From Candidatus Cloacimonadota bacterium (GTDB taxonomy: Bacteria; Cloacimonadota; Cloacimonadia; Cloacimonadales; TCS61): a stretch of DNA of 52,711 nt. The notes beneath the pieces were generated by a model that searched no databases, had not been told where the DNA came from, and saw only the letters and a program-made list of their open reading frames with translations. The position numbers and the translations under genes are program-made. Location: positions 1-52,711 of the forward strand of contig JAGLPW010000078.1 of the NCBI GenBank assembly GCA_023137125.1. The letters are read 5' to 3'. This document shows positions 1-52,711 of this stretch, in pieces (within the stretch, counting starts at the first letter, position 1; each line of letters opens with the position of its first letter).

Positions 1-33
1 ATGACGTGGCACGCCGCCGTTATGCCTAATTGG
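1..33. other. GC-rich edge sequence, possible cassette-site remnant
   Basis: The first 33 bases are much richer in G and C than anything near them and contain GCCGCCGTTATGCC. A GTTATGC heptamer after a GC-rich arm resembles the R' end of an integron attC site. The partner arm would lie outside the window, so this rests on a single short match. It could equally be the tail of an upstream gene or terminator. Confidence 0.15.
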
Positions 34-50
34 TTGAACTGAGTATTTCC

Positions 51-79
51 TTGACCAAAAAGTATCTTTCTTGTATAAA
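51..79 (+). promoter_or_regulatory. sigma-70-type promoter for the DUF262-HEPN pair
   Basis: TTGACC (51-56) and TATAAA (74-79) are separated by exactly 17 bases, close to the vegetative consensus. They lie about 70 bases before the DUF262 start codon, which has its own AAGGAG-type ribosome binding site. No other gene starts nearby, so this most likely drives the two-gene unit 150-1800. Confidence 0.55.
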
Positions 80-149
80 AGTTGTATGAAGGATTGAGAA
101 TTGAAAATATTAATAATTATGTACAAGTAAAAATAAGGAGAATGAAATT

Positions 150-1181
150 ATGGCAAAAATCCAACTCTCTCAAAGAATGTATAGCATTCTGGATATTATA
201 AGACTATTAGAAAGTGGAGAACTATCAATTCAACCAAAATATCAAAGGAGACGAACAGGTTGGCCAGTTAACGCAAAAACAGCTCTTATTGATACGATAA
301 TGAACAACTTCCCCTTACCCCCTATTTATTTGAGAGATTTTGTGAATGATAAAGGAAGAAGAAAAAAAGAAATAATTGATGGTCAGCAAAGAATTTCGAC
401 AATTGTTGAGTTTTATAAAAATATGTTTGCACTTTCAAGGAACATATTTGACGAACAATTCTTCGGTCTTTATTATAAAGATTTACCTTCAGATGATAAG
501 CATATGATTGAAGATTTTGAAGTATCATTTATATCGATTAAAGGAGCATCAGAGAGCGATGTTATTTCAATTTTTTCACGTTTAAATTCATATAGTCTAC
601 CATTGAATACTCAAGAAAAAAGGAATTCAGCATATACTGGTGAATTAAAAACATTAATCTATGAAATCGCATCTGAATATAATACATTTTGGACAGACTT
701 TAAAATTCTAAGTCCAAATATGATTGCACGAATGGCTGATGCTTCACTTGTTTCAGATATTATTTACTCAATTGTATACGGTATAAAATCTTCTAGCTCT
801 CCAGCTGTTGATAAAATGTATTCTGAATTTGACGATGCGTTTCCACTAAAGAATGAAATCTATAGAAATTTCAATTCCATAATCACGATTTTAGGAAATT
901 TCTTTGAATCAATCCATATTAGGAATATCTTTAAACCAAAATTTATGTTTTATTCAATTTTTCTTGTAGTATATGCGAGACTTTATGGTCTCAAAGAGCA
1001 AGAAGATAGCATTAAAGGTTCAATAAATATTAAGAAAAGTATTTCTTCACTTGAAGATTTTTGCATAAAATATGCTCGATCAGATTTTGATCCTGAATTT
1101 AAAGCAAGATTTAAACAAGCTACAGGTAATGTAGCTCAACGAAACTTTAGGCATCAAGAAATAAGTAAATTGATACTATAG
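150..1181 (+). CDS. DUF262 (GmrSD N-terminal-like) domain protein
   Basis: A 343-residue protein of the DUF262 family. The diagnostic box is DGQQR at residues 77-81, preceded by a PKYQRR segment near residue 29 and a hydrophobic IYLRDF strand. DUF262 has a ParB/sulfiredoxin-like fold. In the GmrSD type IV restriction enzymes this domain uses NTP and recognises or cuts modified phage DNA, but here the C-terminal DUF1524 HNH nuclease of GmrD is absent. The start is supported by AAGGAG about ten bases upstream and a good promoter at 51-79. The stop is one base from the next ATG, so it is almost certainly co-translated with the HEPN protein. The role in defence is inferred from family and partner; the exact activity is unknown. 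Confidence 0.85.
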   Translation: MAKIQLSQRMYSILDIIRLLESGELSIQPKYQRRRTGWPVNAKTALIDTIMNNFPLPPIYLRDFVNDKGRRKKEIIDGQQRISTIVEFYKNMFALSRNIFDEQFFGLYYKDLPSDDKHMIEDFEVSFISIKGASESDVISIFSRLNSYSLPLNTQEKRNSAYTGELKTLIYEIASEYNTFWTDFKILSPNMIARMADASLVSDIIYSIVYGIKSSSSPAVDKMYSEFDDAFPLKNEIYRNFNSIITILGNFFESIHIRNIFKPKFMFYSIFLVVYARLYGLKEQEDSIKGSINIKKSISSLEDFCIKYARSDFDPEFKARFKQATGNVAQRNFRHQEISKLIL

Positions 1182-1182
1182 T

Positions 1183-1800
1183 ATGGCTTATTCTTTAAAT
1201 GTTATATACACTTCTTTCAAAAAGGAAGTTGAGGATTTGAATAGGATAATAATAGCTTTATCTGTTCAACAAGCTAGTATTGATAGAGATACCCATATTG
1301 AAGGATGCTTTATACGTTTTGTAGTATCATGGGAGGTATTTTGCGAAGAGTATTTCTTGAGGTGTTTATGTGTCGGGAAAACTAGATCTCAATATCAAAT
1401 AAAACCACATGTGACAAGTTCAAGAAATACAAATGAAGCATTTAAAAGAGCAAATTCAAGAAGAAGAGACAGAGCAAAAGATTATTTAGACTGGCTTGAT
1501 ACATCAATTATAAAACATAGAATACAAGATTATTTCAGGGCAAACTCAAGAGTACACAAAATTATTGAATCTCCTGATAAAATATATGAAATTCGTACTA
1601 TCAGAAATGCTATTGCACATAGATCCATAGCATCAATGTCTAAATTTGAGAAACATGTTAAAAATCAATTGGGATATTTGGCAATAATTAATCCAACTAT
1701 GGCAGACTTACTTATTATGAAAAAAAGAGGTCTAAACAAACATATATTCATTCTATTAAGTGAGTATTTTCTTGGATTAGCTGATAGACTAACAAAATGA
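1183..1800 (+). CDS. HEPN-domain protein (MAE_28990/MAE_18760-like), partner of DUF262
   Basis: A 205-residue, mostly helical, basic protein. Near the C-terminal third it carries RNAIAH (R141 to H146), the R-x4-H signature of HEPN ribonucleases, preceded by an acidic helix (residues about 130-140). An N-terminal stretch near residues 40-60 (FIRFVVSWEVFCEEYFLR) is typical of the MAE_28990/MAE_18760-like HEPN group, which often sits beside DUF262 genes. HEPN proteins usually cut RNA when released from inhibition. Here the likely model is a two-part system in which the DUF262 protein senses or restrains and the HEPN protein is the toxin; that division of labour is inference. It has no ribosome binding site of its own and starts one base after the upstream stop, which implies translational coupling. 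Confidence 0.75.
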   Translation: MAYSLNVIYTSFKKEVEDLNRIIIALSVQQASIDRDTHIEGCFIRFVVSWEVFCEEYFLRCLCVGKTRSQYQIKPHVTSSRNTNEAFKRANSRRRDRAKDYLDWLDTSIIKHRIQDYFRANSRVHKIIESPDKIYEIRTIRNAIAHRSIASMSKFEKHVKNQLGYLAIINPTMADLLIMKKRGLNKHIFILLSEYFLGLADRLTK

Positions 1801-2065
1801 TATTTTTTTGCGATTTATGAATAATTTAATAAAATTCTAACGAAGAAGAATGCATTGTAGCGAATTACAATATGTATAAGCTTTCGAAAATCGAATAACT
1901 TGACTAATAATTAAGATAAGATTTTTTGCAATTGAAATTGGAGTGAAAAGAAAATGAAATTAGTGAATTTGAATAATTTAGGAAATAAAAAAAGGTATTA
2001 TACAATTGTTTATTCCACTTCAAATGGCAGTGTAAGGACAATTAGTATAATTTTATTCTAAAATC
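1801..2065. other. Intergenic spacer between two defence modules
   Basis: 265 AT-rich bases separate the DUF262-HEPN pair from the methyltransferase operon. It holds a short perfect inverted repeat (ATTGTA, 6-base loop, TACAAT at 1854-1871) and a 35-codon open frame at 1954-2061 (listed separately). A TTGACT hexamer occurs near 1898, but I see no good -10 at the right distance. No terminator with a T-tract is evident. Confidence 0.4.
1954..2061 (+). CDS. Possible 35-residue leader peptide before the methyltransferase
   Basis: An ATG preceded by GGAGTGAAAAG opens 35 codons (MKLVNLNNLGNKKRYYTIVY at the N-terminus) and stops four bases before the methyltransferase ATG. The downstream gene has no Shine-Dalgarno of its own, so the short frame could deliver ribosomes to it. 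No family is recognised and the peptide may be functionless. The evidence is only start context, spacing and coupling geometry. Confidence 0.3.
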   Translation: MKLVNLNNLGNKKRYYTIVYSTSNGSVRTISIILF

Positions 2066-3424
2066 ATGAATATTGATTTAAAGATATTAAATACAAATGA
2101 AAAGCTTTCAAAATATTTTGTGGAAGAATACTCTATCAATGAGAAACCCATTTCTATAAGTTTTAGAAAATTGATACCTAAACTTAATAATAAAAATAAG
2201 TATACTCATCTAATTCATTCTTATCCTGCTAAACTTATTCCACATATTCCAAACTTCTTTTTGAATAATAATTATTTTTCAAAAAAAGAAGATCTTGTTT
2301 TAGATCCATTTTGTGGAACAGGTACCGTATTGTTAGAAGCTATGATTTCTGGCAGAAATGCAATAGGTGCAGATGCGAATCCATTAGCACAATTAATTAC
2401 TAAAGTTAAAACCACCTATCTCACAATTGAGATATTGGAATTATACTTCAAACTGATTATTAGTAGTTACAAGAAATTAAGAAAACCAGAAATTCCAGAT
2501 GTCATAAATAAAGATTTCTGGTTCCCTTTGGTAAATCAAAAGAAATTAGGACTTATTAAAAGAGCAATAAACAAAACTACAAACGGTGAAATTCAAGATT
2601 TCTTCTTAATTTGTTTTTCTAATTGTGTTAAAAAGGTTAGTTATGCAGACCCTATAGTAGCTGTGCCAGTGAAATTGAATCCTAAAAGATATCCTGAAGG
2701 TAGTTCTAAAAATATAAAGGCTATTAGAAGAATTAATAATATCAAAACTATTGATGTATTTGCATTATTCAAATCAATTTGTATTAATAATATGCATCGT
2801 ATAAATACTCTTCAAAATTTAAATAACAACATTAAAATTATTTCAAAAGATGCTCGGAAATTAACAAAAAGCTTAATAACAAACGAACTTATTAAAGATG
2901 AATCTGTCGATTTAATTATCACATCTCCACCTTATGCAGGTGCACAAAAATATATACGATCATCAAGTTTAAATTTAGGGTGGTTAGGTTTAGCCAAGTC
3001 AAATGAATTAAAATTATTAGATAAAAAGAATATTGGCAGAGAGAATTATACTAAAGGTGAATTAAAGAAAATTAAAACAGGTATATATAATGCAGATAAA
3101 CTATTAGAAAAAATTTATTCTATTAATAAACTTAGAGCATATATTGTTGGTAACTACTTGATAGAGATAATGTCCGCTTTAGATGAATCTATTCGTGTTC
3201 TAAAGAAAAATTCGTATTTAATCTTAATTATTGGAAACAATAAAGTGAGTAATTTTGAATTTAATACACAACAGTATCTAACTGAATATTTAGTTTCAAA
3301 AAAATTAAGCTTAAAATTTAAACTCATTGATGATATAAAATCTTATGGTCTTATGACAAAACGTAATAAAACTGCAGATATTATTTCAAGAGAATGGATT
3401 ATAGTATTCAAGAAACATATGTGA
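2066..3424 (+). CDS. DNA methyltransferase (N4-cytosine/N6-adenine type), first gene of a four-gene conflict operon
   Basis: A 452-residue SAM-dependent DNA methylase. The SAM-binding motif I is DPFCGTGT at residues 80-87, followed by an acidic DAN turn (residues about 104-106). The catalytic motif IV is SPPY at residues 287-290 (preceded by T). An N-terminal HSYPAKLIPHIP box is common in exocyclic-amino methyltransferases acting on DNA. Motif I precedes motif IV with about 200 residues between, room for a target recognition segment. SPPY favours N4-cytosine, though N6-adenine is possible. The operon has no obvious restriction nuclease, so the methylase may mark self DNA or modify a target for the ATPase/PRTase module. 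The next gene starts within ten bases of its stop. Confidence 0.85.
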   Translation: MNIDLKILNTNEKLSKYFVEEYSINEKPISISFRKLIPKLNNKNKYTHLIHSYPAKLIPHIPNFFLNNNYFSKKEDLVLDPFCGTGTVLLEAMISGRNAIGADANPLAQLITKVKTTYLTIEILELYFKLIISSYKKLRKPEIPDVINKDFWFPLVNQKKLGLIKRAINKTTNGEIQDFFLICFSNCVKKVSYADPIVAVPVKLNPKRYPEGSSKNIKAIRRINNIKTIDVFALFKSICINNMHRINTLQNLNNNIKIISKDARKLTKSLITNELIKDESVDLIITSPPYAGAQKYIRSSSLNLGWLGLAKSNELKLLDKKNIGRENYTKGELKKIKTGIYNADKLLEKIYSINKLRAYIVGNYLIEIMSALDESIRVLKKNSYLILIIGNNKVSNFEFNTQQYLTEYLVSKKLSLKFKLIDDIKSYGLMTKRNKTADIISREWIIVFKKHM

Positions 3425-3429
3425 AAACT

Positions 3430-4422
3430 ATGGCAAAAAAAAATTACGAGATCAGACCACTTAAAGAAAAATTAATGGACAAGATATTGATTTATTACTC
3501 TACCATCTGGAAGGATAAACTTGAAGAAAGTATTCACAAACAATGGTTAGCAAATTTCCATAGTAATAATAGAATTATTCATGAAAAAGAGCAATTAAAT
3601 GCTTTATATTTATTATCTAAATTTATGTATTTTGGAAATGCTGAATTACGAGAACTATTAAGATGCATATATAGAGATTTATATAAATATCCTATTATCG
3701 AAGAAATTAGAAAAAGTAATGGAAATACAATTGATCTTAAGTTTATTAAAGAGAAATTTGAAAAAGAAAAAGCAAAAACTAAATTTTTGGGAATTGGTAA
3801 TCCATCAGAAAGTGGCATTCATTTATTATACTATTTTAGACAAGAAAACAATCTAAGTAAAGAAATGTTCCTAAATACACATGAAATTTTCAGTATTGAT
3901 TTAGTTAAAGACAAAGATGAAAATGGTTTTGATCGAGAATACTTAAAATCAAAAGTTTCTAATACACAAATTCAGAGATATATATTTATAGATGATTTCT
4001 GTGGAAGTGGATCACAAGCAACTCTCTATTCAAAAAATATTGTTGAAAAAATAAAATCATTAAACCCTAATATTGAAGTTAACTATTTAGTTCTCTTCTC
4101 TACAGAACATGGTATGCAAGTAATAAAAGAAAGAACTAAATTTGATAATATAAAATCTGTTTTCACAATAGATGATTCTTTTAAATGTTTTTCTGATGAT
4201 TCAAGAATTTTTTCGAAAAAGGTTACAGGAATTGACAAAGATTTTACACAAGACTTTTGTTATAATTATGGTAAGAAGCTTTGGTGTTTTCATCCATTAG
4301 GTTTCCAAAATGGACAACTTCTATTAGGACTTTTCCACAATACACCAGACAATACTCTGCCAATTTTTTGGAGTGATAATAATAAATGGCAACCCATTTT
4401 TAAAAGGTATCATAAGGTTTAA
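3430..4422 (+). CDS. Phosphoribosyltransferase-like conflict-system protein (PRTase-CE type)
   Basis: About 330 residues from the ATG at 3430. A longer ATG at 3394 would overlap the methylase by 31 bases, and a GTG at 3421 would form a GTGA overlap with its stop; all three are in frame. The key segment is YIFIDDFCGSGSQA with D188-D189 followed by G192-S193-G194-S195. This is the strand-DD-loop layout of a type I phosphoribosyltransferase PRPP-binding site, with a GSGS loop where classical enzymes have TGGT. The N-terminal 130 residues are helical and lysine-rich. Proteins of this kind are known to me next to ORC/CDC6-like ATPases in predicted conflict systems (PRTase-CE). Whether it transfers phosphoribose, cleaves a nucleotide or only binds one is not known from sequence. 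Confidence 0.7.
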   Translation: MAKKNYEIRPLKEKLMDKILIYYSTIWKDKLEESIHKQWLANFHSNNRIIHEKEQLNALYLLSKFMYFGNAELRELLRCIYRDLYKYPIIEEIRKSNGNTIDLKFIKEKFEKEKAKTKFLGIGNPSESGIHLLYYFRQENNLSKEMFLNTHEIFSIDLVKDKDENGFDREYLKSKVSNTQIQRYIFIDDFCGSGSQATLYSKNIVEKIKSLNPNIEVNYLVLFSTEHGMQVIKERTKFDNIKSVFTIDDSFKCFSDDSRIFSKKVTGIDKDFTQDFCYNYGKKLWCFHPLGFQNGQLLLGLFHNTPDNTLPIFWSDNNKWQPIFKRYHKV

Positions 4423-4429
4423 TAATATT

Positions 4430-6490
4430 ATGGAAAATATAGTGTTGCAAAATCCATTTAGTATTACAAAAGCTACTGAATTTACAGATATTGAAATCAA
4501 TGATTACTGGATCAATTTTAGTTTTGGTGATGATAAAACGGTCTTTAATATGTTAAATCCTAATGAATTTATGCCAAAGTATATTTTAGGTGGTAAGGGA
4601 TGCGGCAAAACTCATTTACTAAGATATTTTTCATTTCCTTTACAAATGATACGCTATAATAATGATCCTAGTAGAATTCTATCTGAGGACAAATATATAG
4701 GTATATATTCTGTATTAGATGGTTTAGATTCATCCAGATTCGCAGGTAAAGGAATTGATGATAACATCTGGAATAACCTTTTTGAATATTATTTTGAACT
4801 TTATATTTGCGATAACTTATTGAATATAATTAATAATATCTTTTCGAAAATTTCTATTGATAAATCTAATGAAACTGAAATTGTAAACGACATAAAAGAC
4901 TTATTTCACAATAATGTTGATTGTATCCATGATTTTCCATCAATTATTGAATACTTAAAAACACTCAGAAGAAATATTGACTCAGAAATTGTTAATGCAC
5001 CATTTACACGTAAATTAAATTTTGATTTGGTTAAAATTTCCTTTTCACCTGGTGATTTAATCTTTGGCATTCCAAAAATACTAAGCAATGTTATTAAGGA
5101 TTTTAAAAAAATAAAATTTATCTATATATTAGATGAATATGAAAAATTTTATAAATCGCAAAAAATATTTGTGAACTCGCTAGTTTTTGATAAAAAAACT
5201 CCTTGCACTTTTTGGATTGGCTCACGCAAATATGGTTTTTCAACTCAAAACACAAAATCTGATGAGCCCATTAGACCAGGATCTGAGTTTCAACCTATTG
5301 AATTAGATGCTTATTATAGGAGAAACGAAACTCACTATAGGGATTTTGCAAAAAACTTATTTATAAATAGATTAGTGAAATTTTATGAAGAAAAAAACTT
5401 AAAATTAGATAAAAATGAAGTAGAAAAACGGTTTATTGAAAAGTTTGTGAAGTACACGGATGAAACTATAATAAACAAATTAAAAGAAAAATATCCTAGT
5501 GGTAATTATCCACATATAAAAAATCTTAAAAAGAGTTTAGAGTCTGGTTTCAAAAAGAAATGCGTATATGGAGTTATAGAAAGAGATAGTTTAGATTATA
5601 TTGTTGAATCCCTCAAACAACTGACTAACAATAATCCATTGTATCAAAAGTACAAAATATTCCTATTTTATCAAAAATGGAATAAAGCAAATACGACATC
5701 AAACTTACTTAATTTTGTTGATGAAATAAATTCTCAATTTAATCTTTTCTTAGCTGAGAAACCCAGTGTTTTTGATAAGATTCAGGAAAAATTTAAATTA
5801 GATTTTATAGTTCAATTAGCTTCTGAAAATAAATTAAGAAATACTTATTATTCAGGAATTGATAATTTCATAGATCTTTCTTGGGGTAATCCAAGAGTAC
5901 TTTTATTAATCCTGAAAATAACTATAGAAAAATCTTGGCTCCGTGGAGAGAATCCTCTTAGTGATGGTTCAATGATTTCTCTCGAGTCACAGTTTCAAGG
6001 TGTTTTTGAAACTGCTAAATGGTTTTTTGAAGATGCAGAAATCATTGGGGTAAGAGGGAAAAATATTTATAAATCAATTTATAATTTGGCTGATTTATTC
6101 CGTCTATATCGGTTTTCAGACAAACCACCAGAAACCTCTGTTTCTTGTTTTAGCTATAGGCAAGAATTATTATCTGAACAAGCTGAAGATTATATTAGTG
6201 AATCTGTGCTTCATTCACTAATAATTGAGATAGAAAGTGGAAGAAAAGAAAAAAATTCTGGAAGAAAAGAAAAAGTTTATCAAATTAATAAAACTATTGC
6301 TCCATTATGGAATTTACCAACAAGTAGAAGAGGTATCGTTTCTTTAAATAAGGAAATACTTGAATCTATTTTTAATCCAGAATTTCATGATAAATTTAAT
6401 AGTTTATTGAAGAGAAAAAAAAATACCCTAAATGCTCCATTTTGTAGTATAATAAATAGTAATTCCCAAACTACACTATTTGACACTTAA
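4430..6490 (+). CDS. ORC/CDC6-like AAA+ P-loop ATPase of the conflict operon
   Basis: 686 residues from ATG 4430, which starts eight bases after the upstream stop, has AAGG twelve bases before it and gives the conserved-looking opening NPFSITKATEF. An ATG at 4373 would overlap the PRTase gene by 50 bases and adds 19 unconvincing residues. Walker A is GGKGCGKT (residues 54-61); Walker B is ILDEYEKF with D235-E236. This matches the ORC-CDC6-like STAND/AAA+ group that sits beside PRTase-CE proteins. After the ATPase core comes a long helical region (about 300-560) with winged-helix-like segments near the C-terminus. An in-frame 21-base tandem repeat (6238-6274) encodes two SGRKEK units. It is the likely NTP-driven sensor or switch of the operon. 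Confidence 0.75.
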   Translation: MENIVLQNPFSITKATEFTDIEINDYWINFSFGDDKTVFNMLNPNEFMPKYILGGKGCGKTHLLRYFSFPLQMIRYNNDPSRILSEDKYIGIYSVLDGLDSSRFAGKGIDDNIWNNLFEYYFELYICDNLLNIINNIFSKISIDKSNETEIVNDIKDLFHNNVDCIHDFPSIIEYLKTLRRNIDSEIVNAPFTRKLNFDLVKISFSPGDLIFGIPKILSNVIKDFKKIKFIYILDEYEKFYKSQKIFVNSLVFDKKTPCTFWIGSRKYGFSTQNTKSDEPIRPGSEFQPIELDAYYRRNETHYRDFAKNLFINRLVKFYEEKNLKLDKNEVEKRFIEKFVKYTDETIINKLKEKYPSGNYPHIKNLKKSLESGFKKKCVYGVIERDSLDYIVESLKQLTNNNPLYQKYKIFLFYQKWNKANTTSNLLNFVDEINSQFNLFLAEKPSVFDKIQEKFKLDFIVQLASENKLRNTYYSGIDNFIDLSWGNPRVLLLILKITIEKSWLRGENPLSDGSMISLESQFQGVFETAKWFFEDAEIIGVRGKNIYKSIYNLADLFRLYRFSDKPPETSVSCFSYRQELLSEQAEDYISESVLHSLIIEIESGRKEKNSGRKEKVYQINKTIAPLWNLPTSRRGIVSLNKEILESIFNPEFHDKFNSLLKRKKNTLNAPFCSIINSNSQTTLFDT
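6238..6274 (+). repeat. 21-base tandem repeat inside the ORC-like ATPase gene
   Basis: The 16-base unit TGGAAGAAAAGAAAAA begins at 6238 and again at 6259, a 21-base period. In frame it encodes two SGRKEK units separated by N. Copy change would add or remove seven residues without shifting frame. Two units only, so it may be incidental. Confidence 0.5.
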
Positions 6491-6495
6491 CGATT

Positions 6496-7428
6496 ATGGA
6501 CTATTCAATTTTATATAAAGAAAGTTTTTCATATGACAAAATTAGTAGTATCTCTAAATATGATTTATATATATCAGCTTATGATAATTGTGATAGGACA
6601 AAAAAAGTATATACAAAAATTAATTCTAAAGAAAAAAAATGGATAATATTTCCACATTATAAGAGTTTAAAAAAACATGAATTGCCACTTAAAGGAAATT
6701 ATATTAGTGATCAATATAAAGAAGATGAATTTTACTTAAAATTTATTGATGAATGGAACTATTCTTCTGATATTAAACTTTGTGTAGATATTACTGGTTT
6801 TATTCGACCGCATTTATTATATCTAATTAGATTCCTATCAATTAAAGGATTCAAAAAAGTGGATTTTTTGTATACTGAACCCAAAAGATATAAAGATGCT
6901 GATGAAACTACTTTCTCAGGTTTTATCGATAATATCAGAACAATTGAAGGTTATAGCTCAATGTTTAGAAATCCTAATACTAATAATGATATATTGATAA
7001 TTACTGCAGGTTATGATGACAATTTGTTGGCAAAAATAGCACAAAATAAAAATCAATGCAAAAAAAGATATTTCATTTTAGGTTTCCCATCTTTACAGCC
7101 TGATATGTATCAGGAAAGTATTATTAAAATCGAAAATGCTAAAGAATCAATAGGTGAAAACAAAATATTGAAATTTTCTCCTGCAAATGATCCATTTGTT
7201 ACTGCTCAAATAATTAGTGAAATAATCAATGATAATCCAGATGCTACCAATATTTACCTTAGTCCTTTGTCAACAAAACCACAATCAATAGGAATTGCTC
7301 TATATTTTTTATGGAACTTTAAAGAAAAACCAATAAGTGTAATTTTCCCTTTTAGCAATACATACTCAACAAAACATGCAATAGGCATACAAAGGATTTG
7401 GAAATATACTTTTGAATTTCCTATATAA
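6496..7428 (+). CDS. Unrecognised two-domain Rossmann-like protein, last gene of the conflict operon
   Basis: 310 residues, no enzyme motif I can name. The N-terminus has a DLYISAYDNCDRTKKVY strand-loop-helix. A central segment, LCVDITGFIRPHLLYLIRFL (near residues 94-113), looks like a nucleotide-binding strand-turn-helix and recalls the NxTGG turn of CARF-type domains, though GG is missing. A second alpha/beta half (residues about 160-305) holds ILIITAGYDD and IYLSPLSTKPQSIG. The gene follows the ATPase stop by five bases and ends the unit. Position suggests it is the effector or ligand sensor of the system, which is inference. It has no signal peptide or membrane segment. Confidence 0.6.
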   Translation: MDYSILYKESFSYDKISSISKYDLYISAYDNCDRTKKVYTKINSKEKKWIIFPHYKSLKKHELPLKGNYISDQYKEDEFYLKFIDEWNYSSDIKLCVDITGFIRPHLLYLIRFLSIKGFKKVDFLYTEPKRYKDADETTFSGFIDNIRTIEGYSSMFRNPNTNNDILIITAGYDDNLLAKIAQNKNQCKKRYFILGFPSLQPDMYQESIIKIENAKESIGENKILKFSPANDPFVTAQIISEIINDNPDATNIYLSPLSTKPQSIGIALYFLWNFKEKPISVIFPFSNTYSTKHAIGIQRIWKYTFEFPI

Positions 7429-7717
7429 AATTATTCAAACATAAGATAAACGAATAGAAAAAATCTGTCAGGTAGTTTTATCCAATTCTAATTAATAAAT
7501 ATCTAAATGCTTTGACAAAACTTTTTACTTTTTTTTTGCTCGAAAAATAAATCATCAAATAAAAATTTGGACTTGAAAACTATTATCAATGCGCAGTATA
7601 GATTGACGTTGTCCCCGCAAACTGGTCCAAACTTAATATGTAAAACTGTGTAAAATTAGTTTAAAATAACTGAGAATTACTCTATTATATATTTACTATT
7701 ATATATAAGTTAGCAAG

Positions 7718-7853
7718 AAAATGACAAACCGCTGCAACTTTTTATATTCATTTTATAATGTCTTTGGTGTTGGTAAACTCATTGAGTCATTACTTCACAA
7801 GCACCAAATATAGATTTTAACGGCTCATCGTATTTAATATGCTAAATACTGAT
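7718..7853 (+). repeat. Direct repeat, upstream copy (pairs with 14,699-14,811)
   Basis: The core 7718-7785 matches 14,699-14,767 over 68-69 bases, by eye at roughly three quarters identity. It begins AAAATGACAAAC(C/T)GCTGCAA, includes CTTTGGTGTT(G/A)GTAA and ends CTCATTGA. After a variable stretch, a second block around TGCTAAATA matches again. The two copies have the same orientation and enclose the STAND, unknown and HEPN genes. A 17-base version of the first motif also lies at the left end of the transposon at 28,897. Confidence 0.6.
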
Positions 7854-8046
7854 TCTTCTTGACAATTACTTCACCTAAATCGTTAATTTCTATGCTTACA
7901 GTTTTGTATTGATGGTTAGACATAGAATTAGGAAGGGATATTGAAAAGCTCTTATACACTCCCAAATCGGGAAGATCCTCGAACTTTTCGAGAATCAAAA
8001 TGGAATATCTGTGAACTTGGTCTGGGACATATACATTATGGGTAAC
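7834..8046 (-). pseudogene. 70-codon C-terminal gene remnant, no start codon
   Basis: The minus strand is open for 70 codons between a TAA at 8047-8049 and its own TAA at 7834-7836. It reads like a real protein tail: a balanced residue mix with segments such as ILILEKFEDLPDLGVY and YKTVSIEINDLGEVIVKK. It has no ATG near its beginning and lies against the STAND gene start region. The downstream repeat copy (minus strand near 14,790-14,870) has a poorer frame with a similar NGKNIFIKKQN patch, so both junctions may hold debris of one gene family. The family is not recognised. Confidence 0.45.
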
Positions 8047-8109
8047 TTATAGAGTATTTGTTAATTTAATTTCTAAAAGTATTAGAAGATGAAGCATAAA
8101 AGGTAGAAA

Positions 8110-11100
8110 ATGATAGTAACTTTTTCCTTAATTATTAATGTAATTCAAGCTGGATTATGGTCAAAAAAAACAGTTAAAGCAATTTTAGACAAAGCCTCAG
8201 GATTTGATAAAGCAACTAAAGATATGATGAAAGCTTATAAAAAGGCTTTTAATATTGTAATGCCATTAAAATGGAAAGAATTAACTTTTATTGATCAAGA
8301 GACAGATGAACATTATAAAGCAAATGATATTGAATTGATTTGTCAGATTCTAATATACATGGAAAATCCAGAAAATTTTAATAAAGTGTTTAAACAACAA
8401 CCTGATTTGCCAAACGAACTATTAAATGTATCAGAGGATGTATATCTTCAACTAAAAGATGAATTCGAAAAAGAAATTGCAAATACAGAATCAATCGCTT
8501 TCATAATTCAAGAACTGATAAAATTATCAAAAGTAATACTATCTTTGAATAATGTTGTGCAAAAAATTGAAATTGAATTACAAAATTCTACAATTACTGA
8601 ACCAATACAAACTGTTGATCAGATTTTGGAATCATTCAAAGATGCCTCTTTAGCATTAAGTTCTATTCCAAATGAAATTAACAAGATAACTCTTTGCAGG
8701 AATGAAACAAAAGACTTACTATCTTGGATTGCTAACCCCGTTTCAAGCAACAATAAAGAAATATGCCTTCTAATTGGCAAAGCAGGATATGGGAAGAGTG
8801 TAATTCTTAGAGAGCTCTATGAAGCTCTTCTATCACAAAAAATGCCTGTTTTCGCTTTAAAAGCTGACATGAAGGAAGCTATTTGCCTAAATGAATTATC
8901 ACAAATTTTAGGATTTAAAACATCGATTAAATCAGTAATTCAAATGGCACAAAAGTATTTTGAGAAAGTAATAGTAATTATCGACCAAATAGATGCATTA
9001 TCACAGTATATGTCTAAAGACAGAAAGTTTTTGAATTGTTATTTAGAATTGATTTTACAATTAAGTAGTATGAAAAATGTAAGACTTGTTATTTCATGTC
9101 GTGAATTTGATCTTGCGTATGATCGTTCTCTTAATTCGATTAAATTTGATAAAAAAATAAAAGTGGGTCTTTTAGGTGATGAAGAAATAAATCAAGTGTT
9201 AAAAGTATTTAATACTTCTCTCACAGACTTATATCCTAAAATTCAAAAAATTATTAAAGTTCCCAACAATTTATATCTGTTTTGTAAAGTATTTCAGTAC
9301 AGAATAGACCTAAAAAAAATAAAAACACCTTACAATCTTTTTAATGAATTGTGGAAAAATGAAATCGTTATAAACAAAGATAGAAATGTAAGTAACAGAA
9401 AACCTGAATTATTATACAGATTAGCAAACGAGATTACTAAGAAATCAGCATTGTGTTTAACGAGATCTCCCTATTTTGATGAATATGATTATGAAATTAA
9501 TGAATTAGCATCCGATGGTATACTAAAATGTGAGTATAATAAATTATCCTTTTACCATTCCTCTTTTTATGATTACTGTTTTGCAAGAAGTTTCATTAAA
9601 GATAATAAGAGCCTAATGAATTATATTCTCTCTACCGATCAAGGTTTGTTCATAAGATCACAAATCAAATTACTTATTCATTATCTAAGAGATGTTGATT
9701 CAAAAAGATATTTTTTTGAAATCGAGGAAATAATAAATAGTAGTGAAATTAAATTTCATATAAAACTATTAATTTTAGAGCAAATTGGATATTGGGACAA
9801 TTTATTTACAGAAGAAAAGCAAATCATCTTGAGCGCAATTAAAAATGATGAAATCTTAGAAATCCACTTTATTGATTCCCTATTCTCAAAGCAATGGTTA
9901 GAATATCTAGTTAACAATAAGATCATAGAAAACTGGCTTAATTCAGGAAATGAAAACCTAATTAATCATGTCAATAATAAACTGATGGGATTAATTAATA
10001 ATTATCCTGATCTTATCATAAAAGTTTTGAAATTATATCCTAATGTTGAAAACAAAGAAATTGAAATTCTGAAAATAATTTATTACTTAGATAATTGGGA
10101 GAATTCAGAATATTTTCAAATGGTTAAACCACTTTTATCAAATCCTAAAAACTATAATAGTAGAACTTCAGGATATTTATTAAAAAAAATTTCAAAATAT
10201 AAACAAATTGAAACTGCTAAACTATTATTTACCCACATTAATTTACGAATTGGTCAAATTAAGAAGAATGCAATTGAGAGGGAAATATTAAATTATGAAG
10301 AGTTTGACATTCTTGAATACTTAATAACCCATAAAAAAAGCCAAAAATATGTTATTAGAAACTCTTTAAAAAGTTTTAACCTTCTAATAAATAAAACCCA
10401 TTGGGCTGACAAAACTGGTTTAATTAATGATAGAATTTTTGATCATCGTTATCATTACAAGGATTTTCTTTACAAGCATTGGCATTGGCTTTCAATGATT
10501 GAAAATGAATTACAAAATATTGCCCAAATCGATTCAAAGTATTTTGAAGATTTAATTTTAAATCTTACTGAAACAAAATCCATAACTTTATTAGAATTAC
10601 TTCTAAAATGCTACTTAAAAAATATTCCCTGTTATATAAACAATATCTATTCATTGATTACAAAAAAATATATCTTAAAATCATATGGTATGTTAAGTTA
10701 TTATGTAAAAAAAAGTATTCATGAAACATTCAATTATTTGGATTCTGAAAAACAAAAAACATTTTTAGAAATAATAACTTCACTAACTGATGATAGAGAA
10801 ACAGATTTATTAAAAAATTGTATTAACAGAAGACGAACTGCTAAAATGCAGAAAGTGGGTTATTCCTATTATAATCCTGTAGGAAGAGTAAAGCATGAAT
10901 TATTATCTTCAATTCCAAGTTCATACATTAATAATAATCTTTGGATTAAGAAAACATTGGATGAGTTAAATCGAAAGTTAGGAAATTACAAAATCTTAAA
11001 ACCTAAACCTGGTGAGTCAGGAACTGTAACCGCACCTTTAGAAAACATAGCTTATCAGAAAATGAGTAAGATGCAATGGTATAACTCTATGCTTAAATTT

Positions 11101-12438
11101 GATGAAACATATGATTCTTTTTCTTCTAGAAGAGGTTTTTTAAAAGGTGGTATGATTGAACACTCACGTGCTTTTGGAAATGTTGTACAAAAGAATCCTG
11201 ATATGTATTATGATTTTATTATTGATATCGGGAGAGATGATATTATAAATATGCAATATTTTGCAGAAGGAATTAGAGGTTTGGTTTCTAGCAATATTGA
11301 AGATAAGAAACTATATTCATTAGTTCTAGAATTCTATAAAATGAAGCATCGCTATATTCGAAATCAAATGATTTCAGTAATTGATAAATTACTTAAGGTT
11401 AATGAAAAAGAAGAATTAATTAACATATTAAATTATTATTTAAATTCAAAAACAGATGAAGTAGAAGAAAGCTGGGAAAATGGAAATTATGGAAGCTCTC
11501 CTTTAACTTCAGGAATTAATTCCATAAGAGGATCAGCGGCATGGTCATTATCCCAAAACACTTTTACAACAAAATTTCCAGAACTTATATTCTCAATTTT
11601 TGAGAAAATAGCATCAGATGTTTCTGTTTCTTTAAGATGTTGTTTAATGAGTTCATTACATGGTTTAATTAATCATGATAAAGAAAGAACATTAAAACTA
11701 CTATTCGCATTAACTTCAGACAATAATAAACATGTGATTTCAAATAGTATTTTTTCAATTTACTATTTAATGAATGAGTATTTTGATGAGTTGAAAAGTA
11801 AAATTTTAATTATCACCCAAAAAGAAAGTACCCTTGTGAATAATTTGGGTAAAAACTTAGGAAATTTGCTTATGAGTGCTTATTGGTGGGAGTTAAATGA
11901 CAGCCAAGCTTTACTAATAAATAGTTGCGAGAATAACCTTGAAGTCACTAAAGGTGTCATTGAAGCCTCATCAAAACATTTGAACAATCCTGACCAAGTT
12001 ATTGCTAAGAAATCTGTTGAGGTTTTTAGTCTGTTTTTCCATCTAGATGATAAGGATATTTCTTCGACGTATGATTGGTGTTTTCATGACATTGATGTTA
12101 ACTCTTTTAATGATAATTATGAATTATTTAGAGAATATTCAAATACAACATTAATTACTTACAATTCAACGCATTTTTTAAAATATCTTTTAAAAGTTAC
12201 ACCAACAGATCCGGATAATGTTTTTGTTTTAATTAAAGATTATAAACGTTATGAAAAACCTGATTTGAGTTATAATGCTTTAAATAAAGAATTAGTAGAA
12301 ATAATCATTAATATTTACAACTATTCGAAAAGTAAAACAATTAAAAATGATACTATTAATATTTTTGATGAGATAATGCAAGATGATAATTATAAATTTA
12401 GAGCCATGCAAGCAATATCTGATTCAGATAGACTATGA
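8110..12438 (+). CDS. Large STAND/NACHT-like NTPase with helical-repeat C-terminus (Avs-like architecture)
   Basis: A 1442-residue protein. Residues 1-180 are a helical N-terminal region of unknown function. The NTPase core has Walker A GKAGYGKS (223-230), Walker B VIVIIDQID with D292, and a sensor-like RLVISCREFDL strand near 325-335, as in STAND ATPases. From about residue 470 to the end it is helix after helix (HEAT/ARM or TPR-like), a likely recognition solenoid. This order (effector-like N-terminus, STAND NTPase, repeat sensor) is that of Avs antiphage proteins, which oligomerise on binding a phage protein. I cannot assign the effector domain, so membership in a named Avs type is not claimed. 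It is a one-gene unit flanked by repeats, with AAAGGTAG before its ATG. Confidence 0.7.
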   Translation: MIVTFSLIINVIQAGLWSKKTVKAILDKASGFDKATKDMMKAYKKAFNIVMPLKWKELTFIDQETDEHYKANDIELICQILIYMENPENFNKVFKQQPDLPNELLNVSEDVYLQLKDEFEKEIANTESIAFIIQELIKLSKVILSLNNVVQKIEIELQNSTITEPIQTVDQILESFKDASLALSSIPNEINKITLCRNETKDLLSWIANPVSSNNKEICLLIGKAGYGKSVILRELYEALLSQKMPVFALKADMKEAICLNELSQILGFKTSIKSVIQMAQKYFEKVIVIIDQIDALSQYMSKDRKFLNCYLELILQLSSMKNVRLVISCREFDLAYDRSLNSIKFDKKIKVGLLGDEEINQVLKVFNTSLTDLYPKIQKIIKVPNNLYLFCKVFQYRIDLKKIKTPYNLFNELWKNEIVINKDRNVSNRKPELLYRLANEITKKSALCLTRSPYFDEYDYEINELASDGILKCEYNKLSFYHSSFYDYCFARSFIKDNKSLMNYILSTDQGLFIRSQIKLLIHYLRDVDSKRYFFEIEEIINSSEIKFHIKLLILEQIGYWDNLFTEEKQIILSAIKNDEILEIHFIDSLFSKQWLEYLVNNKIIENWLNSGNENLINHVNNKLMGLINNYPDLIIKVLKLYPNVENKEIEILKIIYYLDNWENSEYFQMVKPLLSNPKNYNSRTSGYLLKKISKYKQIETAKLLFTHINLRIGQIKKNAIEREILNYEEFDILEYLITHKKSQKYVIRNSLKSFNLLINKTHWADKTGLINDRIFDHRYHYKDFLYKHWHWLSMIENELQNIAQIDSKYFEDLILNLTETKSITLLELLLKCYLKNIPCYINNIYSLITKKYILKSYGMLSYYVKKSIHETFNYLDSEKQKTFLEIITSLTDDRETDLLKNCINRRRTAKMQKVGYSYYNPVGRVKHELLSSIPSSYINNNLWIKKTLDELNRKLGNYKILKPKPGESGTVTAPLENIAYQKMSKMQWYNSMLKFDETYDSFSSRRGFLKGGMIEHSRAFGNVVQKNPDMYYDFIIDIGRDDIINMQYFAEGIRGLVSSNIEDKKLYSLVLEFYKMKHRYIRNQMISVIDKLLKVNEKEELINILNYYLNSKTDEVEESWENGNYGSSPLTSGINSIRGSAAWSLSQNTFTTKFPELIFSIFEKIASDVSVSLRCCLMSSLHGLINHDKERTLKLLFALTSDNNKHVISNSIFSIYYLMNEYFDELKSKILIITQKESTLVNNLGKNLGNLLMSAYWWELNDSQALLINSCENNLEVTKGVIEASSKHLNNPDQVIAKKSVEVFSLFFHLDDKDISSTYDWCFHDIDVNSFNDNYELFREYSNTTLITYNSTHFLKYLLKVTPTDPDNVFVLIKDYKRYEKPDLSYNALNKELVEIIINIYNYSKSKTIKNDTINIFDEIMQDDNYKFRAMQAISDSDRL

Positions 12439-12450
12439 GTAATATGATGT

Positions 12451-12569
12451 CATAACAAGCTATCTGCTGTTGGTCCTGGTATTCTGCTTTCGTTTGTATC
12501 ATACCGATTCAAACTTTGGTAAGTGTGCTTTCAGTCTGGATTATTCCGATCCCACAGCGTGCATGAACA
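12451..12569 (+). repeat. Intergenic direct repeat, copy A
   Basis: This spacer after the STAND gene is homologous to the spacer after the next gene (copy B, 13,580-13,707). Shared blocks in the same order are TAACA, TTCTGCTTT(C/T)GT, TACC(G/A)ATTCAAACTTTGGT, TGCTTTC, CGATCCC(A/T)CAG and TGAACA. The 14-mer ATTCAAACTTTGGT is identical (12,507-12,520 and 13,637-13,650). It starts about 12 bases after a stop codon and ends shortly before the next ribosome binding site, like a cassette joint. Confidence 0.65.
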
Positions 12570-12595
12570 TTAGATGAAATTATAATGAGAGGTCT

Positions 12596-13567
12596 ATGAA
12601 AATCAATCAGGATTTACTAAAAAGTCTTAGCCATGAAAATATTGAATTAAGTTGGAGTTTAGAATCATATCTTAAAGATGACTATAAATATAAAGATGTT
12701 CTAAGGGAATTTATTGATTCAATCTCAGAGCAAATATTAGAAAAGTATAATAACACAATTTCTAATAATTTTATAGCTAAAAAGAGAGTTGCAGCAATCT
12801 TACTTAATAATGCTATTCAAGAAGAAAGAATAAAATATCTTCGAAGCACTACTAATACTCCAACACCGTATAAAAATTTAAGCGATTCAATTGATTACGA
12901 TGAAAACTACCTCATAGATACTGATAAAGTATCATATTTTAGAGGTATTATAAAAGATTCAGATTTTGTATATCATGTAATTCCAAGTATTCAACAAAAA
13001 AATTCTATGTATTGGGCTTTTTTGGCTTTAGATAATATTGCTGAGTATTCATCAATTTCTGTAAGATTAGATCCTTTTATGTTTAAGCATAAGGATGATC
13101 ATAGAATCATGATAGCTAAAATGGACATTTATGGTGTTCCACTAGACTGGAACAAAATAAATAATTTAAAAGAGACTCTACATTCAAAATGGATGTCAGA
13201 CAACTATGAATCTTCAAGCTATATGTTTACTGAGGTAGTGTGGGAACGAAGAAGTGATGGCATTCATTTCATATGTGAAGAGACTCCAAATATCAACAAC
13301 GTACATCTTAGAGGAAGCAGATATTTCCATGCTATATATAATCCTGATAGAGAAGTTTTTACTCACACAGATGGTGCAATCAGAATTTATGATTCAGTAG
13401 AGCTAAAATATAGAAATACAGTACATGTTCGAAAAAGTGGTAAAATTGGTAAAAGAATAAAAATCTTTAAAGTTAATGGTGATATTAAAAGAGAAGATTG
13501 GTGTATTCTTGTATCTGCTTTTTTCGTATGGAATAATGATATCTACAAATATTTTAATGAATTATAA
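12596..13567 (+). CDS. Unrecognised 323-residue protein in the defence island
   Basis: No family is recognised. The N-terminal 90 residues are helical with acidic and basic runs. The middle and C-terminal parts are mixed alpha/beta with many aromatic residues (MYWAFLALDN near 140, VVWERR near 208, FHAIYNPDRE near 245). There is no signal peptide, membrane helix or nucleotide-binding loop. GAGAGG lies just upstream of its ATG. It is a stand-alone unit between the two homologous intergenic repeats A and B and between a STAND NTPase and a HEPN protein, so a conflict-related role is suggested by context only. Repeat B follows it directly, so gene and spacer may move as one unit. Confidence 0.7.
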   Translation: MKINQDLLKSLSHENIELSWSLESYLKDDYKYKDVLREFIDSISEQILEKYNNTISNNFIAKKRVAAILLNNAIQEERIKYLRSTTNTPTPYKNLSDSIDYDENYLIDTDKVSYFRGIIKDSDFVYHVIPSIQQKNSMYWAFLALDNIAEYSSISVRLDPFMFKHKDDHRIMIAKMDIYGVPLDWNKINNLKETLHSKWMSDNYESSSYMFTEVVWERRSDGIHFICEETPNINNVHLRGSRYFHAIYNPDREVFTHTDGAIRIYDSVELKYRNTVHVRKSGKIGKRIKIFKVNGDIKREDWCILVSAFFVWNNDIYKYFNEL

Positions 13568-13579
13568 AGGATTAATTCA

Positions 13580-13707
13580 CCTAACAGACGTTTTTGCAGT
13601 TAGGGTTATTTCTCTGCTTTTGTCTAAATCGTACCAATTCAAACTTTGGTTTGTTTGCTTTCTGTTGATCCCGATTCATCTGAACGATCCCTCAGTATTC
13701 TTGAACA
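13580..13707 (+). repeat. Intergenic direct repeat, copy B
   Basis: The homologue of copy A (12,451-12,569). It opens with an inverted pair CCTAAC (13,580-13,585) and GTTAGG (13,599-13,604), which in copy A is weaker (AAC/GTT). Such CTAAC/GTTAG ends recall integron attC R-boxes, but no matching distal box was found. A frame of 88 codons over this spacer (13,476-13,742) is a shadow. Confidence 0.6.
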
Positions 13708-13738
13708 GTTATAATTATATCAATGGAGGTATTAGGGT

Positions 13739-14638
13739 ATGATTGATATTAAACAACTCTCTGATATACCGCTAACCGTACATGATAATGTGCATCATGA
13801 AGAGCAATTAGAGACTCTCAAAGATAATGAAATATTAATTTATCTTGTTGTTGGTGGAGTTAAAATTGTATTAATGGATGGTAGCGAGATTGAACTACCA
13901 AAATATTCTTACACGATAATACTTAAGAATATAAAGAAGGATGGAAAGGTACTAACATTTAAACATTTAGAACGATTAACTACACTATTGGCATATTCAT
14001 ATGGTGAGCCAAGAAACCATGTTTTTAGATTCTATATCAAAAATGAATCCTTTTCTTACCCAATTTTTAGAATATCCGGAGATTATCATCCAACAACTGG
14101 AATGTTTATAACTGCTCTCAGAGTGAAGAATATAGAAGAGTGCTGGAAGAATAAAAAGAAACTATTTCTCTTTATGGTAGAGAAGTTTTCTTCTTTAGAA
14201 AAGGAGCAATTACCATATCTTTGGTTCGGTAGAGCTATATTAACAAATAATAATATAGATAGGTTTTTGAACCTATACAGAATAATTGAATTACTTGCTA
14301 TAGAATATTCACATTCTATTTCTTCTGAAATAAAGGAGCAATACTGGGAATCACTTTCTATTGGATCAAAAGAAACAAGTGTGCAAAAATATTACAATAT
14401 GTTCAGAATACCATTAAGAGAGAGATTACCATTTTATCTTGAAAGCCATAATATTAGTACATCTAAATTTAATAAATGGAGGAAACTAAGGAATAAGATA
14501 ACCCACGGAGATCTATATTTAGAGACAGAAGAAATATTTCGTAAAGAACTTGCAGAGCTCGCGAAATTTACTAGTATAATATTAAGAAATATGTTATCAA
14601 ATAAATACGGATTTAAGATTACAAAACAATGCATATGA
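13739..14638 (+). CDS. HEPN-domain protein, ApeA-like
   Basis: A 299-residue protein with a C-terminal HEPN domain. A helix FLNLYRIIELLA (near residues 177-188) is followed by KLRNKITHGDLY with R251-x4-H256, the catalytic R-x4-H signature. The N-terminal 150 residues are beta-rich, as in ApeA-type proteins whose N-terminal domain is thought to sense phage and whose HEPN domain then cuts RNA. That similarity is by layout, not by a confirmed match. The start is fixed by GGAGGT eight bases before the ATG. It is a single-gene unit between intergenic repeat B and the downstream copy of the 7718-type repeat. Confidence 0.65.
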   Translation: MIDIKQLSDIPLTVHDNVHHEEQLETLKDNEILIYLVVGGVKIVLMDGSEIELPKYSYTIILKNIKKDGKVLTFKHLERLTTLLAYSYGEPRNHVFRFYIKNESFSYPIFRISGDYHPTTGMFITALRVKNIEECWKNKKKLFLFMVEKFSSLEKEQLPYLWFGRAILTNNNIDRFLNLYRIIELLAIEYSHSISSEIKEQYWESLSIGSKETSVQKYYNMFRIPLRERLPFYLESHNISTSKFNKWRKLRNKITHGDLYLETEEIFRKELAELAKFTSIILRNMLSNKYGFKITKQCI

Positions 14639-15238
14639 CAAATATGTCTGCGGTTGTATTAGCTGTTCGTTTCTGTTAGATAGTTCTAATCTATCATAAA
14701 AATGACAAACTGCTGCAATTTTTTTAATTTCAACCTATTTTGACTTTGGTGTTAGTAAGCTCATTGAAGCGTAGCTTTTAAAATAATTCAATTTGCTAAA
14801 TAGTAATGGATCAGTTCTATTTTGTTTTTTAATAAAAATATTCTTACCATTAAACTTCCTTTTTAAATGTACTTACCGAATACAAAGATCATATTTTCAT
14901 CTCAAAATCTAATCTTCAAAACTAATTAAGTTGACAATTATTTTTCTTATTTGTCTTTTCACCACTGCATGCTCAAATCCGTAAAAAATTTGTAAAACTC
15001 GAATAACCAAAGAGCATTTAAGTATTAATAATTTTAAAAACTTTTAGGAAGTAAAGAACAATGAGATTGGATTTTTTAAATGTTTATAATAGCAGCTTTA
15101 GCAAAAAATGAATAAGAATAATTGTACTTACAAAAGTAAAATCTTATCAAATAAATATTACTTATATTTTATTGAGCAATCATATATAAACCAGATGATT
15201 ATGAATTAATACTAATCAATACAAAATAAAAATATTGG
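14639..15238. other. 600-base spacer at the downstream end of the defence island
   Basis: No intact gene is visible on either strand. The first 60 bases have a weak resemblance to copies A and B (ATGACAAATATGTCTGCGG beginning). Bases 14,699-14,811 are the downstream direct-repeat copy. Minus-strand codons over about 14,740-14,870 include a short protein-like patch related to the remnant at 7834-8046. The rest, to 15,238, is AT-rich and probably holds the promoter for the exported-protein genes that follow. Confidence 0.5.
14699..14811 (+). repeat. Direct repeat, downstream copy (pairs with 7718-7853)
   Basis: It starts AAAATGACAAACTGCTGCAA, contains CTTTGGTGTTAGTAAG and CTCATTGA, and after a shorter variable part has TGCTAAATAGTAATGGAT. 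It marks the far edge of the block that carries the STAND, unknown and HEPN genes. After it, gene content changes to exported proteins. Confidence 0.6.
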
Positions 15239-16105
15239 ATGAAGAAAATGAAAAAAAATGTAGTAATAATTTTCCTGTTTCTAATGTCACTATTAGCAGC
15301 AGAGACTACAAAAGTAAGCGAGCAAATATACGGACCTCGTCGACCGCTTTACGAGAAAACACCACTTATTAGTGATTACCGCATTAATCAACCCATGAAA
15401 GGTGCAATTCGTTGGGGAATGGTTTTTTCTTTTAGTGAAGCTATAATTAATTCAAGGCTAAGTACAAAGAATAGTAATTTCTACAAATACACATCACATA
15501 TGGGAGAATTTGGACTATTAAGTGGTGCACTTTTAGGACTATACAAAGGATATATTGCACAAAACAAAAAGAAAAATAATCCCAACTATATGGTTCAACC
15601 AGACAATTTTGGTTACGAACTTGATGCCATATTTAAATCAACTGAAGGAAACTCTTTCACGACTATTGGGAATCGTTATTTAACCTACAATTACAAATAT
15701 AAATTTATTGATGAATTGCAATTTGGTTTAGCAACATCTCGGTTACTAAATTTTGCTGGAAACTCATTTACTTATAAAGAACGAAAATATGATTTGCAAG
15801 CTTTGCATTACTATCGAAAAGGATTTATTTTTTCACCTTTTTATGTTGTTGGTTGTGGATTATCTCATGGTAAACGCTTAGATAATGAGCAGTCTGAGGA
15901 TAATCATCATGTGATTTCTCAAGGGATCTATCCTTTTGTTCATTCAAGTGTCGGCATTAGATTTAGTTTCTTTGATTTTTTCTTTCTAAAATTGAAGACA
16001 GATTTTGAACTATCATCATTTTATTTTTATGTAAATTCTTTCGATAATTATCCATTTATAAAAAACGTGGGCATTGGTTTAGTATTTGGTACAAAAATAT
16101 TTTAA
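15239..16105 (+). CDS. Exported protein, probable outer-membrane-associated
   Basis: 288 residues from ATG 15,239; ATG 15,248 is also possible and gives a cleaner signal peptide with GGATGAAG before it. A basic start, hydrophobic core VVIIFLFLMSLLAA and likely cleavage after AA mark export. The mature part alternates aromatic and polar residues (YNYKYKFIDELQFGLATSR, SSFYFYVNSF) and ends VFGTKIF, suggestive of beta strands of an outer-membrane barrel, but no family is recognised. A short hydrophobic GLLSGALLGLYKGYIA segment near 100 is odd for a barrel. It is probably co-transcribed with the next gene (31-base gap). Confidence 0.6.
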   Translation: MKKMKKNVVIIFLFLMSLLAAETTKVSEQIYGPRRPLYEKTPLISDYRINQPMKGAIRWGMVFSFSEAIINSRLSTKNSNFYKYTSHMGEFGLLSGALLGLYKGYIAQNKKKNNPNYMVQPDNFGYELDAIFKSTEGNSFTTIGNRYLTYNYKYKFIDELQFGLATSRLLNFAGNSFTYKERKYDLQALHYYRKGFIFSPFYVVGCGLSHGKRLDNEQSEDNHHVISQGIYPFVHSSVGIRFSFFDFFFLKLKTDFELSSFYFYVNSFDNYPFIKNVGIGLVFGTKIF

Positions 16106-16136
16106 AATAAAAAAAAGAAATAAAAGGAGATAAAAA

Positions 16137-17015
16137 ATGAAAAAAAGAATGTTAGTAATTTTCCTGATTTTAATTCAATTAACAGGAATACTGTACGCAC
16201 AAACAGAAGCAGTTGAAAAGACAAAAATCATTTATAAAGGTGGAAAAATTGAATTTCAAAATTCAAAAAATGGTGTTGTCGAGCATGTATATGATATTGA
16301 AGAAAACAATCCTTACAGAAATGAGCCTTTCCCAATGAATGAAAATAGACAGAGCTATGATATGACAGGTGCGACTCTTGCCGATTTTCTACTAAATATA
16401 TCTGAATATGATGAGGAGACTGTAGCCAGGCTTAATAGATCGATGAATTATGCTTCAATATCCGGTACACCCTACAAAAAGTCTTTGAAAAATATTTCTA
16501 TTACCTATGACTTTGTTGTTTGGAATAGAAATAATAGTTCAGTATATGCAAAATCAACAATTGTTGTATTGAATAATAAAGGTGAAATAACTCATACATT
16601 TGATCCTAATTTCTCAGTAGCAATGCAAGCAATTACGGATGATGGAAAATATTTATGTGTTGCATACACAAATACAGATAGAGCTATAACCCAAGAAAAA
16701 GGAATTGGGATTAGAATCTATGATCTTAAAAGCAAATCAGTTTTATCTGATAAATGGATTGATCAAAGTGGTACTGTGTTTGTTAGAATAAAGAATAAAA
16801 TGGGTATTGTTACAATAGATGCAAACACATATTACTATTTCTACGTTGTAGATTTTGAAAATAAGAAGAGTTACTATAAGGAATTTACAAGAGAAGAAAG
16901 ACATCGTTTACAGGTAATAAAAAAGGAAGGTCTTGTATTTGGTCAATCAAGCATTAGTGATTCAAAACATTATGAGTATTATTATGAAAAAGATTTCGAA
17001 ATGGAGGAATTCTAA
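16137..17015 (+). CDS. Exported protein of unknown function, beta-propeller-like segments
   Basis: 292 residues. AAAGGAG lies eight bases before the ATG. It has a signal peptide (KKRMLVIFLILIQLTGILYA, cleavage after YAQ or near). The mature region has repeated strand-turn patterns such as GEITHTFDPN, DGKYLCVAYTNTD and GIGIRIYDLKSKSV, like blades of a WD/YncE-type propeller, but too few for a full propeller. The stop codon shares its last base with the ATG of the giant gene, so it is translationally coupled to it and may be a partner in its export or attachment. Confidence 0.6.
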   Translation: MKKRMLVIFLILIQLTGILYAQTEAVEKTKIIYKGGKIEFQNSKNGVVEHVYDIEENNPYRNEPFPMNENRQSYDMTGATLADFLLNISEYDEETVARLNRSMNYASISGTPYKKSLKNISITYDFVVWNRNNSSVYAKSTIVVLNNKGEITHTFDPNFSVAMQAITDDGKYLCVAYTNTDRAITQEKGIGIRIYDLKSKSVLSDKWIDQSGTVFVRIKNKMGIVTIDANTYYYFYVVDFENKKSYYKEFTREERHRLQVIKKEGLVFGQSSISDSKHYEYYYEKDFEMEEF

Positions 17016-20000
17016 TGAAATTTAGACATCTTTTCATTTTATTAATAATTTTAATCTTCCAAGTAAATCTTTATAGTGAACCAAACATTACCTTTCAATA
17101 TGGGGATAGAGGAACTAATGGAACACATACCACCATAGATATGACATCAAGCATGGTTACTTCCGATTATGGGAATAGATATATTGAGTATTACGATTGG
17201 CATAATGGCTTAGATCTTGGTATTCTTGAACACGATTATATCCTATCTCTCGAATCAGGAACTGTTACCAGAATATTTGGCTTACAATCATTTAAGTTTA
17301 TAGTCATTAATGGTGATCAGGATTTCTCTTATGGTCACATTTTCCATAATAATAATCAAACAAATTACGGATACGATAATCCGAATAATGAAGAAGGTAT
17401 GACATCTGGGCATCTTGTTCTAAAAGTAATGAATGATCCTAATGATGATCTATATGCAATAATAAATACTGTTACTCAAACAGCTATAAGTGAAATCGAA
17501 GGAGCTGTAGTTACATATCAATTTGAAGGAGATCCGTATGCAACGAATATTACAGCAACAAATCAAGTATTAGCGGGACAAGTAATAGCTCCGGTAGGTA
17601 CATCAGGTAACTGGGGTAGTGGAGGTTTTAGTCCTCATCTTCATCTCTATTCTGTTAGGGATGACACAAAACTTCCTGGTACTGTTTGGGATGCACCAGC
17701 TGGTGAATTGCTTGCTCATAGTAACTTGAGCGATCCCCTTGAACTCATCATACATGATGAACCTGATTATGAAATTGATATAACTTTAGAAAATGGTCTA
17801 TATGGTGATCAATGTTCCTCAATAAAGGTGAAGTGCGAGATGATCGATCCATCTACTGGAACCCCTCCACCAATAGGGAATGGATATAATAACGTCGTGA
17901 TGGATATCGATGATGTTGATCTTTGTATTCAGAATTCAATTACTCAAGATTTCAGTTGGATACAAGGACCAACATATGATTCATGGATATCACATGGTGG
18001 AAGAGAAGCACGTTCCATCTATCCTAGTGGCATAAGTGGAGATGTTGCTGGTTCAACTTCAACAACAGGTATTTTACCTTGGGCTTACAGAGATCCAATT
18101 AATTTTATTGAATATGGATATCCATACGATGAATTCTTTTTTTCAGATGTTTTATTAAGGATTCACAAAGACCATGAAATTGGCGATCCCACTCAGTTGG
18201 CTTCAATAAATGAAGATGCAAGGTATTCAGACGGTCCTTACTTACTTTATTCATATGTTCAAACAGTAACAGAAAACACAAGAGATTTAAAGACTCCTCA
18301 AAATCCAGAATTAAGCCGAGATGATCAGATAGAAATCACCATCGACAACTTCTGCCCATACATAAAAGCTATAGATATCACTAAAGAAAATGGAACTTCA
18401 ATTTATAGTTCTGAGTGGGTTTGGGATGGTGATTTCTTGCAATTAGAACCAGGCAATTTCCTCACAATTCATCCAGATCATGCTATTACTGTAAATATAA
18501 CTTCAAGTGAACCGATGGAATATATTATGCTTGATGAAATTAATATTTATAATGAAGATGAAGAGCTTATAGGATTCTATCATGAGATAGACCTAGATTT
18601 TGAAGTTGTATATGATAATCCGACTCAATGGACTGCAACAATATTGTCGAATTTTACTTCTGATTATGAAGGACGATATGCTCTTAAATTAATAGGTCAT
18701 GATTACTCCGGTAATAATTTGTTATCTGATCCGGAGATAATTCCAATTCGACAATCCGAGACTACCTGGGAGCCTGAGCCACCGGTGGGTGATGCAGATC
18801 AAATTCATTGGTTTATACTGGAATATGATGGAAATGATGATATTGGAAGTGCAATCCCAATCAGTTCACCATCTCGTGAAGATTATACAATTGATTCTTG
18901 GGATGATGAAGATTGGTATATGATCGAATATAATGAAGATTTAACGGAAGATTGGTTTGTATATTTAAGAAGAAACGATTCTGGGGATTTTACTTCAATG
19001 GAATTGTGGAAAGCTGCTGTAGATGGATATTATAACTCTTATTTAAGAACATCTGACTCAGGATCGTATTATTCATTTTTAGACAACGATTCTAATTTTC
19101 AAGTATTAACATTGGATCCTGATAATGAATTAGCTCCAAATGAGTATTATTTTATAAAAGCTTATTCAAGTAATGAAGCTGAATATACACTCTATGTAAA
19201 TCAACCACCTATTATTGCATTTTTTTATCCCGATGATACCGGAAATGAAGTAAATGCTGAACCCAATTTAACCGGTACAATTGAACTATCACCTGGAAAT
19301 ACAATAAGTGAAGCTATGCTTGAATTAGCTAGTAATGGTGATCCTGATTTCGATGTATTTGTTCCAACTATAGAAGGTTTTAGTTTTAATGGTGCAACCT
19401 GGACCATTAATCCATATTTAACATGGCTTTATCCTTGGGATGATCATTTAAAAGTCACTTTTAAAGATATTTTCGATGCATATTCAACGTGTAATGTTGA
19501 TATTACGGGTAGAGTGAGAGTTCCTACTCCCCAGTTTAATGGATCTCCACCAGGTGAATACGATTATCCTATTTTATTTAGTGGTTCACGTGAAAATGAA
19601 GGTATAATAATTCATGTTAGAGACAGTACTGAAAGATCAGAAAATCAAAGAGATGATGATCTCAATAATTATAAATATTATCTTAGCAGTGATGATAGTA
19701 ATTATGGTGTTTACGATTTTCCCGAGAATCTTAATGACCTAGATCCTAACGTAGTTCATCACTTCGAAAATCCAATATCGATAACGCAAACAACTCATTT
19801 TAAAACAAGGGCATATTCTGAACAAGCAGGTGGTCGTTCCAGTGATTTAGTTGAAGATATCGAATATATCTTAAAAGCAAAAGAACCTGGTGTTGTGGTC
19901 AAGGAAGATAACATTGTTTTAGTCATTAATGAAAACGGTGAATATGAAGGAGTTGATAATGTGGAGATTACTTTTGATAAAGATGATGCAACCATTGAGG

Positions 20001-23000
20001 GAGATTTAGAGATTTACTATGCTTTAAAAAGTTATTTTGTTGAACCTGGTTCATGGCCAGGATGGTCTGATCAACCACCTTCCGGAACCGGTTTCTATGA
20101 ATATGATGAACCATTTGAATTACTAGATTCAGAAGATATTGAAGCAAAAATGTATCAAGTATCAGGTAATTATAATTTGGAGCCATCAAATACAGTTTCA
20201 TTCAAAGTACTGATAAGACCTACTTTAGACCCTTTGCCAGGATGGTATTTAGAGCAAAAGCAGATATTTATAGAAAATTTAAATGAAAATGTTGAATTCA
20301 TTTATGCAATAAAAGATATAGGTTCCGGTATTCCCAATCATCCTGATGATTATACTGATTACGATACTGAAACGGGAATAATACTGGAGGAGTCAGCGAC
20401 AATTTATGTATTAAGAGTAGTTAATGGTAATCTTGGAAATACAGATAATCCAGCATCTTATGATTACTTTATAGGACCTAATGATGTTCATGGTATAATT
20501 AGGGAAGATATTATGCCAAGCTACGCATCACCATATTATACTACAGGGAATACATTTATCGAGGAAGATCACACGCTTACAATTGAACCCGGCACAGAAA
20601 TATATTTTGCAAACAATGATAGCTTAACAGTATATGGTAAGTTGCTTGCCATAGGAACACCCGATGATTTCATTAAATTTTCTAGTATTAATCACGACTG
20701 GTTAGGTATTTGTTTTCATCAAACAAACTCTTTTTATTCTTCTCAGTTGAAATACTGTAAAATATGGTATTCAGATGCGTGGGGAATCAAAATTTATCAA
20801 AATTCTGTTAGTATAATAAACTGTGATATTGCTGCAAATACTGGTGGGATATATGTTAACAATACTTGGCCAATAATAATCGGTAATCATATTCGAAGTA
20901 ATTCCATTGGGATAACTATTGAGGATAGACCTATAGATTTAATTAATGGGATTACACCTTTCAAAAGAGTTTCTTTAACTATCGCGAATAACGATATAAC
21001 CGAAAACACGGTTGGAATCAAAACAATCCATTCTCCGATAACAATGTTAAATTGTAAATTTCATGATAATTCTAATTATAACCTTGTGGCCGAATATCAA
21101 TCTAGTTTAAAAAGAACACCACAGTTAATAAATTGCTTTATTGATGATACAAATTCATTATCCGGTAAAGAAACTCTTGAAATAGATTATACAGATACAT
21201 ATTGGGAGAATTATGATGAGCAGAACTATACTGTTCCTTATATCTTTAACTATGATAATTTATATAATCGTTATGATTTTATGGAAGAAGTACCTTGGGT
21301 TTGGGTTGAGTGGGGTAATTTTTGGTACGATGACGAATTAATACAAGATGGGGCTTTTCATTTTAATGATCATAACGTTAATGATAATTGGTGGTGGTTA
21401 GACTATTGGCATTTTAATGAAAATAAACTAAAGGTTAAAAGTTGTAAATTTATTGATCCGGAAACAGAAATCATTAATAATGGAAGGTTAACTAGGCCAT
21501 CACAATTAAGATATTCAATATCTGGTATGGGTTTTGCACACTGGTGGCATTGGCTTTGGAATGGAAATGATGGAAATCAAAAGCATAAATATTTTGACTT
21601 TAGTTTGGGTTATTTTAATAGTTATAATAATATAGATACAAGTCTCCCCGAATATGATATTGCTGGCAATCCTCGCAAAGTTGGTACAATAGATATTGGA
21701 GCCTATGAGAGCCATATTGGTGATCTACCTATTACTGATCCAGTTATAGAAGGTGAAGTGACTTGGGGAGATGACGAAATTGATGTCTTGATTACTGGTG
21801 ATGTAACAATTGAAGATAGTGGATCTCTTACAATTCTCCCTGGTACCAATGTAATTTTCCAGGATATGGGTAAAATAATTGTAAATGGTAAAATAATTGC
21901 TGAAGGTTTTGAAAATAATCCGATAACCTTTACAACCACAGAAACTAATCAAGAAAATGGTTGGGGTGGACTCTATTTCCATGAAGCTGAAGAATCAGTA
22001 TTAAAGAATTGCATAATTGAGTATGCAAAATTTTGGACTACTTATGACGATGGTGGACCTGGTATTCAAATTATTAATTGTACAGAGAATCTAGTTACAA
22101 TTGATAATTGCATAATTAGAAATTGTTTTTCTCAGGATGAAGGTTCCGGAATTTATATTCAGTCTTCTAATTGTAATATTGTTAACAATAAAATTTATGA
22201 TAACTCTGTTGTAAGTATTGGAGTTGCTGATGCAAAAGGAGGTGGGATATTTTGTACTAATTCAGATCCTACAATTAGCGGGAATGCAATATTTGGAAAT
22301 ACTTGTGATAGCGATCAAGGAAATAATTTTGGAGGAGGTATCTACTTTTTTGAATCATCACCTATCTTCAAAAACAATATCATTTTTAATAATGCAGCAG
22401 AAAATGGTGGAGGAATTTATCTCCGAAATTGCAATAGTGATTTCACCATTTTGAATAATAATATCATAGATAATCTCGTACCTCTAGAAGGGAATGGAGC
22501 AGGAATTTATATAGATAATTCAGATGTTAATGTATATAACTCAATATTAGATAACAATATTGGTACAGAGGAAATGCCGAACTATAACAATATCTATTTT
22601 GAGGAGATTAGCTCACCTGATCTTAAAAATTGTAATATTCAGGGTGGAGAGAGTAGCTTGATCTGTGGTTTAGGTTCATTTATTGGAAGCTACGAAAATA
22701 ATAACGAGTTCGAAATTCACTTCGAATATAATCGTGAAACTGATCCGTATCCTTATTTATTACACAGTTATTCTGAATTGATCAACTCGGGAAGTGAGAA
22801 TTATTATTCAATTATGACTGATGAGACAGATTTCCTGGGTAATCCACGAAAATTTGGTGATAGTTTCCTGAATGGGCATCCATTATATGGCCAAGTTGAT
22901 ATTGGTGCTTTCGAATTTATGAATAATCCGGTCCCTGAAATTGAGATACTAGATGAAAATGGGAATGAATTCGAAGATTTACCTTTTCTCGAAACATACG

Positions 23001-26000
23001 TAGAACGATCACACACAATTCCAATAACTATAAATAATCTGGGAAATAATTTTTTGGATGATGGGATGTTAGTTTTAGAGATTTCTATTGAACCTTCTTT
23101 AGAAGGTGATCCTAATAGCTCACGTCAATTCCGAATAAATATTCCGGAAGTTGGAGACAATACAAGAAAGAATGGAAAAGAAAGTGATTCGAAAAGTGAT
23201 TATACCAGTAGAACAAAACACGATACAGAACTAGGAAATAGCAATAAAGTCAATAATGGTGATACATCTGAAGAGCAGGATAGAAATTTGATATCTTATG
23301 ATAATTACTTTGCAGAATCAACAAATATGAATTCTTCAAAAGAAGAATTCTATACGGATGAACTATTAGATCCGGATAATATCAGAGTAATCCCAATCAA
23401 TGACTTATTAATACCATTTGAGATTAACATTATTTTTGAACCGGATTGCTATGGAGAATATAATTGTGAGTTGAAGATATTAACCAACGATGATGATGAA
23501 CCGGAATTAATAATTCCAATATCAGGTACAGCACTATCATCAGAAATAAATATTGTAATGGATAACTTTAATTTTGAACCTTTTCCTGCTAATAATGAGC
23601 CATCAATAGAAGAAAAAGAATTTATTATTCAGAATCACGGAAACAGTATAATGGATACTTTAGAGATTTATGTTCCTTTTGGTTTTGAAATCTATGACCT
23701 TGGGGAAGAAGTTATTCAGGGAGCTACTGATAATACTTACAAAAATGAATCGAATTTTGGAGAGAATAATAGACAAATTTCAAGTAGAAAATCTAATTAT
23801 TCTAATTCATTTACTTCAGCAAAGAAAAGAGATGAAAAATCATTAGGTGATAATCGTGAAGGTTGGTTTCGCGAAATTACGACAATAGATATTCCAGCTA
23901 ATAAGCAGCGTCGTTTCAAACTTCGTTTCCGATCATATAAACTTGGTCCACATCCAATTGAAGGATTTGAAGGGAATTTGATCATTTTAAGTGATGATCG
24001 AATGAACAATGAAGATAATGAACCTGATTGGCCTCTTACGGCTTATCCTGAATTTGATATTAGGATTGAATTAACCGGAGAAGGAACTCCAATATTTATT
24101 TCATCAGCATTTCCCGTTGTAGATGATAATCAGGTTCCCGGAAATCTCATTTCAGATTGGGAAATAGTCTGCCCAGAAGTTAAAATTTATGAGGATATGG
24201 TTATTAATGCTGACATACTTCTTAACATAAATAAATGTAATGAGTATATAGCAGGAGATCCTGAACCGGATCAGGTTGTATTTAGATTTGTTGATAATAG
24301 TAGTATTTTCGTAGAAGGACAAATCATTGCTGAAGGAGATGAAGAAGACTTCATAACGTTTAGGGATTTTGATTATACAGACCAATACTATTGGCAAGGA
24401 ATAATCTTTGATGACAACCTCTCTTCACAATTATCTGAGTTAGATTATTGTGAAATTATGGAAGCTCACTCATCAGCTATTAAATCAATTGATTTCTCTA
24501 ATCTAAGTATTACCAATAGCTATCTACATGAAAATTTGTCTTCCTATGGTGCTGCTATTTACTGTGACAACTCCGACATAATTATCCAAAATAACCTTAT
24601 CTCTTTAAATGATGCGACTAACAATGGTGGGGCATTATATAGCCTGAATTCACTGGTTCAGTTAATGAATAATACTATTGAGAACAATACGGCATCTAAT
24701 GGAAGTGGAATATTTTTGGATGAAACTCGTAATACCAGGAGTAGTGGAAGCAAAATAAATAAATATAACCAAGAGAAAGCATCAAAAGGTGAAAATAGAA
24801 ATACAACAGCATTAATATTTGCTAATTATATTCAAAACAATACAGCATCACAAAATGGAGGTGGTATTTGTTCCAATATGAATGGAGTAGCAATTAAGAG
24901 TAATGTGTTAGAAGGAAATGAATCCATATACGGTGGTGGTATCTATGTCACACCCACAACTAATGATCTTTTTAATAACACCATCATAGGTAATAATGCT
25001 TTCTCCGGAGCTGGAATCTATTTTGATACAGGATTTCCTTTAATAAAAAACAATATTATATGGGATAATATGGCTAATGACAATACTCAAATCTATCCAT
25101 CTATTCCCTCTCAGAATGTTGAGTACAATATTATTCAAAATAATGGTTGTGATCAATACAATAATCTCGATCATGAACCGGACTTTGTTGGAACTGGTGA
25201 TCATCCATACAGTCTCTATGAAACCTCGATATGTATAAATGGTGGGGATAGAACTTTTATTGATAATGATGAAGATATTCTGGGTAATTATCGAATGACA
25301 CAAGATCATGGAATTCCGATAATTGATATTGGTGCTTACGAATATATTGGTGAATATATAATAGTTAATCAGGATGAGATAGATAAAGTGGATTATTTTG
25401 GTAAACGCTTTATATCCTATTCACCCGCACATATTACATTCGATTTAGTTATAGATCAAATTGATGGGATTGATCAAATCTTGGAAATTTCACCCAAAAC
25501 TACATTTAAATTTAATGACGCTTTTGGGATTGATGTTACATCCGTAGGTAGATTACTAGCTCAGGGAAATGAGAATGAGGAAATAATCTTTACTTCAATT
25601 ACTAACTGGGGTGGAATCCGCTATAATGGAAATTCAAGTGTTGATAATCTTGAATACTGTTTATTTGAAAATGGTGAAAGCACAAATGGTGGCACGTTAA
25701 ATCTGGAATCTGTCTCAGGATTATCTTTAATTAATTGCAGTTTTCTAAACAATCATGCATCAGACAATGGTGGGGCAATTTACATGAATAATTGTGACAA
25801 GATAAATTTAAATGAATGTGAATTCATAGGTAATTTTTCTGAAAAAAATGGTGGAGGAATTTCAATTTTTAATTCTTATTCCAATAGAGATTTTAATGTC
25901 ATTCTTGCTCAGTGTAATTTTACTGATAATTATGTTAATGGGGATATGACTATAAATGGCTATGGTGGTGCTGTATATTGTCTAAATTCAAAAGTTGAAT

Positions 26001-28819
26001 TTGTTGAAAATGAGTTTAATTCGAATTATACACATAGTGTTAGTGGCTTATCTGGTGGTGCAATCTGCATAAATGGTACTAATTCAAATTGTATTATTCA
26101 CGATAACAATTTTATGAATAATATGGCACGTGGTAATGGAGGTGCTATCTCTATAGAATATAATCATCCAAAAATTTATTCAAATACAATTGGTTTCTGT
26201 GATGCCCAAGGACTTAATCCTAAAACGAATATACAAGAACCGGGGTTTGGAGGTGGTGGTATCGCAACTTGTGGAAGTAGTGCAGAAATTACAGATAATA
26301 TAATTGAACATTGTACAGGTAAATACGGTGCTGCTATAAATTGTTATACTTCTAGTTGTAATATTTATAACAACATAATAAGAGAGAATGAGGTTAGTCA
26401 TAATGGTGGAGGTCTCCATTTCTTAGAATCTTATTGTGATGTAAGATGGAACCATATTCTTAATAACAAAGCATATAATGGTGGTGGAATATATACACAA
26501 TCATCCTTTAGCAATATGAAAATATTGAATAATTATTTCTATGAAAATGAAGCTTGTCATGGAGGAGGATTTTACTCAGACTCTGATAATGTGAATCTCA
26601 AGTTTGTAAACAATACTTTATCTGATAATGAAGCAAGTGGAGGAGGAAGTGCGATATATTCCAGCAATACATCTAGCCTTGATATTCAGAATTCAATTTT
26701 GTATACATATGATACAATTTATACAAGGTTAGTAGATATTGAAGATGATGAAGACTTACACTTTAGTTATTGTGATGTTAAAGGGATGAGTGAGATAGGA
26801 TCAACATATACGACTGATGTTACCTTCTTAGAATGTATTGACTCAGATCCGGGATTTGTCTCAAGTAATAGTTACCATTTATTATCAGGAAGTGGTTGTT
26901 GTGATACGGGAAATAATACTTACTTAACAGGTTTAGATCTTGCTGTTGATCTGGATGGAAATAATAGGATTCTCAGTGGAACTGTTGATATAGGAGCAGA
27001 TGAATGTAATGAAAGTACAATAGTTACAGATATTAATTCAGATACTGAATGGAGCGGATTAATTATTATCGATGGTGATGTTACAATAATGCCTGATGTT
27101 ACTTTAACAATTGCAGATAATACAACGATTATTTTTAATCCTGAGTGTAATCTTACTGCTGATAATGCAATATTAATTCTTGGTGAGTATATTGCTTTTA
27201 TCTCTGATGAACTTGATGAAGAAAATGGATTATATACAGATTCTAGTGATATTAATCTTCTAGAGTCCTCATTTACTAATTGTAATCTATTCACGACAGG
27301 AACAACGATCATTGAAAATTCAACTTTTGAAAATTCACATGTGAGTCAGGAATATAGTACAATAACAATCACCAATTCAGATTTTGTTAATACTACCGTT
27401 TATACATTTAAAAATGATAAAGCTTACCTGGATGGGAATACATTCACTGATAGTCCTCAGGTTACTGCGATTTCTTTAAACAGCTGTGATGATTTCGCTA
27501 TCATTAATAATCATATTAGTAATTATCGAACTGCAATATGGTTAAATGAATCTGGTTTAAGTAAGGATAGACTAATTGATAATAATATCATTCATGCTAA
27601 CCAATATGGATATGGCATTGAACTCTATCATAGTTATGCAGATATTGAGGGTAGTAATGAGATAACAAATAACTATATTGGTATTGCAGGTTTAAGAAAT
27701 TGTAATATCAATTTACAGGGAAATCAAGAGGAACCCTACCAGATGGTTTCAAATAGCTTTTATGACGAATTAGCTTTTGCATACGACAGCTTTCCAATAA
27801 CTTTCAATTTCAATATTATATATGATAATATCTACACAGATGAAGGTTATTTGGTTCGATGTACTAATGTCCTTGAGCCTCCACTTGATATAAGATGGAA
27901 TTATTGGAATGGTATTGCAAATATATCTGCTTTTCTTTACCCTTCAAATTATTATATCTATGAACCATATTGGGAATTAACTATACCCGCTAATTTAATT
28001 ATACCTCCAGATCAGGAATTGTACGAATTAGCAACATTTAATTTCGATCATGAAAGTTATTTCATGGCAGAGCAGCTATTCAAGCAAATTATAGATGAAT
28101 ACCCTGAGTCAAAATATTCAAAATTAGCAGCAAAGGATCTATTAGCTGTTATCCCATTTACAGGTGGTGACTATGAGGGATTGCAAACTTATTACAATGA
28201 AACACCAAATCTTCATTATGATAATGAAATTATAAAACTGGTTGAATACTTAGCAAATTATTGTGATATTGAAATGGGTGACTATGAAAGTGCTATTGCG
28301 TGGTTCGAACACTATCTTACAAGTCCTCCTAGTGTTCAGGATTCGATATATGCAGTGATTGATTTAGGATACACATATATTCTTATGGGAGAACCAGGTA
28401 GAGGTTTCGTTTGTGAATATCCGGAATTAAAACCCAAATCTAAAAAAGAATTCAGTTTAATGCAACAGGAATTGATAACACTATTACTTGAGGAACAGGA
28501 ACCAATTAATTCATCAAGTTCAACGGACATAATTATACCATCATATACAAAATTAAACAGTAATTATCCTAATCCATTTAATCCTGAAACAACAATTTCT
28601 TACTCCTTAGATATTGATACGAATGTTATGTTAGTAATTTATAACATAAAAGGGCAAAAGGTTAAAACACTGATAAATGATTTTGTTGAAGCAGGTAATC
28701 ATAAGATAATTTGGGATGGAAAAGACAAAAACAATAAAACAGCAGCAAGTGGTATATACTTCTATAGGTTAGTAACTGATAGGTATCAAAAAACTAAGAA
28801 AATGATGTTATTGAAGTGA
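17015..28819 (+). CDS. Giant (3934-residue) type IX secreted protein: M23-like domain, beta-helix arrays, sorting tail
   Basis: GGAGG precedes the ATG and a signal peptide follows (FILLIILIFQVNLYS). An M23/LytM-like domain spans about 30-230, with HNGLD at 63-67, YGH at 106-108 and HLH at 208-210, the expected zinc and catalytic positions. Then come Ig-like regions, a PPC-like domain (about 606-729) and CHB_HEX_C-like domains (about 836-1160). Long right-handed beta-helix blocks (about 1172-1970 and 2380-3640) are full of GG(G/A)IY turns, with four DIGAYE/DIGAFE/DIGADE ends of choice-of-anchor-Q type near 1565, 1965, 2775 and 3325. An SPD2/Hydin-like beta region (about 1972-2362) carries polar inserts. 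A TPR-like stretch lies near 3675-3770 and the type A sorting domain is at about 3850-3934. It is likely a cell-surface peptidoglycan or glycan-linked protein; substrate unknown. Confidence 0.8.
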   Translation: MKFRHLFILLIILIFQVNLYSEPNITFQYGDRGTNGTHTTIDMTSSMVTSDYGNRYIEYYDWHNGLDLGILEHDYILSLESGTVTRIFGLQSFKFIVINGDQDFSYGHIFHNNNQTNYGYDNPNNEEGMTSGHLVLKVMNDPNDDLYAIINTVTQTAISEIEGAVVTYQFEGDPYATNITATNQVLAGQVIAPVGTSGNWGSGGFSPHLHLYSVRDDTKLPGTVWDAPAGELLAHSNLSDPLELIIHDEPDYEIDITLENGLYGDQCSSIKVKCEMIDPSTGTPPPIGNGYNNVVMDIDDVDLCIQNSITQDFSWIQGPTYDSWISHGGREARSIYPSGISGDVAGSTSTTGILPWAYRDPINFIEYGYPYDEFFFSDVLLRIHKDHEIGDPTQLASINEDARYSDGPYLLYSYVQTVTENTRDLKTPQNPELSRDDQIEITIDNFCPYIKAIDITKENGTSIYSSEWVWDGDFLQLEPGNFLTIHPDHAITVNITSSEPMEYIMLDEINIYNEDEELIGFYHEIDLDFEVVYDNPTQWTATILSNFTSDYEGRYALKLIGHDYSGNNLLSDPEIIPIRQSETTWEPEPPVGDADQIHWFILEYDGNDDIGSAIPISSPSREDYTIDSWDDEDWYMIEYNEDLTEDWFVYLRRNDSGDFTSMELWKAAVDGYYNSYLRTSDSGSYYSFLDNDSNFQVLTLDPDNELAPNEYYFIKAYSSNEAEYTLYVNQPPIIAFFYPDDTGNEVNAEPNLTGTIELSPGNTISEAMLELASNGDPDFDVFVPTIEGFSFNGATWTINPYLTWLYPWDDHLKVTFKDIFDAYSTCNVDITGRVRVPTPQFNGSPPGEYDYPILFSGSRENEGIIIHVRDSTERSENQRDDDLNNYKYYLSSDDSNYGVYDFPENLNDLDPNVVHHFENPISITQTTHFKTRAYSEQAGGRSSDLVEDIEYILKAKEPGVVVKEDNIVLVINENGEYEGVDNVEITFDKDDATIEGDLEIYYALKSYFVEPGSWPGWSDQPPSGTGFYEYDEPFELLDSEDIEAKMYQVSGNYNLEPSNTVSFKVLIRPTLDPLPGWYLEQKQIFIENLNENVEFIYAIKDIGSGIPNHPDDYTDYDTETGIILEESATIYVLRVVNGNLGNTDNPASYDYFIGPNDVHGIIREDIMPSYASPYYTTGNTFIEEDHTLTIEPGTEIYFANNDSLTVYGKLLAIGTPDDFIKFSSINHDWLGICFHQTNSFYSSQLKYCKIWYSDAWGIKIYQNSVSIINCDIAANTGGIYVNNTWPIIIGNHIRSNSIGITIEDRPIDLINGITPFKRVSLTIANNDITENTVGIKTIHSPITMLNCKFHDNSNYNLVAEYQSSLKRTPQLINCFIDDTNSLSGKETLEIDYTDTYWENYDEQNYTVPYIFNYDNLYNRYDFMEEVPWVWVEWGNFWYDDELIQDGAFHFNDHNVNDNWWWLDYWHFNENKLKVKSCKFIDPETEIINNGRLTRPSQLRYSISGMGFAHWWHWLWNGNDGNQKHKYFDFSLGYFNSYNNIDTSLPEYDIAGNPRKVGTIDIGAYESHIGDLPITDPVIEGEVTWGDDEIDVLITGDVTIEDSGSLTILPGTNVIFQDMGKIIVNGKIIAEGFENNPITFTTTETNQENGWGGLYFHEAEESVLKNCIIEYAKFWTTYDDGGPGIQIINCTENLVTIDNCIIRNCFSQDEGSGIYIQSSNCNIVNNKIYDNSVVSIGVADAKGGGIFCTNSDPTISGNAIFGNTCDSDQGNNFGGGIYFFESSPIFKNNIIFNNAAENGGGIYLRNCNSDFTILNNNIIDNLVPLEGNGAGIYIDNSDVNVYNSILDNNIGTEEMPNYNNIYFEEISSPDLKNCNIQGGESSLICGLGSFIGSYENNNEFEIHFEYNRETDPYPYLLHSYSELINSGSENYYSIMTDETDFLGNPRKFGDSFLNGHPLYGQVDIGAFEFMNNPVPEIEILDENGNEFEDLPFLETYVERSHTIPITINNLGNNFLDDGMLVLEISIEPSLEGDPNSSRQFRINIPEVGDNTRKNGKESDSKSDYTSRTKHDTELGNSNKVNNGDTSEEQDRNLISYDNYFAESTNMNSSKEEFYTDELLDPDNIRVIPINDLLIPFEINIIFEPDCYGEYNCELKILTNDDDEPELIIPISGTALSSEINIVMDNFNFEPFPANNEPSIEEKEFIIQNHGNSIMDTLEIYVPFGFEIYDLGEEVIQGATDNTYKNESNFGENNRQISSRKSNYSNSFTSAKKRDEKSLGDNREGWFREITTIDIPANKQRRFKLRFRSYKLGPHPIEGFEGNLIILSDDRMNNEDNEPDWPLTAYPEFDIRIELTGEGTPIFISSAFPVVDDNQVPGNLISDWEIVCPEVKIYEDMVINADILLNINKCNEYIAGDPEPDQVVFRFVDNSSIFVEGQIIAEGDEEDFITFRDFDYTDQYYWQGIIFDDNLSSQLSELDYCEIMEAHSSAIKSIDFSNLSITNSYLHENLSSYGAAIYCDNSDIIIQNNLISLNDATNNGGALYSLNSLVQLMNNTIENNTASNGSGIFLDETRNTRSSGSKINKYNQEKASKGENRNTTALIFANYIQNNTASQNGGGICSNMNGVAIKSNVLEGNESIYGGGIYVTPTTNDLFNNTIIGNNAFSGAGIYFDTGFPLIKNNIIWDNMANDNTQIYPSIPSQNVEYNIIQNNGCDQYNNLDHEPDFVGTGDHPYSLYETSICINGGDRTFIDNDEDILGNYRMTQDHGIPIIDIGAYEYIGEYIIVNQDEIDKVDYFGKRFISYSPAHITFDLVIDQIDGIDQILEISPKTTFKFNDAFGIDVTSVGRLLAQGNENEEIIFTSITNWGGIRYNGNSSVDNLEYCLFENGESTNGGTLNLESVSGLSLINCSFLNNHASDNGGAIYMNNCDKINLNECEFIGNFSEKNGGGISIFNSYSNRDFNVILAQCNFTDNYVNGDMTINGYGGAVYCLNSKVEFVENEFNSNYTHSVSGLSGGAICINGTNSNCIIHDNNFMNNMARGNGGAISIEYNHPKIYSNTIGFCDAQGLNPKTNIQEPGFGGGGIATCGSSAEITDNIIEHCTGKYGAAINCYTSSCNIYNNIIRENEVSHNGGGLHFLESYCDVRWNHILNNKAYNGGGIYTQSSFSNMKILNNYFYENEACHGGGFYSDSDNVNLKFVNNTLSDNEASGGGSAIYSSNTSSLDIQNSILYTYDTIYTRLVDIEDDEDLHFSYCDVKGMSEIGSTYTTDVTFLECIDSDPGFVSSNSYHLLSGSGCCDTGNNTYLTGLDLAVDLDGNNRILSGTVDIGADECNESTIVTDINSDTEWSGLIIIDGDVTIMPDVTLTIADNTTIIFNPECNLTADNAILILGEYIAFISDELDEENGLYTDSSDINLLESSFTNCNLFTTGTTIIENSTFENSHVSQEYSTITITNSDFVNTTVYTFKNDKAYLDGNTFTDSPQVTAISLNSCDDFAIINNHISNYRTAIWLNESGLSKDRLIDNNIIHANQYGYGIELYHSYADIEGSNEITNNYIGIAGLRNCNINLQGNQEEPYQMVSNSFYDELAFAYDSFPITFNFNIIYDNIYTDEGYLVRCTNVLEPPLDIRWNYWNGIANISAFLYPSNYYIYEPYWELTIPANLIIPPDQELYELATFNFDHESYFMAEQLFKQIIDEYPESKYSKLAAKDLLAVIPFTGGDYEGLQTYYNETPNLHYDNEIIKLVEYLANYCDIEMGDYESAIAWFEHYLTSPPSVQDSIYAVIDLGYTYILMGEPGRGFVCEYPELKPKSKKEFSLMQQELITLLLEEQEPINSSSSTDIIIPSYTKLNSNYPNPFNPETTISYSLDIDTNVMLVIYNIKGQKVKTLINDFVEAGNHKIIWDGKDKNNKTAASGIYFYRLVTDRYQKTKKMMLLK

Positions 28820-28839
28820 TATAGGATTATTTTCCTAAT

Positions 28840-28881
28840 GGGAGAGTTTGTATGGATTGTACACCCATATTTAACTCTCCC
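28840..28881 (+). terminator. Hairpin after the giant gene
   Basis: GGGAGAGTT (28,840-28,848) pairs perfectly with AACTCTCCC (28,873-28,881), and an inner TATGG/CCATA can extend the structure. It lies 20 bases after the stop codon but lacks a T-tract, so it may be a weak terminator or an RNA end stabiliser. Confidence 0.45.
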
Positions 28882-28967
28882 TATGAATATTGTTACAAAA
28901 TGACAAACTGCTGACAGTTTTAATATGTAATCAAAGAATAGTTGACCTTAAAATTTTCTACACCTGT

Positions 28968-29615
28968 TCAACTACTTTTTCTAGTTTGATTACCATTGTA
29001 GTTTTCTCTTCTATTAATCAATAATATTGTTGTCTGTATTTGACGTCTTTCAGATAAGTTGATTATTTCAACATTAGTTAGATCATCGACATTAGGAACT
29101 TCAAAGTTTCCTTTGTAACATATTTGCTCTAGATCTCTTATTATGGCTGGTCTTTTTGAATGTTTTATAATTCGAGGATATTCATCAAAAGATCTACCTG
29201 AAGGTTTAAATACTTTCTGGTAGTATCTTCCTCTATGTTTCCTAATACATTCATCATGAAGCAAGATCTTAATATATCTCCAAACAGTTGACTCACTGAA
29301 TGAAAGAGTATTCACTACATCTGCAACTCGATGTAATAAACCGATCTTATCATAAATGATCCTCAATTTTTCAATTTGCGGTGTAAAGTTTAGAGGATTT
29401 GTTTTTTTTGTAGCTTTTGAATTTCGAACATACCTGTAGAATCTTGGAGTATTAGAATCATGTATTACAATGATCCTTCCTTGTTCATTAAATTTTGAAA
29501 CGTTCTCCGAAACTGTTGAATAAGGAACTCCTGTGATCTGACTGATCTCTCTGATACAGAAAGGTCTGTCTATTTGTACTATATAGTTCTCAATTAACTT
29601 TCTTTTCGGAAGCAT
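28968..29615 (-). CDS. Double winged-helix DNA-binding protein of the transposon
   Basis: 215 residues. Residues about 15-60 (FCIREISQITGVPYSTVSEN) and about 95-135 (VADVVNTLSFSESTVWRYIK) each form a helix-turn-helix with a following basic wing (GRIIVIHD, KHRGRYYQK). The C-terminus is basic. AGAGGT precedes the ATG, and the gene overlaps the ATPase gene by 26 bases, so the three minus-strand genes are one operon. It could be a target-site or end-binding accessory factor, as in Tn7-like and Mu-like elements, or a second regulator. No TnsA-type nuclease motif is visible. The exact role is unknown. Confidence 0.65.
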   Translation of the reverse strand: MLPKRKLIENYIVQIDRPFCIREISQITGVPYSTVSENVSKFNEQGRIIVIHDSNTPRFYRYVRNSKATKKTNPLNFTPQIEKLRIIYDKIGLLHRVADVVNTLSFSESTVWRYIKILLHDECIRKHRGRYYQKVFKPSGRSFDEYPRIIKHSKRPAIIRDLEQICYKGNFEVPNVDDLTNVEIINLSERRQIQTTILLINRRENYNGNQTRKSS

Positions 29616-30297
29616 TACTACCTCTGATAATAGTATTTTCTAATTCAGGGATATATGAAACGAATTTTCTTAGATCTCCATCGGTCTCTTTGTATATCTC
29701 TTCAATGATCTTATGATCTAAAGGTACCTCTGCAACTTCCTTACAAATCCTCTTAACATCTTCTAAGGTGTTCTTCTCGAACTTGAAGAAGAAATTACAC
29801 CTGCCAAAGAAGTGAGGGTTATAGTTATTGAGTGCGTCTACAGTATCTTGTTCACCGATCATGACAATAGATGCAAATGATCTGTCCGTCAGATCTCTGA
29901 TTACTTCTAGAATATCCCATTCTCTCTTATGGATTTTATGATTGATCTCATCGATGAATAAAACAATTTCAGGATTCTCCTGCAGTAATTTGATACACAT
30001 TTCCTCGATTTTAAAAGCTGTTCCTTTCATGACGAATTCCTCTCCGTAGATCAACCAATGCAATCTTCGATATATCTCTTGAACAAAAGCCTTCTCACGT
30101 TGTAAACGACTAATCCTCATATAGCCCCAACCATTACGAAATGCAGTCATTTCACTCCAGCGAGTTTTTCCGAATCCGGTTGGTCCATAAACTACAGCTA
30201 ATCCGGGAACTTCTGTTTTTGGTCTCTTAAGAAGTTTATAAACCAGCTTATTAACTTCTTTAACATTATAAGTCTCTACTAATATTCTCTCTCTCAA
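29590..30297 (-). CDS. MuB/TniB-like AAA+ transposition ATPase
   Basis: 235 residues. Walker A is GPTGFGKT (about 39-46), Walker B is IVLFIDEIN (about 114-122) and a sensor strand IVMIGEQD follows. Length and motifs fit the MuB/TniB/IstB-type ATPases that select target DNA and activate the transposase. The start is a TTG whose last two bases overlap the transposase TGA stop (TTGA); GGAGG eight bases upstream supports it. Coupled translation should give a set ratio to the transposase. It lies directly after the transposase, as in Mu and Tn5053-type elements. Confidence 0.8.
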   Translation of the reverse strand: MRERILVETYNVKEVNKLVYKLLKRPKTEVPGLAVVYGPTGFGKTRWSEMTAFRNGWGYMRISRLQREKAFVQEIYRRLHWLIYGEEFVMKGTAFKIEEMCIKLLQENPEIVLFIDEINHKIHKREWDILEVIRDLTDRSFASIVMIGEQDTVDALNNYNPHFFGRCNFFFKFEKNTLEDVKRICKEVAEVPLDHKIIEEIYKETDGDLRKFVSYIPELENTIIRGSNASEKKVN

Positions 30298-32603
30298 TTT
30301 AATATCCTCCTTTTAGCAGGTATCCCTCTTTCTTTTTTTAATCTGGCCATGAGCTCTTTAGCTCTTAATTCTCCAGGATCAACTTCAATTGCTTCTTCTT
30401 CATTTTCTATACGCTCTAAAGCTAATTTATCTAACATGGAAGTAACAGGACGTGGATTTTTGGGTTTGTTGACCTTCTTAGATTTGATCTTTTTATTCTT
30501 AACGATCTCCAATTCTGAACTGCTGTTCTTATGTATGTCTTTTATTTTATTATCTATTCTCAATGACTCTTCTGCAAGTAAGTTGTTATTCGCATTTATG
30601 TAAGCTTGATCAATATTAGATGGTCTTAATTTATTTGTTAATCCTCCCTGCTGGATAATTTCAAAATAAACAGCCTTATTCTGCTTCTCATAATAGTTTC
30701 TTGCGTGAATGGCATCAGCGGTCATTATCTTATTAGTTTGGCTTCCATATTGCACAATATGAGCTTTACCCTCTAGTAGTTTACCATCAATAGTTGCTAT
30801 ATGAATTGAATGAAGATCACGTACATTGTATATTACTTGAACTTCAGTATTAATAAATGCTTCAAAAGAAGGATGTCTGTAGAGATTACCCATTAACTCG
30901 ATCTGTTTTCCTCTCAATTTTAAGGTTTTACGTGCAGAAAGTTTTAAGAACATCTCTTCTTCAGATAGCTTTTTCAAGGGATATTGAGAACTGTAATCCA
31001 GGTAATACTCTTTAGCACTTAGATCATTCAGGTTTTTACGTTTAGTATTATTCCATTTCTCAATGTGTTCATCGAGAGCTCCTAAAAATTGCTCCCAGTT
31101 TAATATCTTATCTCCATACTTTCTCATAAGTAGATGATTTGTCATATGCATAGCTTCGGGACGTTGTTCAGGTGTCTTGCCTAAGTAGGTTAGTTGATCT
31201 TTTTCGAATTCATCAAAGATCTTATGATTGTAAGGCTCTATTTTCTTGGCTTGCGGATTACCGGGTGTTGTCCAGACCACACGTTCTACACCAATATCTT
31301 CAAAGAAACCAGGATATCCGGAATTCAAGTATTTAATAGCTGTTCTTTTACTAAGTGTATCATTCTTTTTCTTAGCATAATACTCAGGATCAGTTTGTAC
31401 ATTATGAAACGATCCGGCATTATCTGTCATGATGCCTTTAGGCACACCAAATCTTTCGACTGCATGACTAAATGAACTGATCACTACATCGAACCGTTCA
31501 GAGTATGAAGCTGCGTATCCAGTGATCAATTCTGTCGCTGTATCCAACCAGTAAACTACTACGGGCCTTAATAGAATTCGTTTAGATCGATCAGGATGCA
31601 AATGATAAGGAGAATAGACCAGGAATTTATTCACATACCCATCAGATATCCAAAGATCACCCGGATAAGCATCATTGATCCTGGGTACATAAGAGGAGAT
31701 CTTCTTAACTGCTTTCTTCCCTCTAACATGAGCATACAAAGATCTGTTCTGTGACATGACCACATTATTTATAAATTTATGGATCGCATCATAAGAAGGT
31801 GTTGCCTGACCAAAGAACTCTTGAGTTTTATTGTGTATTTGTCTGTATGTATAATTATTGCGATGCATAACTAATTTGACAATGTAGATCTTCATATCCT
31901 CTGACCAGGTTCTTTTCCTTCCACACTTATCATGATTATCACAGAGGACTGCTATATTCTCTTTTGCATCTTTCCACATCTTGAGCCACTTTTTAATGAC
32001 CGTAAGAGAGATAATATGTTGTTTCCTATTATTCAACAGTTGATCTGGAGTAGTATCAAATTTACCGAGTGTTTTGAGTTGATCTATCAAGATAAGTTTT
32101 TGATCTAAATCTCTTTGGAACTGTACATCGACAACACGCAGCATGATCCCATTCTTTTTGGCTATGTCTCTACGATCAAGATATGTTTTAATTATGATCT
32201 CTTTGGCAAAAGCTCTTCTCTTGGGTCTATCAGAATATTTTGAAAATTCAGCAGATATCCCTACTATCTCTTTTCCGATCCCATGCTTATCATAAAGATA
32301 CATCTTCCATTTCTGCTGATATTCAACTGGAAGACTGTATACATTGATGAAAGTCTTCAAACCACCTGCAGGTTTCTTGACCGTAATGGACTGAATACGA
32401 TTCTGTTTAATTCTTTTTTGAATTGTCTGTCGGGATAAGCCTGAAAGGTTTACAGTGGTTTTAATATCGATCCAATCATTTGATTCTTCTAATTCGTTAA
32501 TGTCATAAGAACTTATACCACTATCCTCAGTTTCCGATATCTTTACAGTGGGATATACAGTGCATTGTAAACTTTTCTTCTTATCTCCTTTTATCCTTGA
32601 CAT
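30294..32603 (-). CDS. Mu-like DDE transposase (MuA/TniA family)
   Basis: 769 residues from the ATG at 32,603, chosen because AGGGGG lies ten bases upstream; an upstream ATG at 32,699 would add 32 residues running through the promoter. An N-terminal winged-helix of MuA type (NDWIDIKTTVNLSGLSRQTI) is followed by a second HTH region, then the RNase H-fold integrase core with acidic residues D321 (WISDGY), D394 (MTDNAG) and probable E456 (KKIEPYNHK). The wide second D to E gap (61) is Mu-like rather than the 35 of IS3-type enzymes. A Mu C-terminal beta-barrel follows (about 550-610), then a charged tail that should contact the ATPase. No frameshift is visible, so the element may be active. Confidence 0.85.
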   Translation of the reverse strand: MSRIKGDKKKSLQCTVYPTVKISETEDSGISSYDINELEESNDWIDIKTTVNLSGLSRQTIQKRIKQNRIQSITVKKPAGGLKTFINVYSLPVEYQQKWKMYLYDKHGIGKEIVGISAEFSKYSDRPKRRAFAKEIIIKTYLDRRDIAKKNGIMLRVVDVQFQRDLDQKLILIDQLKTLGKFDTTPDQLLNNRKQHIISLTVIKKWLKMWKDAKENIAVLCDNHDKCGRKRTWSEDMKIYIVKLVMHRNNYTYRQIHNKTQEFFGQATPSYDAIHKFINNVVMSQNRSLYAHVRGKKAVKKISSYVPRINDAYPGDLWISDGYVNKFLVYSPYHLHPDRSKRILLRPVVVYWLDTATELITGYAASYSERFDVVISSFSHAVERFGVPKGIMTDNAGSFHNVQTDPEYYAKKKNDTLSKRTAIKYLNSGYPGFFEDIGVERVVWTTPGNPQAKKIEPYNHKIFDEFEKDQLTYLGKTPEQRPEAMHMTNHLLMRKYGDKILNWEQFLGALDEHIEKWNNTKRKNLNDLSAKEYYLDYSSQYPLKKLSEEEMFLKLSARKTLKLRGKQIELMGNLYRHPSFEAFINTEVQVIYNVRDLHSIHIATIDGKLLEGKAHIVQYGSQTNKIMTADAIHARNYYEKQNKAVYFEIIQQGGLTNKLRPSNIDQAYINANNNLLAEESLRIDNKIKDIHKNSSSELEIVKNKKIKSKKVNKPKNPRPVTSMLDKLALERIENEEEAIEVDPGELRAKELMARLKKERGIPAKRRILN

Positions 32604-32635
32604 TGTATAACCCCCTAGATTAATAAATTCGTCTA

Positions 32636-32698
32636 TGAATACGAGACATGAATATGCATGTGGTGAATAAGTGTCAAGCAGATTATTCATTACATTCA
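32636..32698. promoter_or_regulatory. Operator cluster between transposase and repressor genes
   Basis: Five TGAAT half-sites lie in 63 bases: TGAATAC 32,636, TGAATAT 32,649, TGAATAA 32,664, and in inverse orientation TTATTCA 32,683 and ACATTCA 32,692. The sites at 32,664 and 32,683 form a perfect 7-base inverted repeat with a 12-base spacer. The sites overlap the transposase promoter, as expected for the XRE repressor encoded next to them. Confidence 0.55.
32649..32677 (-). promoter_or_regulatory. Promoter of the transposase operon
   Basis: On the minus strand TTGACA (32,672-32,677) is a perfect -35 box, and TATTCA (32,649-32,654) sits 17 bases downstream as a weak -10. Both the -10 and the spacer carry TGAAT operator half-sites, so the repressor could block polymerase. 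The transposase ribosome binding site and ATG (32,603) follow at a normal distance. Confidence 0.55.
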
Positions 32699-32720
32699 TA
32701 AGTTGCTAAAAGGTGGAGTG

Positions 32721-33032
32721 ATGAAAACTTTCAAACAAAGATTAGTATATCTTAGGAAAACAAAGCATTATTCCCAACAATATGTTTCTGATTACACTAA
32801 GTTAAGTCAGTCTAATTATTGTAAATATGAAAAAGGACGAGTTGAGCCCAGTTTATCTTTTATTGAAAAAATAATTAAATTATATGATGTCGATGCTAAT
32901 TGGTTAATAAAAGGTATTGGTGATATTCCTTATTCTGAAGAAGAAACTAACAATTCGAATTCTGATCAACGAACATTATCGACTCGTATAGAAAAACTAG
33001 AGAAGAAAATAGAAGGATTAATAAAGGAGTAA
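32721..33032 (+). CDS. XRE-family (cI/C-like) repressor of the transposon
   Basis: 103 residues from ATG 32,721, preceded by AGGTGGAG; an ATG at 32,703 would skip that site. Residues about 5-60 are an XRE helix-turn-helix (RLVYLRKTKHYSQQYVSDYT, then LSQSNYCKYEKGRVEPS). A short linker leads to a lysine/glutamate-rich C-terminal coiled-coil segment (LSTRIEKLEKKIEGLIKE) that should dimerise. It is divergent from the transposase operon across a TGAAT operator cluster, the arrangement of the Mu c repressor. It most likely keeps transposition low. Confidence 0.8.
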   Translation: MKTFKQRLVYLRKTKHYSQQYVSDYTKLSQSNYCKYEKGRVEPSLSFIEKIIKLYDVDANWLIKGIGDIPYSEEETNNSNSDQRTLSTRIEKLEKKIEGLIKE

Positions 33033-33161
33033 AATGGGAAAAAAGTTAGATTTTGCTCTAACTATAGCCGATTTCTTGCAGTATTCATACAATAATTCGC
33101 ATTTTTCGCATTTTATTTAATTATCAAAATAGGCACGTAACATTATATGGGATAAAACATT

Positions 33162-33199
33162 GGGGTGCTTGAATGTGTATCTCTAACTATGGACACCCC
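33162..33199 (+). other. Hairpin in the leader of the M1 peptidase gene
   Basis: GGGGTG (33,162-33,167) can pair with CACCCC (33,194-33,199). It lies between the right end of the transposon and the peptidase ribosome binding site (GGAGG at 33,219-33,223). It might be an old terminator or an mRNA leader structure. Confidence 0.3.
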
Positions 33200-33227
33200 C
33201 TATAAAAAGATTATTTTCGGAGGAAAA

Positions 33228-36101
33228 ATGAAAAAAATTATTATAATATTTTTATTCTTATTGTTCATAGTTTCTGTTTTTGCATGTCCCAGATGTGATC
33301 GCTTAAGAGCTGCTGTTGTAATAGTTCCCTATGAAGAAGTAAGAGCAGATTCTGCTCATGGTTTCGATATATTGAGTTATGACATCACTATGGAAATAGA
33401 TGATGCAAACGACTATATTTCCGGAACTGTGATAGCTATTGTGGAAGCGGAAGAGGTGCTTACTGAGATTGTTTATGAATTAGAGACAATGACAGTTATA
33501 GATGTTCAATTAAATGGGAGTACAGCAAGCTATACATACGATGGTAGTCTAATAACCATTCAGTTAGGAACAGTAAACCCGGGAGAACAATTTACAACAA
33601 CAGTAGAATATTCCGGTAATCCAATCTGGAACGGGCTGGGAATGTATTTCAGTAACAGTCATGTCTTCACTATTTCCGATCCTAATGCTTCCCGTTATTG
33701 GTGGCCCTGTTATGATCACCCCTGGGATAAAGCTCTTGTTGATTTACATATTACCGTGCGGGATGACTGGTTGGCAGCTAGTAATGGATTACGTACATCA
33801 ATAGTGGATAATTATGACGGAACTATGACCCATAACTGGGAAGGATCAAACCCGATGGCAACCTATCTTGTTTCAATAGTTGCACAAAATTATGTGGAAT
33901 TAAATGATTCCTATAATGATATTCCGATCCAAAACTTTGTCTCTTCTGGTCTCGTACCCAATGCCACGGAAGATTTTTCCAACTTACCTTTTATGATGGA
34001 AGTGTACACCGAAAAATTTGGAACTTATCCTTTTGAAAAATATGGGAATGCGGTAACAAATTTTGCTACTTACAGTGCAATGGAACATCAAACAATGACC
34101 ACACTGGGAAGTCAGAATATCAATGGTAATCATGGTGGAGAAATGGTTATTGCGCATGAACTTGCACATCAGTGGTATGGCGATTGTCTTACTTGTCTTA
34201 CCTGGAAGGATATCTGGCTTTCAGAAGGATTTGCAACCTATTCGGAAGCACTTTATATGGAAGAATGGCAGGGATTCGAAGCGATGGTTGATTATGTTTA
34301 TTCTTCAATTCAACAATATTATATTAGTTGGGGAGGTAGCTCTCCGCATATTGTTTATGATCCTCCACCAGGATCTTATTTCACTCCGGCAACTTATGAA
34401 AAACCGGCAGCTGTTTTACATATGCTTCGCTTGAAAACTGGTAATGAGATATTCTTCCAAATACTACAAACATACTTTATAGAATATCATAATGGGAATG
34501 TGATCACGGACGATTTTCAGGAAGTGTGCGAAAACGTTAGCGGAATGGATCTTGACCAATTTTTCCTACAATGGATATATCAGCCGGGATTACCTACTAT
34601 ACAATATACTTATTTCTTTAATCCATATACTGCAGTTCCACGCATAATGACTTATGTTCAAACAGGATCTAATACTGATACTGATTTTTTTCTGGATGTT
34701 CCATTTCATGTTAATTATGGAACATTACACGATTCTGTGTTGGTGGATGCCACTCCAGATGCCCCTGCCCAAACCATCTCTGTTGTAAGTCTTGTCGAGT
34801 ATGATAATATTGAATGTGATCCCAATAATTGGGTTTTAAACATTGGTACTACATTTAGACAAGCAGAGATAAATAATGCCTATTCAGCTGATGAAAGTGT
34901 GATTATATATTGGAATGAATTCTGGCCGGAAGTTAATATTGATGGCTATAATTTATATCGCGCAGAATCTCCGGAAGATCCCTTTATTATTATAAATTCA
35001 GAGATATTAACAGAAACTTCATATACAGATAATGATGTTATAAATGGAACTACATATTATTATAAACTTAAAGCAATAAAAGATGAATCCTATGAAACTC
35101 CATTTTCAGGGATCTATGAGGCAACTCCTCTAAACTTTCCACTCGATCAGGGACTGTTAGTTATTGATGAAACAAATGATGGTCCTGGAATTCAAGGGAG
35201 CCCTGATGATGCAATGGTTGATGAATTTTATGAAGAAATTATCAATTGCAATTTCACTGCTTATGACTATGCTGATGAAGGAGAATTGGATTTGGAATAT
35301 ATTGTTAACTTTTCAACCATCATATATCATGATGATGATATTAGCGGTCATAGCATTAATGATAATCTGGATGTGTTGGGTTGTTATCTGGCAGGTGGTG
35401 GAAATCTAATTATTTCAGGGTGGAAAACAGTATTCGAAATTCCAGATTCTTTTAGATCAGATTTCCTTAATTGTAGTAATGTCCAACAGGTTATTGAATG
35501 GGAATTTATAGGTGCTACTTCCGATGAATATGAAGATCTAAACGTTGATCCAGACAAGGTTTTTGTATCTTTTGAAGGGAAGCTTGCCTATATTGGTATT
35601 TTCCCGGAATCTACAAATGGTATCTATCAATATGACGGTGTTGCAGGAAACCAATATATTGGAGAGAACTGTGCATTGAAAGCTCAACCAGAAGGCCATT
35701 TTGTTCTGCTTGGCTTCCCGCTCTATTTTATCTATAATAATGACGCTGAATTGTTTATGACACAATTATTAGAAGAGATTGGAGAAGTAGGCCTAGAAAA
35801 CAACATCGTACAAGCAGAAAAACCATATCTTACAAACTATCCTAATCCGTTCAATCCCACAACAACGATCTTGTTCAATGTAGCTACGGAGATCAATGAG
35901 GACATGAAGTTGATGATCTATAATGTAAAAGGACAAAAAGTGAAAGAGTTCACAATCCCTCATCCCTTAACCCTGGTTTCTAATCAAATTACTTGGGATG
36001 GAACAGATGAAACTGGCAAACCAGTTTCATCAGGAGTTTATTTTTATAAACTGAAATCCGGTGCTTTTGAGATGAATAGGAAGTGCTTGTTGTTGAAATA
36101 A
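33228..36101 (+). CDS. Secreted M1-family aminopeptidase with type IX sorting domain
   Basis: 957 residues from ATG 33,228, chosen for GGAGG upstream and a signal peptide (KKIIIIFLFLLFIVSVFA); a GTG at 33,165 would add 21 residues through a hairpin. The M1 core (about 30-450) has the exopeptidase-type SAMEH near 286-290 and the zinc site HELAH (310-314) with E333 after the expected 18 residues, plus the WWPCYDHPWDKA patch typical of M1 enzymes. Then come a beta domain, an FN3-like repeat (about 590-660), a Rossmann-like region resembling ThuA/GATase-type domains (about 660-850) and the NPFNP sorting tail. It should be exported to the surface and trim peptides. With the C25 peptidase at 44.3 kb it suggests a protein- or peptide-feeding lifestyle. 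Confidence 0.85.
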   Translation: MKKIIIIFLFLLFIVSVFACPRCDRLRAAVVIVPYEEVRADSAHGFDILSYDITMEIDDANDYISGTVIAIVEAEEVLTEIVYELETMTVIDVQLNGSTASYTYDGSLITIQLGTVNPGEQFTTTVEYSGNPIWNGLGMYFSNSHVFTISDPNASRYWWPCYDHPWDKALVDLHITVRDDWLAASNGLRTSIVDNYDGTMTHNWEGSNPMATYLVSIVAQNYVELNDSYNDIPIQNFVSSGLVPNATEDFSNLPFMMEVYTEKFGTYPFEKYGNAVTNFATYSAMEHQTMTTLGSQNINGNHGGEMVIAHELAHQWYGDCLTCLTWKDIWLSEGFATYSEALYMEEWQGFEAMVDYVYSSIQQYYISWGGSSPHIVYDPPPGSYFTPATYEKPAAVLHMLRLKTGNEIFFQILQTYFIEYHNGNVITDDFQEVCENVSGMDLDQFFLQWIYQPGLPTIQYTYFFNPYTAVPRIMTYVQTGSNTDTDFFLDVPFHVNYGTLHDSVLVDATPDAPAQTISVVSLVEYDNIECDPNNWVLNIGTTFRQAEINNAYSADESVIIYWNEFWPEVNIDGYNLYRAESPEDPFIIINSEILTETSYTDNDVINGTTYYYKLKAIKDESYETPFSGIYEATPLNFPLDQGLLVIDETNDGPGIQGSPDDAMVDEFYEEIINCNFTAYDYADEGELDLEYIVNFSTIIYHDDDISGHSINDNLDVLGCYLAGGGNLIISGWKTVFEIPDSFRSDFLNCSNVQQVIEWEFIGATSDEYEDLNVDPDKVFVSFEGKLAYIGIFPESTNGIYQYDGVAGNQYIGENCALKAQPEGHFVLLGFPLYFIYNNDAELFMTQLLEEIGEVGLENNIVQAEKPYLTNYPNPFNPTTTILFNVATEINEDMKLMIYNVKGQKVKEFTIPHPLTLVSNQITWDGTDETGKPVSSGVYFYKLKSGAFEMNRKCLLLK

Positions 36102-36261
36102 AATACAACGATATTGCAACTCTCTTATAGCCATAACGTAATGTTACTGTACTTGAAACAGGCAGTCACTCTCCTTTTTTCTTTACAGAAATTATCACTT
36201 TTCGATATTAAGGTTAATTTAGTAGTTTATAGAAAAACAGATCTTTCTATAAGGAGAAACA

Positions 36262-36735
36262 ATGGAAATACTACATCAAAAATCAAAGATCTTAGATTAT
36301 TTGAAAAAAGAATCTCTTGGAATTCTGGGTACACGGGAAATAAATTCAGAGAATATAAGACAAAGAGTTATGTATTATGGAATAGATGATGACTTTAATT
36401 GCTATCTTATGTCAACCAAAGAGAGTCCAAAAATTGAACAGATCCAATCTTCAACAAAGGTCTCATTTATAATATTAACCATAGAAGATCCTTACGATAA
36501 ATCGTGGGAAATTGAAATTGATGGCATGGCTACACTGCTTAAAGAAGAAACAGAAATACAATTTGCCCTTGATAAACTTATGGGAAAAAATCCGTTTGCA
36601 GATGTAGCATTGGAATCAGGCATCATTGGACAATTTGATTTTGTAAAACTTATTCCTGAATTTGTTCGGTTTAGAGTATACGGAGAAGCTCTAAATGGAA
36701 ATCCTCCAACTGTTTTGCATTTTCAAAAATCTTAA
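36262..36735 (+). CDS. Pyridoxamine-phosphate-oxidase-like FMN split-barrel protein
   Basis: 157 residues. AAGGAG lies seven bases before the ATG. The layout fits the split-barrel flavin family: LGILGTRE (strand 1), CYLMSTKESPKIEQI, VSFIILTIEDPY and a C-terminal IPEFVRFRVYGEA strand. Such proteins bind FMN, F420 or heme and include general stress and redox proteins; the true PdxH substrate residues cannot be confirmed. It lies 12 bases before the sensor kinase, so it may be co-transcribed with the two-component genes and hint at a redox signal. A 91-codon frame at 36,114-36,389 that overlaps it is a shadow. Confidence 0.7.
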   Translation: MEILHQKSKILDYLKKESLGILGTREINSENIRQRVMYYGIDDDFNCYLMSTKESPKIEQIQSSTKVSFIILTIEDPYDKSWEIEIDGMATLLKEETEIQFALDKLMGKNPFADVALESGIIGQFDFVKLIPEFVRFRVYGEALNGNPPTVLHFQKS

Positions 36736-36747
36736 TAATCCTCCTTT

Positions 36748-37872
36748 ATGAAAGCACAAAAAGAACAATCTCTTTTAAAATGCTGGGAGTATTTTAATTG
36801 TAACGAAATTGAGTGCCCTGCCTATAAATCTGATGATCAGCATTGTTGGCTTTTATCCGGAACTTACTGTCATAAAGAGATACAAGGAAGTTGGATCGAA
36901 AAAATGGAAGCCTGTATTCACTGCCAGGTTTATGAATCCAATTTCAACTTCGAAGATTGGAAATCGACATTATTATTAGTATCCAAGCAATTTAATAATT
37001 TCAGAAAGAAGTCAGATGAAGATTATCAAATTATTAAGGAAAGTCAAAAAAAACTTCAAGAATTTAAAATTACGAGTTCTTATTTATTAAAAGAATTGGA
37101 TAAAAAGAGCAAGGAAGTTTTAGCAGAAAGAGAAAATTTAGAAACTAAAGTAAAAGCAAGAACAAAAGAGTTAGAACGTCTTCATACAAAACTAATTCAT
37201 ACTTCAAAGATCGCTACTATAGGAAGATTTTCAGCTGGTATTGCCCATGAGATAAATAATCCTCTCGGTGCAATAATGAATTATGCCAGAACACTTCTGG
37301 CCAATCCTGAAATAAAGAAAAAGAATCGAGATTACTTGGAACTGATTTTAAAAGGTTTGTTTAGGATTGAAAGTATTGTACAGCAAATTTTAAGTTATTC
37401 CGGTTACAGAAAAACCGATCTGCAATTATCCAATATCAATAATATAATCAATGATGCAATTGCATTTATTCAGCATAAACAACATGAGAAGAAGATTAAA
37501 ATGAGATTGAAACTGGAAAATTCTTTACCTTCCATTTTTTTAAGTGCTTCACAAATACAGCAGGTTTTCATTAATATCATTAGTAATGCTTTTGATTCAA
37601 TGAACAGAAATGGAGAATTGAAAATTAAAACGTATTATGAAAATGGAATGATTATTTCCAGTTTCAAAGATAACGGGAAAGGAATTACAAAAGAAGACAG
37701 AGAAAAGATATTCGATCCTTTTTACACAACCAAAGATGTGGGAGACGGAACGGGATTAGGATTATTTATTTGCTATAATATTCTGCAGCTTTACGAAGGA
37801 AATATAGACATTAGAAGTATCGAAGGAGAGGGAACAGAAGTAATTATAAACTTGCCGGTTCCTGATAAATAA
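36748..37872 (+). CDS. Cytosolic sensor histidine kinase with N-terminal two-CW cysteine domain
   Basis: 374 residues. Residues 10-60 hold seven cysteines (C12, C18, C23, C33, C41, C56, C59), two of them as CW pairs (12-13, 33-34). This is the two-CW type of metal- or Fe-S-binding module. A coiled coil (about 85-150) leads to HisKA with H167 in GIAHEINNPLG, and the HATPase has the N box (NIISNAFDSM) and G boxes (DNGKGI, GDGTGLGL). There is no membrane segment, so it senses an internal signal, possibly redox state or a metal. Its stop overlaps the regulator ATG by one base, and the kinase type (HEINNPLG) is that of NtrB partners of sigma-54 activators. Confidence 0.85.
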   Translation: MKAQKEQSLLKCWEYFNCNEIECPAYKSDDQHCWLLSGTYCHKEIQGSWIEKMEACIHCQVYESNFNFEDWKSTLLLVSKQFNNFRKKSDEDYQIIKESQKKLQEFKITSSYLLKELDKKSKEVLAERENLETKVKARTKELERLHTKLIHTSKIATIGRFSAGIAHEINNPLGAIMNYARTLLANPEIKKKNRDYLELILKGLFRIESIVQQILSYSGYRKTDLQLSNINNIINDAIAFIQHKQHEKKIKMRLKLENSLPSIFLSASQIQQVFINIISNAFDSMNRNGELKIKTYYENGMIISSFKDNGKGITKEDREKIFDPFYTTKDVGDGTGLGLFICYNILQLYEGNIDIRSIEGEGTEVIINLPVPDK

Positions 37873-39212
37873 TGAATAAACATAGAATATTAGTTGTTGA
37901 AGATGATGATTTGATGCAGGGAATGTTAAATGATTCACTAAGCACCGAGGAGTATGATGTAACTTTAGCTTCCGATGGATTAGAGGGATTAAAGAATATC
38001 CAAAAAACGAAATTTGACCTTGTTTTGCTTGATATAAAATTACCTAAAATGAACGGCATTACATTGCTTGAAAAAATCAAAAAAACCTCTGCTGAAACTA
38101 TCGTAATTATAATGACAGCTTTCGGAACAGTTGAGACAGCAGTGCAGGCTATGAAAATGGGAGCATTCGATTATATAACCAAGCCCTTCTTAATAGATGA
38201 ATTGATGATGATAATGAAAAAAGGATTAGAATTACAGCAGTTGAAAAGAGAAAATATCCTTTTGAGAAAAGAATTACAGCATCAATATTATTTAGGAGAT
38301 ATAATTGGGAAAAGCATAGAGATGCAAAAGATCTTCCAGTTAATCAAGATCATAGCTCCCAGCAAAAGTACTGTCCTTATACAGGGTGCAAGCGGAACTG
38401 GAAAGGAATTGATTGCAAAAGCAATTCATCAGCTTAGTCTGCAAAAAGACAGACCTCTCATAAAAGTTAGTTGCGGTGCATTGCCGGAAACACTTATAGA
38501 AAGTGAATTATTTGGGCATGAAAAGGGTGCTTTTACAAATGCTCTCAAATTGAAAAAAGGAAGATTTGAACTTGCTCATCAAAGTACAATTTTTTTAGAT
38601 GAAGTAGATGACATGAAACCTATGATTCAAATGCGGCTTTTAAGAATATTACAAGAAAGAGAATTGGAGCGGGTTGGCGGAACTGATACAATAAAAGTTG
38701 ATTTAAGGATCATAGCCGCCAGTAAGGTTGATCTGTTAACATTAGTAAATGAAGGAAAATTCAGGGAAGATTTATATTACAGGCTTAATGTTGTTCCAAT
38801 TATCCTACCTCCATTACATGCTCGTAAAGGAGATATTCCTCTTTTAGTAAATCATTTCCTAAGTAATTATAATACGATATTAAATAAAAATGTAGAACTT
38901 TCTACGGAAGCTTTACAGAGAATGATGAATTATAATTGGCCCGGAAATATCCGGGAATTGGAAAATTTAATTGAAAGGTTAGTTACATTATCTGTTAATA
39001 ATAAAATCACAACAAAAGATTTACCGGAAAATTTGAAGACTAATAAGAAATGGAGTTCAGATAAAATAAAGATTGTTGTTCAAGAAGTTGAGAAAGAACA
39101 CATTCTTAAGATTCTGGAACAAACAAATTGGATAAAAAAAGAAACAGCAAAAATATTAGGTATTACAACAAAATCTCTCTGGGAAAAGATAAATAAATAT
39201 AATATTTCGTGA
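37872..39212 (+). CDS. NtrC-family sigma-54-dependent response regulator
   Basis: 446 residues. REC domain with acidic pocket EDDD near residues 9-12 and phospho-acceptor D54; AAA+ domain with Walker A GASGTGKE (172-179); sigma-54 contact loop GAFTNA (219-224) where most relatives have GAFTGA; Walker B FLDEVD near 242-247; R-finger region RLNVVPIILPPL; and a Fis-type HTH at the C-terminus (KKETAKILGITTKSLWEKI). It is phosphorylated by the adjacent kinase and activates sigma-54 promoters. The Asn in place of Gly in the loop is unusual. Possible binding sites and a near-consensus -24/-12 lie directly downstream (39,238-39,331). Confidence 0.85.
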   Translation: MNKHRILVVEDDDLMQGMLNDSLSTEEYDVTLASDGLEGLKNIQKTKFDLVLLDIKLPKMNGITLLEKIKKTSAETIVIIMTAFGTVETAVQAMKMGAFDYITKPFLIDELMMIMKKGLELQQLKRENILLRKELQHQYYLGDIIGKSIEMQKIFQLIKIIAPSKSTVLIQGASGTGKELIAKAIHQLSLQKDRPLIKVSCGALPETLIESELFGHEKGAFTNALKLKKGRFELAHQSTIFLDEVDDMKPMIQMRLLRILQERELERVGGTDTIKVDLRIIAASKVDLLTLVNEGKFREDLYYRLNVVPIILPPLHARKGDIPLLVNHFLSNYNTILNKNVELSTEALQRMMNYNWPGNIRELENLIERLVTLSVNNKITTKDLPENLKTNKKWSSDKIKIVVQEVEKEHILKILEQTNWIKKETAKILGITTKSLWEKINKYNIS

Positions 39213-39237
39213 AATAACATTACATTTTCGCAAAACC

Positions 39238-39331
39238 TTACCAAAAAGTAATATTAATAAATTGTTGGTCAATTACTCTGAAACAAAGTATTTACAACTT
39301 TATTAACTTTTTTGGCATTACTTTTCGGTAA
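39238..39331. promoter_or_regulatory. Inverted 15-base sites and possible sigma-54 promoter
   Basis: TTACCAAAAAGTAAT (39,238-39,252) and ATTACTTTTCGGTAA (39,317-39,331) are inverted copies with one mismatch. A half-similar ATTACATTTTCGC lies at about 39,220. Overlapping the second site, TGGCATTACTTTTCG (39,313-39,327) resembles the -24/-12 consensus but has CG where GC is expected. The spacer 39,213-39,503 has no gene, so these could control the kinase gene at 39,504. Confidence 0.35.
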
Positions 39332-39503
39332 TGTTTGCCTTTTCACACTAATTACTTATAATTCCATAACCTCTTTATTTGCAAGCTATTATGTCGCAAT
39401 ACTCCCATTGGCATAGTTATTGCTAATTCCTTAAGTATAAAAGGAGAAGTGAAGTTTACTATGTTTAGAAAGAAATATTTGTTCGAAGGGATTTTCAAAT
39501 AAA

Positions 39504-40868
39504 ATGGAAAAATTTCTAACCATTTATACAATCGAACAATTCAAAAAAAGAATTAAGTGGTTCATTATATTAAGATTTATCGCTATTATTGGCGTTTTTG
39601 TTGTCCTCTTGGCAACGAAGAACCTGCTAAACATAAAGCTGCCTTTTTTTCAACTTTATTTAGGAAACATGCTGTTATTAATTTTGAACACATTTCATTT
39701 ACTTTACAATCAAAAATTGAATTATCTTAAAGTAAAAGAGGTTTATTTTAAGAAAGCAAATATCTTCGTGAACATTCAGATTTCATTAGATCTAGTGCTT
39801 TTAACATATTTTGTTCATTTTGCTGGAGGAGTGGAAAACCCATTTACTTTTTACTATATCTTCCACATAGTTATTGCCAGTATTCTTTTATCAAATAAAG
39901 CAGCCTACTATCAAGCAATCTTCTCAGCTTTTCTTTTTGGTTCAATTATATTAACCGAATATCTCCATATTTTACCTCATTACTCTCTTATCGGGTTTTC
40001 CACCGAGAGTCTTAACTTTCACACTTTTGGTTATATAGTTGGTATTTTTTCGGTCTTTGTCTCAACCTTATTTATCGTTGTATACATGACAACTTCTATT
40101 GTTAATAAATTGTGGGAAAGAGAGATAGCTCTTTGCGAAGCAAACGAAAGGTTAAGAGAAAAAGACCGCTTAAAATCACAATATGTTTTAATTGTATCCC
40201 ATGATTTACAAGCTTCTCTTTCGGCAATCCAAAGTTGTTTAAAAGTAGTTTTAAGCAATTTCACAGGTTCAATTTCTGAAAGATCAAGGGAGATGATTAC
40301 AAGGGCAGAACAAAGAAGTTTGAGCTTATTACATTTTGTGAAAGATCTGCTGGATCTTTCTAAGATGAGAGCTTTAGATGAAACAAAAAAAGAAAAAATA
40401 TTGTTTTGGAAAATCGTAAAAAAAGTCGCTGAAAAATTTAATGTAATCGCAGAAGAAAAAAAACTCAACCTTTCTTTAGGTAATAATAGTAAAGATTTTG
40501 TAATAGGAAATCCCCAAACTCTCGAAGAAATGATGGATAACCTGGTCATTAATGCGATTAAATATACACCAAGAGGAGGGAAAATATCTATTGATCATCA
40601 ACTTTCTTTAGATCCCGAATTCATCAAAGTATCGGTTTCGGATACGGGGATAGGTATTCGGCAAAATAATCTGCCCTTTATTTTTGATGATTTCTTTCGG
40701 GCTAAGAATGCTTTAATGTTGGATAAGAACGGAACAGGTCTCGGATTATCAATAGTAAAACAAATTGTCGAATCTCATAATGGTGAAATCTGGGTTGAGA
40801 GTAAACTCGGTGAAGGTTCGAAATTTACATTCACCTTACCCAAAGCCAATATAATAGGGAGTAAGTAA
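39504..40868 (+). CDS. Membrane sensor histidine kinase
   Basis: 454 residues. The N-terminal third has about six hydrophobic helices (from residue 18, FIILRFIAIIGVFVVLLAT, to about 205) with short loops, an integral sensing domain like those of 6-TM kinases. A linker coiled coil (REIALCEANERLREKD) leads to HisKA with H233 in VSHDLQAS, then HATPase with N box (MMDNLVINAIKYTP), DTGIGI and GTGLGLSIV. This is a complete kinase of the HisKA/HATPase type, paired with the REC protein that starts two bases after its stop. Its ligand is unknown. A long minus-strand frame inside it (40,031-40,549) is a shadow. Confidence 0.85.
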   Translation: MEKFLTIYTIEQFKKRIKWFIILRFIAIIGVFVVLLATKNLLNIKLPFFQLYLGNMLLLILNTFHLLYNQKLNYLKVKEVYFKKANIFVNIQISLDLVLLTYFVHFAGGVENPFTFYYIFHIVIASILLSNKAAYYQAIFSAFLFGSIILTEYLHILPHYSLIGFSTESLNFHTFGYIVGIFSVFVSTLFIVVYMTTSIVNKLWEREIALCEANERLREKDRLKSQYVLIVSHDLQASLSAIQSCLKVVLSNFTGSISERSREMITRAEQRSLSLLHFVKDLLDLSKMRALDETKKEKILFWKIVKKVAEKFNVIAEEKKLNLSLGNNSKDFVIGNPQTLEEMMDNLVINAIKYTPRGGKISIDHQLSLDPEFIKVSVSDTGIGIRQNNLPFIFDDFFRAKNALMLDKNGTGLGLSIVKQIVESHNGEIWVESKLGEGSKFTFTLPKANIIGSK

Positions 40869-40869
40869 A

Positions 40870-41319
40870 ATAGAAAAGCAGAAAAGCATACTAATTATTG
40901 AAGATGATGCTGACATGATTGAAGCTATGAAAATCATTTTAGAAACAAAAAATTATCGGATATATACTGCATATAGTCCAGATGAAGGTTTTCAAATGGC
41001 AAAAGATATGAAACCGGATTTAATAGTTTTGGATGTTATGTTCGATAGTGAAGAAAGATCTTTAGGATTCGAGTATGCTGTTAATATGAAACAAGATAAA
41101 ATACTAGCTCCTATACCAATTTTGATGTCTTCTGCTGTTAACAAAGCTCACCCTGATTTTAACTTATCTGCTAATACAAATGATAACTTTTTTCCGGTTG
41201 ATGATTTTATAGATAAACCGGCACAACCGGATGATTTACTAAATAGAATAGAAAAACTTCTTAAACAGAAAATTAGTAAATGGGTCAATTATCAAGGAAA
41301 AATAATACTTAATAAATAG
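40870..41319 (+). CDS. Single-domain response regulator, apparently with an AUA start
   Basis: A REC domain: first strand ILIIEDDAD, phospho-acceptor D55 in VLDVM, and conserved Lys in DKPAQP. The only in-frame ATG (40,915) lies after the EDD acidic pocket, so starting there would destroy the fold. Upstream the frame is open only back to stops at 40,852 and 40,855 and has no ATG, GTG or TTG. ATA at 40,870 has GGGAG eight bases before it and lies just after the kinase stop, so I place the start there (149 residues); ATT codons a little further on are alternatives. There is no output domain, so it acts by protein contact or passes phosphate on. A sequencing error is possible. Confidence 0.6.
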   Translation: MEKQKSILIIEDDADMIEAMKIILETKNYRIYTAYSPDEGFQMAKDMKPDLIVLDVMFDSEERSLGFEYAVNMKQDKILAPIPILMSSAVNKAHPDFNLSANTNDNFFPVDDFIDKPAQPDDLLNRIEKLLKQKISKWVNYQGKIILNK

Positions 41320-41330
41320 GAGGAAGTAAT

Positions 41331-41822
41331 ATGGATCAACACAAATTATCGGGAGCTAATACAAACTTGAAGCTTCTTATAACGTTCTTTTTATTATGCA
41401 TGGCACTTGCATATGTTGTCGCACTGATCAATGTCTATGACAAAACTCAATTTACCTATAGCGGTACTGCAGAGCATTATGTTGGAAACGAAGAGGAGCT
41501 GATCTTTCCAAAGGAATTCTCAGAACTGGTTGAGATAAGTCACCCTCATCTTCTGGGAATGTCGATGATGTTTATGCTTTTATGTTCAATTTTCTTATTT
41601 TCATCAGCATCGGATTTACTAAAAAAAATTATCGTAATTTCATCATTTGGTTCAATAATTGTAGATCTCGGTTCGACCTGGTTGATCCGATACATGGCTC
41701 CACAATTTGCAATATTGATGATAATAGCCGGGATTGTAATGGGACTTTGTTTTCTTTTTATGTTCTTAATTCCATTGAAAGATATGTGGTTAACAAAAAA
41801 AAGAATCACACCACATATCTAA
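41331..41822 (+). CDS. Small four-helix membrane protein with an HPH motif
   Basis: 163 residues with AGGAGG before the ATG. Hydrophobic helices at about 14-35, 69-90, 95-112 and 116-140. A loop between helices 1 and 2 holds GTAEHYVGNEEEL and leads to ISHPHLLGMSMM, where the two His near the membrane could bind heme. The family is not recognised; similar EHY and H-x-H features occur in membrane redox proteins near oxidase-type genes. It lies 11 bases after the response regulator and before the porin, so it may be part of the regulated unit. Function is unknown. Confidence 0.65.
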   Translation: MDQHKLSGANTNLKLLITFFLLCMALAYVVALINVYDKTQFTYSGTAEHYVGNEEELIFPKEFSELVEISHPHLLGMSMMFMLLCSIFLFSSASDLLKKIIVISSFGSIIVDLGSTWLIRYMAPQFAILMIIAGIVMGLCFLFMFLIPLKDMWLTKKRITPHI

Positions 41823-41854
41823 CTAAGCAATTTTTTTAAAAAAAGGGGGTAAAT

Positions 41855-41917
41855 ATGACAATTTACAGAGGATTGGTGCCGATTACCACCAAAACTCTTG
41901 TGTCTCATCGTGTGTAA
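41855..41917 (+). CDS. Possible 20-residue leader peptide before the porin
   Basis: AAGGGGGT lies four bases before an ATG that opens 20 codons (MTIYRGLVPITTKTLVSHRV) and stops 24 bases before the porin ATG, which has its own AAGGAG. The strong ribosome site is the main support. It has no family and might be spurious. Confidence 0.3.
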   Translation: MTIYRGLVPITTKTLVSHRV

Positions 41918-41940
41918 AAAAAATAAAAAAGGAGTAGAAA

Positions 41941-43032
41941 ATGAAAAAAAGTATGATGATACTTTGTTTAGTAATTATTACAACAGTATTTCTCCATGCA
42001 CAGATCGATTTTAATCTAGGTGGAGAATTGAAATTCCGTAACAGAATTAATTTCGATGATGCAGCCTCAAAACCAGGATTCGAATTTTATGAGATAGAAC
42101 TCTTCATAGATGGAGATATAACTGATTACAGTTCCTTTTATATCGAATATGATCTAATGCATAGTAACCATCCCGAGCCTGAGAATGTCTGGATAGATCT
42201 TCATGCACCAATGCGACCTGCTTTTGCTTTTGGTGGAATGGGGTTACGTCTTGGTCATTTCCAGGTTCCTTTCGGTTACGAGAACGATGATAACGAAGGT
42301 TACATGTATCACGGCAGGTCTAGTGTTAACCATTCAATGATCCATGGAGAAACAATTGACGGGTGGAAAATGAGAAATAGACAAATTGGTATATGCGGAG
42401 CTTATTCTCTAGGACCATTAACTGCCTGGGCAGGAGTTTATAATGGTAATGGTAACTGGATGCAATACGGAAAAAGTGATAATAGGCAAAATGACTATGA
42501 CTATGCAATCAAGACTGAGGTTCAACTTGCAAATATTGAATTTGGAGCTAGCCACTGGATAGCACCTGGAGTAGATACAACTGCTGATGACTACAATGGA
42601 GTTGGTTTAATTCATACGAGAGATATTACGCGTATCGGTGTACATTTCAGATATCCTGCTTCATCTCTTTTTGTGGCACAGGATCCAGCACTTGGCGGTG
42701 CACCATTCCTGATATTTGGTGAATATATAATGGGAGAACACAAGGAAAACGATTGGGATCCAGGTCTCGGAGATCAAGCATTGTTTGGTTATTTTCTTGA
42801 AGCACAATTTGGTATTATCCCTGAAACTCTAGTAGGTTTTATACGATATGATTATTATGAACCTAATGATGATATCGATGATGATGAAACCACAGCTATT
42901 ACACCAGGTATCAACTGGTTTTTCTGGAGTAGTATGAAACTTATCCTTGAATATGATTACATAGATAATAAACTTAATGATATCCATTCAAAACAAGATC
43001 GAGTTGCTGTTGAGTTATCTCTAACATTCTAA
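41941..43032 (+). CDS. Phosphate-selective porin O/P-like outer membrane porin
   Basis: 363 residues. AAGGAG precedes the ATG and a signal peptide ends at HAQ (about residue 21). The mature protein is alternating beta strands and ends in a C-terminal phenylalanine (VAVELSLTF), the outer-membrane insertion signal. It matches the OprO/P-type layout: a first strand FNLGGELKFRNRINF, the LRLGHFQVPFGYEN turn common to the family, and acidic and aromatic loops. It may transport anions or other small solutes; substrate cannot be told from sequence. Followed by a possible hairpin terminator at 43,061-43,096. Confidence 0.8.
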   Translation: MKKSMMILCLVIITTVFLHAQIDFNLGGELKFRNRINFDDAASKPGFEFYEIELFIDGDITDYSSFYIEYDLMHSNHPEPENVWIDLHAPMRPAFAFGGMGLRLGHFQVPFGYENDDNEGYMYHGRSSVNHSMIHGETIDGWKMRNRQIGICGAYSLGPLTAWAGVYNGNGNWMQYGKSDNRQNDYDYAIKTEVQLANIEFGASHWIAPGVDTTADDYNGVGLIHTRDITRIGVHFRYPASSLFVAQDPALGGAPFLIFGEYIMGEHKENDWDPGLGDQALFGYFLEAQFGIIPETLVGFIRYDYYEPNDDIDDDETTAITPGINWFFWSSMKLILEYDYIDNKLNDIHSKQDRVAVELSLTF

Positions 43033-43060
43033 CTCATAACAAATTTGTTCATTATAATTT

Positions 43061-43096
43061 GGAGGAAGGAGATGACTGATCTATTATGCTCCCTCC
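43061..43096 (+). terminator. Possible terminator after the porin
   Basis: Two GGAG blocks (43,061-43,064 and 43,068-43,071) can pair with CTCC twice (43,089-43,096), with a small bulge and a loop of 17 bases. There is no T-tract, so termination is uncertain. The left arm also looks like a ribosome site for a ten-codon frame that I do not call. Confidence 0.3.
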
Positions 43097-43156
43097 GAAA
43101 ATAAGTCAAAGTGTGAAAAGTGAAAATAGCAGAAGGAAAAATAGAGGAATTTCTAA

Positions 43157-43294
43157 ATGGTAGTCTTTGTTTTGATGATCATAATTCTAGTTTGGATTGA
43201 AACAAAAGATAAAAACAAAGCTTTCAACAATAATATTAGTTTTATGAAATCGAACGTTAGATTTATTCCTGAATGTAGGCAAAATAAAGATTAG
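43157..43294 (+). CDS. Small one-helix membrane protein (45 residues)
   Basis: GAGG lies nine bases before the ATG. The peptide starts with a hydrophobic helix (VVFVLMIIILVWI, residues 2-14) followed by a charged tail (KDKNKAF and onward), the form of small accessory subunits in respiratory complexes. No homology is claimed. Its place between a porin and an FMN-binding protein is compatible with such a role, but the frame is short and could be chance. Confidence 0.35.
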   Translation: MVVFVLMIIILVWIETKDKNKAFNNNISFMKSNVRFIPECRQNKD

Positions 43295-43365
43295 AATTCA
43301 AAAATCTTCCATTCTATTCAGTGTTGCATTTAGGATCCATTAAGAGCTCTAATATTATACTTCTG

Positions 43366-43411
43366 TTAATAGGGGGAGTAGGGTAGATTCTCCCCACCAT
43401 GCTCCCCTTAA
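43366..43411 (+). terminator. GC-rich hairpin before the FMN-binding gene
   Basis: TTAATAGGGGGAG (from 43,366) pairs with CTCCCCTTAA (43,402-43,411), with a possible inner GGG/CCC stem. An A-rich rather than T-rich run follows. It could end the upstream transcript or form a leader structure for the FMN-binding gene 40 bases downstream. Confidence 0.4.
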
Positions 43412-43451
43412 AAATAAAAATTTGAAAATAAGAAAAAATAAAGGAGGAAAT

Positions 43452-44057
43452 ATGAAGATGTCTAAGCTTTTGATATGCAACTTCTTATTGCTGATGTTCT
43501 TCTGGAATACGTCTTATGCATTTGTTCTACTTACCGAAGAACAAGCTCTCCAAGAGATGTTAACAGAGGTTGATGAGATCGTAACTGAAACCAGGATAGC
43601 AAGTCCTGAAGAATTAACTGTAATGAAGGAGAAGATGGGAGGACGATTAGTCCTGTTTCAAAAAGGCTCTAAAGCCAAAGAATTAGCTGCAATAACCGAA
43701 TTTACTTTCTATTTTGGAATTAAAGATGGGAAAAAAGTAAGTGTAGCCATAATAGAAAAACAACCCGGGAAATGGGGTCCTATAGAATATATCGTTGCTC
43801 TTGATATGGAAGGGAAAATTCAAAACCTGGCAGTTATGTCCTATGTCGAGAAAAGAGGTAAGCCTATTGCAAAACGATTATTCTTGAAGCAATTTATTGG
43901 GAAGAGCAGTAAAGATAAGTTCAAAGTAAAAAAAGATATAAGAGCTATTTCGGGTGCCACAATATCTTCCCGTAGTGCATGTTTTGCGGTGAAAAAAGTT
44001 ACAGTTTTGTATGAGGAATTATATCTTAAAGTATTAGTTAGTTCAAAACAAGAGTGA
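43452..44057 (+). CDS. FMN-binding domain protein (RnfG/NqrC/NosR-like), exported
   Basis: 201 residues from ATG 43,452, chosen for AAGGAGG before it; a longer frame from 43,422 runs through that site. A signal peptide (SKLLICNFLLLMFFWNTSYA) is followed by an acidic linker and an FMN-binding domain. The covalent flavin motif is SGATISS (S167-G168-A169-T170), with T170 the expected attachment point. The domain resembles the periplasmic flavin domains of RnfG, NqrC and NosR, which relay electrons; as a free-standing exported protein it probably carries electrons between a quinone- or ferredoxin-linked membrane protein and an unknown partner. A flavin transferase (ApbE) would be required elsewhere. 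It ends at a strong terminator. Confidence 0.75.
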   Translation: MKMSKLLICNFLLLMFFWNTSYAFVLLTEEQALQEMLTEVDEIVTETRIASPEELTVMKEKMGGRLVLFQKGSKAKELAAITEFTFYFGIKDGKKVSVAIIEKQPGKWGPIEYIVALDMEGKIQNLAVMSYVEKRGKPIAKRLFLKQFIGKSSKDKFKVKKDIRAISGATISSRSACFAVKKVTVLYEELYLKVLVSSKQE

Positions 44058-44103
44058 GAAGTAATTTCATAAGAAACTAATTTTAATAAATTGAGTTTAA
44101 TTT

Positions 44104-44137
44104 GAAGTTGAGCTAATTAGCTCAACTTCATTTTTTA
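44104..44137 (+). terminator. Rho-independent terminator after the FMN-binding gene
   Basis: GAAGTTGAGC (44,104-44,113), loop TAATTA and GCTCAACTTC (44,120-44,129) form a perfect ten-base stem, then ATTTTTTA. A typical intrinsic terminator 47 bases after the stop. Confidence 0.85.
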
Positions 44138-44328
44138 TGTATCCATAGTGGTAAAGAATTCAGGAGCACTGAACCCTTTTGACTCACTTTTTCAATCCAC
44201 TTGAAATTAAAAACTTATCGATAAATTTATTATTCTAATTATAAATAATTAAATGCTTTACAAGTAACTTTTAGGAATAAATATTGCGTGTAAAATAGAG
44301 TATAAGGAATAAAAATGGAGGATATATT

Positions 44329-47300
44329 ATGAGAAAGTTTTTAGTGTTATTTTTTATTTTAACTGCTTTTGTACTTTTTGCTGATCAAACACAAATTGTT
44401 GAATACAATGATTCATGGAATGAACATGGATTCAGTTTGGAGCAACAAGGTGATTTTGGCGTACGGTTGAACTATTCGATTAAACGATTTACTCTTGGAG
44501 AAGAGACCATTAATGGAGAATTGCTGAAAACTGTCTCTCTTCCAGGCAACTTTCTTCCTAATGATGAAGGGATGCCCAATCTCCCCGGTAATGGACGTTA
44601 TATTGCCATTCCACAAGGATCAACAGCTGAGTTACAAATATTGAACTATCGTGTTGAGTCTTATCAAAATATCGATCTAGCACCTGCTTTCAGAATTCCG
44701 CTTGATACCGATGATGGTCCACTTGAGTATACTAGAAATAATGTAGTTTATTCAACTGATGAATTTTATCCTAAAGAATTTGCTCAGCTTTCTAAACCTA
44801 CTCAAATTCGTGGAGTAGATGTTGTTATGATCGGTATTACTCCTTTCCAATATAACCCGATAACCAAAGAACTACTGGTTTATCGTGATATTGAATTGAA
44901 CGTGAACTTTATTGGTGGTAATGGTCAGGTCGGTGTTGATAATCTTCGTAGTAGATGGTGGGATACAATCCTGCAGGATGCGATTATTAATAATGAGTTA
45001 ATTCCCATTATAGATTATTCTCAAAGCAACAACACACGTGATGGGTATGAATATCTCATCATTTGTCCTGATGATGCAACATTTTTAGCATGGGCAGATT
45101 CTATTAAAGTTTTCCGTCAGCAACAGGGTATTTCTACAGTGGTTATGACAACTGCAGAAGTTGGTGGAAATACAGTATCAGCAATAGAAGGGTATATCGA
45201 CGATATTATGGATCCATATACAGGTTGGGATCCTGCTCCATCAGCTATTCTATTGATGGGTGATTATGGTACAACCGGAAATACTATTGTTTCTCCAATG
45301 TGGAATAGCTATTGTGTTTCTGATAATATTTATGCTGATGTAGATGGTAATAGTATGCCGGATGTAATACTGGCAAGGATGACAGCGCAGGATGCTACTC
45401 AACTTGAAACAATGGTTACAAAGTTCCTTGATTATGAGAGAACTCCACCAACAGATCCAGATTTCTATGATCATCCGATCACAGCACTCGGTTATCAAAC
45501 TGAACGTTGGTTCCAGATATGTTCTGAATCTGTGGCAGGTTTCTGGGAAGTTATTCAAGGTAAAACCGTTAATAGAATAAATGCTATTTATAGTGGTAAT
45601 CCAGTAACAGGTCCATGGTCTACAGCAACTAATACAGCTACTGTATTGAATGTTTTTGGTCCTAATGGACTGGGCTATATTCCTGCTACTCCAGGTGAAG
45701 TTAACTGTTCATGGTATGGTACTGCTAATGATGTTATTAATGGTATTAATGACGGTGCTTTTATGTTGCAACATCGAGATCACGGCAGCGAAACAGGTTG
45801 GGGTGAACCAGCTTTTCAATCTAGTCATATAAACAGTTTAACTAATACTGACCTTCCATTTATATTCTCAATCAACTGTCTTACCGGAAAATATAATATG
45901 GCTGGAGAGTGTTTTGCGGAGAAATTCCACAGGTATACTTATAATGGAGAGAATTCAGGTTGTCTTGGAATTATTGCAGCTTCAGAAATCTCTTATTCAT
46001 TTGTGAACGATACATATGTCTGGGGAATGTATGACAATATGTGGCCGGATTTTATGCCGGATTATGGCACAACACCAGATTCTCGTGGTGTACTTCCAGC
46101 TTTTGCAAACGCAGCAGGAAAGTATTTTCTAGAACAATCTAGCTGGCCCTATAATACAAATAATAAAGAAGTAACCTATAATCTTTTCCATCACCACGGA
46201 GATGCTTTCAGTGTAGTTTATTCAGAAGTTCCTCAAGATCTTACAGTTTTACATGATCCAGTACTTTTAGGAGGATTAACTTCCTTTACTGTTTTGGCTG
46301 ATGTTGGTTCTTTCATCTCGTTAACAATAGATAATGAGATTATTGGAACTGGTGTGGGAACTGGAGCGCCTGTTTCTATAAGTATTGAATCTCAAATGCC
46401 GGGTACTACAATGCTGATTACTGTAACGAAACAGAATTATTTCCGCTATACTGCAGAAGTCCCTGTAATTCCACCAACAGGATCATATGTTGTATTTAAT
46501 GATGTTACAATTGACGATACTGCCGGAAATGGAAATGGTTTGATCGATTTTAGTGAAACGGTTCTTCTTAGCATCGGAATTGAAAATATCGGTACGGTAA
46601 ATGCCAATAATGTTATTGTTACTTTAAGCACAGAAGACGAGTATATCACAATAACTGATAATATAGAAAATTATGGAACCGTGAATGCCGGAACAACTGT
46701 GACTGTGACAAATGGATTTGAAATAGATGTTGATGGTCTTATCCCTGATCAGCATAGCGTAATAATAGAACTTAATGCTACTGATGGAAGTGATACCTGG
46801 ACAAGTTACTTCTCATTGAACTTAAATGCACCAGTTCTGGAAATTGGAGAAATGCTGATAGATGACAGCAGTGGTAATGATAATGGGGTTTTAGACCCCG
46901 GTGAAAGTGTAACTATCACGATCCCAGTTAACAATAATGGACATGCCGAATCACCTGATGCAATAGCAACTCTTGCCTGTGTTTCAACAGGTATAACAAT
47001 TGGAACTGAAACAGTTAATCTCGGTCCAATCGGAATTGAGTCTTCCGAAGATGCGATCTATATTGTCACAGCAGATGCCTCTGTACCATTTGGAACTCCG
47101 ATCACATTGAGCTTCAGTGTGATTGCTGGGGAATATGAAGAAGCTGTAGATTTCCCAACTCAGGTAGGAATTCATAGAGAAGATTTTGAAAGCGGAGGTT
47201 TTGTTCAATTTCCGTGGGAATTCCAGGGTTATGACATTTCCTGGCCCAACGTGAATCCAATTGAAGACTTCACAATTGTAAACCCGATCGATGATGTAAT

Positions 47301-48540
47301 ATGGAGCATCGATACAAACGAATTCTACAGTGGCGCAGCCAGTGCCAAATCTTATCCGATCACTCACAATCAGGCCTCGTTTATGAGTTTGACTCTTGAT
47401 GTGACCCTGGATGGTGAGATTAGTTTCTGGTTCAAAGTTGCCTGCGAATACAGTCCCTCCCAAACGTATTTCTATGACGGATTATTTTTCATTATTGATG
47501 GAGAGACAGCAGATCGCTTTCAACCTGAAGCTGATGGCTCTTCACCCTGGACTTTTGCCAGTTATCCTATTGAAGCAGGTACTCATACTTTTGATTGGGT
47601 TTATGTGAAAGACAGTAGTGATGGAACCACATTTATTGCTGATGATTGTGCTTGGGTAGATTTCATAACCTTCCCATCCATTGTACCGATAGTAACAGGT
47701 ACAATAGAAGGCACTGTAACTCTGGTTCCTGCTGGAGACATTGAGAATGTTGAGATAAGTATCGGAGCGATGACCGTGAATCCTGATGTATCTGGTGCGT
47801 TCACAATGGAAATTCCAGTTGGGATATATGATGTAACAGCTTCTTTGGAAGTATATGAAACAATCATGATAGAGGATGTGGAAGTTCTAGAAGGTCAGAT
47901 CACATCGATTTCCTTCGAATTGCATTATCTACAAGCTCCGGAAAATCTACAAGCTGCTATCAATGATAACCTAGTCGATCTATCCTGGGAACATAATCAA
48001 CCGACTGAAAATAGTGGCAGAAAACAAAGTAATCATTCTAACCGCGAATTCCAGAACTTCAATATTTACCGGAATATGGATGGAGGAAATTTCGAACTTC
48101 TAACTTCAACCACCGAAATGGTTTATGAAGATATTCTGGAAGAAGCAGGAGAATATGAATACTACATAACTGCTATGTATGATCAGGAAAATGAAAGTGA
48201 AGCATCCAATATTGAAATAGTTATTTGGGATGGAACAGAGATAGATGATCCTCTCATTCCAATTGCAAATGCTCTTTATCAGAATTCACCTAATCCTTTC
48301 AATCCGCATACAAGAATCAGTTTTGATCTAATGGATGATGCACAAGTTAGCTTGGAAATCTTTAATATGAAAGGACAAAAAGTGAAGCAGCTAATCAATT
48401 CTCAGTTCTCAGCAGGACAGCATTCTGCAATTTGGAACGGAAAAGATGATAACAATAAAACTGTATCTTCAGGAATTTATTTCTACAAATTTAAAACTGG
48501 GGATTATCAGGCAACCAAGAAAATGTTATTGTTGAAATAG
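44329..48540 (+). CDS. Gingipain-like C25 cysteine peptidase with type IX sorting domain
   Basis: 1403 residues. Signal peptide to about residue 19, then a propeptide-like region (about 30-200) typical of gingipain relatives. The C25 caspase-like core runs from about 237 (YEYLIICPDD) with catalytic H485 in RDHGSETGWG and C517 in SINCLTG, in the right order and spacing (32 residues). Behind it come an Ig-like domain and repeated CARDB-type domains (about 720-960, with DDxxGNGNG calcium-like turns), a jelly-roll-like region (about 960-1120), a carboxypeptidase-regulatory-like domain (about 1123-1205), FN3 (about 1205-1300) and the NPFNP sorting tail. A polar insert with SGRKQSNHSN sits at about 1225-1243. 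Likely a surface protein degrader. Confidence 0.88.
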   Translation: MRKFLVLFFILTAFVLFADQTQIVEYNDSWNEHGFSLEQQGDFGVRLNYSIKRFTLGEETINGELLKTVSLPGNFLPNDEGMPNLPGNGRYIAIPQGSTAELQILNYRVESYQNIDLAPAFRIPLDTDDGPLEYTRNNVVYSTDEFYPKEFAQLSKPTQIRGVDVVMIGITPFQYNPITKELLVYRDIELNVNFIGGNGQVGVDNLRSRWWDTILQDAIINNELIPIIDYSQSNNTRDGYEYLIICPDDATFLAWADSIKVFRQQQGISTVVMTTAEVGGNTVSAIEGYIDDIMDPYTGWDPAPSAILLMGDYGTTGNTIVSPMWNSYCVSDNIYADVDGNSMPDVILARMTAQDATQLETMVTKFLDYERTPPTDPDFYDHPITALGYQTERWFQICSESVAGFWEVIQGKTVNRINAIYSGNPVTGPWSTATNTATVLNVFGPNGLGYIPATPGEVNCSWYGTANDVINGINDGAFMLQHRDHGSETGWGEPAFQSSHINSLTNTDLPFIFSINCLTGKYNMAGECFAEKFHRYTYNGENSGCLGIIAASEISYSFVNDTYVWGMYDNMWPDFMPDYGTTPDSRGVLPAFANAAGKYFLEQSSWPYNTNNKEVTYNLFHHHGDAFSVVYSEVPQDLTVLHDPVLLGGLTSFTVLADVGSFISLTIDNEIIGTGVGTGAPVSISIESQMPGTTMLITVTKQNYFRYTAEVPVIPPTGSYVVFNDVTIDDTAGNGNGLIDFSETVLLSIGIENIGTVNANNVIVTLSTEDEYITITDNIENYGTVNAGTTVTVTNGFEIDVDGLIPDQHSVIIELNATDGSDTWTSYFSLNLNAPVLEIGEMLIDDSSGNDNGVLDPGESVTITIPVNNNGHAESPDAIATLACVSTGITIGTETVNLGPIGIESSEDAIYIVTADASVPFGTPITLSFSVIAGEYEEAVDFPTQVGIHREDFESGGFVQFPWEFQGYDISWPNVNPIEDFTIVNPIDDVIWSIDTNEFYSGAASAKSYPITHNQASFMSLTLDVTLDGEISFWFKVACEYSPSQTYFYDGLFFIIDGETADRFQPEADGSSPWTFASYPIEAGTHTFDWVYVKDSSDGTTFIADDCAWVDFITFPSIVPIVTGTIEGTVTLVPAGDIENVEISIGAMTVNPDVSGAFTMEIPVGIYDVTASLEVYETIMIEDVEVLEGQITSISFELHYLQAPENLQAAINDNLVDLSWEHNQPTENSGRKQSNHSNREFQNFNIYRNMDGGNFELLTSTTEMVYEDILEEAGEYEYYITAMYDQENESEASNIEIVIWDGTEIDDPLIPIANALYQNSPNPFNPHTRISFDLMDDAQVSLEIFNMKGQKVKQLINSQFSAGQHSAIWNGKDDNNKTVSSGIYFYKFKTGDYQATKKMLLLK

Positions 48541-48570
48541 TAACTAAACGCTCTGTATTTGAGAATAACA

Positions 48571-48604
48571 AAAACCTTCCAGGTTTTCATCTGGAAGGTT
48601 TTTT
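48571..48604 (+). terminator. Rho-independent terminator after the C25 peptidase
   Basis: AAAACCTTCCAG (48,571-48,582), loop GTTTTCAT and CTGGAAGGTTTT form a perfect stem continuing into a T-run. A clear intrinsic terminator 30 bases after the stop. Confidence 0.9.
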
Positions 48605-48765
48605 CTTTACAAGAGAGTTTGCATTCTTCTATTATTTCATTATTAAAAGAAGTTCAAATGTCTGAATATTACAAACATAAAAAGATTATATTAAAAGAAA
48701 AAAAATAATTGACTAAAATAGCTGTAAAATATTTACTTAAAAAAATATATTTAGGAGTTTAGGTA

Positions 48766-50214
48766 ATGGAATACTTAAAAAGCAAATTAAATTATCTCTT
48801 CGCGACTAATAAAGGATTGATTTTAATAAATATGGCTATTCTTTCGTTGGTCTCAGCCGTTTTCGGAACTCTATCCGGTCCATTGAAAGAATGGGGAGTA
48901 GGTCAACTCACGATCAGACTTCTTGGGATGGACATTCAATCCCAGGATCGTGAAGGTAGGATTGTAATTCTCTATCATGCCATTGCAGTAACTTTTACAG
49001 CGTTGCTAGTCTATCTCATCATCGAAGCGATCCCAATGGAAAAAAGGATCATGAAAAGAATTCGCAGTTCCATCACAATCGGTTATTTACTAACTGTGAT
49101 TTTTGGACTCGGTTTTGCCTATTGGGGTCATAACTGGGCATTTCATGGATTGTTCATCGCAGGTTTATCGATTGTTTTCTATTCAGGAGTTCTTTTATGT
49201 GTCTCTCTGTGGCCTGGTAAAAAAGAATTTAGAGAAACAAACAAAGATTACTCTCGAACTAATAAAGGTATTTCGTTAGAACGGACCGCATTATTCATTA
49301 TGGCAGTTGCAATGCTTGGCTCTGCGGTTTTTGGTGCTGTCAGTGGAGCTCATTTTGGAAATGGATTTGAAACTTTTTTAGCTGAAGATGGAGTACGCCA
49401 CGTTCATCATAGTAAACTTGAACTGGCAATTATTGGTCATCTTCATATAATGCTAACTCTAATAGGAATTGCAACTACACTGTTGATAGGTCGCTGGTTT
49501 AATTGGAAAGGAATTACTCATAAAATTGGAATTCCATCTCTGATCTGGGGAACCATCATTATTACACTTGGAGTTTGGCTGGTTGTTCCTTATCAACTTT
49601 ACGCTCATATGATAATTTATGTAGGAGCTGTGTTTTCTATGTTTGGTGCATTAATGCTGGTTATTTTTGGTTGGGGAAAATTGATCAGAGAAGGAACGAA
49701 AGATATAACAAAACCTAATTTCTTCCAAAAAATAAAAGCATTACTTTCTGATTCCTTAAAGTTCGGACCTCTCTGGCAGATGGTATTTATGAATTTCTGT
49801 GTGAGTGGGGTTGGAATTTTTATGGCAGTCAAACTCGAAGAGATTTTTAGAGAAATACCTTTTAGAGAAGAGCGAATAACTCTTACCGGACATTGGCATA
49901 TTTTATCTGTTCTTACAGCAACTATCATTTTGATGTATATTGCTTCTCATATCTTCCCTTTAAAAAAGAAGATCGGGAACATTTTCGGCTGGATAATCAT
50001 TCTCGCATCAGATCTAGCTTTTGCAATGATCACTATCTTCAGCATTAAACGATTGTGGGTTATTGAAGAAGCTCAGCAGATCATGGTTAATAAACTTCAT
50101 TTTTTTAGTGAAATAGGACTTGGGCTACTGCTAACCTCATTGGGTGTTTACATGGTTGTTCGCTTAATTGATTTCCTGAAAAAAGGAAAAATAAATGCAG
50201 AGATCGGGGAATAG
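48766..50214 (+). CDS. Polytopic membrane protein resembling heme-copper oxidase subunit I
   Basis: 482 residues with about 12 membrane helices and AGGAG before the ATG. Histidines sit at helix ends in pairs: VRHVHHSK, then IIGHLHIMLTLIG (near residues 224-236) and LTGHWHILSVL (near 371-381), plus YHAIAV in the second helix (near 70). These resemble the heme and copper ligands of the NorB/oxidase subunit I fold, but I cannot match the full set of six ligands. Heme O synthase lies two genes downstream, and a SUMF1-fold lipoprotein and another membrane protein belong to the same run, so a heme-dependent membrane enzyme or a related sensor or stress protein is the best guess. Four bases separate it from the next gene. 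Confidence 0.6.
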   Translation: MEYLKSKLNYLFATNKGLILINMAILSLVSAVFGTLSGPLKEWGVGQLTIRLLGMDIQSQDREGRIVILYHAIAVTFTALLVYLIIEAIPMEKRIMKRIRSSITIGYLLTVIFGLGFAYWGHNWAFHGLFIAGLSIVFYSGVLLCVSLWPGKKEFRETNKDYSRTNKGISLERTALFIMAVAMLGSAVFGAVSGAHFGNGFETFLAEDGVRHVHHSKLELAIIGHLHIMLTLIGIATTLLIGRWFNWKGITHKIGIPSLIWGTIIITLGVWLVVPYQLYAHMIIYVGAVFSMFGALMLVIFGWGKLIREGTKDITKPNFFQKIKALLSDSLKFGPLWQMVFMNFCVSGVGIFMAVKLEEIFREIPFREERITLTGHWHILSVLTATIILMYIASHIFPLKKKIGNIFGWIIILASDLAFAMITIFSIKRLWVIEEAQQIMVNKLHFFSEIGLGLLLTSLGVYMVVRLIDFLKKGKINAEIGE

Positions 50215-50217
50215 ATT

Positions 50218-51156
50218 ATGAAGAAATATATTACGATATCCATTTTGCTTATTGGTTTATTACTTGTTCTAAGTTGTAGCGAGATACCGGAAGATATTGA
50301 TCCGAATTCGGTTCCCTTAAATTTAACTGTAAATGAAAATGACTGGGTTCTGGTGGAAAAAGGAGAATTCATTTCCGGCTTGAATGAGCGCGAAGATGAA
50401 GTTCCTTATGATTATGAAATAATGGTTACCGAAGTTACATATGCTCAATATGCTGATTATCTTAATTCCGCACTAAATGACGATCTTATTCAAATAGAAA
50501 ACGGTTTGATAAGAGGTTTTTATAAAGGAGATGACTTCCATAATAAACGCCACGAGTTTGAGATCCCTGAAGGAAATTACATTTACTATAATTTGAATGG
50601 AGTTAAGTGCCGGATGAAATTTGATGAAGGAATTTTCTCTGTAAGGAAAGGTTATGAGAAGTTTCCTGCTGCTTATGTTAGTTGGTTTGGAGCGAATGCC
50701 TATGCCGAATATTACGGTTTAACTCTGGCAAATGTAAAAGAATGGGAAAAAGCAGCACGGGGAAGTGACAATAGAACTTTCCCTTGGGGTTTTGAGGAAC
50801 CAACTTCTGATATTGCCAATTATCATCACAGCAAAGACCCATTCGATCATGAAAATGCGGCGACACCTGTTGGATTTTATAATGGTGAAAAACATGGAGA
50901 TTTTCAAACTAGAAATAACCAAAGTGTTTATGGCTGTTATGATATGGCAGGGAATGTGGCAGAATGGATCGGAACTATCCAACATGGAAGTCATTTGCGC
51001 TTGATCTATGGTGGAAGTTTCATGGAGTATGGTTACAATCTACGATCATTTACAGAGAATTCTTCAGTTCCGGAATATTGCAGTTTCCAGGTTGGTTTCC
51101 GTTGTACGAGGAAAGTAGGCAACGAGGATAAAGAGAGTGATAAAGTTTTACATTAA
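50218..51156 (+). CDS. SUMF1/FGE-fold lipoprotein
   Basis: 312 residues. A lipobox LLVLSC with C20 marks it as a lipoprotein. The formylglycine-generating-enzyme fold is shown by WVLVEKGEFISG near residues 42-53, a VTEVTYAQYADYLN segment, PAAYVSWFGANAYAEYYG, NVKEWEKAARG, FPWGFEEP, YDMAGNVAEWIG and YGGSF. The active-site cysteine pair of true FGE enzymes after the GGS box is missing, so it probably does not make formylglycine. It may be a structural or maturation partner, or a ligand-binding lipoprotein. It lies between an oxidase-like protein and heme O synthase, overlapping the latter by 20 bases. Confidence 0.8.
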   Translation: MKKYITISILLIGLLLVLSCSEIPEDIDPNSVPLNLTVNENDWVLVEKGEFISGLNEREDEVPYDYEIMVTEVTYAQYADYLNSALNDDLIQIENGLIRGFYKGDDFHNKRHEFEIPEGNYIYYNLNGVKCRMKFDEGIFSVRKGYEKFPAAYVSWFGANAYAEYYGLTLANVKEWEKAARGSDNRTFPWGFEEPTSDIANYHHSKDPFDHENAATPVGFYNGEKHGDFQTRNNQSVYGCYDMAGNVAEWIGTIQHGSHLRLIYGGSFMEYGYNLRSFTENSSVPEYCSFQVGFRCTRKVGNEDKESDKVLH

Positions 51157-51973
51157 ATTGCTCAAAGCACCTCAAACAGGGCTTCTGCTTTTTACTTCGA
51201 TTGCCGGTTATCTTGCATCTTCGGGGCAACTTTCAACTGAATTAGTTATTCTGGCAATGTTCGGAATGGTTTTAGCGATTGGCGGAGCAACTGCATTGAA
51301 TATGTCTTTCGATGAAGACATAGATGCAAAAATGAATCGCACAAAAAACCGTCCAATTCCAAAAGGGATTATTACTTCAAAGAGTTCATTATTATTTGGA
51401 TGGTTATTGATCATTATTGGTATGATGATCGCTTATTTAATCCAGCCTTTATATAGCATTATTGTTGCTTTTGGGGTTTTCTTTAACTACATAATTTATA
51501 CGTTATGGCTCAAAAGAAGATCAGCATTATCGATAATTTTTGGAGGGTTAGCAGGTGGAATGCCAATATTAGCTGGAAGAGTTCTAGCAATTGGAAATAT
51601 TGATCTAATTGGGATTTTAATGTCACTTGGAATTTTATTCTGGATTCCTACGCATATATTATCTCTGGCTATGAATCACTCAGAGGACTATAGGATCGCA
51701 GGAGTTCCAACAATTCCCAATAAATTTGGATTTACTAAAACCAGATATTTCATAACTTCTGCTAATATTATTGCTGTTCTGATATTCTTATATATCAGCC
51801 TGTTGTTGGAAATTTCAAAAACTGGAATTATGATATTGTTATTTGGAAGTGTTGTTTTAATAGCAACTTCATTGATTATTATTATCAAACCTTCCGAAAG
51901 AGCAAACTTTTATTTATTTAAATTCGCATCATTGTATATGGTCATCGCAATGATCATTATGATGGTGAGATAA
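51137..51973 (+). CDS. ctaB: Heme O synthase (protoheme IX farnesyltransferase)
   Basis: 278 residues of the UbiA prenyltransferase superfamily with about eight or nine membrane helices. The first Asp-rich motif is NMSFDEDIDAKMNRTKNRP (N55, D59, D63), the CtaB/CyoE form, and a second motif SEDYRIAGVPTIPNKFG lies near 182-198. It adds farnesyl to protoheme to make heme O for terminal oxidases. The start is a GTG overlapping the upstream gene by 20 bases, with GAGGATAAAG upstream; an internal ATG would lose part of the first helix. It is 36 bases before the next gene. No heme A synthase is seen in the window. Confidence 0.85.
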   Translation: MIKFYIKLLKAPQTGLLLFTSIAGYLASSGQLSTELVILAMFGMVLAIGGATALNMSFDEDIDAKMNRTKNRPIPKGIITSKSSLLFGWLLIIIGMMIAYLIQPLYSIIVAFGVFFNYIIYTLWLKRRSALSIIFGGLAGGMPILAGRVLAIGNIDLIGILMSLGILFWIPTHILSLAMNHSEDYRIAGVPTIPNKFGFTKTRYFITSANIIAVLIFLYISLLLEISKTGIMILLFGSVVLIATSLIIIIKPSERANFYLFKFASLYMVIAMIIMMVR

Positions 51974-52009
51974 AAAAGCAAAAGCCGTACTATAAAATAG
52001 GAGGGAAAA

Positions 52010-52645
52010 ATGTATGAAACAATTAAAGCCATGACTTTTCTTGATCGTGGGATTTTGTTGTTAACAGGATTTATAGCAATTTATATGCTATTCATTCTAT
52101 TCAAAAAACAAAAAGAGAAGGCTGAGACAGAGAATATCTTCTTCATTATCTCATTTGCAGTTCTGTTAGTCTCTGGTTTGATCCTGATTTTCACAAATTG
52201 GGATTCACTACTTTCACCATTTGTGGCAGTTGTTGCCGGATTAATTCCGTTTGGATTAGCATTGGGACTTATCAAAAAATTCTATCCCAAATTTTTCAAA
52301 CTCTATCTGGTGGTTTTAACAATCGGGCTTATTATGATCGCAGTTACTAAGTTTGGAAATGTTTTGTGCCAAGGTAGTATTGCACTTCCGGTATTCCATG
52401 CAATAGCCGGATTGACGATTTTCTTTGTTCCGATCTGTGCAGTAAAAAGCGGAAAAGCAAAACCTGCTTATATCAATGTAACCATCGGTGGAACTCTGAT
52501 CGGGCTTGGCGGAATCGCACTTGCTTTCATCAAAAATGGTGGACAGTTATTGTTTTTCTCACCTTTGATTGTTCTCACGATTCTTGCTCCACTTCTTTTC
52601 CTTACAGCACTTTTCTTTGCACTGGGACTTACAAAGGGAGAATAG
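52010..52645 (+). CDS. Six-helix membrane protein of unknown function
   Basis: 211 residues. AGGAGG lies seven bases before the ATG. Hydrophobic helices at about 12-30, 45-62, 68-88, 98-115, 122-138, 150-170 and 182-205, so six or seven spans, with very few charged residues inside. No enzymatic motif is visible. A LCQGSIALPVFHAIAG segment holds one Cys and one His near a helix start. It follows heme O synthase in the same run of genes, so a place in the same membrane complex is possible. It may be a subunit or an assembly protein. Confidence 0.6.
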   Translation: MYETIKAMTFLDRGILLLTGFIAIYMLFILFKKQKEKAETENIFFIISFAVLLVSGLILIFTNWDSLLSPFVAVVAGLIPFGLALGLIKKFYPKFFKLYLVVLTIGLIMIAVTKFGNVLCQGSIALPVFHAIAGLTIFFVPICAVKSGKAKPAYINVTIGGTLIGLGGIALAFIKNGGQLLFFSPLIVLTILAPLLFLTALFFALGLTKGE

Positions 52646-52711
52646 CTCATTTATGGAACTTGCAAGTAAATGAAAAACTTGATTTTTATTTATAGCATTG
52701 GAGGAGTTATT
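52646..52711 (+). other. Intergenic edge with ribosome binding site for the next gene
   Basis: The last bases hold GGAGGAG, seven bases from the window edge, ending ...GTTATT. The next start codon would fall just outside the window on the plus strand, so the heme/respiratory gene run probably continues. Confidence 0.6.

Follow-up and report, generated by a model that had tools for sequence, protein, structure and literature searches.

A four-gene block in the draft genome of a Candidatus Cloacimonadota bacterium is probably a Mu-type transposon in which only the early region of a Mu-like phage is left, with a repressor, a transposase (A), an ATPase (B) and a winged-helix (wHTH) protein (C). 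We found the block at positions 28968-33032 of the window, by which we mean the whole 52,711-nucleotide stretch of DNA analysed here, taken from a genome (G000) available as a draft of 2.93 Mb in 199 contigs with 86% completeness. The genes for TnpC, TnpB and TnpA lie on the minus strand and an XRE-family gene on the plus strand, all four frames being open, and the element spans at least these positions. An intact second copy in the same genome, purifying selection on the genes and the nesting of the transposase in a phage-bearing clade make its description as a stripped Mu-type transposon, already put forward in an earlier note on this DNA, well supported.

Gene content and control region

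TnpA (30294-32603, minus strand, 769 aa) is a Mu-type DDE transposase that starts at an ATG with a Shine-Dalgarno-like GGGGG stretch. It matches the Pfam families DDE_2 (Mu transposase, 9.5e-8) and Mu-transpos_C (2e-6), both above cut-off, as well as the PHROG_310 transposase family (8.7e-64), and among solved structures its family profile finds the Mu transpososome 4fcy (1.7e-12). The catalytic residues D321, D394 and E456 are unchanged in seven relatives. The four genes, their strands and overlaps and the catalytic triad agree with the earlier note.

TnpB (29590-30297, minus strand, 235 aa) is a TniB/MuB-like AAA+ ATPase with the motifs GPTGFGKT (Walker A) and VLFIDEIN (Walker B). It matches Pfam TniB (9.6e-8, above cut-off) and PHROG_296, a DNA transposition protein family; the best matches of TnpA and TnpB together are to Mu families and TniB, not to IS21 families. 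Ahead of the TTG start of TnpB stands AGGAGG, and the start shares the letters TTGA with the TnpA stop; both this junction and the AGGAGG are also kept in the second copy, on contig C175. Together, these observations confirm the proposal of a MuB/TniB-like ATPase read from a TTG start and coupled by TTGA.

TnpC (28968-29615, minus strand, 215 aa) overlaps TnpB and matches Pfam TrmB/HTH. Its predicted fold is a wHTH (H-H-H-E-E) over the N-terminal 60 residues, with a pLDDT of 89-96 in the first 50, and the C-terminal half is predicted with low confidence, so that the N-terminal domain alone is reliable. Hence, the double winged helix claimed previously finds partial support, for its N-terminal domain (Pfam and model). 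A Foldseek search with the model returned generic wHTH regulators and centromere-binding proteins, none at E < 0.001. The gene need no longer be called unassigned, as it had been, since the wHTH gene found behind B in Cloacimonadota Mu-like phages is its homologue. In several relatives, this gene encodes 209 aa (L141), 172 aa (L142), 177 aa (L127) or 104 aa (L140), and gp16-like and DUF3164-like genes come next. Because its place after B is kept in phages and in two stripped lineages, TnpC likely takes part in transposition or early control; most likely it would be a protein of phage origin that binds DNA as an accessory factor or an early regulator, and a target selector is possible.

The fourth gene (32721-33032, plus strand, 103 aa) is divergent from TnpA, and its matches to Pfam HTH_3 (7e-10) and to PHROG transcriptional repressors bear out its reading as an XRE repressor. 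Between the window and C175 copies 76 of 103 residues are identical (76 of 104 columns counting the stop). The 117-bp divergent region (32604-32720) carries ATGAATA/TATTCAT half-sites, and in the C175 copy, where the region measures 113 bp, a perfect inverted repeat of 16 bp, TAGTCATATATGAATA / TATTCATATATGACTA, occupies the same place. As in Mu, where operators lie between divergent promoters, these are likely operators of the repressor. Predicted intrinsic terminators and sigma-70 promoters inside the block were as numerous as in shuffled sequence.

The direct neighbours of the block are a gene for a beta-helix secreted protein on one side and an M1 peptidase gene on the other. As the earlier note had stated, phage structural genes and TnsA are lacking: no phage structural gene, TnsA or TniQ/TnsD turned up among the four genes and the neighbours covered by Pfam scans, which are part of the window's genes. 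Portal_Mu had no match anywhere in G000, where a phage elsewhere in the genome could be absent from an assembly that is 86% complete and in 199 contigs. A search for the Mu capsid family PF10124 also gave no match and missed known phages too, which makes this marker uninformative. There was no Rfam match within the window, and the element, consisting of the four genes only, has no Cas effector or CRISPR array; the nearest CARF gene is ~21 kb off. The element has these features of the Mu-type class: a MuA-family DDE transposase, an AAA+ ATPase as operon partner and a divergent repressor gene with operator-like sites, to which binding is predicted. Among the genes scanned, there are no head, tail or portal genes as in a transposable phage, no TnsA or TniQ/TnsD as in Tn7-like elements, no Cas effector or CRISPR array as in Mu-type CASTs and no best matches to IstA/IstB of the IS21 family.

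Farther away in the window, positions 150-7428 hold a defence-like cluster read in one direction (DUF262/NsnA-like, type II methyltransferase, PRTase (III-A), ORC-CDC6-like and CARF6 proteins). A 1442-aa NACHT-like NTPase (PDC-M54A-like) is encoded with two smaller genes at 8110-12438, between two copies of the repeat described below.

A second copy and relatives in phages

By searching G000 for the transposase, we found the window element, the 82% copy on C175 and two distant elements on contigs C189 and C44. All four genes recur on C175 with order and strands unchanged, and the DNA of this copy is 82% identical to that of the window over 4.08 kb. The identity ends within the 3' part of TnpC on one side and approximately at the XRE stop on the other; the flanks are unrelated, with no common sequence outside the genes. 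The dN/dS values between the two copies (0.16 for TnpA, 0.05 for TnpB and 0.23 for TnpC) indicate that the module was kept functional, in line with the claim that all frames are intact. Judging from the 40-59% of synonymous sites that differ, the copies may be two old arrivals instead of one jump within the genome. Other insertions had been proposed as a means of defining the ends and the target duplication; the intact C175 copy is such an insertion, but neither could be derived from it. Peptide patterns found no close copies in viral and genome contigs, and profile searches found relatives near 30% identity only. Adjoining the C175 copy, a dGTPase-like gene (L005 2991-4502) is split into two frames and may be broken.

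The two transposases differ unevenly. Residues 311-640 (catalytic and C-terminal) are 92-99% identical, whereas residues 1-70 are only 42% and residues 201-310 are 68% identical. If residues 1-70 and 201-310 are DNA-binding parts, as their counterparts in MuA are, ends and operators would be expected to differ between the copies, and this could be why their flanks do not match.

The profile search located TnpA relatives with 28-33% identity, some in draft genomes of Cloacimonadota and others in three IMG/VR records. Portal_Mu is present on the three virus records (VR140, VR141 and VR142) and on the prophage contigs G044:C71 and G104:C148, and the portal-bearing records preserve, wholly or in part, the gene order XRE-A-B-(wHTH)-gp16-like. 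In a midpoint-rooted TnpA tree, the window pair is nested inside the portal-bearing phage clade (support 100/100), its nearest neighbour, G055, being weakly supported (89/93). Stand-alone copies of G106, a genome that also has a portal gene, fall in the other half of the same clade, beside G104 and VR141. The simplest reading of this topology is that particle genes were lost at least twice; the reverse direction, from transposon to phage, is formally conceivable. The earlier note had held that phage genes within the same element in other genomes would speak against a transposon: relatives at ~30% identity do stand beside a portal gene and the 82% copy has none, a pattern that fits descent from a phage, not a present-day phage.

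Flanking repeat, ends and target duplication

At 28898-28921 (plus strand) lies a copy of a 22-24 bp intergenic repeat, AAATGACAAACTGCTGACAGTTTT; it follows the stop codon of the beta-helix gene by 79 bp, is separated from the TnpC stop by 47 bp and could be target DNA or a transposon end site. The repeat, AAATGMCAAACYGCTGMMACTTTT, has 25 copies in G000 versus 0 for the reversed control. Its sites are at 7719-7742, 14700-14723 and 28898-28921 of the window and on contigs C44, C70, C109, C163, C189 and C196, and it is nearly confined to this genome, with 19 of the 20 copies found among 123 genomes of the phylum. Copies are intergenic, often in sense direction 3' of genes for type-IX-secreted proteins, two of them beginning at the last codon and stop of such a gene; they also form tandem arrays with a spacing of 30-36 bp. 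In three of the four Mu-like elements of G000, the repeat occurs within 6-44 bp from the TnpC stop, pointing inward (p ~0.004 for each, compared with windows drawn at random from these repeat-rich contigs). The window element has an inward site on the left side only, and at the C175 copy the best site is weak (score 3.1, p 0.016) and on the opposite side.

On the right, the stretch 33083-33114 (minus strand), which is either flank or right end, is ~88% like a single other place in the genome, the repeat array of C109. There, the 32-bp stretch and the repeat stand in the order and orientation expected of the window flanks without the element. This order, together with the lack of a clear site at the 82% copy, makes us lean towards target DNA rather than end sites. 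The opposite assignment, in which the flank repeats are transposase-binding ends and the solitary repeats are relics or small non-autonomous elements, is possible but doubtful. It would explain why the sites nearest the TnpC stop point inward. It would also fit a 160-bp repeat array common to C189 (8369-8528) and C44 (1839-1998), 79% identical and next to TnpC or a TnpC relic, and a repeat site joined at C189 8516-8566 to ~33 bp matching the TnpC 3' end region. However, the elements that share the site have TnpA proteins no more than 15-16% identical to the window's TnpA, the 82% copy is without a clear site, and many repeats are sense-oriented just after genes and far from any transposase.

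At C189 (L119/L006, 8369-8566 versus 13888-13938), the matching TnpC gene is 5.3 kb off with two secreted-protein genes between, and array and fragment would be left over either from a second element end or from a rearrangement. Adjoining the C44 element (L007 7098-12209) are a candidate defence gene (PDC-S06) and two genes that resemble QueC (judged by eye from the sequence) and OGG, after which comes a repeat copy; these neighbours are possibly cargo.

The ends had been placed at 28891 and 33142, on the basis of the tips TGTTAC (28891-28896) and GTAACA (33137-33142). This assignment fails, as chance explains the 6-bp match: 3 TG-started 6-mers are common to both flanks versus 0.54 expected, and 7- and 8-mers are at chance level. 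No 5-bp target duplication adjoins the tips, the outside 5-mers being AATAT and TTATA. Nothing convincing emerged when all end pairs with 4-9 bp duplications were considered in the four Mu-like elements of G000, nor did flank alignment of the four elements yield ends. The minimal transposon with defined borders is therefore supported in its gene set, its borders being putative. No clean empty site was found in the genus, where the left gene has no orthologue and the M1 peptidase orthologues have a different upstream region, with a divergent gene whose start is groEL-like in several relatives (judged by eye). Immediately upstream of one of these orthologues and in the same orientation, at a contig end (L070, G102:C166 ~10650-10682), ~30 nt match the TnpB 3' end; perhaps an orthologous insertion was deleted here, or the match is an artefact of assembly.

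Ends borrowed from the multi-copy relative G106 were rejected, its copies being internally deleted and its ends unlike those of the window. Four loci of G106 (L036 6653-6703, L038 6164-6213, L039 6745-6795 and L040 5444-5494) have one and the same 51-bp sequence, attached each time to another internal point of the transposase gene, as if one end had repeatedly fused to truncated copies.

Since the two close copies share no sequence outside their genes, their ends may have been lost. The block would then be a decaying and immobile remnant: what is left of the left part of a Mu-like prophage after deletion of its late genes and ends. The nesting of the window TnpA among phages, the want of ends and target duplication and the unrelated flanks of the two copies are all compatible with such a history, which we nevertheless consider unlikely: two separate copies have the same four genes, no frameshifts and strong constraint, strongest for the ATPase (dN/dS 0.05), and independent remnants should keep different pieces. 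Finally, the element could direct itself to the dispersed repeat, always in one orientation and with TnpC choosing the target as TnsD does for Tn7. Such self-targeting would agree with the inward repeats of three of the four elements and with a repeat nearly confined to G000 and often in sense direction 3' of genes, but is very improbable, given the weak site on the other side of the C175 copy, TnpC homologues in Mu-like phages, which are not known to use fixed targets, and repeats that may be end sites instead. If true, it would mean protein-guided safe-site targeting in the Mu branch by a winged-helix protein unrelated to TniQ/TnsD.

Proposed mechanism and known systems

For the reading that we prefer, a Mu-type transposon reduced to a phage early region, the following mechanism can be proposed. 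The XRE protein would sit on operators in the divergent region and keep both promoters off, as c does in Mu. When repression fails, A, B and C would be made from one coupled operon. TnpA would bind near the ends, build a transpososome, nick the 3' strands and join them to target DNA, while TnpB, like MuB/TniB, would capture the target and activate TnpA. Without a TnsA-like second nuclease, Mu-type products would be expected, that is strand transfer followed by replication or repair.

The closest systems are the Cloacimonadota Mu-like phages (L140, L141 and L142; G044:C71 and G104:C148). Like the element, they have the transposase, the ATPase and usually the wHTH gene in one early operon, an XRE repressor where the contig covers that part, and a TnpA of the same clade; their contigs also bear a Mu portal gene and further phage genes, which the element and its C175 copy do not have. 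The early region of Escherichia phage Mu (c, ner, A, B), although very distant in sequence, has a divergent repressor, the DDE layout and a target-capture ATPase, and 4fcy is the best solved relative. In contrast to phage Mu, the element has no ner, kil or gam, an XRE-type repressor, ~4.1 kb instead of 37 kb and no particle genes.

Among transposons, Tn5053/Tn402 (TniA, TniB, TniQ) and Tn7 also combine a Mu-family transposase with an AAA+ ATPase, whereas in the element no TniQ, TniR, TnsA or cargo was found and XRE and wHTH genes are present instead. IS21 (IstA, IstB) likewise has a transposase-ATPase pair without phage genes; unlike it, the element has a TnpA matching Mu families and two further DNA-binding genes. 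Mu and IS21 encode relatives of TnsB and TnsC, and in the Mu clade of the TnsC tree a conserved gene is operonised with MuB (PMC10293859). Mu transposons with acquired CRISPR systems have been described, with an HTH gene in a figure legend (PMC11656645). Compared by description, these Mu transposons and Mu-type CASTs (I-A, V-F; PMC11656645) resemble the element in carrying Mu-type genes on transposons and an HTH gene, and the element differs from Mu-type CASTs in having no CRISPR and no cargo. A literature search of limited range found no cargo-free four-gene Mu-type form with an XRE repressor. Mu-type transposons as such are thus already known.

In this little-studied phylum, a Mu-like early region would have lasted by itself, as an element of four genes kept by purifying selection, and this bears on the direction of traffic between transposable phages and transposons. 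The wHTH gene after B appears tied to the core module, as it has been retained though all particle genes are gone, and it probably has a role in transposition or its control.
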